A stretch of DNA of 64,000 bases, taken from contig NC_044277.2 of NCBI RefSeq assembly GCF_004027225.2, forward strand, positions 99,999,725 through 100,063,724, in the 5' to 3' direction. The notes below the pieces were generated by a model. The model searched no databases, was not told the origin of the DNA, and worked only from the letters and a program-made list of their open reading frames with translations. Of this stretch, positions 1 to 64,000 are shown one piece after another. A program made the position numbers and the translations under genes. Position 1 is the stretch's first letter. The number at the start of each line of letters is the position of its first letter. The stretch comes from Strigops habroptila (lineage: Eukaryota; Chordata; Aves; Psittaciformes; Psittacidae).

Positions 1-2755
1 TTATTCCAGTATCAATCTAGAATAATTTCACAGAAGGAAGTGAATTTCACTCATATTTACAAAGATACTGCTGAGAAAGAATTTGCCCTATGATAGATTT
101 CAAAAATATAATATTAATCCGAAAGATAATAAAGATGTGTAAAGGAATACGGAGGTTTCCTCCTGTTGTGGTTGATGCTCAGGTTTTTCTAAAGAAGTTA
201 AAAGATTACAGTTCGGATGGTTGTAGAAGAAATAACTATAGTTTGATCCATTGGCTCAAAGCAATTAACATCTGTTTACATTTTCTTTTGAAATTTAAGC
301 AAAAGATAATCAATTGAAAGGAATTTTTAAAATTCTATGCAGAACTGTTCAAAAAGTGAAAGGTTTATGAAAAGTTCATTACATATACTTCCAAAATGTT
401 TTCCTAGAGGTTAAAAATTATGCTTTTAAGTGATTAAACTGTGTAGATAACTAATGAGACGTGTGGGGGTTTATTTCTTGTAGATGAAAACATACAGCTG
501 TATTAAAAATTTTAATACAAAGAAAGTTTTACTAAAATTCCTGCAGGTAAATGGGTATTGGTAAAGTGGAAACTTCAGTTTGCTTGACATACAAAAAGAA
601 AAAACACACCCAAAAAAAAATCAAATATGCTGTTAGATGCTGAGTTTATGTCAATAAACATCTTGCATCAGCTGTCACTGAATTCACTGGGTTTCTGTGT
701 TCTTCTCTGTTCACGGCACTTGATAGTCGATCAGCTCATCTGCTTCTCCCGTTGACTTCAGCAGGATCTGGGTGGCAAACCAAAGAACATTAATGCAGTT
801 GGGCTCTGGCTTCTTTTTTTATTAACAGCTTCAGAAGTGTTCAAGTGAAAGAACCTGGTTTTAAGGGTACTTTCAGATCTGTGAGTCAAAATTTTGAATG
901 ATGTTCATCCTCTTGGGTTCTTCTCTGAGGCTGGATTGGAACTTCAAATATGTGTCAGTCTTGTGTTCCTGGTTATTGTCTGAAGGAGATATGAGGCAGA
1001 AAGGTTCACAGTTGAGATTTTAGAATTGGGAAACAGGCTGTCCATCACAGGTGTGTCATTACTGTGGTATGTACCTCAGCTAATATAAAAGCTCCTCAGG
1101 TCAGCAGCTTGAATCATAGCGTGCAACAGCCCTAAACAGGGAGGAAAATGGCATGGGGAAGACCTGTAGTTATGTATTACTTGTATATACATACCTGGGA
1201 ATATATTTTCTCATTGAGAGTTAGTAAGAGTGTTTTATGCCTTTCCAAACAGTTCACTTGTTGGCAGCTGCCCAGCTCATAGGACAGCACCAGTTGGCAG
1301 CAATCACAACAGGAACACCAGACAATCGAAGTAGTTATCTAGGAAAATATTTAAAGATGATGAACATTGATGGGCAGTCTGGGACATAATGTGAGCAAAA
1401 CTTGCTTTTTCCATCAGCAAACCCAGAACTGAAATATTTCATAACCACTGCATTCATGGAGAGGACATTGAAAACAAAAATCAAGTGAGATATCTTCAAA
1501 GGGGGCTGATCCAAACGTACCCTTCAACTTTACCTGCTAAAGTCTATCATGGGAATTTACTTTCTTAAGGCTGGGATAGGAGCAGAATCAAAACAGCTAC
1601 AGGACATGCTCCTGTGTGAACAACATAGAGTTGTCAGAGTCATTTGTGTGCAAGTGCTCTTATTTTTTCTTGAACCACATGATGATTCCAGTTTGCACTC
1701 TTGCTTGACAAGCAATAACATCATGATCATGATAAATTGTCTTAGTTTGACATGCATTTCTCTGTCTTAATAGTCACTTGAGGGTTTCCCTAGATATTGT
1801 CTAACCCTTTGTAGTGCCTCTTCAAGATTTGTGGAAGGTGCATAGGCAGGACATTGGTTGAGATGAGCTCCTGAGGTCCTATGATCCCATCCTAGCCTAG
1901 CTTCTTCTACTCCACTGACCAGGGATGAGACCATGGTATTTGTCTCCTGGGTGGCCATTCTGAAAAGACATATGTTTGAAAATCCATCTTTCTGTGTAGG
2001 CGGCTTTTGTCTTCTCTCTGCCTTCAAGACTGTGAATTTATTGAGGCAGGAGTTATATCTTCCTTTGTATAATGCTTCCTTATACAAAACTGCTGTACAG
2101 ACCAGGTGATTTTGCCATTGCAAGATACTCTAGAAGCATAGGCTGGTTATTTATTAAAAGTCCCAGGTCCCTTCTAGTGCAGATCCTACCAAAAATATTC
2201 AGATATTGTAAAGTAGGATGAATACATTACTCTAGAGCATGGAGTAGCTTTTCTCTCACGCTTACAGACTCATGAAGCAGAATAGCCATCCCTTCTTTCC
2301 CCTGCCCTTCTTCAGAGTCACCAGTGATGCTGGTACCTGCTCATTCCTTCTCCTTTCCTGTGAGAATAACATCCTCCTTTCACCTAGGGTCTGTATAAGT
2401 GCAGTGGGTCACTGCTGGGTTAATTTCATTGATCTTAATAAAGGTATTTTTGACAGAGCAGCCAATGTAGTGTTGAAGAGTGGCAGATGGATCCTTTGTT
2501 CTGCTGTCGGAGAGAGGGTGTGTGTGTGTGCACAGTGTCCTCAACCTGGTGAGATATGTCTTTCTGAAGTGTGTTATGCCAACCTTCTTATTTTAAGTCT
2601 TAGCTACGTTCCCTCTTGCTGGACTAAGCATTTCTGCATCAGCTCTTTTCTCCAGGAAGGGAAAATGATACAATTGTAAATATTTCCATGGGTTAGATGA
2701 TGCTGCTGTTTTCTTTTTACCCTGAAGAGAGAAAAGCTATTGTTCTTGTCTGTAG
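1..2755. other. presumed OBSCN intron
   Basis: No exon was recognised here. I looked for Ig-like or DH/PH coding segments with splice sites and found only short open stretches without protein-family resemblance. The stretch precedes the first recognised obscurin exon at 2756, which starts in the middle of a codon, so it is most simply an intron of OBSCN. A short (GT)n run lies near 2518-2531. No CR1 piece was recognised. Confidence 0.5.
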
Positions 2756-5700
2756 GAATGACTTCCCCACAGTCAGAGATGGAGACTTCTGTCCAGGCCT
2801 CGCTTCAGCGTGCTGATAAGGAGATCAAGAAAGCTCTAAAGAAACTCGTGGACACGGCATCAATGCTGGTGACTCTTCCTCTGGGCATGCAAGAAGGAAC
2901 TGGTGGCCTTGGCCTTCCTGAGTACATTCCTTCAGACCGCTCAGAAACAGCAGCTGGGCCCTCGGTAGTAGTTCATGAAGCCAGTACCCAAACCCAGACT
3001 GCTGGAGGGCATGGTAGGTTTGGCACGAATCTGGAAAATGTCCCATGGGAGTCAAGAGAAGGAACACACCAATAATAATTTTTTTCCCCATCGTTCTTTT
3101 GTTTTGTTGTGTTTTGACAATTGAAGATTAAGAGAGGACATTCAGACCCAAAGACACACGGGGCTGTGGGCTGGGGTTAGGTTGGACACAAGTTTGGGGC
3201 ACATCTTTCTGGAAACAGAAAACTGTGTCTGAAGTAGAGTTTGGTTCATCACCTGCCCAAAATGGAGGTATAGGGGATTTTTTTCCACATTTGGGCTTTG
3301 GACCCAGGGCTTGCTTCAAACATTTTTGGGGGAGAAGAGGGGATGGGAGTCTACCTTACATTTATATAAGTTTTTTTATTTGGTAGGGAGAGTAAAAGAG
3401 GTTGCTTTTCTTTTATTGTTTGCCATAAACAAGCTGGAAATGTGTTTAACACTCCTGTATCAACTATTAGACTTTCTAGGATGTTCAGTGCATCAAGTTC
3501 ACCTGCATGTTACTGGCTCTGGAGCCTTAGTAGATTCCTTATCAGTTTCTGTGTGACTAAAACCAATGATACGTGTGATTGTCTTGCCAGAACAAGTCTT
3601 CCGTCTTGGCATTATTGAAAAAAAAAACCAAAACCAAAACATGACTAAGCAGCAACCCTTCCAGTTTTCCTCCTTCTTCTGCCATACCAACTTGTCTAAG
3701 CTGTCTCTGTGTCAAGTCAGAGTAACTGTCCTCCACCAGTGTTGACTTAAAATGACAATGTCAAGTAGCCTTCAACCTTCAAACTCCAGATGCTGTTTTA
3801 GAAAAAAGATATTCTTGTCTAAAACTTAACAAGGTTAGAAATAGATTTAGTGGAATCAGACATTAAATAACTACATTAAAAAATGGCAGAGCTTTGAAAT
3901 CTTTTTTCCTTTCTAGGAGGAAATCATCTACAAAAATAATCCTCTTGTGAAGTGGGATGACTCAAAAATCATAATTAATGTCAACTTGCAGATTATTTCC
4001 TTAGTCATAACTACAGAGACAGTATGATAATGAATGAGATGGTTTTGCAGTCTTTGCATCTGAGAAAACTAAACATGTTATTAACATGGAGAATTATTTT
4101 AATAAAACGGAGACTTGACAATTGTCCCTATCATCACATGCTTTGAATAAAAAGAAGGCAAATATTTTGATCGTGCTGGCAATAGAAAAGCACAAACTCA
4201 CCAATCTGGGAACTCTGACCCTGCCAGTAATGCCTTGAATAACCATGTTTTCCATCCCAATAGAGCTGGTTTATGCGATTTCTAGAAAACTGCTGCCTTT
4301 ATTGCAAAACCAGCCAGCTCCAAACATCCCTAGAGTGCTCCCCAAAAAGGCCCTTCCTGCGGGGACAAGGCTCCTCTTGATTTAACCTTTTCTCCTCAGA
4401 TGAAAAAAGAGATGATGCACTTTATCCTGTAGCGTAACTACAATGAACAATATAAAAGACTACTTCTGGAATGGAAGATCAAACCAGGTTTTGAAGATAT
4501 ATCTGATAAAATAACTAATAATAAAAGAAGAACAATACTGAACTGCCATCAAGCTGCACCATCTTTTTGTTTCCTTGTTCCTATAAGCCACATATGCCAG
4601 ACCTAATTCTAGTGTAACTCAGAGTTGTATGAGGACATTTACAAAGAACCCAGTGGAGGTGCACCAATGCTGACTTTATAACATCACCAGGTCTTCCATA
4701 TTAACAAACCTCCATATTATCTCCGTATTAGTTTTATCCCCAGCCAGAGCCTGCCGTAATCACCAGTTTTACACTGATGTAACCTTACTCATTTCACTGA
4801 TGCTGTCTGTGATTGCACCAATGAGTCAAGGACGCAATGCCTAACTAACTGAAACATTCATGTGTACAAAGCTAACATTGGGCATTCCTGGAAAGTATTT
4901 AAAAGATGTGTAGATGTGGCACACTTGGCAGTGCTGGGTTAATGGTTTGACTTGATGATCTTAAGGGTCTTTTCCAAACTAAACGATTCTATGATTTCAT
5001 CATAGCCATGAGCTGGAACCCAAACAGCATTAAATGATCTCCTATAAAGGATGTACTGAACTCATGCTATCCTTTCAGTCATCCCTTTTGTTCTTGTCCC
5101 TGCTGACTGCCTTTCTTATTTTTATCTGTGTGTGTTTCCTTACAGAAAATTTAGTTTTGCCCAGTCAGCAATGTGCCACTGTTCAGTCTTGCTGGTGTTA
5201 TTCAAGCCCTTTGCTTCATGTGGTCTCCTCTTAGCTTCAGCTGAGGTCAGACAGCTGTAGTTCTGACACAAGGCAGACTAGACATGGCTCCAAAGGTTTG
5301 CTCTGGGTTTCAGGTATGCTGTCATAGGTGATGTGTATAACTTGCCCTATTTCTCCTGCCAGAAAAAGCACAAAGGCAGATTCTAGCTGAAGAACCAGGT
5401 GTGCCAAAGCCCAGTCCCAGTCCTTCCCATGAAGAGACAGCTGCTGGAGAGGAAAGCACTCAGGAGCGTACTGTTCCTATTACCAGGTAAATAAATACCC
5501 ATCTCAGTATACACATTTCCGAATGTGGCAGGCTTTGTTGTAAGAAAAGCAAGTCCTCTGTGGTGGAGGAAGCAAGTGGTGACTTGAACGGATTCTTGTA
5601 AGTTTGTTATTTTTTTTAGAATTCTATTCACACATGCATTATGCAAGAAGGATATAACAGGTTGGAAAGAACATAATTCCCCCAAAACAAAATTCTTCTT

Positions 5701-5956
5701 GTATTAATTTTAAGTAAATAATTATCTGTGTGGTGGTTAAACACATAGATCAATGGCAGGTTGTAATCCTGCATGCCTGTAGTTGTACATGACTATGTAA
5801 TGATCTTTTCTCTTGGGCTTCATGAAAGAACATCACCGGAGACAGAAGACTGGTACAGAAGAGAAGGAGATGTGGTCTGGGATGTACACAGTGAAGTTTA
5901 TATTGAGACCACGGAAAGAACTTGCGTGTATAAGACTGAGGAGAAGACCCCAACAA
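2756..5956 (+). CDS. OBSCN: OBSCN linker exons upstream of the kinase-proximal Ig
   Basis: There are three exons (2756-3013, 5363-5486, 5829-5956) with phases 1-1, 1-2 and 2-1. They encode non-modular sequence: a lysine-rich amphipathic stretch ([18 protein letters not shown]), a Pro/Ser/Glu-rich piece ([19 protein letters not shown]) and an acidic piece ([18 protein letters not shown]). No known domain is visible. In human obscurin a non-modular linker lies between the PH-Ig-Ig block and the Ig before kinase 1, and these exons sit where that linker is expected. The exons are supported by acceptors and donors and by phase continuity. The first is the least certain because nothing upstream anchors it. 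Confidence 0.68.
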
Positions 5957-8900
5957 GTAAGAAAACCTTGTTTCCCTTTCCCACATCCTGTAATTGTCTT
6001 TGTCTTCTCTTTGGGTAATAACGCCTAATGACTGTTGTGGGTTTTGGTTTTTTTTTATAATGCTTCCATTTTTTCAGCAGTAACTGTTCATTAAACAAAA
6101 AGTAATAAACTCCTTATCATGAAGATAAGAAGCCTAAAAGTATTGCTGGTGTAAAGAAACACAAGTATATTGCTGTGATATCTCTTGATTTGACATTAAG
6201 CTAATGTTATATCCTAAATGGCCAGTCCAATAAATCCCATTTGAGTAATTCAACCTGTATAAGCACACTATGAGTAAAGTTATTGTATCGTGCTTGCATC
6301 AAAACTTTGTGTCTCACCAGGTCCTCCCTATATGCAAGTGACAATAGAGGATGTGCAGGTGAATTCTGGTGAGTGTGCCAAATTTCAGGCAGTCATTGAA
6401 GGAACCCCTCAGCCCACCGTTTTGTGGTTTAAGGTAAGTGCAGACTTTTCTCTGGCTGAGAGTAAGGACTGCAGAAAGGACTGTATGGCTGTACTTTTGT
6501 GGGGAATTTCTTTTGCGCTTTCATCCTGCACATCTTACTCTGATTCTGGGTCCTATCTATAGACTTTGTTGAACCAGCTGCAGTTCTCACTGGAACCACC
6601 AACCATGCATGTCATCCTGTGTTGCCTCCAGTGTCACCATGGCTCCTTTTGCTGAGCAGGCAACCAAGATAATTCTGGGGACCAAGATGGGCTGGAAAGG
6701 AGATTGGTTCCTGTTCTGAGAGCCACCAAGATGTGTGCTGCTGTTTTGGGGGCAGGGAAGGAATTCAGAGTGGTTAATTCCAATTGTCAATATGATTTCC
6801 GGGCACTGTATCTTTTATGCAGCTACTTGGTAAAATGAATGTGACTAAGGACAATGAATATCCTATAGAAAGGAAGGAGAAATAACTGATTATTCCCCAG
6901 TCACATCCCTGAAATGAGCCAGTGTTGTTCTATAATGATTGTCTGTAACTCCTCTGTTCAACTGTTTTGTACACACAAGTTTTATTTCCTTTTTTTTTTT
7001 CTGTATGGGAAGTGCAAGGATGGGCTACTCAGACAAATAAAATAACCTTAAAAAACACAAGCAAAAATGCAAAGAGCCCCCTCCCACATGCACACACCTG
7101 AACACCTTGAAAAGAATAAGAACAAGGCAACAATATATGATACCACGCTGTCATTCTTGCAATAGCTGACAATTTCAGCTCAGAGTTATGGCAAGTAAGC
7201 TGAACTTTTACCTATTTACTAACCCACAGTAAAGGTCTCCACATGCTTATCTCATCTCCTCTTGCACCCATGCAAGTGCCTTGCATGTACAGTGTCCTTT
7301 GTCAAGGAGTTCAACCCAATAACAGTATGCTGCCTGAAGTGCCACCTCTTTGTGGCTGTTGTGTACATATTTGCCACCATATTTTGCTGAGCAGGCAACC
7401 AAGATAATTCTGAGGACCAAGATGGGCTGGAAAGGAGATTGGTTCCAGACCACCCCTTCCAGGCTGAAGAGCTCCAACTTGCTCTGTCAATCCTCATCTG
7501 GAAGATGTTACAGGAAGAACATTGCTGCAACAGTACCACACCCTGGGCAAACCAAGGATTTATAAGATGCTTTCTGTCTTATTCTTAATTTCTTCCCTCA
7601 TAATTTCTAACATCTGGTACTTTTTGACGGCCACCAAGCACTGAGATGGGGCTGCCATGGAGTGATTTACTGTAACTAGAAGTTTAGCTCCAGTGTAATA
7701 AGCAACAGCTCTGAGACCACCATTTCATGTGGGAGAATAGGGTTACATCAATTTACATTTATTGTATCACATACATTTATCTGGCACCTTACTGCCCAGA
7801 CAGGCAGTTTCATAAGGTCCTTTTCCAAATCTTCATAATCTGCTGTATCACATGCTTTCCCTCCTGTCCTTTTTTTCCATAGCATTTATGCATATGGAAA
7901 AATGCATAAATTTTTCCATTTCCACAAATATATGTGGAAGTGCCAGCACAAGCTGGAGACCAGGCAGGAGCACAGTAGCTGATCCTTGTGCTCCCTGGGC
8001 TGACTGTTCAGGCACGGTGTGCTGGGAGAACTGAAGAATAAATCACATAGCCCCAGCAATCCCTCCCAAGCCTGTATTCCTATGAATGGGTTATGAAACG
8101 AAAACATCATTGGGTGATGTGGAAGCAGGGAAAGTTAGATGTGGAGGACTTCTTCAGCCAGCACTTTTTTAGTGAGATTTCCTAGCCTAAATGGTCTGTG
8201 TTGTAGCTGTGCTCATGTATCTTGTTTCTTGAAGTGAGGAAACATCCATTTCCATCTTGTCTTTTCCAGTGCCAAACTGTCATTTCATTATTTCAGGGCA
8301 CTTCACTGCTGACAGACAGCAACAAGCTCCACCAGGGGAATGAAGGAACAACATATTTCTTAGTCGTGGATAATGCTGTCTTGGAAGATGGTGGTGTTTA
8401 TACCTGTGTTGCCAAAAATGCAGGAGGGGAGGTTTTGTGCAAAGCAGAGCTTATTGTACGCGAAGGTAATGTCATTCTTTCCACTTCAGGAGTTGCTTCC
8501 ATAGCCATTGCAGTATGTATTCTGTTGCAGTCATCTTCTGGTGCCCATGTGGTATCTGCTCTGTATTCCTGCATAGCATTTTTCTGTTACCAGTATGGCA
8601 CTGGTATACATACACACACACACGCACGCATATTGAGATTTTTTTTTTTCTCTGCTTCAGACTACATGATGAACTGGTACAATGCACCACAGAAATAAGC
8701 AGGGCCATGACAGGCTGAGAGAGCTGGGGTTGTTCAGCCTGGAGAAGAGAAGGCTCTAGGGACACCTTAAAGCAGTTTCCAGTGCCTAAAGGGGACCTGC
8801 AAAAAGTCTGGAGAGGGACTTTTTACAAGGGCATGTAAGGACAGGACAAGGGGGAATGGGTTTAAAACGGCAAAGGAGAGATTTAGATGAAATCTGAGGA

Positions 8901-11900
8901 AGAAGTTCCTCGCTGTGAGGGTGGTGAGGCCCTGGCACAGGGGCAGTGTTCAAGGCCAGGTTGGACAGGGCTTGGAGCAACCTGGTCTAGTGGAAGATGT
9001 CCGTGACCATGGCAGGGAGTTGGAACTGGATGAGCTTTAAGGTCCCAAACCAGTCTACGATTCTATGTCTTTGGTGGTGTTCTGCTCTTGAGGCTGTCTC
9101 TTCTATTTGTGCCAGGTAAAGATGCAGCCACAGAGCTCGTATTGATAGATTCTGTCATCGAACAGCTCCATTTAATTCTGTGTACAAGTTTAAAAGATGC
9201 CTGTAATTTTTCCTGCCCTAAGTTTTTCTTTTATAACTGCACTCTATTAGCAAGGCATTGTTGTCTGAATATTAACACTTATTTTCTTTCATTTCCAAAG
9301 CTAAGAAAGACCAAGCAGCGAAGAAAGTGGCCACCAGGAGAAAGCTCCATTCCCTTTATGAGGTTAAACAGGAGATTGGAAGGTAAATAAGTTTTCCAAC
9401 TTTATGACATCCCTGCTGGAGAATACCTGATTGCCCATCTGAGCTGCTGAGCATATATATAACCAGTGGTGGGCTCAGCTGCGATAAAATATGGAAAGGT
9501 GAAAGTACTGGCAGAACCGAGAGGTCACCCATTGCCGATGTGCTGGAAACATTTCCCTGAAGTTTCTAAGAGAGGATGGTAGAGTACATACAGTCCATTC
9601 ATAGGTCCTGGCAAGATAGGTGCCCTAGTATGGCTTCTTGGCAGTATTAGAATCACAAGCCCATATCGATGTATGGACAAACACTGAGTCCATCCAAGGG
9701 ATCCAAGAGCATCAGCCTTTGTCAGCACAAGGCTGCCACCTGAAACAGCTTTTCCCTTTATGTGAACTTGTTGCTTAGTTTTGGATACAGCCAGGAGAGG
9801 GCAATAGCACCTCACGATTAAGAAAATGAGCTTTTTATGTTGGAGAATTTAAGCCCTGAGCAGTAGGGAGCTGTCAAAGGCTGAGATGTGGAAAGGTCTA
9901 CACCCGCTGGGCTTTGAACCGAGTTTGAACAGTGCTTGTCTTTTGATTTTTACACAGGGGCTGCTTTAGCTTTGTGAAACGAGTTGTGCACAAAGGGAAC
10001 AGAGTGTCTTGTGCTGCCAAATTCATACCTCTGCGAAGCAAAACGAAGGCTCGAGCACATCAGGAGAGAGATATTCTTGCTTCTCTGTCCCATGACAGAA
10101 TTACCAGGCTCCTGGATCAGTTTGAAACACAGAAAACACTGATTTTGATTCTGGAGTTGTATCCTTTTCTGTGCTGCTTGTCTGAGGAGGCTGGGAAGTA
10201 CTAGGTAGAGTTCATTTACTAAATAACTAAGCAATTAATAAATTTTTTGTTTTGCTTGACATAACAGGACATGCACAATCTTTCTCTGCACCACAAGATA
10301 GCATAGCTCTCTAGGATCTTCACTGAGGTACTATGTTTCTGCTGTTTAAGGAAAAATTATACTTGTAAATGCAAGTGTAAATGAGGTGTTAAACACCGAA
10401 ACTCTTTTCTGAGACGTCTCTGTTTCCATGAGATCCAGTCTGGGTGAGCATGAGGGAAATGCAGTGCAGAGCAGAAAAGCCCACAGCCAACAGGTAAATG
10501 TTAGCACAAGTGACACCATGCTCCTGCTTATAGGGAGCACAAGTTTAGAGAAGCCCAATTCTGCAAGGACATGGCTGTAATAAAGATTTTAACAAATTAC
10601 ATGCACATCACGTTGCCTGAGATCACCTTGTGAATTCTGCTGTTAGCTGGATAGAGCTGGTTACAAAGTAAAAATAAGCATTTAACTGTAGTTCTGTTTT
10701 CCCTTAATGCTGTTGTCAGATGCTCCAGCGAAGAGCTCCTTGATCGTTTATTCAAGAAGAGTGTTGTCACTGAAGCAGAGGTAATATCTTTCTTTTTCAT
10801 TTGAAAGTCCAGAGCTGGTGGGTACCACCAGAGTATCTTCCACCTGCATTTTCCTCTTTGAATACGGAATGTCTTTGAACCAGTGATAATCTGTCAAACC
10901 AGAATCAGACTTCAAAATGTGTTTCCATCAATTTTCATTACTGAGGTGAATTTATTTGGGGAATAACTAGAAAGAGGCAGTGGTTTTGACCAGCAGCATT
11001 GCATTCGGCCTAATACAGATGATATTTGCTCTATTATCATATTTCTTTGCTATCCATCACATGGAGCTCCTCTATCTTCACATGCTTAATAACGATTTAT
11101 GCCCTTGCAATTTTACTTCTATCTACGCCATTTCAGTCTCCAAACCGAGATCTGAAATTACAGTTTCTAAGGGTTTTGTTGAGATCCTAGTGCTCAAATT
11201 TCAAAATCATAGGCTGGCTTGGGTTGGAAGCATCATCTAGTTCCAATCCCCCGCTCTCTTCTCCAGGCTGAACAGATGTTTCACATCTCCTATCTAGTAG
11301 CCACGTGTCCTATATTTATTACTAAAATGGATTTTTCTTAGAAATACTCGAGGGAAACATCATAGAATCATAGAATGGTTTGGGTTGGAAAGGTTCTTTA
11401 AGATCAAATGTCAGCCAACTCTATAGAATGTCAAAGGTAGAGGACTTCCAAAGCTGAAGCTAGCTGTAAATCTTCACTCCTTGTTCAGTCATAGTCAGAT
11501 TGGATCTACATATGGTCAAAAAAACAGGTTTACAACATAGCTGTAAAATGGTAAAATGTATTTGTGTTTTAAATGTGTATGATTTACACCAAGCCAGAGC
11601 TGAGTTTGAGTTAGGTAAGTTGGACAGTTGGTAAGGGTCATTGAACTTGAGGATTTCTGTATCTGTTTTTCACATGTTTGTAGGGTTGTGGTTTTTTTAA
11701 AGTAATGATTTGTTCACATATAGAAGGTTCCAGTAGGATAACGTGTGTCACACAAGAGGCACAACTTCATTCCCCAGGTTAGGTTCACATCTTCCAACTG
11801 CAAGACTAATATAAGAATTTGATTCTAGTTTTAGAAGTATTTCTAGTTCAATTTCTCCCACTCTCATATATTTAAAATGTTGGTGGAATCAGAGACCCTC

Positions 11901-14900
11901 TTATTTACTATTAATGTTTAACAATTGATTAATAATTGATTCAATTTTTAGGTTAAATTGTATATCAAGCAAATTTTGGAAGGAATCAAATATCTTCATG
12001 ACAACAACATCCTTCATTTGGACATTAAGGTAATATGCAATGGCAAGTCTAGCTTGTCATAATTTCTTGTTGGTCAGGGAATGGGTGTTCTTTGTTCGAG
12101 TTATTCTTACTTACAATTGAAAATATTGCCTGCTTTCAACAAAAGTTTCTCCCTTTGTTTTATTTCATTTACTAGCCACTGAATATCCTCATGGTTTATC
12201 CTGAAAGGGAAGACCTTAAGCTCTGTGACTTCGGATTTGCTCAGAAGGTCACGCCCTTTGAGCCCCAGTTCAGCAAATACGGGTCCCCAGAGTTTGTTGC
12301 TCCAGAAATTGTTACTCAATCTCCAGTGTCCAAAGCAACTGATATCTGGTAACCTCTCATCTTTCTAAAAAGCTATTGCCCTAGATAGCCTGAACATCCA
12401 CTAGTTTTTAATAAGTAAATTGAGTAGGGATGCTAACACAGGAAACTGCAAGTGAACACTGAGAATCCAAAACCCACCAGGGCTCTTTAAAGCTCCTTCT
12501 GTCTATTTTATTCAATCATAATTGAACTCTGACAGCTAATTAATGCAAAGGAGCATCTTAGAGAAGATGATCTTTATTAGAGGCAGCAACTGGGGAGGAT
12601 GATCCTAAAGGGCTTCCTAGAAAAAGCAAACAAACTAAAAATGGTATTTTGAGTCTTCTCCTCTATTTATGCTTTAAAAATGGAAGAGTACTTGAGAACA
12701 ATTATTTTAAAAAGTTGAATGGAAAAAAAAGAAGAGTGAAAAACACAGCTTTTGGGATTTATTTTTCTTGGAAAGGAGAGGAGAAGAAGGTGATCTTAGT
12801 CTGCCAGGGTGTCTAGTGGAAGAGGGGCTGTGTGCTTCAGAAGGGTGGAGAAATAGTGACAAATACCTGACATTTTTGTTCCCTCTCTCCTCAGGGCTGT
12901 TGGAGTTATCACATATTTAAGGTAAATAAATCTTCTTGGGAAGATTCATTCAATATCCCTTTGTCAGTCAGAGCCCTCCAGTACCTTCAAGTGGGATATT
13001 TGAGTGAAGTCTGAGTCCTTCTATAGCAAAAGCAATTTATTTCATGGTTTTCTCCTTTGCTCACTCTTTCCTGGATTCCCAGGCCTTTGGTCACTGCCCC
13101 TGCTTGAAGACCTGACAGTTGCTCTCCTTGTAGTTAGTGATGAGAGTGGTGGATGAGATTCAGTCTTCCCCTTGCCTGTTTTAGCTAACGCTCTACTGTA
13201 GCTGTGCAAAATCAAAATCTTAATTCCTTATCTGTGAAACAGGGATAAATAATTCCATTAAGTGCCATGTAATGCTGGGGTGAAAGATGCTCTGTTAGTG
13301 GATGCACTGCTCACAAGCACTGCAAGACCCATGCATGGAGTCCCTCAAGCATTTTAAAGCCCCTTGTAAGCATTTGTGCTTCTGTTTGAATAGCAAATAA
13401 AAGTCTAAAGTCTGTCTCCTTTTATTTTATGTTGTTTGATAAATAAGCCTAACTTGCAAGTCTCCATTTGCTGGGGAGAACGACAGAGCAACCCTTCTAA
13501 ATATCCAGAACGGGGAAATTTCATGGACCATTCCTGATTTTGTTCACTTGACTGAAGATGCAAAGGACTTTATGAAAGGGATCCTACAGCAGCACCCCAA
13601 GTGAGTGCACTTCTGTGCTTCCTGTAGCCAGTGTGCAAAGATGTTAGTGTCTCAGCAGGAAGATCTCAGCTCCTCAGAGCTGTGGTCGTTTAGAAAAGTA
13701 GAAATCTAAGTGAGATGTGGTGCGTTATGCGTTATGCTCTAACACTTTTTTATTATTCCCCATTACCCAAAGCACAACTCTGCAATTTGTGAAACTGGCC
13801 CAGTTCTGGTATGGTGATGTCCTTACTCCCTGACTCTTCCAGGCAGATGAGCTTCTGAAATGACACAGAGAAGTGGGAAGAGCAAGGACTGGTTTAGAGG
13901 GATTTATGAGAGAATTAAATAATATTAACCACATTCATTAAGTAATTTCAAGTACAAAAGGCGGCTTGAAGGCATGTTTGCAGGCACTTGTTTTTTAATT
14001 TAATTTCTATTCTGACTGCCTGCTGCCAAAGCTATTTTTGCTCTGGCCACCTAAAAAGTCAGAGTCGCTCATAGGGCTGCTCCTGACGCTCTTGAACAGG
14101 CTCCCTGCAGAGTACCATGGGGTCTTCCTGAGGATCTGTAGGGAGTCTCAGACTGAAAAAGGAGAATTGTTTCCCCTCAAGGGGAGGAAACCTTGGGTTG
14201 AAAGCCTCTGTTTGGCTTCTAGCTTTGAAACAGCAGCCGAAGGACACATACAAGTGTATGTGTGTGTCCACATGAAGTAGGCACCTTCATGAAGATCTTA
14301 TGGTTGCTGTTGGAAGTGACTTGCTACTAAAATGGTGATCTTTTCTCTTATCAGAGCCCGGCCTAGTGCCTTGGACTGTCTTTCACACAAGTGGTTCATG
14401 GTAAGCTTGTCCTGGTTCCTTATTAGACTCATTAGAAATATTGAGGTTGCAAGAGACCTTTAGAAGGGTAGCCCTTAGAGCTGCTCAATATTATTTGTCA
14501 GTTCATTTTTTTCTGATGGTCTCCTACTTTCTATCCTACAGAGAAGCTCAGGCATGGCTCTCCAGAAAGAGGAGACACATTGGTGTTTACATTCCAAGAT
14601 ATCTTTCCTTTCAAAAGATAAAGATTACTGCTGACATAAGCCAACATAGCATGTCTGTGTAGAAAGAAAACTGGATTTGCAGAGCAAAGTTATGGTTTAT
14701 ATTACAATGCTTAAGAAGAAAAGCTAAAAACTAACAATAACAAGAAAAAAATTTAATGGCATGCATTGAACAGGGTTTGCTTTTATCATTAAAAAGCTGA
14801 GATTGTCTACAATTTAGTCATGAGGGGATTATAGCATTTGGTCTACTGTAACTTTCCTGAACTAAACCGCTCTGGGAGAAGGGGATCCTAAAAAAAGAAA

Positions 14901-17900
14901 AACTTCTCAAGAAATTCAGTCAGGATTTTTAACCAATTATTTTCCTATCATTCCACCTGGCAGCATAATCTCCCCCTCGAAGCAGCTCATTTCATTAATA
15001 CAAAGCAGCTCAAGTTCATTGTGGCTCGGAGCAAGTGGCAGGTGAGTTGGCCTTTATCTATGCTGGTTCTTTTTAGTTATATATATTTTTAATTATATTT
15101 GTATTTTTAAAGTCTATCATGCCAGGACAGTGCTCACAGCAGAGATCTCAGCTTGGCTATGAAGGGGGAATAAGCCCAGGAGAGAGCAGTCAATGGATGT
15201 GACAGAAATAAATTATCCAGGCTTTTAATGCCTGGAAATCACCTGATCTCATGCAGGTGCTTGTAAGATGCATGGTTATGTCTAAGTTAGGTACCCTCAG
15301 CCACCTTTGCAATTGGTACTGAATTACAGACAGGTCCCAAGAAGACTCCTCTTTTCCTGCAGTTCTCTAAAATAATCAGAATGATTGCCTTCTGAAGATG
15401 CCTGTTTCTCTCTGTTGGCAGTAAGGGGAGGCCAGCTGCTCAACTATAACTGAGATGTCTTGCATGGCAGAAGGTAGAGCAGACGAATATTACCTCACGC
15501 AGTATGGTAGGTCTTCTGTTGGCCTAAGTCACTGCAGGTTGTACTGCAGTCAATGGATTTAAGGCCATTTACTCTAGCTAGGCTCTCATCTGAAGTGTTC
15601 CTTTAAAAACACTTTTCCATCTGCTTTGAGTGGCCAGATTGTCTTTGAAAACCTCATGCAGGATCCTGCTTCCCTGTTCACAACAGCAAGTATGTCCCCT
15701 GAAGTCAGTATAGTTTCACCTCTGTGAATGAGAGAAGAAGAAGACTTGGACAGCAGTGAGGCTTGGATTGATGATATGTACAAAAGGGTGTACAAGGCAA
15801 TGTGTTATTAAGCTAGCATGTGTGGTATTTAACAGTGCAGAAGTTCCATTTGGTATGCTTGCTTTACCATATTCCCACCACATTTCCATTTGATTGTGCT
15901 GTATTTTGTTTTGCTTTTCAGCGGTCTCTGATGTGCTATAAGTCCATACTGGTAATGCGGTCTATCCCAGAAATCCTAGAAAGGACTCATGAGAACACCT
16001 CCCTGGCCATCTCCCGACATCTTATTGAAGAAAGCACTTCATCCAGTACCAGCGGCTCCTCTTCAGACAACGAAAATTCCAATTTCCCCAAGAAGAGGCA
16101 CTTTGGCTCTACACCCGAACTCCACTTGTCCATACTTGATTCACCAAGCCACCAGGAGCCTCCAAAACACGCAAGTGAAGAGAAGCACTCCAAGATCTCA
16201 GTCCCTCCAGTAAAACCCATAAGGAGGAAGTATGCTTCAATGAAATCTGAGGTGGGGGAAAAATCACCTACAGAAAGCAAAGAGCTCATGGCAAGTATCT
16301 TAAAGGAGAAAGAGGAGGGGCTCCATCCTGGACTTCAAGATGAAAGAGCCGAGCAGTCCCAAAGAAGTGGTGCTACTGAGCCTTCATCAGAGAGGACTTC
16401 CACAGAAAGCACTTTGCCTCTGTGTCAGAAAGAAAAAACAGATGTATTTTTACCTGACAAGGACAGAGTTGAAAAAGCTGAGGATGGGACAGAAAAGCCA
16501 CCTGTCTGTGTTCCTAGACAGAGTGTCATTAAAAGCACTTTCTACAGCCAAGCAGCTGAGCTACCTGCAAGGGGGCCTTCCTCACCAGGCAGGGAGTTCA
16601 GGAGGCACCTGGACAGAGCCAGAAGGACTTTCCAGAAGGCTGGATATTCAAAGGTGCCCCTCAGTGGTCTCCGTGAACCCCTTCTAGAGCAGTTCGAACT
16701 GGAAGAAGAAGAAGAAGGAAAGTCTGATTATGGAGGTGATCACAGGGAAAATCTGCTTGGTTCCTTGACCAAATCAGCTTCATTTGATACTGCAAGGAAA
16801 CCACCGCATCCTGCCATTGCTGGTGCTAGCCGAAGCCGTTCCCTGGATGACTACAGGCTGAGAGCCTCAAGATCAGTGAGGGAAGAAGATATTTTGGAAG
16901 AAGACTGTGATGTATTGTCACAGGAAAGTTGCCCTGCAGGCAGTGGCCACTGCCACATTTCTGCAGGGCCTGGCAAGGGATATTCTGTAGACACTTCAAA
17001 GCAAGAGGACTTAAAGAGAGTGAGCAAGGATTGTTCAGAAGAGAAGCCCCCCCCTTCCACACAGTGTGAGGGTAATGGGTGTCCAACAGGTTTTGTGCAA
17101 CAGCTAGAGAGATTTCCAGTGTCACCTCATAGGAGTGAGAATAGGAAACCTTTACTGAAGAAGTCAAAAGCTACTTATATTGAGGCAGAAATTGATGATT
17201 TGGAAGGCAAAAGCCCCATTCTAACTGCCCAGCGCTCAGATGTAGCTGCATCATCAGCTCAAAAACATGAAAGCATGGAGAGTGAACATCAGGTGTCCAA
17301 GCAGCACCAGGCCTTGTATCGCAGTGGCAAGGTTTCTGATGATCTGGAAGGTGAGCCTCCAGGAGTCTTAACTGCTTCTCAAACACAAGTTGCTCCAGCT
17401 TCAGTCTGTGAGCTAGAATATAAGGAATACCCAAAGGTTCACGGTGAGGGTAGAAGTGTCGCCTTAGAAGGTGGAAGCTGTGACACTGGAAAGACTGTCT
17501 CACCATCGCTCCACAGGGATCAAAGTCAGGAGCTCTCACATCACAGATCGTCTTTTTACAGTGATGAGGAGTCTGCTGCTCTGGAGGGCTTAGTGGATGA
17601 GATGATTTCCCTCTCTGAAGAGATGAACGTTTGGGCAGATTCAGTTTCTGGCGAGGAGGAAAACAGAAAGCACATCTCTCCTCCCACAGAAATGGTCTAC
17701 CAAGGTAGTCAAAGCCAAGCACCCACAGAAACTTCCTTCCCTTCTGTACAAGGGAGTAAAAGAGGAGAAGTATCTGAGCTGTACCTTGCAGAACCCTATC
17801 CTGTCATGGGTGAGGAGTCAGTGGCACTGGAAGGGCAGGGAGCACAGATGGTTCCTCATGAATGTGAGCATCTGGAGGACTTGGCATTTGAGAGCGCCAC

Positions 17901-20900
17901 TTCTAGCCAAGCAAGTGTTTCCTCAACGGATAGCTTGGACACTGGAAAAAGACACAGTCAAGTGTCAGTGATCCAGGACACTGTTAAACATCCAGAAGTT
18001 TCTTTAGTGAAAATCAAAGACCTGTCAGACGAAACACCCAGCCTTGGCAGTGGAACTCCGAAATTTGACATATCAGAGGTAGAGCCTGCCTATTTGAATT
18101 TCTCTGACTTGTATGACATTGTCTATTTTCCATTTGAATTTATGAACTATAGGAAGGCTCCACCCAAACCAACTGGTAGACGGTTTATACCTTTTGGTGA
18201 AAGGGCAAGGTCCCCTCCTGCAGGACATTTGCATAAGGATAAAAGACTGTGCATCAGAGAACAGGCAGAGGACAAGAACAGGAAGAACCATTTGGAAATA
18301 TGTGAGGATTCAAAGGCAACTAACTTCTTAGCCACAGGGAAAGGGTCACAGAGTCATAAAGAAATGTATGGCCCCCAAAAAGACTCAAGTGGTAAGCAGA
18401 AAAGCTCTGTCTACAGCAAGCCAGGACTCTTTAAGCCATATGCAAGGTCTCATTCAGTGGAGCAGTCAGTGGAGCAGAGTCTGAAGAAGAAAGTAAAAGC
18501 TTCTGTCGCCCATATTTCAAGAATCCTAAAAGGAAAGATATCTCCTGAACCAGAGGCAGGGGAAGGTAAGTATTTTACTCTTCATAGATTCCTTCATAGA
18601 TGCCTTCACAGATTTGTTGCTACAACTAGGCTCTGCTAAATGTGCCTTTTCCCTTTACCTCAGCATATCTGAGGCTGTGGTTAGACTGTGATTACAAAAC
18701 TGGCAGTTGCAGGTTATGAAATCAGAGGTCTTCAGCTCCACCACTAGCTGCCTGTTACTGGCTCACTTCAGTGCAGAGTCAGCTGGGTTAATCTGCTGAT
18801 GGAAGTGGCTTAAATTCCCCTGTCTGAGTTTGTACAAAAGCAGATCAGGGCTGGATGGTGCTTTCCTTGCTGCAGTTTCTTCTGCAGTTATCATCTGACC
18901 ATGGTAAATCTTTAAAGCTAAAGTTCCTGGGAGAAGTCGGTGAGGTCACCCTGGCTACCTAAGTTGATGTCACTGGACTACAGAATCTCCTTTCTTCTCT
19001 GCCACCCCTAGATATGTGCTGTTGTTTTGGGACATCATTCTGTTTGTAACAGCTGTCACAGCCTTCTCTGTCGACTGAGAGCTTGTTAATAAGGAAACCT
19101 GTGACTTCTGAGCTGTTTATGTGTTAACAGCAGAACTGCGTGCTCTAAATGGATACCCCAGGGAGAAGGATGGCCTTGAATGACTTCTCATCCTTTCTCA
19201 AAACAGAGTTTGGTGAGCTGGGAAGTGAGGCAGTAGAAAAAGAGCTGTTAACAGGGGCTGAAGGATCCCTGAAGAGGAAATCAGCACTCTCTTCATTCAA
19301 GTTACCAAGCCTCATGCCAAAGGAGAAAGGTATTGCTATTACATAAGTCATCAGTTAGTTTTACCATGAAGTATCAGTAATGAACATGACAGTGCCGCGT
19401 GAGGCCAGTTTCTAAGGATGGATCTGCAATGACTGTCTGGACATGACCTGGACCAACTCATACGATATGAGCCAGCCTCCTACATTTACATCATAACTAT
19501 GTCCTTGTTAAAACTGCCTTGTCTTGCCATTGCTTGCAAATTGGAGTCATCCTAGGAAGCCACTGCAAAGTAATAAAATCTATGTGTAAGCTAGAAAGAG
19601 AATAAATGGAGTATTCAAGGGTGGGATGGCAGATCCAGGGAACTGTGAATTCCTATGCTCCGGTCCTGTGTCCGTGTGTAATGGCCAGACAAGCTACTGC
19701 AGATCTATAAAATGAAAAACACTGAGGCAGGCAGAAACAGCATGTCAGCAAAGCTGAACTTGTTTTTGCCCAGACACGTTTTCCCTGGACTCTAGCAGGA
19801 ACATTTTCTGAGGTCAGGTTAATGCCCCAGTATTCAGCAGAGCCCAGCCAAGCACTACAAAGGGCACGTGGGCTCCCAGACACTGTGGAGAAAAAACCCT
19901 GGACAAACACAGAAAACTTGAACTTCCCATTTCGCCTGGAGTCAGCAGCAGATTTGGTGCATTATGGGCTTTTTCCTCCTTCTGTATCCATCTTTTATGT
20001 CTTCTTGTCTCTTTGTTTTGGTTTGATCTGACCTCCTTGTCCTTGAAATACTATCATTTAGTTTTGCCCCCACATTTAAGCTGGGCAAGAAGAAAGCTCT
20101 TGCTGTGACATGCTCACTCTCTCCTCTGAGCTGTTCTGCTTGCCTTAGATGTACCAGCAGGACTGGGAAATCATAAAATCCTAGAATGGTTTAGGTTGGA
20201 AGGAACCTTAAAGCTCATCCAGTTCCAAACCCCTGCCACAGGCGGGGACACCTTCCACTAGACCAGGTTGCTCCAAGCCTTGTCCAACCTGGCCTTGAAC
20301 GCTGCCAGGGATGGGCAGCCACAGCTTCTCTGGGCAACCTGTGCCAGGGCCTCACCACCCTCACAGGGAAGAGCTTCTTCCTCAGATCTCATCTAAATCT
20401 CCCCTCTGTCAGTTTAAAGCCATTACTCCTTGTCCTACCCCAACATACCCTGGTAGAAAGTCCTTCTTCTACTTTCTTGTAGGCCCTGGAGCCTTCTCTT
20501 CTCCAGGCTGAACAAATATTTCATATCTCCCATCTAGCAGCCAGGTGTCCCAAATTTATTGCTAGAAATAAATAGAAATACTCAGAGGGAAACATCATAG
20601 AATCATAGAATGGTTTGGGTTGGAAAGGTCCATTAAGATCAAATGTCAGCTAACACTATAAAATGTCTAACTTACAGGACTTCTAAAGCTGAAGCTAGCT
20701 GTATATCTTCACTCCTTGTTCAGTCATACTCAGATTGGATCTACATATGGTCAAGAAATCAGGAAAGAAGTTCTTCCTAATATCTAATCTAAATCTCTCC
20801 TCTGTCAGTTTAAAGCCATTCCCCCTTGTCCTGTCCCTACCCATCCTTGTCAAAAGCCCCTCTCCAGATTTCTTTTCAGCCCCCTTTAGGTACTGGAAGG

Positions 20901-23900
20901 AGCTCTAAGGTCTCCCTGGAGCCTTTTCTTCTCCAGGCTGAATGCAAATACTCCCCATGGACCTCCAAGATCCTTCTGGGTTATTGTGTATGAGCAGTCC
21001 TACTGCATCCATGGGGCTGAACAGGGCTCCTACACCTGTGTGCCCAATGCCCAGGGGATTCTCCAACTGCTGGTCAATGGAATGTCAGAACTTTAACCAA
21101 AAATGTTCTTGAGCCAATTAAAAATGCTTTCTGATGTCCTGTGTGCATTTATTCTTCACATAGCCCTCCTGACCACTCTGAATTGCTGCTTTTCCTCTTT
21201 TTTGCAGCACCACTGTTCATTGAGGAGCTCATGGATCAGGCTGCTGCCGTCGGACAGTGCGTGACGCTGTCGTGCCGGACTGCAGCTCACTCCCCCCTGC
21301 ACATCGACTGGTTCAGAGGTGATGTTGGCATCCCTCTAGGGAGTCCTTTACCTCAGGAACAAGGGTTTAGACAGGCAGGAAGGGATTTAGACACCTTAGT
21401 ATAAATTTGCAGGGTACTTATCTCTCCTATCTTCTGCTTTTCAGATGGGACACCTGTCCAAAGCAGCAGCCGGATCCTCATCTCAAGTACTCTCAAAAAC
21501 TTCCAGCTGTTAACTGTTCTCTCTGTTAGTGCTGATGATTTTGGCGTTTACACCTGTGTGGCCACAAACTCCCTAGGCTCAGCATCCACCTCCTGCATCA
21601 TAAGAAAAGCAGGTAAGAGAAGTAGTACCTACAGAAAAGGTATTACAAGTACTTCTGTTGAAAAATGTGACCTGTAAATACCTGTGAGGTGAGATTTCTG
21701 CAGATAGATTCAAAGGACAATCCCTCCCTTGTCTGCTCTAGTTTACAGCCCTTGCTGTGTTGGTAGCATAGCACATTTTGCAGGGTTCTTTTCCTCCTCT
21801 GTTTAGTCTCTCTTCTGGATTCACAGACACTCCAGTAACCATGTGGTTCTAGAATCAAACTTCAAAATCTTAATGCAGAGTTTAAATTAGGCACGGTTAA
21901 GTTGTTGCTCCACCAGGTGTGTGTACACATATATATATTTAAATATATATATGTTATACATATATATATAAAGAATATCCGTAACTGAGAAATGCTGGGC
22001 AGGAGCTATGTATCACAGCAGTGCTATTGCTAACAGTCACTGGGTTTTGTGTCTCCTCTCAATAGAGGTTCCTCCCAGCCCTCCACCCCCTGACATTGTG
22101 GAGGTCTACAAGGATGGAGTGCAGATGGTCTGGAGACCTGTGGAAATGAATACCCCCGTCCATTACAGTGTCCAGTGCAAGAGCGAAGGTAAAGTGGAGT
22201 GCTGCCCTTATGCCTTACGCAGAGAATATCTCGATTTGTGTGCTCTCTTCCCCAGCCTGATTTTAGCCCCATAGTTTAGAGTTAGGGATGAAATTAATAC
22301 AACCATCCTTTAGCCATCTAGAAGTTAGATGTCATGCTGGCTAAGTCAGCAAAGCCATTGTGTAAGTACACATTTGTGTGAATCAAACTAGGTCACATGG
22401 AAGCTATGACCAAAAAGTGAATGGCTACAGAAGAATATGCGTGGCTGGAGCCAGATTCACAGTCCCGACTAATCCTCCCCAATTACAGTTCTGTCAATGT
22501 TATACACTAATGATGCCCAGCAACAACAATCAGCAGATAATATCATCCTATACCCAGGCTTTCTGTACGGTCTGTGGAGAAAGAAGGTCTATTAGAAGGG
22601 CAACTCATTCTATGCTAAACAGCCATGCTTTCTTCTTGCATTGATTATACAGGAAGGAAACTTGAGGCAAACAGGTAGGACAAGATAACAAAAGTTTGAC
22701 AAAACTTTATCATTCCTCTGATGCTCTCTTCCAAGATTTGGTCCAGAGCCTGATGAATTCAGTGGATGTTTTCTTGTTTAACTCCATAAACTTTGAATCA
22801 AATCCCCAAGCCTGTTCCATCTTTCCTGGAGCAGCTTTTGCTGTTGTTACTATTACGAATGCAATGTCGAATAGTAATTTCTCCTGCAGTCACACATACC
22901 TAGCCCTTTGGATTCAACTACTCCATGTTCCTTCTTTTAATTCTCGAAACATACAGGCACTCCTTTCTGGATTAGCATGAGCATGGGCAGCAGCTTTCTG
23001 CCTTTTCATTCTGGAGCTGGTGTCTGTTGGTTTTTCTCCAACACAGATCTCTCTATCGGTATTCCTTTTGCCACAACTGTTTGGGGAGGATACAAACACG
23101 GGTTGTTCCAATTAGGAAGAAAAACAGGAAATAGCATCTACAGTCTTTCACTGCATTCTGTGCATTTGGCAGGAACATTCAAAGTCCTGCTTTCCTGAAC
23201 ACAGGAGGATTAAAATAATCACAAAAAAAATCCCTTGTTTTATCCATTACTTGACAGTAGGCTTCTGCATGCTGCTTCTGCAGACACTTTTCTCTGTTAC
23301 TAAGCTGTATCTGCTCCTTCTTACACATACACACACACACTGATTCAACCAGTGCCCTACAAAGGCATTGACACCTTTGTTTTGAATGACAGATTTTTGT
23401 TTGTTTGAATGAAAGGATGGATTTAATCTCAGGCAGTCTCGTGGAATCGAGTTTACCTTGAGCACAACAGCAATGGCAAAGTATGGGACAGCATCATGTG
23501 AAATGAATGATCATTAAATGTTTGCTGGTGATTTTCTACTTCACATCATATTTCCAGGAGTAATGAGTCCAGAATATACCTACAATTTCAGTTCCCTGAG
23601 AAAACATCTGAGTTTCATAAAAGCTGATTAAACCTGCCCAAGTTTTAAACACTGGGTTTGCTAGGAGGATGTTAGTGGGTAGTTCTGTCCTGAAACCCTG
23701 TACCTCATGCTTTCAATTGGATCCAAGACAAGGGCAAAGGGAAAAAAACAGTTATTTCGCTAGGCTTTTGTTTGGAGTTCTCGATGTATATTTGCATTAG
23801 AGATTGGGGGCATGAATTAGATAAACAGAAACTATACAGAAAATTTCACCATTGCTCTGAAGCAATATTGCCACACCTTGGACTGATTTCACAAAAGATG

Positions 23901-26900
23901 AGTTTGGCACACGTACAGCAAGCAGCACCATGCACAGAAGTTGGCCATAGCAAGTCAATTTTTCCTTCACTCTATGACTTCAGTGTTTCTCCATATTTCC
24001 AGCACATAAATAAAGCTGATGAAAAAAAACAACCAACAAAACCCAAAACCTCAACACACAGACCCCCCAGTGTGACCATCTTAAATGAGTCCTAATCTGA
24101 TTTCTGTCTTTCCTTGGTTAAGATGGGGAATGGACGACTCTTGCTTCTGACATTGCTGACTGCTGCTACAAAGCCAAAAATCTCTCCAAGGGGTTTATCT
24201 ACTGCTTCAGGATAGCCTGCACCAGTAAAGCAGGAATAAGCCCTTACAGTGACCCATCTGCCAAAGTGAAAATCACTGGGAAGGATCAAATGGGTAAGTT
24301 CAAATGCCAAGAAAGCACTATGTTTTCCCTACATTAAAACAATTGCATCCTTTTGGATGCGGGTCCAAAAGAGAAGAGGAAGTGAATCGAGACCAATTCC
24401 ACTTGGTTCAGGGTGGTTTAGGGCTTCCTCCTCTTTGGCTTTCTTATTTAAAAGTAAATTATTTTCTAATTCTGGACACAGTTAGGGGACTATGGGTAAA
24501 TATATAATAAATAATAAAATAATAACAATATGTAAATAAAAATAATACATAAATATATAATATAAATATAATAATTAAATAAAAATCTGGAAAATCTAGA
24601 TTACCCACTGAAGACATACTCATTTTCTGATGTGAAATCATGAGGAAACAGGTCTGGAACAATCAATGTACTGCTAAAGGCATTGATCTATTGGTACAGA
24701 GCTGCCACTGGTGAAAGCCCTGGACCTGCTCTTTGCTATGGACTCAGTCCTAAATTCAGTAGCTGATTTACACATTCTGGTGTTTGCTACTGGGAATTCT
24801 CACCCTACTGTGATGCATTTTTCAGCTGTATTTTGTCTCTGAAGTAAAGAAAGCTGGATTTACCATTTTTTCCACCTATTTGAATACTTTGTACTATCCA
24901 CATGTTTTTAAAATTAAGAACTCTATAACCCCACAGCAAATATATCCCTGTAGCAAAGGAAGCATTCTTTCTGCCAAGAAGTGGAAGGATGGTCTAACTG
25001 GAATTTCCTCCCAGTGGAGAGGATTATTCTGTAAAAATCAGTTCTCAGAGGTATTTTTAACTCACCCTAAATCCTCTGCTTTCCCAGGATTCATTAACAT
25101 ATCTCAATGTGTTCAGCATTTCCAAGCAGATGCTTGACTGTGCCATGGGATGCTTTCATATTTCAGGGAGCACTTGGACACAACCACATGCCAGAATGAA
25201 AGCAACAAGTTTCAGCTGCTGACTTGTTATGTGGGAAGATGAGACCCCATGGCTAAGATGTTTGCTATCATAGCACACAACATACAATCCATCTCATATA
25301 GTCGGGAGTGGTCACACCAGGGAATTACTGAGTGGACAGTCCAGAATCTGTTGCATTCAAATAGCTTTGAGTGCTGCCACTGGGAGACAACCTACAGACT
25401 TGCCTGGAGAAAGCTCTGCTGTCGTCTTTCTCATTGTTCGTAGATAGCGGAGGTGGCTTAGAGAGGGTCCAGTTTCCACATAGAGATGTTTTCCCTTGTA
25501 ATCCCTGTTGCTTTTTCTCTGCAGAGCTCCATGCTGCAATGCAGAGCTTCCCATCAGCTACTATTGAAGATGAGAGTGAAATAATCGCACCATCCGAGCC
25601 TTTCCCAACCTACCAGACCTACGCCTTCCAAACGGAGATCAAAAGGTAGTGAATCCAGCTGAGCTCTTAAACAGCCAGAGCAGAATGCTGCATGTGACTG
25701 GAGTTTAGAAAAGTCACTTTTATAATTGTGCTGCTCACCTGGTGTCATGGTGTTTTGTTGAAAACACCTCCACAGTAATACATATAAACCTGAGATCGTT
25801 GGTTGAGCGATCGTCATCTTGGTTTGGTAGGTGTGAATTTTCTGGGAGAGCAAAAGGGTCTGTTCTGAGCACTATGTTCTGGGCAGCACCAGATATTATG
25901 AAGTAAGCCCAGGGCTATCAACAGATCCTCTTCTTGCTTCATCAATCTTTGCTGCCACCAATTTCAGACATAGGGTTGGGATTCAACTTTCTCTGCCTAG
26001 AAGATAGGCACCAACTTCCATTGTCAGCAGTGGGTAGTTCTCTTGCTTGAGACAGGATGAGCCACCTTATCTCTCTCCAAAGGAGATAAGTTCTCACTGC
26101 TGCAATTGAAAGTGACCGTACAATTTAGAGTCTCAGGAGGATGTGCAAACTGTGACAATAGATGCAATAACTGCACATTGTGCACGGATGAAAAACACAG
26201 TAGGAGATCCTGGTGGTTTTAATGAACAGGAGCTCCTGGCTCTCCCAGGAGTAGCGGAGAAGCCTAACTTGCCTTTGATGTTCCTTTGTACCAGGGGGCG
26301 TTTCAGCATCGTCCGACAATGCAGGGAAAAAGAAAGCGGCAAGACTTTAGCTGCTAAAATTATCCCTTACTGGCAAGAGGACAAGCAGAATGTGCTCCTG
26401 GAGTACCAAGTCCTGAGGAAGCTTCATCATACAAACATTGCTCAGCTGAAGGGAGCCTACATCAGCCCACGGCACTTAGTGTTGATCCAGGAGATGTGTG
26501 TGGGACCAGAGCTACTCCACTCTTTGGCATTACGGTAATAACACGTGAATGGAAGAGGTTTCCAGTTAGGGCTGGTGTAGGGAGCAAAATGCCTATTGCT
26601 TTCCCCTGATAAACTGGATCATCTCTCTCCATCTGTTACAATGTGCTGTCATCACACATAGGATTTGTGATGCAGTTGTTCTTGAGACAAAAATCACTTC
26701 AGCTCCTTGTTAGGTTGGGGTAGGGGACAATTCAGGGCCACCCAGTTGAGATGTTGAAAGCAGTTTATTGTAGTTGATATGTACCCCCATCTCCCATCAC
26801 ATGTAGCTCAGGAAGCCTCATTTCTCCTCTGAATTGTTTCTCACAATGGCAGAAAATGGATCTGTTGAAATCCTCTGACTAAGGAGAAGGGATGATAAGC

Positions 26901-28811
26901 ATCAAATCTGCATTTTGATTTCTGCACAACCATCGCATTCTCTGTCATACAGCTCTACAACCTCCTGGACTTGCATCTGTAAACCTGACTCACAGTATGG
27001 ACTGGCCTCTCCATATACAATAGATCTGCTAAATTGAGTTGTTTCTTCTTGACTCTCAAGGACCTCATAGGATTACACATCCAGGGGAGGATGACAGTGG
27101 GTTTAGAATGGCACTCTTTGGCATGCAGATAGGACACCTCTACTTTCTATTCCTTTTCTTCTACCAGGACATCATACTCAGAAGTGGAGGTCCGAGATTA
27201 CCTGTGGCAGATCCTCAGTGCCATTGAGTACCTCCATGCACACAGCATCCTACATTTGGATCTCAGGTCTGAAAACATGATCATCACTGAGCCCAACCTG
27301 CTGAAACTCCTGGATTTTGGCAATGCACAGTTCTACACACAAGACAAAGTTATTACCATGGACAAGTGCATGGATTATGTTGAAACCATGGGTGAGTTCA
27401 ATCACCTCAACCCTGGCCTCGTATTATCCAATCTGTGGTAAACAGAAAGGCACAGCCGTTGGTCAAGGCAACAGCTGGCCCCAGCAAGCAGTCTTCCATG
27501 TACTGCCCTCTGTAACTGTGTGATTTTGCAGGAGCAGCTTGGGGTGATAGCCCTAGCAGCTAGAAGTCATGGCTGGCATATATGTGCCCAGAGCTCAGGG
27601 TATAGTATTACTGCCATTTGGTCTGATGTTCATTGAGGTCATTCACCTTAACCAGCTCACTAGTGCTAGAAGCTTTTTCTTCTTCACTCTTGGGAAAGTA
27701 ACGAAGCATAAAAGTACCTACTGCTTTTGTGTTGGTCTGAGTGCATTGGAGGGGAGCTTGGCTCACACCAGTTTGCTTTTCTAGCTCCAGAACTGCTGAC
27801 AGAGCAAGGAGCCCTCCCACAAACTGATATCTGGTCCGTTGGAATCACAGCCTTCATCATGTAAGTCAGTCTGTCCTTCCCTACCCTACTAGTGGCTTTA
27901 AAAGCACATTTTGAGAGTCATCAACCAAGGGAGATGCATTGACTCAGAGAGTTAACCTCAGTTGTGTCCCCCGTCCTTGGCAATGCTGCAGAAGGCTGTG
28001 TGGTGGAGGGTATGGAGCTGGCTGCACCATACAAGGATCCCCAGCCCCAGAGATGTCTCTGCTTAGAGTAAGGAGGAAGTTTTACAAGACCGCAGCTGCT
28101 GGTGTTCCTCATCAGCCTCATCTGAAAAGCCCTGACTTTGGCAAGAAAATTCAAATCACACCAAGTGGAAAAGCAGCCAAAGTCATGAAACTCACTGAAG
28201 CACAGTAGCATTTGGGGGTTTGTTTTCCCATATGATATTTCTGTGCATCGTTGTGACCCCCCTCTCACTGCTGGGTGGGAATTCCTGGGAGAAGGAACAT
28301 CCTGAGTGATGCCCTTCATGCTGATCAACTCTCTTCTTTTGGGGCAGGCTGAGTGCCAACTACCCTGTCAGCTCCGACGCAGCCTGCGAGTTTCTGAGAA
28401 TGGCCAGGAAGGGTAAAGTGAAGCTCACGCGGTGCTATGCGGGTCTCTCTGGGGGAGCAGTGTCCTTCCTCCAGAGCACGCTGTGTGCAAACCCCTGGTA
28501 AGATGGTGTCTGTTCTCCCAACAGCACAGATTATGCAGCTCCAGGCTATTGTCCTTTCTTTCTCTCCATCCGCAAGAAGCCTCCGCAACCAGCACAGATC
28601 TCCAGCTGACCTCCTCACCTCTGTTTTTTCTAGGGGAAGGCCATCAGCCTCAGAGTGCCTTCAGAGCCCATGGCTCCAGGAGACAGGCTTGGACAACAGG
28701 CAGCAAGCACTGGTGACCTTCCCCACTACCAAACTGAGGAATTTCCTCACTGAACGGGAAAAGAAAAGGGGCCTGCTGTGCTCCAAGTATGGCCTCATGA
28801 TTGCACAGTGA
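2756..28811 (+). CDS. OBSCN: obscurin, 3' part of gene (linker, Ig, kinase 1, inter-kinase, Ig, FN3, kinase 2); 5' end off-window
   Basis: Obscurin is a giant sarcomeric protein at Z-discs and M-bands. It links myofibrils to the sarcoplasmic reticulum and carries Rho-GEF and two kinase domains. I traced 26 exons with matching phases: 2756-3013, 5363-5486, 5829-5956, 6321-6433, 8297-8465, 9301-9382, 9958-10158, 10720-10780, 11952-12029, 12176-12348, 12895-12921, 13448-13600, 14355-14400, 14964-15041, 15922-18565, 19207-19329, 21208-21318, 21445-21612, 22066-22188, 24123-24293, 25525-25645, 26295-26534, 27168-27391, 27785-27860, 28348-28497 and 28634-28811 (TGA stop). They sum to 2,005 codons with no internal stop. 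The inter-kinase block [17 protein letters not shown] and the tail [16 protein letters not shown] match remembered human obscurin closely. SPEG has the same domain order but fits these blocks less well. Further exons may be missed between 3014 and 5362. Confidence 0.92.
4888..5003 (+). mobile_element. CR1 LINE, 3' end fragment
   Basis: The sequence reads tatttaaaagatgtgtagat, then cacttggcagtgctgggtta, and ends ttccaaactaaacgattctatga. This is a CR1 3' end in sense orientation inside an OBSCN intron. Confidence 0.85.
6321..8465 (+). CDS. OBSCN: OBSCN Ig (I-set) domain before kinase 1
   Basis: Two exons, 6321-6433 and 8297-8465, join in phase 0. Together they give an I-set immunoglobulin fold starting [17 protein letters not shown]. 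The strand-C tryptophan is in VLWFK, and the [15 protein letters not shown] motif holds the strand-F cysteine and the usual D-x-G-x-Y-x-C pattern. The first exon has a cysteine (GECAKF) a few residues from the expected strand-B position. The segment corresponds to the Ig directly before the first kinase in human obscurin. The intron between the exons (6434-8296) holds a 63-bp internal duplication, reported separately. Confidence 0.9.
6651..6713. repeat. 63-bp intronic duplicate, copy 1
   Basis: The stretch from tttgctgagcaggcaaccaa to gaaaggagattggttcc recurs nearly unchanged (one visible difference) at 7382-7445 in the same intron and same orientation. Flanks outside the unit differ. Confidence 0.85.
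7382..7445. repeat. 63-bp intronic duplicate, copy 2
   Basis: Second copy of the unit at 6651-6713. It differs at one visible site (ctgaggacc versus ctggggacc). It does not resemble CR1. Confidence 0.85.
8640..8650. repeat. CA repeat and T-run before a CR1 insertion
   Basis: A short (CA)n/(CGCA) tract at about 8609-8630 is followed by a T-run near 8641-8650 in the OBSCN intron. It is a candidate length polymorphism and has no coding role. Confidence 0.5.
8711..9068 (+). mobile_element. CR1 LINE fragment, 3' part
   Basis: CR1 in sense orientation: it runs through aggctgagagagctggggtt, gttcagcctggagaagagaa, ggtggtgaggccctggcaca and caacctggtctagtggaa, and ends with tctacgattctatg. The copy is 5'-truncated and lies between OBSCN exons 5 and 6. 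Confidence 0.92.
9301..15041 (+). CDS. OBSCN: OBSCN protein kinase domain 1
   Basis: This is a MLCK/titin-like Ser/Thr kinase spread over nine exons (9301-9382 to 14964-15041). It starts [20 protein letters not shown] (glycine loop). Visible catalytic parts are the AAKFIP lysine, the QERDIL alpha-C glutamate, the catalytic loop HLDIK (HLD instead of HRD, as in this family), DFGFAQ and the APE motif (VAPEIV). All essential residues are present, so the domain could be active. Exon 12895-12921 is only 27 nt (beta/alpha-F start, AVGVITYL). The donor after exon 9958-10158 is a weak GTATCC, but the joined codon restores [12 protein letters not shown]. The C-terminal helices ([18 protein letters not shown]) lead directly into the inter-kinase exon. 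Confidence 0.93.
11205..11265 (-). mobile_element. CR1 LINE, internally deleted antisense fragment
   Basis: It starts with aaatcataggctggcttggg and ttggaagcatcatctagttc, the antisense CR1 3' end. It then jumps directly to tcttctccaggctgaacag, a CR1 segment that lies several hundred bases away in complete copies. This CR1 therefore has an internal deletion. The fragment sits at the left end of the duplicated unit described separately. Confidence 0.75.
11257..11528. repeat. intragenic direct duplication, copy A
   Basis: About 270 bp running from tcttctccaggctgaacag through cacgtgtcctatatttatta to ctacatatggtcaaaaa. It recurs at 20497-20763 in the same orientation with moderate divergence. Both copies share two CR1 junctions and non-CR1 filler, so they look like one duplicated block rather than independent insertions. 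Confidence 0.78.
11362..11420 (-). mobile_element. CR1 LINE, short antisense 3' end
   Basis: The sequence catagaatcatagaatggtt then tgggttggaaagg is the antisense CR1 terminal repeat. It is embedded in the duplicated unit, copy A. Confidence 0.8.
15922..18565 (+). CDS. OBSCN: OBSCN inter-kinase exon, about 880 residues, largely disordered
   Basis: This single 2,644-nt exon starts in phase 0 after a strong polypyrimidine acceptor and ends in phase 1 (GAAG/GTAAGT). It opens with [19 protein letters not shown], a conserved post-kinase segment shared by obscurin and SPEG. Ser/Glu-rich low-complexity sequence follows, including [15 protein letters not shown] and an EEEEEG run. Around 17194-17835 there is a degenerate repeat of about 40 residues, six copies, marked by S-x-x-LEG. 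A conserved block near 18065-18160 ([17 protein letters not shown], then [14 protein letters not shown]) identifies obscurin. The end ([17 protein letters not shown]) is preceded by a tandem SVEQ-SVEQ duplication. Apart from the conserved blocks, sequence drift is expected. Confidence 0.93.
19207..19329 (+). CDS. OBSCN: OBSCN linker exon before the Ig of the C-terminal half
   Basis: The acceptor is tcatcctttctcaaaacag. I chose this start because an in-frame TAA lies a little upstream (19146-19148) and phase 1 is required. It encodes [19 protein letters not shown], then [22 protein letters not shown], a basic linker comparable with the human LASFRLSGLKS linker. The donor is AAG/GTATTG. Phase 1 to phase 1, 41 codons. 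Confidence 0.8.
20171..20512 (-). mobile_element. CR1 LINE fragment, antisense
   Basis: A reverse-complement CR1 starts tcataaaatcctagaatggt, passes ccactagaccaggttgctcc and ggcagccacagcttctctgg, and ends ttctccaggctgaac. It lies in the OBSCN intron between the linker exon and the Ig exon. Confidence 0.92.
20497..20763. repeat. intragenic direct duplication, copy B
   Basis: Partner of 11257-11528. Shared non-CR1 words include aaagctgaagctagctgta, tcttcactccttgttcagtc and gattggatctacatatggtc. Copy B keeps the complete upstream CR1, whereas copy A has the internally deleted form. Confidence 0.78.
20598..20650 (-). mobile_element. CR1 LINE, short antisense 3' end
   Basis: The sequence catagaatcatagaatggtt, tgggttggaaaggtcca is an antisense CR1 terminus within duplication copy B. 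Confidence 0.8.
20764..20945 (-). mobile_element. CR1 LINE body fragment, antisense
   Basis: It contains agaagttcttcctaatatct, ctctgtcagtttaaagccat, cccccttgtcctgtcccta and cttttcttctccaggctgaa. These are antisense CR1 body sequences abutting duplication copy B. Confidence 0.82.
21208..21612 (+). CDS. OBSCN: OBSCN Ig domain between the kinases
   Basis: Two phase-1 exons (21208-21318 and 21445-21612) form an I-set Ig. It reads [21 protein letters not shown] at the start, with SC (strand B), IDWFRDGTPV (strand C) and [15 protein letters not shown] (strand F). This matches the inter-kinase Ig of obscurin by position and by strings such as [12 protein letters not shown]. The intron between the exons is only 126 nt. 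Confidence 0.92.
21927..21971. repeat. (TA)n palindromic tract
   Basis: An alternating TA-rich run (acacatatatatatttaaat, atatatatgttatacatata) in the intron before the first FN3 exon. It is self-complementary and may be length-variable. Confidence 0.7.
22066..24293 (+). CDS. OBSCN: OBSCN fibronectin type III domain
   Basis: Two phase-1 exons (22066-22188 and 24123-24293) encode an FN3 module: [20 protein letters not shown] then [21 protein letters not shown], and [20 protein letters not shown] followed by [20 protein letters not shown]. The conserved strand-B tryptophan and the YSDPS end are visible. It occupies the expected place directly before kinase 2. Confidence 0.92.
24497..24592. repeat. 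A/T-only low-complexity tract
   Basis: About 95 nt built almost only of A and T with repeating aataa/taaata units (aatatataataaataataa and similar). It lies in the intron after FN3 exon 24123-24293. No coding or mobile-element signal is visible. Confidence 0.75.
25525..28811 (+). CDS. OBSCN: OBSCN protein kinase domain 2 and C-terminus
   Basis: Six exons (25525-25645, 26295-26534, 27168-27391, 27785-27860, 28348-28497, 28634-28811) end at TGA 28809-28811. The kinase begins [16 protein letters not shown] and has the AAKIIPY lysine, [16 protein letters not shown] (catalytic Asp kept, but the loop lysine of HxDxK is Arg), LLDFGNAQ (DFG kept) and MAPELL. The activation segment is short. I remember human obscurin having DLG at the DFG site, so the DFG here would be closer to a standard kinase. 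The tail [20 protein letters not shown] then [12 protein letters not shown] closes the protein. The Arg in the catalytic loop makes weak or altered activity possible. Confidence 0.94.
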
Positions 28812-29427
28812 TAGGGATGCGGCGACAAACGTGAATTGTCTCCCTCTCCCCTTCTGCACTTAGTCTTTGGTACCAAATAGTCCTGCCAAGTTGCTGTGCA
28901 TTGCCTGAGCTGGGGTAACTACTCTCTGCGAATGAGATTTAACATAATTGAGCAAATTAATCTATATATTTGCACTGCCAAAAAGTAAGAACAGAAATAC
29001 AGACTGTTAACATGGCTCAGCTGACCAACCGTAACTTGACAGTACGTGTGTCATGCTCCCTGGCATAACCAGGGAAGGTTTCTGAATGGGACTAGCCACC
29101 AGCCCCAAGCAGCTTTGCAACCCCTTCCCTGAGGTCAGAAAGACCCCATGTGCGCAAGTGGTGGGCCCTGGCTTCTGTCTCTGGCCTCAGACGAGATAAC
29201 GCTTCCAGATGTGGCTCATGCCACTGCAGCAAGGTCTGAGTGACTGGTGCGTTTCTCACCTGCCTCCAATCCAAAAGAATTCAATGACCAGTTATGAAGG
29301 GAAAACAGGGAAGAGTGAAGCACTTTTGGGGAGCTAACATTAAGACAGCAATGTGTTTTCAGGCTTTGGATGTAGACATACAACTACATAAAGCCCTGAG
29401 CAACATGGCCTGAGCTGACAGCTTACC

Positions 29428-29504
29428 TTGCTTTGAGCAGAAGGTTGGTCTAGAGACCTCCTGAGCTCTCTCCCAACCTGACTTGTCCCATGATCCTATG
29501 TCTT
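29428..29504 (+). mobile_element. diverged CR1 LINE 3' end
   Basis: The sequence tttgagcagaaggttggtct, agagacctcc, then cccatgatcctatg resembles the end of an older CR1 subfamily in sense orientation. It is diverged, so confidence is moderate. Confidence 0.6.
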
Positions 29505-32500
29505 TGTCAAGTTCCAGACACAAGGCTGCAGTGGCAGGACTCTGCTAGCATCCATCAGCAGCCAGGCTCAGCATATCACTTACCTGGCCAAGTTCTCCAC
29601 CATGCCATGGGCCTGACCCACGATTAAGCATGGGGCTAGAGGGCTCTTCTAGCTGTGGAACAACAAGAGGCTGCAAAGGAGGGTGGTGTGTTATGTGTGC
29701 GACAGTGGTACCACAGAGGAGATTTTAACCAGGGCTTTTTGTATTCTAGTAGGAAACTCTTTCCTGCCCAAGTCACAAGAAAGAAGCAGTGACGCTCTCT
29801 GTGAAAGCAGCCTTGTATCTTGACTGTAGCACAAGATGTCTATGGGGAGGGTAAGAGCAATCAGATTTCCAGTAATGGTAAATTGCTCATCCTACTCCTG
29901 CAAGAGGCCATAGCTTGCTTAGCTTTGAGAAGAGTTACTGTTCTCCCTGGGGCCCAAGTTGACCCTCTGAATGTCACTCCACTTGTGCAGCCCAGCTTCT
30001 GCTCTCCTAGAGCCCAGCCCACTGCTCAGTGAGATGTGTGGCTCCATGGGGGTTCACCAGCTCTTTATGGGCACCTGCACTGTCATGTCTGCAGAGCTGA
30101 CCAAGCTCCTCAAAGATTTCAAGGCTTGAAACACCACAAAACTTAGTCTGAGGGGCATGTATTTGAAGTCTTCCATTAGACCTAGATGACAGAGTTGTCC
30201 ATCACATAGGATATCACAGTAACCTCTCACCTGTCTATCTCTCCATCAATTATCTTTAAAATGTGTTAAAGAACAAACTTACAGAAACAACTCTTGAAGA
30301 AACCAAGCTGTAACTTGGTGTATGGGCATCTCATGTTCCCTATGGCCAGGATGCACTGGAGCATTTAGTTGTATGGCTTACCCCATAAGCAGGGCTGAAA
30401 CAGGCTTGCAGAGAACGCCTTATCCAAGCACACCCAAGCTGTCAGGCAATGGTGTGAGTGGTTCATTGCACCCTTGCTTTGCTCCCCACCAAAAACACTC
30501 CCCCCATTCTGCCTGGCTTCACTGTGTTTGTATACCATGCCCTGCCTGTCACGGGGTATTTCCGCATATGCTGTGACTTGTGGAAATAACTTGGCCACCA
30601 GACAGTAAAGGCAGCACACGCAATAGTGGCAACGATCTCGCTATATGCAGATGCTGTAGCACTAAGAGACTTTGCCAATTTGAAGCCAGGCTACTCTTCT
30701 CTGGGGACTGCAGAGGCATATCTACCAGGAGATGTGGCAGCAGTGTCACTGGCAAATGCTGCGTGGTTTAATTCTTTAAAAAAAAAAAAAAAAAGAAAAA
30801 AAAATCCTGAACTTTCATGTTCTTCTTTTTCCTTCAAATCCGCTTTCCTTTGCAATGGATGGTGTTAGCTATGTCATTGCTTTGTACTTATAACCTCAGT
30901 GTTCCTTTGAGTTTCTCTGAAGTGAATGATGTATTTATTGGTGCAGCTGAGTTTCTTCAATTTTCCTTACAAGCAGCAGTAAGTGGAGGCTTTCTCAGAG
31001 CCGCATCTGGCTGTGTTTAGAGGAACGAGAACACAGTTCCTAATGCATTACCGTTTAATACTAGAAGTGATGCCATTTAACCAGGGGTGATCTTTTCCAA
31101 TATATTGTTCCAAATCTGAAGCATGCAGCATTACAATGCCTTCCCTTGCACAGTGTGCGGAGTAGCAGTTGTAACTGGGAGCAGAGGAGCTTTCATTGTG
31201 CTGTGGAGAGGAGACACCAGCTCAATACATCGAAAAGCTTTGAATGTCAAAGTAATAATTGTCTTCACTATGCACTACAGAAGAGAAAACCAGGAGTTTA
31301 GGACCAGACTCCATGCTCAGTTCTCTTGGGGGGACAGATGACTTACATGAGACACACACTGCAATGAGGTCTATCCCCCAGTAGACTTTTCAAGACCCTG
31401 TATTCCTTCCAATTTAACTTATTACAAATCCAGTAAGGTTTCTGTTGGCACAGGCTGGTTCTTTACTCTTGCTGGTACATTTTGGGATGGAAAGCTCAGT
31501 GCCAGAGGAGAACCCATCTAAACATTAAACTTCACTGCAGATTAACTCATTTGGAGCTTCCACACTCTTCCATATATGACCCAAATCAAGTGATTCTTAT
31601 TTTTTCCTTTTGTTTCTCCCATTTGAGCATGTCTGAAGTCATAAAACACTCAATATTGTTTGGTTAAATAAACCATTCTAACAACGAAGTAAAACCAGAT
31701 TTCTCTGCTGAATCATGGTCATAGTCATTATTTTTATATGCCTTTCCCAAGCCCAGTCCATGTTTGTGCAAGACCCATCTCTCTTCCCTCAACTCTAACC
31801 TAGGGTCCCTACAAATGATAACCACAAATATTCACTGTGCTTTAGCAGTGAACAACCTTCATGCAAACCATCCACACAAAGAATCCTCTTGCTAGAGCCT
31901 TGGAGTGAGGACATTGCTTGGGCAGGATGTCACTATGGCTCTGACCTGCTCAGCTATCCCAAGGATTCCCGGACATAGTTTGGAGCTTGCAAAGATCAAA
32001 CTATTGACCACAACATGGGAAGAGCTCCATCTTAACTCTTGGTAGCAAAGAAATGAATCCACAGCTGACAAAAAAGAGGTAAGAACTGTAGAGGGGAATA
32101 TGGAAATCGGGAAAAGGTGCTGGAATTGCTAATGGGAATATTAGCTGGCACAGTAAGGCTTGTGCAGTTGCAGGCAGTTTTTGTTTTCCTTGGCTCTGCC
32201 AGAGCTCCTCGGTAAGTTTTTGCCTGAATTTGCACCATAGCAAAGTCTGGGCTAGTGCCCAGTCTGCCAATACAGGATAATTTGCCCTCGACATGCAGTT
32301 ACAACATAACCATGCCCTCTGCAGAACAAAACACAATCTGGATTTGATGTTTGGACACACATGCAAATGTTTGAATTTCATTCTCTGGTCTTACATAACC
32401 TCTAAAGTCCAAGGTTAGCATCAGCGTTAAAATCAACCCACTGTCATCTGCATGGTTAAGGCTGTGATTTAACTTCTGTAAGGACTGGTGTTGTCAGAAC

Positions 32501-32645
32501 CCTGATTATTGAAGGGGAAAAAAAAAGCAACACAGAACTTGTAGAGCAAAATTTTGTCCTGCACCGGATCCAGGGGCTAAAAGAGATGTTTGGGGGCTCA
32601 TAAGGTCTCAGTGGCTGTAGCCTGTAAGGGATTGAGTTGTTTTCT

Positions 32646-32755
32646 CATAGAATCATAGAATGGTTTGGGTTGGAAAGGACCTTAAGATCATCTAGTTCCA
32701 ACCCCGCTGCCATGGGCAGGGACACCTTACACTAGACCATGCTGCCTAGCCCCTT
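32646..32755 (-). mobile_element. CR1 LINE, antisense 3' end
   Basis: The sequence tcatagaatcatagaatggt, tgggttggaaaggacctt, then ccatgggcagggacacctta. This is a short antisense CR1 in the OBSCN-CYP8B1 interval. Confidence 0.9.
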
Positions 32756-33724
32756 CCCATCACCCCATCCCATTCCTTATAGCCTCCTTGGGCCTTTGCA
32801 TAGGATGGGGTCTCAATTTGGAGAGCGGGTAGCACTTTTCAATAGGCATCTTCTGGGTACACTATTGACCCATGTGGCTCAAGGAGAGAGTGGAAGAGCT
32901 CACCCCTGACCAAGGCTCAAGCACTGCAACCCAGACAGCCATTCCCTCGCAGGAGGGCAGACTTGTCCTCGGCCAGCAGGCAGACTCCAAAATTTCTGGG
33001 CTTGTGCAATGATTCGGGTTAAAGCAGGGAGCTGGTTTGGTGCTGGGGGGGATCCTGCCTCAGCTGTATGTACCCTGCTCCAGCTGTGTTACAGTCGGTG
33101 GGATGAAAGCAGACACATACACAGACAGCTTTTTTATCCCCAGATACTGTCCACAAGACAGGGCTTGAAGGCACAACCTCCTGCAGCCCTGGAAAGGCAG
33201 GTGACTGCATGTATTCCCATAGATACACGAAAATGGTACTGTAGGTTATTAGCAGTTTGCAATTCCCTTCTCTCCCATGGATGTGGTAAATGAGATTGGC
33301 AAGATCTCTCTCCTTTTCTTACACATGGAATGGGAAGGAGCTGTTGCTATGTCCTTGCTCAGTACATTCCACCTCTGCTCCCTTGCGGATCTCCTCTCAT
33401 ACAAGAAGGGGACTATAGGCAAGACTATTTGAAATCCCCAAGGAAATTCTTACATCTCTGGAGAGGATATTTGTTGTTCTCTGTCATTTCAGGGGTTTAC
33501 TATGAGCTGATGCCATCCTGCAATGATAATTCATGCAGAAAAATAAATGAGTCAGTAAGGAGCTGGCAAGAGAATAATGAACTCCCAACGCTGGTGCGCA
33601 GCCGGGCTTACCCCCAGGCTCTCAGGACACTTCACTTACTTGCCAGTTCAGCTGGCCTGATCATCACGTGCACACTAGTGCCAGCTGCTGGCACAATGGA
33701 CACAGAGGTCCTCTGACTCATGGT

Positions 33725-33975
33725 CTTTAAGGAAAGGATTTTAATAAGACAATAGGACAGACTGTGCTGATCAGGTGCAGGGTGTGATGGACCAGCCGAC
33801 TATTTTCACACAACCAGCCCTCTTTGTCCCTTTACCCCTCTATTTTCCGCCCCAAGTCCCCTAAATGCCTCCTTTTTCACACCTTTGGGTTCCTCCCCTA
33901 AACATTCCACCATGAGTCCTGTGCGATCTCAAAATGTTCTTCCCCTGTATGCCATAAGATGTCCCTCATCCCTTG
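33725..33975. repeat. LTR-like dispersed repeat, copy 1
   Basis: A pyrimidine-rich block opens with ttttaataagacaataggac and continues with cacacaaccagccctctttg and cacctttgggttcctcccct. A second, diverged copy lies at 37365-37575 in the same orientation. The family was not recognised. A solitary LTR fragment or an old non-autonomous element are both possible. It looks old and incomplete. Confidence 0.5.
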
Positions 33976-34396
33976 ACAGCAATCCCCCTTACTCCAGATA
34001 GTGATCCAGAGAGCTGCTCTGGGTGGCACATCTTACTGGGTCTCATGCTGGGACCATGGGGCTGGTGGCTCTGCCGGACAGCCCTGGGAGGGACCTGGAC
34101 AAAATACTTGTTTCTTGGAGTCCTTAATTTGGGTTCCCACCTGCCAATAAGTCCCTGTGCTCCTCTGGGCTTGTGCAGATGGGCTTTTGATAGGCAGATG
34201 GCCCTCTGGATGGGGCTGGCAGTGGCCTAGCACAGTACTCTTTTTCTTTCTGCACTCCTGTGTTGGAGTGTAGATGAGCTTTTATTACATATAACCACAA
34301 TAACCGGAGACCCAGAGCAGCAATACATGTAAAGGAGGTAAAGACAAAAGCCGTCATAGCTGTGAAGCAAACAAGATCATAAGAGGATGGCGCCAG

Positions 34397-34664
34397 ACTC
34401 TTCTCTGTGGTGCCAGGTAATAGGATGAGGGGTAATGGGCATAAACTAAAACACAGGAAGTTCTACCTGAACATGAGGAAGAACGTCTTTACTGTGTTGG
34501 TGACTGAGCACTGGTTGCCTAGAGAGGTTGTGGAGTCTCCTTCTTTGGAGATACTCAAGAGCCGTCTGGACACACTCCTACGTAATCTGCTCTAGGTGAC
34601 CCTGCTTGAGTAGGGAAGTTGGACAGGTTGAATGACTTCCAACCTCAACTACTCTGTGATTCCG
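34397..34664 (+). mobile_element. CR1 LINE 3' fragment
   Basis: CR1 in sense orientation: taggatgaggggtaatgggc, caggaagttctacctgaaca, ggagatactcaagagccgtc, then acttccaacctcaactactc and tgtgattc. It ends about 100 bp beyond the 3' end of CYP8B1. Confidence 0.88.
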
Positions 34665-34722
34665 AGATCCTGTGCTATCAGTGTTGGCACCACTCTGATC
34701 TGATAACCAGTGGATCATGCAA

Positions 34723-34728
34723 TTTATT
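34723..34728 (-). terminator. CYP8B1: poly(A) signal of CYP8B1
   Basis: AATAAA on the minus strand (tttatt on plus), 43 nt past the TAG stop of CYP8B1. This is a short 3' UTR if used. Confidence 0.6.
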
Positions 34729-34770
34729 TCACAGGTAATACCAGAACAAACAACACAAAGACTTCTTAAA

Positions 34771-36303
34771 CTAAAAGCGTAACCGGTACCTGAACCGAAC
34801 ATCACGGACAGGCTGCATTGTCCCAAATCCCCAGCGGCTGATGTCTATCGCTGGGATCTCCTCTTCTCTGTTGACCAGTTCCAGATCATACAGACTCAGC
34901 ACCAAGAATACAAACATTTTAATTTCAGCAGAAGCGAAGAACCGCCCGGGACAGATGGATACTCCCGCCCCCCAAGGCATGTTGAAGTATTTCAGCCTCT
35001 TCCCATTTTTGTAGAAATATTTCTTGGTGCCATCTGGGTTTATGAAGCGGTCATACTTAAATTCATGAGGCTTGGGGTGAATTTCTGGGTTCATCTGCAC
35101 AGACATGTGTGGGAACAGAGCCACCCTGTCTCCTTTGCGGAGGGTGTACTCTGTCCCACTTCCTGTCTTAAGGCTGATGTCCTCCAGAACAGCTCGGGTC
35201 AGTACTGGGGCTGCAACCAGCCTCAGGGTCTCCTCCAGAGCACTGTCCAGAATTGGAGTCTGGTTTAACATGTCCCTAGTGACGTTAATTGGTGGGCTCC
35301 CTGGCTTCGCTTCTTGGCCATTCTCCCTTGAGACTTTATCTACCTCATCCTTCACAGCCTTCATAGCTTCTGGATGTTTCATTAGGTACAAGAGGAGCCA
35401 GAAGGCAGTTGGGCCCGTATTGCCTTGAGATGCCCAGAGTAGCATAAACATGAAACGATCCCGCATGTACTCGGGGACACCGTTTTCTGCCAGAAGCTGG
35501 TTTTGATCACTTATCCACCCACTGATATTGTCCTTCTGACAGCTTTTCTTCACAGACAGCATGCTCCAGAAGAGCCTCTTCAGCCGCTCAGCTTCTATTT
35601 TGTCCTTGGAAGGCAGCATAGCAGAGGCCAGGCGAGGGAAGAGGCGGTCATACTTCCGAAACTCATGGAACATCTGGTTGGAGTGGATGCGATCTTGCTC
35701 ATTAGCTTTCTCCTTGTTATCTGCCCCTTGGTGTGGCTGGGTGCCATATAGCGTCAGGTACCCAGCTCTGAAGACAATGTTGTAGCAGTAGTGGAAGAGG
35801 CTATCCTCTTGCCACACTCGCTTCTCCTCTCCTGAGCTCAGGTTGAAAAGCATCAGCTTCTTAAAGTTCTCCATGGTGGCTTCTGTCATGACAGTGAGTC
35901 CATCTCCCATCAGATGCTTTGTGCTTGATGCATGAGTTATGGTGTGGTCGGCTTCAATGGTCTCGTAGCCAAAAACCTGCAGGACCAGTTTAGATGCAAA
36001 AGTCCTAAAATCTAATTTAGATCGTGATTCCTTCACGATGGCTCCAAAGCAGGAGGGGTCCATCACAAAGGTGAAGTAATAGCCGCCAATCAGCACTGTG
36101 AAAATATCCCCATGTTTTCTCTGCATCCTTTTTAGAAACTCTGAAGTGTCCTTTCTGAACTCCAGAGCATACCCCAGCCAGGGAATGATGCCTTTGGCCA
36201 GGGGTGGCTCACCGGGTCTCCGTCTCCGAAACATGCCCAGGAGGTAGAGCCCGCTGAGCAGCAATGCTATCAAGGTACAAAGGAGAATCTCCCAGAGCGC
36301 CAT
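34771..36303 (-). CDS. CYP8B1: sterol 12-alpha-hydroxylase, cytochrome P450 8B1 (intronless)
   Basis: A microsomal P450 that hydroxylates C12 of bile-acid precursors in liver, and so sets the ratio of cholic-type to chenodeoxycholic-type bile acids. The single open frame of 510 residues is close to the roughly 500 of the family and has no break. It starts with a membrane anchor (MALWEILLCTLIALLLSGLY) and a Pro/Arg hinge (RRRRPGEPP). The I-helix region is WASQGNTGPTAFW, the ExxR motif is EETLR, and the heme loop is MPWGAGVSICPGRFFA with the ligand Cys near residue 451. It ends GFGTMQPVRDVRFRYRLRF, close to the human CYP8B1 end. CYP8B1 is known to lack introns, which fits. A paralogue such as CYP8A1 is spliced and so less likely. 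The human neighbours ACKR2, HIGD1A and CCDC13 follow. Confidence 0.95.
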   Translation of the reverse strand: MALWEILLCTLIALLLSGLYLLGMFRRRRPGEPPLAKGIIPWLGYALEFRKDTSEFLKRMQRKHGDIFTVLIGGYYFTFVMDPSCFGAIVKESRSKLDFRTFASKLVLQVFGYETIEADHTITHASSTKHLMGDGLTVMTEATMENFKKLMLFNLSSGEEKRVWQEDSLFHYCYNIVFRAGYLTLYGTQPHQGADNKEKANEQDRIHSNQMFHEFRKYDRLFPRLASAMLPSKDKIEAERLKRLFWSMLSVKKSCQKDNISGWISDQNQLLAENGVPEYMRDRFMFMLLWASQGNTGPTAFWLLLYLMKHPEAMKAVKDEVDKVSRENGQEAKPGSPPINVTRDMLNQTPILDSALEETLRLVAAPVLTRAVLEDISLKTGSGTEYTLRKGDRVALFPHMSVQMNPEIHPKPHEFKYDRFINPDGTKKYFYKNGKRLKYFNMPWGAGVSICPGRFFASAEIKMFVFLVLSLYDLELVNREEEIPAIDISRWGFGTMQPVRDVRFRYRLRF

Positions 36304-36361
36304 GAGAGCTCTGTGCTCATCCAGGACGTTGGACTACAACTAGGTTGGGGCAGGAACGTGG

Positions 36362-36369
36362 TTTTTATT
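36362..36369 (-). promoter_or_regulatory. CYP8B1: TATA-like box of CYP8B1
   Basis: On the minus strand AATAAAAA lies about 59 nt upstream of the CYP8B1 ATG. It would put a start site near 36335 and give a 5' UTR of about 30 nt. Based on position and sequence only. Confidence 0.35.
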
Positions 36370-38934
36370 CCCATCCAGCGACTGATATGCAGATGTGCAG
36401 CTGATGACCTCTGTCCCTACTGGCAGCAAGTGTTTGCCTTTCTCCTGTGGAGCACTCCAGTGTGTACATCTCCCTTGATGAACACAGATTTTTAAGGTGG
36501 AAGGTATGTTGTTGTCAAGCTGGAGTTACCAGACTGCTGTGTTAGGTGGATGGGTTTTGGCGTGTGCTCTGCAGCAGCTTAAAAAAAATTTCCTTTCCTA
36601 GGCTGCACAGAGCTCAGGTTTTGAAAAAGAGAGTTCAGAGAATTTCACTCAGTAATTTCTGCCTTTAAGACCAGGCTATGGACACACGCTGCAGGCTGAA
36701 AAACTGAAAGAGCAGATGTTGGAAATGCTATTGGAAATGAGCTCAGGACTAAGGGAAGGGGGTTACAGCTGGGCTAATTTGGTCTCAAAATCCAAAAGAA
36801 TGAAAGGTCTCCAATACTTTGATGTTCTCCAGCACACAGTGCCCTGCAAGTGCTTTCCCAATGAATGCTCCAAGCACTGCTAACCCATATGAGGGCAAAT
36901 CAACTCAGGTCTGCTTCCCCTGTGAGTGATGAGTGCTTCAATCAGTTGCATTTGCTCTGCACCAGATAAGTATGGAGTCTGAAACTGGCCAAGCCCACCT
37001 CCTGGCTGGAGAGCAGCAGTGCCTAGATGGGTGCCAGCACTTTCTTCTGGGCCAATGTATGCACACCCAGCACCCATAAATCAGTCATGTCCCCTCCAGC
37101 CAGTGGAGCACCCCCAATCCTCTGCCCTCCTGCTCCCATCCCTGTACCTGGCAGTTTTACTCATCTTCCCTTCTGCTTTTTCATCTCTCTTGCTCCCCAC
37201 TCTCTGGATGGGGTTTGGGGACGATGCCAGGGACCCCATGCCCCATCGAGCAAGGTGCTGCCACCCTGATCTACACAGCCTTGGCCCCAGCCACTGGCAC
37301 TTGGACCTCACAGCACCCTCATGCAGGACAGAGAGTGAGATTGTCACTCTCTATGTGAAAAGATGTAGTGAAAGAAAAAGTATTTAATAAGGCGATAGGA
37401 CAAACTGCTGTGAGCATCCATGGGGAATGCTGCTTACACACAACCAGCCCCTTTTATACTTCTCCCCCCGCCATTTCCCCCACCTTTGCCCTTCCCCTGA
37501 GCATCCCATCATAAGGTTTGCACAATCCCACGAGCCCTACTCTGTACGGGATCACAATCTTCCTTTTTATTTTCATTTCCCAGCTGCTCTCTCCTTCCAC
37601 ATTCTCTCCCAGTGAGCTGACCCCTGCAGTGAAGGACACATCACAGCATCAGCTAAATATTTACTTTGGGTTTGTTGTTTTTGTTGAGTTTTTTGTTTGT
37701 TTGTTTTTTTGAAAGTTCCCAGCCCTACCATTTTGGAAACAGTTGGCAAGAAAAACAACAGCAGTGAAAACAATCCACCTTTCTTGATCAACTCAAAGCC
37801 CTTTTTGGTCCAGTCATCTTGTCTAGCAATGAAATTAAGGTGATGAGTGTTTTCTTTCAAATTATTGATTTTATTTTTACAATTCTAGGTAATTCCCAAG
37901 TTTAATAGCTCTCCAGACTGGAAAGGGTCCATTTAAGGTTTAAGAGTATTTGGGGTGAATAGTACCTTTAAGTAAAGGTCAGCAAACTAATAACTTTGAA
38001 CTTTAAGGCTATATTGGCTAATAAGGATTGGCTAACAGCTATATGTGCTTTTATGTTCAAGGCCATGCTCTCACTCTGGGGTGTTGCAAAGCAATATTTA
38101 TATTAAAGATGGTATCCATGGATCTTTCTATCTTGTCAAAACAGATCTTTGAGAAGGCAAATATTTCCACCACTGTTCTGCTATGCATAATTGGTTTTTT
38201 TTCTCTTTCTCACTGCTTGTTACTGGTTTGCACTTTGTTGCTGATCAAACTGATCTCTAATCAAGGATCTGTCCCTTGGAATGACACAGTTTCCTGCCCA
38301 GGAGACCTGAGCATGATACAGCTCTTCACAACAGAGAAAGCCATCACTGGTCAGACAGCTCCATTTAAAGGTGCCTAATTCCTCACGTTGCCTCTCCTGG
38401 TAGACAAAGGGAAGAGCCCGGTTGAACACATCTACCTGGCAGATAGTGAAAGCCAGGAGAAGTAAAGCCACCCCCCAGGCTGGGCTTCAGGCCACCTGTG
38501 TCTGGCCTGATGGATGAGTGTGGCAAATCCATTCCCCAGCCCACAGCATGACCTGGAGGATGACAGGATGGCTCTCCACCACCAGAACCTTCAGACCCTT
38601 TGGGATCTAAGAGGGGAGAAGTTCTGCACACGTTTCAGTTTGCATTTTAATGGCACAACATCTAGACAGGCTGCTCCTTCATTCACTAATGCCTCACATA
38701 CTCCAGACAGGAGATGGGCTTCCACAAACATAAACCCTGGTCAATCCTTTTATAATAATACCAGTTACAACAGAAACAAATCTCCCACGTACTTTTCCAA
38801 TCCCAACGTGGAAAATCCTCAACTTGATGCTGGTGCTAGGATGAAATACCTGGTTGCGCACCAACTCCATCGCATGGCCACAACCAGTAAAATACAGTAG
38901 AGAGGGCATACACAAAATGTAAATAATGTAAATA
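36370..38934. other. CYP8B1-ACKR2 interval
   Basis: No gene was recognised. The stretch contains the second LTR-like repeat (37365-37575) and T-rich simple sequence near 37675-37710. Open stretches on both strands up to 128 codons show no family features and none has supporting splice or promoter context. Confidence 0.5.
37365..37575. repeat. LTR-like dispersed repeat, copy 2
   Basis: Same unit as 33725-33975: aaagtatttaataaggcga, taggacaaactgctgtgagc, acacacaaccagccccttt, then cacctttgcccttcccctga. Diverged from copy 1, so old. The two copies flank CYP8B1 in direct orientation. Confidence 0.5.
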
Positions 38935-40045
38935 TCATGCATTTGTGATATTCAACATTTCTATCTCAGATGCGTATCTGCTGCAAGACTGGCTTGTCTC
39001 TGAAGGGTGGATGTCAAAGAAAGCTCTTCTCCTGAAAATGGCTTGGGGGATCTTCCATAAATATAACCTGAACCATTTTTTCACAAAGGCATATAGAAAG
39101 GGGTTAAGATAGCAGTGCACAAAGGACAAACTCTCTGTGATTTGCATGGCATAGTCTAGTTGCCTACTGCTTTCACAGCTCCTGATCACGCCAACATCTT
39201 GTAGGGAGTGAAGGATGAGGACAATGTTGTAAGGGGACCACAGGACAAAGAAGACACCCACCAGAGTAAGGACTAAGCAGAGTGCTCCCTTTGAGCCAGG
39301 CATCTGAGACATAGTGAGGACACAGGCTATGCGGGAATAGCAGAACATCATGCAGAGGAAGGGAAAAAGGAAACCCAGGGTGTTTTGCACGACCCGAAAG
39401 ACAACTTTCCAAAATAAGTGATTCTGGCCATAATCATGGGCACACATGATGGTTTTGTCGTGGATTCACGTTGTGCTGGTGAAGAGACCATCAGGAATGG
39501 AGAGAAGTATGGAAAGGACCCATCCCACCAACAAGATGAGGATGGACTTCCTCCATGTCATGGAGCTATGAGGAGAGCAAGCATGAACTATCTGCAGATA
39601 CATGTCTAGACTCATGCAGCTCACAAAAAAGATACCACTGTAGAAATTCACAGTGTACATGGCATTTAAAACCGGGCACAATACGTCCCAGGTCACCCAT
39701 TGAGAAATGTACAGAGCCCAGAAAGGAAGGGTTAGTAGCAAGAAGAAGTCTGAAACCACCAAGTTCAGCAGATAGATACACCTCGGTCATCATCTTTTTC
39801 TTCTTGATAATGAGAACATATAATGAGAACAATAAAGAGGAGGGCACTCCTGGCTAACCCGACCAGGAAGACCACAGTATAAAAAGATGGCAAAAATACT
39901 CTGCTGAAGGAGAGTACCTCTTCTTTTTTGCAGAGGCCATACTGCTTGTAATCCTCCTCGTCCAAGTACTCATACAGATAGTCACTCGAATTGGCAGCAT
40001 CCAGCAAGGCAGCAGTGGTTGTTGTTGCATTTGACAAATGGCTGC
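38935..40045 (-). pseudogene. ACKR2: atypical chemokine receptor 2 (D6), broken coding exon
   Basis: ACKR2 is a seven-helix receptor that binds and degrades inflammatory CC chemokines without G-protein signalling. On the minus strand an acceptor (cttttgctcctag at 40058-40046) opens the usual single coding exon. Acidic tyrosine-rich N-terminus (SSDYLYEYLDEEDY), TM1 (VFLPSFYTVVFLVGL), TM2-3 (FLLLTLPFWALY, NFYSGIFFVSCMSLD), TM5-6 (FVLWSPYNIVLILHSL) and the TM7 NPFLYAF motif are all visible and ACKR2-like. The frame is broken three times: a 13-bp tandem duplication (39806-39831, +1), a 4-bp GATA duplication (39771-39778, +1) and TGA at 39466-39468. No in-frame ATG lies just after the acceptor. 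Sequencing error could explain some of this, but three independent lesions favour a true pseudogene. The DRY region reads DMY. Confidence 0.82.
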
Positions 40046-40624
40046 CTAGGAGCAAAAGACAAGTGAAGGGGATCAAAATGTTTTTTCAATCCACACAGGA
40101 AAGGCAAATATCACATCATGGAGGGTTGTCCTTTAGTTCATGTGTTTAAATTTTTGCCACTTTCCGATAAGTATTGGCTTAAGTATTGGATCCTTGGCCT
40201 TTCCCTATGGCATGGGACAGCTTTCTACACATACATATGAAAAGAAAATAAAACTCTGGTTTCCTTACTCTGACACATTAAAACTTGAAAGCAAAAGAGC
40301 ACAGTCTCTTCTGACATAAGTCACCACTTCCTCCTGATGGCACTGCAAGCTTTTGAGGAAGTTTCTGCTCTAAATTATGGGAAATCCTCCACAACACCTT
40401 GCGGTGAGCTGCTTTAGATTCACCCAGGTCCCTACTGAGAAAGCGGTACCTCAATTCTCGGTGAAGCAGAACCTGCCACCAGCACCTTTATATTGGTGCA
40501 GCTGCTCCCTCAGGCAAAATGCTGAACATCTCACTCCTGGTTGGACACTGACCCCTCTCAATGCCAAGTCTAGGACACCAAACCACGGATTTTTGTAAAA
40601 GGTGTTAGTAAGTGGAAAATACAG

Positions 40625-40735
40625 ATTCATAGAATCATAGAATGGTTTGGGTTGGAAGGAAGCTTAAAGATCACCTAGATCCAACCCCCTGCCATGGGAG
40701 GGATACCTTCCACTGGACCAAGTTGCTCAAAGACT
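40625..40735 (-). mobile_element. CR1 LINE, antisense 3' end
   Basis: The sequence tcatagaatcatagaatggt, ttgggttggaaggaagctta, then ccactggaccaagttgctca. Short antisense CR1 upstream of ACKR2. Confidence 0.9.
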
Positions 40736-43700
40736 TAACAAAGGTAAGGACATGTAGGCATCAGAATCAACTCCTGAATCAAGGTCAGAGGTAGAGATTT
40801 AGCTGGAAGGATGTTGCTGGAGTTGATCCTGCATGAGAGGATGCATGGACTGAAACCTAGCTGACCAAGGAAGGCAAGGACCATGCGGTCAGCCACTCCC
40901 TGGGACCGAAGGGTGGTGTCAATGTTTAGACAGCTGCAATGCAGATTTCAGGAAATGATGACTGATTTGGAGAGCTTCCTACTTCTGCAGTCCGATTTTC
41001 AGAAAAAAATTAAAAAAAACAAACCCACAAGAACACTACAAGTGTTTCATTTTCTGAAAGCCATCCAAACTGGGCAACCACTGTCACTAAAAAGCCTATC
41101 TCCTGCAGTGGGAGATGGGATCTGCCTGAGCCACCTCACGTCAGTAGCATGATGTTGTGGGGTTTAAAAAGCAAGCGTAACCTCCAGGCTCTGATAGTAA
41201 ACCAGAACTGTCACAGGGAAAAATTAGTGCTGATACCATTCCACCCCTAAACCATACCATTTTTCAGCCATGGCCAAAACTGCCCACCTCTCCCCTGGGG
41301 CTTATTCTTCCGGCAATCCAAAACCAGGCATGGCTGTGTAGCTCCCTGCCTGCACTCCCTGCTGCCTTGCTCTCTTTGACAACATTTCTCTCGTTGCCCA
41401 GGAGACCTGCAGCCACCAAGTAATGAGAAAATTAAACTGTTGGTCCCTTGTTATGCTACACATCCCAAGAAGGACATACCCCATGGTGGCTCTGCAACTT
41501 CTAGGTATGGCTCCCTCCCCACAAACACCCCAGGAAAGGGGAGGCCCTATCCCACACAGGTTAACCAAAGCACTCAAGGCTCAGAGTGGGGTGCTGAGCG
41601 TGCCTGTGGGTGTGCAGCCATAAGGGGTGAAGTTGTGGACATACCTGCTGTGGTCCCATGTCTAAAATTGTTCAAATACCCATTCCAGGCAGTTCCAGGC
41701 AGCTGAAAAGAAAATTTGTTTTGGGCTGGATTGGAATGTTTTCTTGATGTCTTGCAGTTCTTTGGTGAGTGCCACAGGGCACTTCAGACAGAGCAGCCAT
41801 AGAGAGAAGAGATCTGCCACAGGAAAGTGATATTCTAAGAATGTTCTGGGAATTAGCTTTTATATATAAATATTTCAGAGAAAATCCATGCTTATCCATA
41901 TGCAGTTCTGACTGTATGCCTTAGAAAGAAGCCAAAGCTGTCCACCCTTCTGAACACAGCAACACCCAGCGAGATTCCTAAACGCTTCTCCCCACATACC
42001 CTCTGCTCCCACAACAGGACAAGCCATCTCCAAAGTTTTCATTTCTGGGTCTCTTCCGGCCCACCAGGATGCCTTTTCTCCCTTCGCCGTGCCTTCCCCT
42101 CTCTGCACCGTGCTGGCACTGACATTCACATACCCATCCCATAGGTCATAGTGGAAAACTGACAACATGGGCTGAGCTCAGAGATTAATTCCAAGCTTGC
42201 TGGAGCACCGGTGCCTAGGAGCTGACTAACTGTCAAGAAAAAAGCAGAATATCTCCAGATTTCTCATGCTGTTTTGCCTACAAGAAGCAGAAAATGTACT
42301 TACAGGAGCTGCTTCTCCTGTTCCCGTCCTGCCAGACACTTGAATTGGGCTTTTAGGAACCTCTTTTACTTGTGTAACAGCATGGGCAGGAAATGTGAGC
42401 TTAGTGTGACCTCCCTGGTTTTGTTCTGCCTTTCCTGGTGTTAATCAGTGGGTGACAGCACTGAAGGAATCATCTCCACCCCACATCCGTGCATGAATCC
42501 CTCTACAATATCTAGAACTGGCACCTGCACCCAGAGCTGGGCTTTGGCACTTGAGATACCCCTCAGAACACAGCGCCTTCTGCCATGGGTGCCATGGGGA
42601 CCCAGCACCCCTCCTTCATAAACACAACCTACTCTTGTGTAGCTGGAGTCAGACTTCACATTAGGGATGGCCCGAGCTGCAAGGACCAAGGATCCACGTC
42701 AGCACAGTGTGAATATCACTGGTGGATCCCATGCACCCCAACATGCATGGGGTAGTGGGGAGACCACCCATAAAATAGTCTGAAGTAGGTTCTGGGATGT
42801 GCCAGACCAGGGTCACACAGACAAGCACACAGATCAGCCACTTGCTTAAAGATAACCATTTCCTTTTGCTCTTTTTCTCTCCATTTTTCCATGCATGCTT
42901 TTCCGCTGTGCTCCTTAATCCTTCCCTTTTCTTTGCCCTATCTCCTTCCAAATAGGCGATTTTTCTTTCTCCCTGTTCCTTCTGGGTTTGCTGCATACCA
43001 GCCCCAGATGTGGCAACAAGTTCCCTCTTGTTATTTTCTTTTCTAAAAGCTTTCATTAGTGGAAACATTTGCGGTTGTAGATCAGATGGATATTAAGATT
43101 AGATCATGTCCACTCTGCCTACATCCCAGCTCCCCCAGGCAGGAGTGGATCTGTTTGGTCTCTGCACTGAGAGGCTCCCAGGGCTGAGCCCCTGCTGTAG
43201 AAATCTGCATTTTTTTCCAGGAAATGAGTAAGCCACATGCTACTTGGATGCTGCAGGGTCCTCATCCCCTGCAAAGCAGAAATGGCTACCAGTGTGGCCA
43301 GCAGACCCTGGCAGCTCTGTTGGGACAATCACATGCCTTTGCAGGCAGTGACAAAGCCTTGCAAGTGGTACCAGAATAATGAGCTTATTGCTGTGGTTGA
43401 ACGTGCAGAGATTGACAACAGCAGAGATGTGCCAGCCTCCTGGCACTGCCATAGGGACGTTGGGGACAGCTCCATGGCACAACCCTTTGCTTGCCTGTCA
43501 AAAGCGTCTCTGATGAAGTGGATTATTGGAGAGGTTTTAGGGCATCACTGTTGTTGGGTGGTCACCCTCCCGCTCATTTCCTTCTTCCCACCATCAAACA
43601 GGGCCATGGGGAGCGCTCTGACCATGCCAAGGCCATCCCCCATATCAACTCCGGTGTGCTTTATAAACCCCAAATTGCCCTGGTAAAAATGGAAGAACAG

Positions 43701-44736
43701 AGCACAGCTTCATCCACAGCTCCAAATCCAACCTGCCCCATTGCAGGTGGATTCGCAGAAATACATTCTTTTTACCCATCTTCATGTTTGCTGCCATCAG
43801 CTGGTGTACATGTGTGCCTGCATTTAAAAGATAGCCTATAATAAATATATAGGCAATGTACACATTAGCAAAGAGCAAGAAGCTGCTCGCAAAGCCGAGG
43901 TGCCAGACATGCACACAAGGACGCTACAGGTGACAGCCGTTTCATTAGCCCAGCAATTAAAATGAAATAAGTTTTTTGTTTTAATTGAGTTTCTCCCCTA
44001 AAGCACATATCATGCAGAGCTGCAGGGATTTAAATGTGCCTCTAAGAGTCACTAGAGAAAGTAGCCTTCATGGTAATTTATTACAAGATTTTAACTCAAT
44101 TTGGGAGCTGGTAATTGCATAGATCTTTTAAATTTATTTTATTTTTTAGACTCTGCAAAGCCCTAATGGCTTTGGCAATTAAAGTAACCAGATTACTGGT
44201 AATGGGGAGCACATTTAGAGAGATACAGCGGCTACCTCAGCCGCTTTCTTTTATGCTTCTGAAAATGCTGTGTGTCAGGAGTGGGGTGGCCCTGCAGGAG
44301 CAGCAGTTCTACATCCCCCGCTGCTCAGAGATGGGGAGTCACGAACACTGCACCAGAGCACTGCAAAACCAGGCAGGGTTTTTGGAGAAGAGGTCTCTTC
44401 TTTGCTGTTTTGCTCTGACGAGCTGCCCCTTGGTTTAGGTGAGGGGGTTAGGCATCTTCAGGATCCTAGAAGATTTTTCCTCCTGCTCCAGAGTCTGGTT
44501 CACTTCAAGTGAGAAGCAATTCCTCGGTTGTCTTTAGGCTTCAGAATCCACTGCCTGGCATAGAGCAGGCGCAAAGCAAGCTCTGTTTGGTAGCTGGAAT
44601 TCAGGAAAAAATAGTCAACAATACAGTTGACTATCAAGATAACCAGACCAAGGAAAGCTGGCCTCTGACTTTACCCTCTGCTAGAGAGCTTCCACCTGAT
44701 GTCACAGTGTGGGTTTATATTGACATGAGAAGTTTT
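40736..44736. other. gene-poor stretch between ACKR2 and HIGD1A
   Basis: No gene, RNA or clear mobile element was recognised. The longest open frames (43237-43686 plus, 149 codons; 42661-43068 minus, 135 codons) have no recognisable domain, weak context and ordinary composition. An upstream non-coding ACKR2 exon may hide here, but I cannot place it. Confidence 0.5.
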
Positions 44737-45113
44737 GAACTGGGGGTGTTTGGAGAAGAGAAAGCTCAGGGGGGACCTTATCACTCTCTTCAACTACCTG
44801 AAAGGAGGTTGTAGTGAGGTGGGGGTCAGTCTCTTCTCTCAAGTAACAAGCGATAGGTCAAGAGGTTAACAGCCTCAAGGGGAAATTTAGACTGGGTATT
44901 ATGAAAAATTTCTTCACTGAAACGGTACTCAGGCATTGGAACAGGCTGACCAGGGAAGTGGTGGAATCACCGTCCCTGGAACTGTTCAAAATACACGTGG
45001 AGAAGGCCCTTGGTGACATGGTTTAGTGGTGGACTTGGCAGTGTTGGAGCCATGGTTGGACCTGATGATCTTGAAGGTCTCTTCCAACCTAGCTGATCCT
45101 ACGATTCTAAGTT
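44737..45113 (+). mobile_element. CR1 LINE 3' fragment
   Basis: CR1 in sense orientation: gtgtttggagaagagaaagc, accttatcactctcttcaac, tacctgaaaggaggttgta, gtggtggacttggcagtgtt, and the terminal ttccaacctagctgatccta then cgattctaag. It ends about 50 bp before the HIGD1A CpG island. Confidence 0.92.
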
Positions 45114-45491
45114 ACAGGAAAACCGCACGCTGTTTTCGCATCCTGCAAATGACAGCCTAAACCCCTACTTTCGGGGGCGAAACAAGTCGCCGAGTTCAAC
45201 CCGGAGTCTCTGTGTTTTGCAAATCCTAGCTACCCGCGCCCAGCCGCGACGTGGAGAGAACCCAGCTTCCCGCAGAGCCGCGCCCCGCTGCCTGTTTAGC
45301 AGGTTTGAGGGGCGGGCAGGGGCTGGGCTGGGCTGGGCTGGGCTGGGTGCCGTTGCCGTCCCGGTTCCCCGCCATGTCTCCACGCCCGCCGCAATGCGAG
45401 GAGCACCCGTGATGACATCCCGCCCCGCCCCGCGGTGCCAACGGCTGCGCTCTGGATTGGCTGTGAGCGTACGGGCTGCCGCACGGCACGC

Positions 45492-45504
45492 TGGGAGCCG
45501 TAGT
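45492..45504 (-). promoter_or_regulatory. ZNF143/THAP11-type element (ACTAYRNNNCCCR)
   Basis: On the minus strand ACTACGGCTCCCA fits the promoter consensus ACTAYRNNNCCCR at every fixed position. It lies about 150 bp upstream of the proposed exon-1 donor, a typical place for this element in housekeeping promoters. Confidence 0.6.
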
Positions 45505-45589
45505 TCTCCGGCCCTACAGGCGGCAGCCTGGGGCGGCGGGGGCGGGGCGCGCCCGGCCAATAAGAGGCGGGGGGCGGGGCCAGGCGAGC

Positions 45590-45648
45590 ATACGCCGGCC
45601 GGTATTGGGATTCGGGAGGGCAGCCGCAGCGGCGGCAGCAGCAGCGTG
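45590..45648 (+). other. HIGD1A: HIGD1A non-coding exon 1 (start uncertain)
   Basis: The sequence ends cagcagcagcgtg/gtgagg, a good donor, just downstream of the CCAAT and GC boxes. The acceptor partner is at 47465. The transcription start is a guess from promoter spacing. Confidence 0.4.
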
Positions 45649-47464
45649 GTGAGGCGCGGCCCTCGGAGGGTAACCGGGGAGGGGACCCCAGGTGGAGACC
45701 CGGGAGCTGGCGGAGGTCACTGGGGACAGGTAGACGGGCAGAGGCTCGGGGTGGACTGAAGGTGCCTGGGGCTGGAGTGGGGCAGAGGCCTTGTGTGGAG
45801 TACGAGGGCCTAGTGCTGGAGTAGGGCGAGGGCCCCGTGCGGGTCTGGGCGGGGGGAAGGCAGCCTGGTGGTACCCCTGGTGGTACCGTGGGGTGCTAGG
45901 TCCTGTCACAGGCCCACCCGTGGCAGAGCCGCCCCCCGTGGGTGGCCGCACGGGTGCTCCGCGCCTCCCTGCTGCGGTGTCGGCGGTCAGGTCAGTGATG
46001 TGCCCCACGGCCACCCGACCTCGCCTGAGGTGAAGGTCACGGAAACCTCCTGCGATGGACGGATTGCTTCACTTCGCGGTATCCTTCCCTTGTGTGAATC
46101 TCACCTCCGGCTGTCTCCGCCTCTCCTGGGTGACGGAGGGGTGGGGGGTGTGTGTGCGTTCTCAAGTTTCCTTCTCCGAATGAGTCAGGCTAAAATATAA
46201 CTTCCATTTAGCAAATAAGGGTAGCGGTAGGAGGCACAGAAAGGCCAAATCCTTTGGCCTGCAGAGGCTTGCGCATTTAGTTTAAAACCCAGGTAGTCTG
46301 TCTGAAATGGCTGCTCACAAAATGCTGCGTAACCGGGGAACACAGCCACATTTGAAGTGTATCTTTTGCATGTTAATTTAAGCCCGTGCTTAAGTTAAAT
46401 TGCTGATGGCTTATTTCAAGAGCTTGGAGTACATTCATGTGCCCCCGAGCTGTATGTGGCTGCTGCGTGTGTTTATGGCAAAATGGGAACAATACAGGTA
46501 GAGATTTTTCTAGTAGAGACCTTTGTGATGCTGCTGAACTAACTGTGCTGGCAGAAATAGTCACTGATTGAAGAATGATACTTGTGCCAAGCACTAAAGA
46601 AGGCACAGGTCTCAGTGTATCTGCGATGGGAAGAGGACAACAAGCTGGCAGGTTTTGGTGGATGGTCTCTCTCTGTTTTGGTGATGATGGCTCTGTAAGT
46701 AGAGCCCTCCTCATGGCCATTGCTGTTTTTTCTTTAACTAGGGGGCACGTAAGAAATCACCTGTGCTGCAGTGGAGACTCTGATCATCCTCCTGATGTGC
46801 CCCCACATGACTCTGTGCCAATCAAAGGCTCCAAGACTTGCTTTGGCATCTCCGCAGCTGCCATTTTACATTTTTGCGTTCTCCAGCAGGAGTTTGAAAC
46901 CTCATTGAAGTGGTGGATGAGGTGGTAGAGGTGTAGTAGTGATCAACAAGGTGCCAGGTAGGGCTGACCTTCTGCAGCAGCTTGCGTTTTCCCCCATTTG
47001 CTTCGAGTGCTGCTCTTGGCAGGGAGTGAAAGAGGAAAAATGAACTTTCCTGAAGTGAGAGCTGCTGTTACGGAATTGTCTGTGGAAGTAAAGCAGCGTG
47101 GTGAAGGATGCAAGTCCTGAAAGGAAACACAGGCAGTGACCAGAGCTTGTAGCGGCTTCTCACTGCCCATGAGAGGCAGCTGGGATCTGTAACTGTGTGA
47201 AAACCATGGCAGAAACTTGTTGCTTCAGCATTCTTTCTTTTGTCTTGTCCTTCGCTTTCCTGGTATGCAATGATCTTGCTTCCCAGAACTTCACTTGAAT
47301 GAATTCATCTGTATGTAGCTCATCAGCTCGAGTCTAGCTGTTGTGCTTTTATCTTGCTACATGATCACTCACGACTCGTGGAATATGTAAAAGAATTTCT
47401 TTTACTAAAAGTTCTCTTAACTTGGTGTTTCTAAATCCTGAAGAGAGACTCTTTGTCTTCACAG

Positions 47465-52540
<5,076 letters not shown>

Positions 52541-52639
52541 ATGAGCACTCGAGATAACAAGCGTTTGGCTATGGATTTGTGGGGGGCGCTCCTGCTGTGC
52601 GTGCCTCCTCTTGCATAGGGATGGGGTGAGCTGGTGTAC

Positions 52640-53480
52640 CTGGATAAAAATCGCCTGAGAGAGTGCGATGCTACTGGAAGGGGCATTCCCAGCCGGTACA
52701 AGTTCGCTGTCCTTGGCTGTTCTCACAATTCTCCCTCATCGGGGACGAGCCGGGAACGGGTAAGGAAACGCCTCTCCACTGCGCAGAGACCTTTTCCCGT
52801 CACCGCCTTCCTCCTCCCTCTCCATGGGGCGGGCTGAGGAGCAGCTCCGTTCCTCCCACCGCCATAACCCGAGGGGCCGGACTTCTACTGGGAAGGGGCG
52901 GCCCTGCGGGCGGCTGAGGGGAACTGTCATGGCGGCCGGGCTGAGGGCAAGGGCGCATGCGCGGCCCTGCCCTTCGCCTGCCCTTGGCTGCCGGGGCGCC
53001 GTTGCTATGGGAACCGCGTGGGGCTGCGGCCGGGCCGGGAGCCGGAGAGGCCGGGCCCAGCGGGCAGCCGACGGGAGGGGGCGGCCGGGGGGGACCCTGC
53101 CGCTGCCCGCGGGGCCGGGGAACGCAGTTTCGGTAGGCCGAGGGGTGGGGGGTGCGAGGGAGCAGCGCGGCCTTGCCAGGCCGCAGGACAGGGCGGGCGT
53201 TGCGCGGGGATTCCCCTCTGCCCACACACCAGATCTGCGGCAGAACCCCTACGGCAGGTTTGGACTGGGTGCCCAGGCAGGCTGTACGGCTAAAGGTTGC
53301 CCCCTGGCCTTCGCTCATACCCACGAGGCTCGTGGCTGTGCAGAGGCGCCGGACTTTGCTCTTTGCTCTTTTTAATCCACAGCGCGCCCTGTCCCGATGC
53401 AGGCTGCGGTGCGTCCCTGCCCACACAGTACATACAGGCACAGAGGGACGTGGCCCGCATTTCTGCACTGCATCGGGATG
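52640..53480 (+). promoter_or_regulatory. CCDC13: CpG-island promoter of CCDC13
   Basis: Strongly G+C- and CpG-rich DNA, densest at about 52740-53220, preceding the CCDC13 first coding exon. It contains an RFX X-box at 53001-53014. A possible exon-1 donor (tttcg/gtaggc) is at 53132/53133. Open frames through the island are artefacts of composition. The HIGD1A 3' end lies immediately upstream, so the two genes are tail-to-head within about 0.4 kb. Confidence 0.75.
53001..53014 (+). promoter_or_regulatory. CCDC13: RFX X-box
   Basis: GTTGCTATGGGAAC is an imperfect palindrome fitting the X-box GTTGCCATGGCAAC, with two differences. RFX factors drive ciliary genes, and the downstream gene encodes a ciliogenesis protein. 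Confidence 0.65.
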
Positions 53481-54272
53481 GTTGCTGCCCCAGTGTCAGA
53501 AAGGGCGTGCATTAATTACTCAGTAAAAAGCCTTTGAAAGTTTTTACTGGTTGTTCTTCCTAGACCAAAGGTGCACATAGATTTTTTGCTGACAGTAAAT
53601 GTCAAACAGAGGGAGAGAAGGCTGGAATACATCAGAAAACTGCCCATCTTTAGTCATACCAAGTAAAGCTCTAGACATTTAAATGAGTAGCAGTATTATT
53701 GCTTTAATGTTATCACTTAACGCTTAGAAATCTGGGGGAAAATATAAGCTGCTCCCTTGGTGTTTTGTGCCCAAAGGGAGCGTTAGGATAAATAGAGATC
53801 TTCCATCCTCTGTCAGTCCCACATTAACCCAAAAACAGGGGGATCTGCATCTTTATTTTGGAACATGGGAAGGAAGGCTGGATGGTTGCCAACAGTTTGT
53901 GTTCCCCTTAGTCAGTGTAACATGGTTGCCTGCCACACTCACTTGGGTTTGACCCCAACTTGCTCTTCATTAAAAATGCTTATTTAAATGATGTGTTTAA
54001 AAACATTTTAAAACATTGCGTTTTGGATGCTAGAGTGGAAAAGACCTGAAAACTTTTTTGAAGACTGTTTGAAAGCTGTTTATGGAAAAAGGCGCTTGAA
54101 GCAAGGCGGTGTGGTTGAAGAGCCTGGTGGCTGAGAGGAGGAGGTGACAAGGAGAATGTGAAGAGGTCAGTGAGGGAAAACTGCAAAGCAGTTGCTAGAG
54201 GAGGATTTTTTTCAAAGAGATGTTGATCTCTGCTTGCTGTCACTTTTTATTTTCTTCTTGTTATGCTTTTAG

Positions 54273-57200
54273 TAAACAATGGAGTCAAACATAAAAGAGA
54301 ACGAGCATTTTAAAAGCCAATTTAAGGCTTATCAAGAACAACAGCAAAGGCGGCTGCAAAATCTAATGGAGAGGAAGGAAAAGCAGAACAGTCAGAAGGG
54401 TGATAATGGCAATGCAAAGGAGACTTTCAGAATCCCGAATGATCTAAACCTCTTTGAAGCAGGACAACCTGTAAATGAAGATGGTGGCAAAAGGTAAAGC
54501 TGTAGCAGCACCGTTTCTTCAGGAAGTCACAGAAGTGTATTTAGCATATGATCTTATGAAACTCATATTAAGTTGACAGCACACTTTCTCTCTTCACATA
54601 TCAGGCTTTCAGTATGCTGAGAAGACTCTCACTGTCCCTAACATGTCTATCCTTAGAGCACTATGATGTGCTCTTTATTTTCAGTGTTTCACAGATGAAG
54701 AGTGGAAGGACAGAGAGGTTAAGGGTGACATTTTAGGGGCAGCTAGATACTATCTGGCAAAATCCAGTAATTCAGGATCACTAACACTGTTGGTTAGTTC
54801 CTACCTAGTCTTGTAAATAAACAAGTTCCCTACATGAATAATTTCCAAAGACAGATAAGGGCAAAGCAGCTAATAGGTGCACCCCAAAGGCCTGCAGAAA
54901 AGTGTTGCCCTGGCTATCTTTGCACTATAACCTGATTTAGTAGATGAAAAGACAGCCAGCTATGTAGGAGGGTCTCATAGGCAGAGTTGCCTCCTGGTTA
55001 AGATACTTGACAGGGTTGTACAAGGTAAGGTTTTAAATCTTACTGGGGACAGGGGGTTGGGTCTTCCCTTACCTTTGGGGCTGTATCTGGATTACCAGGA
55101 CATTGGACATTCTGGTGTGGATCTCCCTCAATCTTGTTTTTAGAGCTGAGTTACTGGAGCAGAGATTTGAAACTCCAGCTGAGATAGTTTATCTATCTTC
55201 CTCCTAAGATATAGTTGGTCTTTCCTTCTGACCCAACTAATGTTTGTTTTACAAACTAGAACAGGTCTGAAGTTGGACACATCCCAAAGATGTCTGCAAT
55301 GTTGGCTGTTCAGGGATATGCTCTGTGTTAGTGGTGAAGCCAGCTGAAGAAATTCCTGCTTCTGCTTCCCCCTTGCAGCTATGCTGATACAGCTGTTTGC
55401 TGGAAAGTGGATTCACTTTCTGGGGCAAGGGTACTTTTGTCTCAGGTCATTTCAATGAGGAGGAGCTGGCAGCTTTGCCAAAACTATCAGATCACGGGTG
55501 GAAAACCACAGTTAGGCATATACTTTTGAGATGGTTTCCTTTCCCAGCATCTGAAGTGGGGAGGGGCATCTCTACCAAAGTTTATCAAGGCACTCATCAA
55601 GGTTTATTCATTCCTAAATGCTGATCTTCCCTCTGCGTTACTCTGGGCAGCTCCCTGCGCAGCTTGTTTCTGAGGATTGCTTCCTGAAATGCCCAAGTGC
55701 ATTAGCTGCAGCAGAGCTTCTGTGCAGATGTAGGGAGTCCAGGAGTGAACCACTGAAACTTGCAGGTGCTTCTGGAAATGTAGTGTTCATGCTGCTCAGG
55801 AAGTCTGTGTGGAAGCAGGGAGCTGCTCTCTCCATTGCGTCATACATTGCATACTTCACACGTGGGTCCCTCACCACGGCTGTTGGATTTGCCAAGTAAT
55901 GCTTCTGATGTGACCTCTACCAGCTGTCCTCTTCCCTTCATTATTTTGTTCTGATAGTATATGGAAGATTACTATGGAGATCTAATTTTATATATATATA
56001 TGTTTTGTTTTTTTTTTTAATGGAGAGGGAGACTGATTCCCATAGTTCAGATGTGGATTTGTCTAGTGGAGGAGCGGGCATAGGTGCTCCCATAGCACAT
56101 ACTGGTGCAGTGTGCATTCTCTGACACGCAGAGTATAGGAGAGTCCCAGCAGTTCTCTGCTATTTACAGTCCAGTAGTTTAGGTCTGAGTAATTCAAGAG
56201 CTATTACGTACCTCCGTTTTCAGTGACACTGGCTGTTGAAAGTCCCCATTTGACGTGGCAGGTGTAGCAGATTTATCTGGATTGTCCTTTGCTTATGTAC
56301 ATCTGTGTTCAGCAAAAGAGTGGTTATGAGTGTATCAAGTCCAGACAGAATTTGCTTCTGGAATGAATTCACCAGGATGTACTTTGCAGTATTCCCATGA
56401 CAACACATTAGAAACTTGTTCCAGAATAACAGGACTCCATATGGTCCGCAGTGGCAGTGATTTCAGCACGTCAGTGTTGTTTATAGCAGCAATGGAAAAC
56501 ATTCTCCCCTCAGAAGTTTCCCTTCCTCTGAGCCTTGGGAGTTTGTTTTTCCTTCCTCTGTCCTACTCCCAAATTTTGTTTAGGCAAGTGGTTAGCTGAG
56601 ACTTCTGTCTTTCTGGTTTGTTCTTTCTGTCATTTTATCCTCCCTGCTGGAGGAACGGTTGGACTTAATGATCTTGAAGGTCTTTTCCAACCTGGTTGAT
56701 TATATGATTCTATGATTCTGTTCTGTTTGGTATATTTAAGATTAAGTGATTCTCCCCATCCCATGGAGAACTTGTAACAGACTTGGGAAAGACATCTGAA
56801 TTTCAGTCACAAACCCTGCTCATAAGCTTCACCTGGCTCTATTTCCTTGAACTAGAGTGAAAAGAGTTACCTTTTGGCAGCCTGTTTCTTTTGGCTGACT
56901 TTCTATAGCTGAGCCATTTGGGTGGAACCTGCTGCCTCCTTTGTAATATGTAGAGTCGCTCTGGCATGGAGAAGTTTCTCAGAGGAGACTGCAGCTCTGT
57001 GCAGCTGGGATTTTTGTCAAGCCTTGGAGGCCAGCTCTAAGGAAGACATCTGCTGCTCAGGTGTGAGAAGAGCTTAGAGCCTTTTTTCATGTTAATTCTC
57101 TAACTCTTAAAAATATTTTTGCCCATGTATCTCTAACTAGAGCTGCACAGTTTTGTTGCTCACTTCTATGAGGGGCTACATGTGGGAATAACTTAGTTTT

Positions 57201-60200
57201 GCCTCTTCTCTGCTTAGAGTGCTGCTTGCTTTCTTCTCCTTTGTAAACAGCTGCCTTTGATCTCCCTTTGATTTGCAGCTTTGAAACACAAGTGCATTTC
57301 TTATCGTCTCATAAATTGACTGTGCTGTTTATGACAGTGCTTTAAGGGGTCATTTTTTTCTGGCATATGCTTATGGAGTGAGCAATTGAAAGTTCCAAAG
57401 TCCAGTTGGAGCAAAAAGCTTGCTAACGCTTTTGAACAGAAAAGATTTAGGTGACCACGGAGGTAGCTGTCTTGTCTGGCTGTGGATATTTTGAAAGCCA
57501 CAGGTATATACTGTAACAACTGGGCTTAATCCAAATGTCTGTGATCATCCAAGCTACGTACTTCTATTGTAGTCTGGAGCAATCACTCTATAGGCCAAAG
57601 GGGTGGGACACTGTTCCAGATAAAGTCACCAAAATGCAAACATTTATGGCCATTCTGCAGATAATGAGAATCCAGGGGTCAATTCATCTGGCTGATTTAG
57701 GTGTCTAATGATATCTGAGGTGCTGTAGGGTATCAGGAACTTCCACATGGGAATGATGGGACACAGGAGACCTGCACCCTTCAGCAGCAGCAGCTGGGGT
57801 CGAGTGGGCAGCCCAAATGGCACCTGTGTGTGGGTAACTGAACCGAGTCCCCTCTTCAGGGCACTTAGTGGCACTGAGAGAGCAATTCAGATGGCAGCCA
57901 GTCTGTAGGCAGTACCGGTTGTATTGACTAGACCTCCTCTGACTTTTGTGTGCGTTTTGGCTTGATGCTTACAGAGAGATGCCCGTGTCTTGGTACAGAG
58001 TGGGACCCTACCCTGAAACTCTGATAGAGCAAGATGAGGAAACTCAGATGGGTGGGGAGAGGAAACTCAGAGGCTGTGCAGGCAGAATGGGAATCATGGA
58101 CTTGAGCCAGCAGGATCTCTACCACAAATATATTTACCAAAGATAGTGTCCGTACAACTTCTCTAGCATGTTTGATTTCCTCTCTGGGGAATGGAGACCC
58201 GTTCATTGCTTGCTACTGGCTAAAACGTGCATCTAAAGTTGGAGGATGTTAGTAGTTCCTGAGGTTGGCTCATAGGTGGCAAGTGCTTTCTGAGATGCTC
58301 TTGATTCTTTGCCTGGGCTCCAGTAGTTTTCCCAAGAACCCTATGTCATGGCTGCTGGCTTCACATAAGGAGCTCAGATCATCCTGGGGCATCTCAGATG
58401 CCTGAGTGCTCACAATTGAATTGAGCCCCCGAGGCCTTAGTGTCTAGATTTTACATTCAGAGGAACCATCACGTACGGACAGCAAAGAGATTGAAGTTAT
58501 TAATTCTCTGGATGTCTTGGAGAGATAAAACCCTTAAATGTCACTAAATGTACGGAAGAATAGGAGAAGCAAGGCTATTTCGTCCCGCTCGGAGGGTTTT
58601 CTGATATTCTTTGTTTCTAAATTAATTCCAAAAAGCAACATTAAGAATGCAAACTGATGCCAGTTCCTGCTGGTGGGGTTCCAAGCAAATCAAATCAGAT
58701 GAGGACACAGGAAATGGGTCTTTTGTGAATTGCTATAAAGGATTAATTTTAAAAGAAAGAATCTCAGTAACAGCTTTTCCAGTTGATGCTCTGTTTGCTT
58801 TGGTAAATATGGAAAGTAAAGCCTGAATGTTATGGATGCTGAATGATGAGCCTGCCTGGTTTCTCCTGAAGAAACAGGTAAATAAGACTGAGTGGGATGA
58901 GATTATTCAGTGACCTCATGAGCACTGAAAATATACCTGTTCTGTGATGTTTTGCCCCAGATGGCACAAGGAAGTGCAGAATTTTTGAAGAAGAAATGTT
59001 AACTGAATAGGTCAGATCATCAGCTTGTGTTCTGATCTGCAGTCTGGGATATGCTACTTATTTCAGTAAACTCACACCTGGTAAGCTCAGCTCATCTAGC
59101 ATCCAGTCATTTCATTCTTTTATTTCTGGAAGCATCTATTTGAAGCACATTACATTGACATTTACATTATGCTTTATTTTTCCAAGCTTGCTCGAGGTTG
59201 AGAATAAGCAGCTCCAGGATCAGCTTCGAGAGGTCCGAGATGAGAACTGCAGACTGTACAGACTGGTGGCAGAAAAAGATTTTGAAATAAAGCAACTCCA
59301 GAAAAAAATACAGGAGGACAGATTGGCTTTCTCAGGTAAATGCAGTAACTTTGTATTCTCACTGTGTTAGTTTGCTTGATGCTGATGACAGTAGAGGTAG
59401 GGTAAGAGATTCATTGTGAGCTCCTGGCAGTGAAATACTAATGTGACATCTCTTTACCTGCTTTGTGCTAAAAAGGAGTGTATTAGTCATGTTGTGGTTG
59501 CCTCTGTTGCACTCCTGCAATGAGTTTCTGCTAGGAAGAATCAAAATTCAGGTTTCAGGTGAGAGAGACTTGTTCGCTGTGGAGCTTGCAGGAATTTGCA
59601 CTAGCACTGAAACCACTTGGCTCTGAACTTTGAAAATACTTAGACACCTGACTATAGATTTAGTCAACGCTTAGAATTGCTACCTAAACTTGGCAAGGAT
59701 CTCAACTGACACAGTTTTGCCTTGGCTGAGTTTACAAAGCATCTCTCTCGAGTAAGGAGTCTCACGGCTTTATTTGCAGAGGGAAGTTCCTCGCAATGGT
59801 TTTACATGATAGCACTCACACATGGAACAGCATGTATGCTTAAAGATCTGTGCCTTCCTCTCTCCTTCAGTTTCATAATCTGCAAAATATGAATACTACT
59901 ACTGCTACCCCCCATCTTACAGAGCTATTGAAAGGGCCAAATGACTTCTGGTAGTCAGACAGATCAAATTTAAGGTGCAGAATATTGTTATTGATAATTA
60001 TATGGCCCTTAAAAGAAGTATAGGGCCCTTCTGGGGTACACAGCGATCTCTGTTCCTCACAAATCTTCTGCAAACTTGCTATTATTGGCACAAAACCACA
60101 CACGATTCATAAACATCATATTTTGGAAAACGTTCTGTTAATACCAAAGAGCAGTGTTGCAGCTTTCTCTGCTTTGTGGCATTAAATTCCTTATTCAGGC

Positions 60201-62022
60201 TCCTTTTGTTTGCCTGAATAGAGCGCATGCAGGATGCTGGCTGAATGCTAAGTCTGGCTTCTAAAGTGGCTTGAGTGTCCCTTGCAACTTGGACTGTGCA
60301 GGCTGCATTTCCTCCACTGGGTGCCACTGTTGTTTAGGACAGCAGAGATGACCAGGCTAGTAGGGAAGGGGGAAGCCAGCAATAGCCGGAACTTAAATAA
60401 CATTTAAATTACACCTTAACTCATAAAAACTACCTGTGGCTCGTATGTAGGAGAGATGATGAGGTATTACTGGGTCAGGACCAGGAGCCAGATGTGCTGT
60501 TGCAGCTTCTCTGACTGATTTGTATGCCAGCTTGCGGCAGTTTGCCCCGTGCTTCTGTCTTCCTTGTCTACAACGTGGCAAAAGACCCGTCCACATTGCT
60601 TGGGAATTAAAAGCTTTAATTAAATGTGTGCAGTGCATTTGATAACCGTTACATAGAAGCACCAGCCTGGCTTTTGGTTAGTTTACTACTTACCATGATC
60701 CTTAGCAGCCATTATTTACCATAAAAACTAAGGAAAAAGCAGCTTCTAGATAGGAATGGAAACACAAATCAGATAAAGGAATAAGAACAGTGAAAATGCT
60801 TTTAAAAATAATAAATTTATCTACACGTTTTTTAGTGATATAGGGTCATATTCTGTTCCCAGCTATATTCTACATAGCCCCTTTAATGTCTCTAGGGGTT
60901 TTATGGGACTCAGAATTCAGTTAAAAGTGATCTGTCATCCTTGCATCTCGCCTCAACTCTTGAATATAATCTTCATGGATGTCAGCAGAAAAATTAATCC
61001 TTCAGAGCACTGAAGGAGGATGAAGGAGTTAAAAAGAATGACAACAGCTGAGTTCAATCTTCATATATCCCACCAAAGATTTGTTATTCTAGGCTCATAT
61101 TCATTGCTGAGCTAGAGGTTTCCATGGATGTTGTATGCAATTATATTGATTTTGCACTCATGTAAGAACTTTTCTTCACCTACGTGATGTACGTCACTTA
61201 ACAAAAGCCAAGAGACACACAAGCCAGTCCTGGGGATTCCTGTATTCATGGTACTAATCAAACCCTCTCTGGTGAGGAAGTGAATGAAGTGTCTGTTTAA
61301 AAGAGCAATTAAGAGAGTAATACAGTAAGGCTCCGTGTATAATCTCAAGGGATGTATAAATAGGCACAATGAAATTTCTTGAACGTTTTCCAGGACCCAA
61401 CTGTGATAGTGTGCCTGACCTTTTAGGACAGATGTCTAAAAAAGTTCACACCTCTGTTTCAGCAACTCCTCCAGTAGTAAACAACCAGCACAAAATAGTG
61501 TGTTGTCTTTTCCTGTAATACACCACAAAAACCTGTTCATAACTGTCCTTCACAGCAGTGAGCAGAAAACATTTCTACCCTTTCTATGTAGTAATGTTGC
61601 TATGACCAGTGTTGTGGCCTTCTGACATGTAGCTGTTGCTAAAGCGTGAAATGTGGCTTTGCTAGCCACAACGTGATGCTGACTCAAAGGGCCAAGCAAT
61701 CCAGCTGGAATCACTGGCGCCTCTTTTCCTTCTCTTGTTCATTTAAGTGCCTGGCACAGCTCTGAGAGAAATGAATTAGACAATAAAAGTACACTGTGCA
61801 CTGGACAGAGAACAAAAGCATCATCTATTCTGAATCTTCCCTGTAAGATATGTCCTTTGCTTTTATGTATACTTTTCAGGGGCGTCTGGTTTAGCTGGAG
61901 ATGTTGCAGCTACTAAAATAGTTGAATTAGCCAAAAAGAATCGTGAAATAACTGCTGAGGCTGAGACTGAAAAAGCCAAAGTGAAGCAACTGAATAACAA
62001 AGTCAAACAGCTGGAAAGAGAA
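54273..62022 (+). CDS. CCDC13: coiled-coil domain-containing protein 13, 5' part (continues past 64000)
   Basis: CCDC13 is a centriolar-satellite coiled-coil protein needed for ciliogenesis and implicated in genome stability. Coding exons are 54273-54493 (ATG 54279), 59187-59335 and 61880-62022, with phases 2, 1 and 0. They encode about 168 residues: [20 protein letters not shown], then [40 protein letters not shown], and [20 protein letters not shown] with [18 protein letters not shown]-like heptads. These match remembered human CCDC13 ([57 protein letters not shown]). The protein is almost entirely predicted coiled coil. The human protein is about 715 aa, so roughly three quarters of the gene lies to the right. 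Confidence 0.93.
54494..59186. other. CCDC13 intron
   Basis: Intron of 4.7 kb between the first and second coding exons. It contains a CR1 3' end (56650-56722) and a short (TA)n/T run near 55989-56020. No coding or RNA feature was recognised. Confidence 0.7.
56650..56722 (+). mobile_element. CR1 LINE, short sense 3' end
   Basis: The sequence ttggacttaatgatcttgaa, ggtcttttccaacctggttg, attatatgattctatgattc. Only the terminal 70 bp are recognisable. Confidence 0.85.
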
Positions 62023-62224
62023 GTGAGACATTTTTCTTGTTCTTTTTTGCATGCTAAAACATAGAAATCTAGCTTTTGAGATAGAGGACCTGTAGAAACT
62101 GAGTTTGATTCATGTTCCCATTTTGTACTTGCTCTTACATCCATGCTTGCTTTGAGTTCTTGTAATTTCTGTCCATAATAGGAGAAAGGGATGTGTGCCT
62201 TCAGCTGTGTTTTCACGTTTGCAG

Positions 62225-62287
62225 AAAGGAGGAGCTAGGAAAGCTCCTAAATCCATAAATTGTGATGACCCAAGAATTTATGAAATA
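62225..62287 (+). CDS. CCDC13: possible next CCDC13 exon
   Basis: The acceptor ttttcacgtttgcag is followed by an open phase-0 stretch, KGGARKAPKSINCDDPRIYE, with a weak donor ata/gtgatt. Phase agrees with the upstream exon, and the KG/A/KPP-like composition loosely resembles human CCDC13 after the third coiled-coil block. The end is uncertain. Confidence 0.4.
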
Positions 62288-63507
62288 GTGATTAGGAATG
62301 TGTATTTGCCACACAGAGGCTTTTCTAGCACTATGCGAATGATATTTTTCTGATCTTATTTTTCTGTGAGGAGAAGCAAATTTCATACCATTATGTCTTA
62401 CATTCCCACCTCATTAATACCGGCCATGAATTGATATTCTCTTCTTCTAAGCTTTGTTTGTCCACATAATGAAAGCTGCTTTCTGACATAAGTACTTCCA
62501 GAACTGAGACAGTAACAAAATAGATCATGTAAAACAGCAAATCTTCACTCAGGGAAATTAATTTTTCACATATGAAAAATTAGTATGAATGTTTCATATG
62601 TGCTAACCTATCACAGGAATAATTTTACTCAGGTGACTGCTAAAATGAAAATTAGAGGCCCTGATGGCAGCGTTTACTTTGTTCATTGGCTACTACTGCT
62701 CTTCCTTACACAATACTGGTAAAAATTTGGGTAATTTTTAATGCTTTTTTTCTGCACTTTGCTTCCTTAGAAGCATCGTTTAAATGGATCAATAATGTTT
62801 ATCATGCTGACAAATGCATTTTTGACTTCATCTTTCACAATCAATTATCACAAATCATGCATTTATCTGAATTGTACCCCAGTTACCTGAAAGTTGAAGA
62901 AATGGTAGATTAAAATTTTGAGAACACCTCCATATATCCACAGTGTTCTGGTCAGAGGGGTCTTGTCAAACAGTTGGCAGGCTGGCTGAGAAATGTCAGG
63001 TGTAGCTGGGGACCTGCAAAATCACACAAGAAGGGGAGCAAACCATGAATAATTTCAAGAAAAATCAAGTTGGTTATAATCCCCTACTTGCAGAAGTGTA
63101 ATGACCGTTATTCAAACAGAAATTTAAAGTATCATCAGATACTGACCCAAAACAAAGGACCACAGGCATTTCGGGAAAGGAAATCAAACTGAGAGCAAAC
63201 ATAAATTTTCAAGGAACAATAATTGCTGGTCAAAGCAGAGATAGACACGTTAAATGTGAACTAATGTGCCCTTAAACACCAACACCATCAAAATCAAAAC
63301 TAAATACAGCAGTCTGTCTCATCTGAGGTAAAGATAACCGCAGCATGAATCCCACTGAAACCATGCCCTGGTCAATGTTCTACATTTTCTCACAACCTCA
63401 CTTGGAGTGGCTTTTCTCTAAACTGATGATGACTGGCTGAGTCTGTGAACTGTACTTGTTCAGTAGAACTATAGGAAGATAAGGAGGCTGACAAGAAAAC
63501 TGAAGAG
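62288..63507. other. CCDC13 intron, nothing recognised
   Basis: A+T-rich, with no convincing exon, RNA or repeat seen before the CR1 at 63508. Confidence 0.5.
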
Positions 63508-63792
63508 GAACTTTTTACAAGGGCAGGTAGGGATAGGACAAGGGGAATGGCTTTAAACTGACAGAGGGGAGATTTAGATGAGATCTGAGGAAGAAGTTCT
63601 TCCTGTGAGGGTGGTGAGGCCCTGGCACAGGTTGCCCAGAGAAGCTGTGGCTGCCCCATCCCTGGCAGTGTTCAAGGCCAGGTTGGACAGGGCTTGGAGC
63701 AACCTGGTCTAGTGGAAGGTGTCCCTGCCTGTGGCAGGGGGTTGGAAGTGGATGAGTTTTAATGTCCCTTCCAACCCAAACCATTCTGTGAA
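63508..63792 (+). mobile_element. CR1 LINE 3' fragment
   Basis: Sense CR1: actttttacaagggcaggta, gagatttagatgagatctga, ggtggtgaggccctggcaca, caacctggtctagtggaagg, then ttccaacccaaaccattctg. It lies in a CCDC13 intron near the right edge and is very similar to the copy at 8711-9068. Confidence 0.93.
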
Positions 63793-64000
63793 AGAGAAGA
63801 GCTGTCACAGATGGAAACCTGCATTAATTCATATCTCTTTAATAGCTCTTAGGCTAAGCTGGATCACTGTCTAGACACACTCATCTTTTTCCATTGATTG
63901 TAGAAAGAACCAAGACAACTAAAGTGCCATTCAGTTGCCCACGCATAAGTGTGAAAGTACAATCTGAGATGCCACTTAAACCTCCTAGACATCCCTGCAA

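Follow-up and report, generated by a model that had tools for sequence, protein, structure and literature searches.

A probable in-place pseudogene of ACKR2 between CYP8B1 and HIGD1A in Strigops habroptila

Results

The stretch of DNA analysed here, referred to as the window, comprises 64,000 nucleotides of Strigops habroptila contig NC_044277.2 (assembly GCF_004027225.2, positions 99,999,725 to 100,063,724), and all coordinates below count from its first letter. Its minus strand carries, from 40045 to 38935, one coding exon resembling that of the chemokine receptor ACKR2, which is flanked by CYP8B1 and HIGD1A (Table 1).

Table 1. Features of the ACKR2-like exon and of its surroundings in the 64-kb window
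Feature	Position	Strand	Evidence and remarks
Ig I-set domains	8207-8695, 21135-21674	+	Pfam
Starts of two protein-kinase domains	9947-10201; 26116-26535, this second one resuming at 27133-27438	+	Pfam
CYP8B1, single open frame of 510 aa, first Met to TAG	34771-36303	-	PDB 7lyx, E 9.6e-173
ACKR2-like coding exon, disabled	38935-40045	-	Putative acceptor AG (40047-40046) at the 5' edge; TGA 38937-38935 as the natural stop
Piece C: ECL2, TM5-TM7 and C-tail, frame 0, 176 aa	38938-39465	-	Pfam 7tm_1 1.7e-22; PDB CCR5 and CCR8, about 1e-26; ACKR2 50% over 129 aa (human panel)
In-frame TGA in ECL2, ahead of the ECL2 cysteine; third disabling lesion	39466-39468	-	Frames
Piece B: TM2-TM4, frame 0	39469-39786	-	Pfam 7tm_1 5.4e-22; PDB CCR5 7.9e-21; ACKR2 50% over 103 aa (human panel)
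4-bp GATA tandem duplication GATAGATA, second frameshift, start of TM2	39771-39778	-	Sequence and frames
Tandem duplication of 13 bp (12/13 identical) at the end of TM1/ICL1, first frameshift	39806-39831	-	TRF period 13; window census
Piece A: N-terminus and TM1, frame 1, without ATG	39832-40045	-	ACKR2 47% over 57 aa (human panel); chemokine receptors in the PDB, CXCR4 best at E 3.7e-5
AGG AGT (Arg-Ser) versus Gly-Asn in the seven receptors of the human panel, positions 1.49-1.50	39846-39851	-	Alignment
HIGD1A, coding matches in three stretches: 47470-47574, within 50480-50653, and about 51414-51463 with TAG	47470-51463	+	PDB 2lom, E 4.4e-20; Pfam HIG_1_N 2.1e-15; match to an approximate query sequence; exon edges approximate

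Several other features were seen in the window. On the plus strand, fragments of a giant gene of the muscle type lie across 8207-27438, and an open frame of 2.8 kb (15817-18639) falls between its domain pieces; the layout resembles that of SPEG/obscurin, and to our knowledge no such gene lies beside CYP8B1 in human. In two stretches, 45097-46068 and 52736-53495, the former between ACKR2 and HIGD1A, both strands have several open frames and the codons are rich in G+C; these are perhaps CpG-island promoters. Beyond HIGD1A, two coiled-coil coding stretches occupy 59011-62061 (plus strand), one having no Pfam match and the other weak coiled-coil matches; we take them to resemble CCDC13, which in the linkage of mammals is the gene that follows. 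The window also contains repeats with a ATCATAGA-type tail, which we take to be CR1-like and which, like the gene content, fit bird DNA.

Chemokine-receptor matches span TM1 to TM7 of the exon, split over three frames. The first stop-to-stop frame (40085-39768, frame 1) covers the N-terminus and TM1, the second (39853-39569) the first intracellular loop, with KKKKMMTEVY lying between two tandem duplications, and the third (frame 0) runs through 39786-39469 and then 39465-38938 to give TM2-TM7 and the tail. The original prediction, that a receptor is recognisable over all seven helices in three frames, is borne out on the minus strand by pieces that Pfam and PDB matches place from TM1 to TM7. 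The N-terminus in piece A has two N-glycosylation-type sites, an acidic, tyrosine-rich segment (DYLYEYLDEEDY) and a cysteine. A match of the same piece to Pfam PF12046 (E 0.00098), whose 19 bits fall short of the cut-off of 25, was dismissed as chance.

Position and best match support assigning the exon to ACKR2. All three main pieces scored highest with this receptor (58, 113 and 134 bits for A, B and C; runners-up 37, 91 and 106) in a panel of approximate sequences of seven human receptors, a comparison by pairwise score within these seven; the short piece between the duplications had no useful match in the same panel. As to position, CCDC13, HIGD1A, ACKR2 and CYP8B1 are described as a conserved mammalian group (PMC6174752). 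Since CYP8B1 and HIGD1A flank the exon, it is the original gene rather than a retrocopy, and a processed pseudogene is ruled out by this syntenic location together with the pyrimidine-rich stretch and CCTAG acceptor (AG at 40047-40046) that precede the exon.

Three lesions disable the exon. The first is a 13-bp tandem pair, GATAATGAGAACA (39806-39818) and TATAATGAGAACA (39819-39831), identical at 12/13 positions. A census of the whole 64-kb window, with a threshold of at least 12/13 identity, found 13-bp tandem pairs at two places, namely this exon and a poly-A run at 30778, so the near-perfect duplication that had been proposed is both confirmed and unusual for its surroundings. The second is the GATA duplication. 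Four-base tandems start 5.9 times per kb in the window and a GATA doubling is by itself common; we count this one as a lesion because the receptor frame moves there, as originally suggested. A gap of 27 bp separates the two duplications, which both fall between TM1 and TM2. The third, an internal TGA reading 39468-39466 on the minus strand, is likewise present as described. The bookkeeping of the frames agrees with this account: insertions of 13 and 4 shift the reading from frame 1 to 2 to 0, matching the frames observed. By hand count, 86 nt (39845-39760) separate the codon after position 1.50 from the end of YLLNL, exceeding the 24 codons of human CCR5/ACKR2 by 14; the duplications add 17, leaving a one-codon difference from human that they do not explain. 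With two frameshifting tandem duplications and a TGA, the exon as it stands has no seven-helix coding capacity, in keeping with the inactivation first proposed for it.

The start of the gene was treated separately. The first frame (N-terminus and TM1) contains no methionine, which agrees with the claim that no in-frame ATG follows the acceptor. As a lesion, that claim does not stand: the initiator may sit in an upstream exon, and therefore the missing ATG was rejected as proof of inactivation and left out of the lesion count. Right behind GCAGCC at the 5' edge of the exon lies ATTTG (40039-40035, minus strand). It might be a former initiator ATG site and so a fourth lesion, or be meaningless if the start is upstream; we left it out of the count too, because telling a damaged start from an upstream start exon needs relatives.

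Could unusual splicing or recoding evade the lesions and leave a functional gene? Starting from an ATG, the exon encodes at most 170 aa, TM5-TM7 only. We enumerated single introns of at least 50 nt inside the exon, and pairs of introns of at least 50 nt each totalling at most 300 nt, in both cases as bare GT/AG pairs without splice-site scoring. Single GT-AG introns yielded 171 stop-free solutions, the smallest of 356 nt, and every one of them (171/171) deletes all of 39766-39466, that is TM2-TM4; rescue by one intron was accordingly rejected. Two introns do open the frame to the natural stop, in 101 combinations, the smallest deleting 152 nt (39817-39750 plus 39488-39405), which together with a possible upstream start exon is what can be said for a functional gene. 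Against this, the 12 smallest combinations, the ones listed, all sacrifice the cysteine of ECL2 together with portions of TM1, ICL1 or TM2. We judged the 101 solutions to be chance, since bare GT/AG pairs are abundant, carry no splice score and, in these 12, cost the ECL2 cysteine; although formally available, a two-intron rescue was rejected as well. A gene kept functional in this way is extremely improbable.

Another rival explanation is a fault in the sequence itself. The exon is known from a single assembly, and two frame changes 27 bp apart are what one local mis-join might give; both fall within 61 bp, so that a single event or a single assembly fault could account for them. Yet the lesions, duplications of 13 bp and 4 bp and a TGA, are not of the homopolymer type, an error class we therefore rejected, and a 13-bp copy with a mismatch, a separate 4-bp copy and a TGA about 300 bp off need at least two unrelated faults. 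Local quality also speaks against an artefact: CYP8B1 (1.5 kb), said to be intact and found open throughout, and the 2.8-kb frame at 15817-18639 are uninterrupted. TRF arrays occur five times within these two frames, with periods of 3, 9, 9, 12 and 12, as against 13 in the ACKR2 exon. The missense change at Gly-Asn 1.49-1.50 argues in the same direction, and an assembly or sequencing error concealing an intact gene is very unlikely.

Residue constraint was gauged at columns invariant among the seven human receptors of the panel. The exon keeps the family residue in 36 of 42 usable cells; three of 45 had been dropped beforehand, namely column 12 of piece A (text upstream of the acceptor) and columns 163 and 165 of piece C (misplaced by the aligner), and with them the figure is 36/45. 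Among the six departures are Arg-Ser for Gly-Asn at 1.49-1.50 and a TM7 change of HCC to HCY in piece C (Tyr for Cys). These six residues fit a recent loss of constraint, a reading that rests on them and on the approximate human panel, and some of them may be normal for birds. The persistence of most family-conserved residues, which suggests that the decay is not old, would also suit a segregating null allele, with the sequenced bird broken and its conspecifics intact. Three separate lesions and the lost Asn 1.50, in contrast, suggest accumulation after loss and not one young null, and we consider such a polymorphism quite unlikely.

Whether the loss of this copy would mean a loss of function depends on a further question, that of an intact paralogue elsewhere. 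A published survey counts one CCBP2 (ACKR2) gene in chicken, two in zebra finch, one in duck and none in anole (PMC3568907, Table 2). The two genes in zebra finch make a second copy in Strigops habroptila a live possibility, in which case one of two copies would have decayed with no function lost. The zebra-finch count dates from 2012 and may include a fragment, and tblastn with the three main pieces found no second ACKR2 copy within the 64-kb window, the best E value beyond the exon itself being 0.03. We regard an intact second copy as a minority possibility; it competes with the loss of ACKR2 in this bird and leaves the pseudogene reading of this exon untouched.

Discussion

The best reading of these data is that the exon is a real, in-place pseudogene of ACKR2 at its original locus, to which we give a probability of roughly 0.88 on the sequence of one assembly. 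It shows one of the marks of a unitary pseudogene, disabling lesions at the original locus, and it lacks what marks a functional receptor, a single open frame through seven helices. A ribosome coming from an upstream start would translate the N-terminus and TM1, go out of frame past the 13-bp duplication and halt near where TM2 begins, at 39767-39765; with translation ending there, no chemokine-binding receptor would be expected at the membrane. Thus, this ACKR2 copy very probably no longer yields a working receptor. Because most family-conserved residues persist, the pseudogene would have been freed from constraint fairly recently.

The exon has both shared and divergent features when set beside mammalian ACKR2 (D6, CCBP2). 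Shared are the CYP8B1-HIGD1A locus, helices about 50% identical to those of human ACKR2 and, again by comparison with the approximate human sequence, the segments FYSGIFFxSCMSLD and LDYAxQxTESxxFxHC. On the other side, the bird exon has Arg-Ser for Gly-Asn in TM1, a C-tail shorter than the human one of the panel, and a frame that is broken twice and stopped once. It also differs at the motif that in mammalian ACKR2 reads DKYLEIV, in place of DRYLAIV; DKYLEIV is absent from the exon, where piece B has DMYLQIV (39606-39586). According to one group, a likely pre-mammalian precursor without DKYLEIV may have a different role in the biology of chemokines (PMC6557524). Given such a form, the absence of the motif is compatible with ACKR2 orthology. 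The original prediction had named the gene ACKR2, the D6 chemokine scavenger. The first part of that name stands, on synteny and best match; the second is carried over from mammals and gives the bird gene at most a predicted role, as DKYLEIV is absent and the pre-mammalian form may differ.

Comparison with other birds bears on how widely the loss might extend. The CCBP2/ACKR2 of chicken, duck and zebra finch bears the same gene name and is presumably the direct orthologue, compared here by name and count (PMC3568907); unlike the present exon, the avian genes have been counted as genes or reported as differentially expressed in chicken. ACKR2 figures among the differentially expressed genes of chicken studies, and therefore its loss across all birds is unlikely. 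Loss of ACKR2 function in this species, or in a clade, is possible on the present sequence. A broader version of this idea, that a whole bird clade lost the syntenic ACKR2 without replacement, the form without DKYLEIV being dispensable and inflammatory CC chemokines being managed without a D6-type scavenger, is one that we put forward as doubtful. For piece C, 27 pattern matches in contigs of non-bird genomes contained no relatives by tblastn. Among the literature matches listed, in a search covering few subscription journals, no title or opening of an abstract deals with inactivation of ACKR2 in birds. A parallel is offered by tetherin, independently lost in galliform birds (PMC10617486): in both cases an immune gene is inactivated in some bird lineages, but the gene is another one, and the ACKR2 case comes from a single assembly.

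An ACKR2 pseudogene is ordinary in kind, and if a paralogue exists, the present one would be a plain case of duplicate decay. ACKR2 and its scavenging activity are described by one group as highly conserved among mammals and tied to the placenta (PMC6557524). A bird lineage with a broken ACKR2 would, if true, be a natural test of this idea of placental function and a pre-mammalian precursor. In addition, where 'ACKR2' appears in expression studies of birds, the presence of an intact frame deserves checking.
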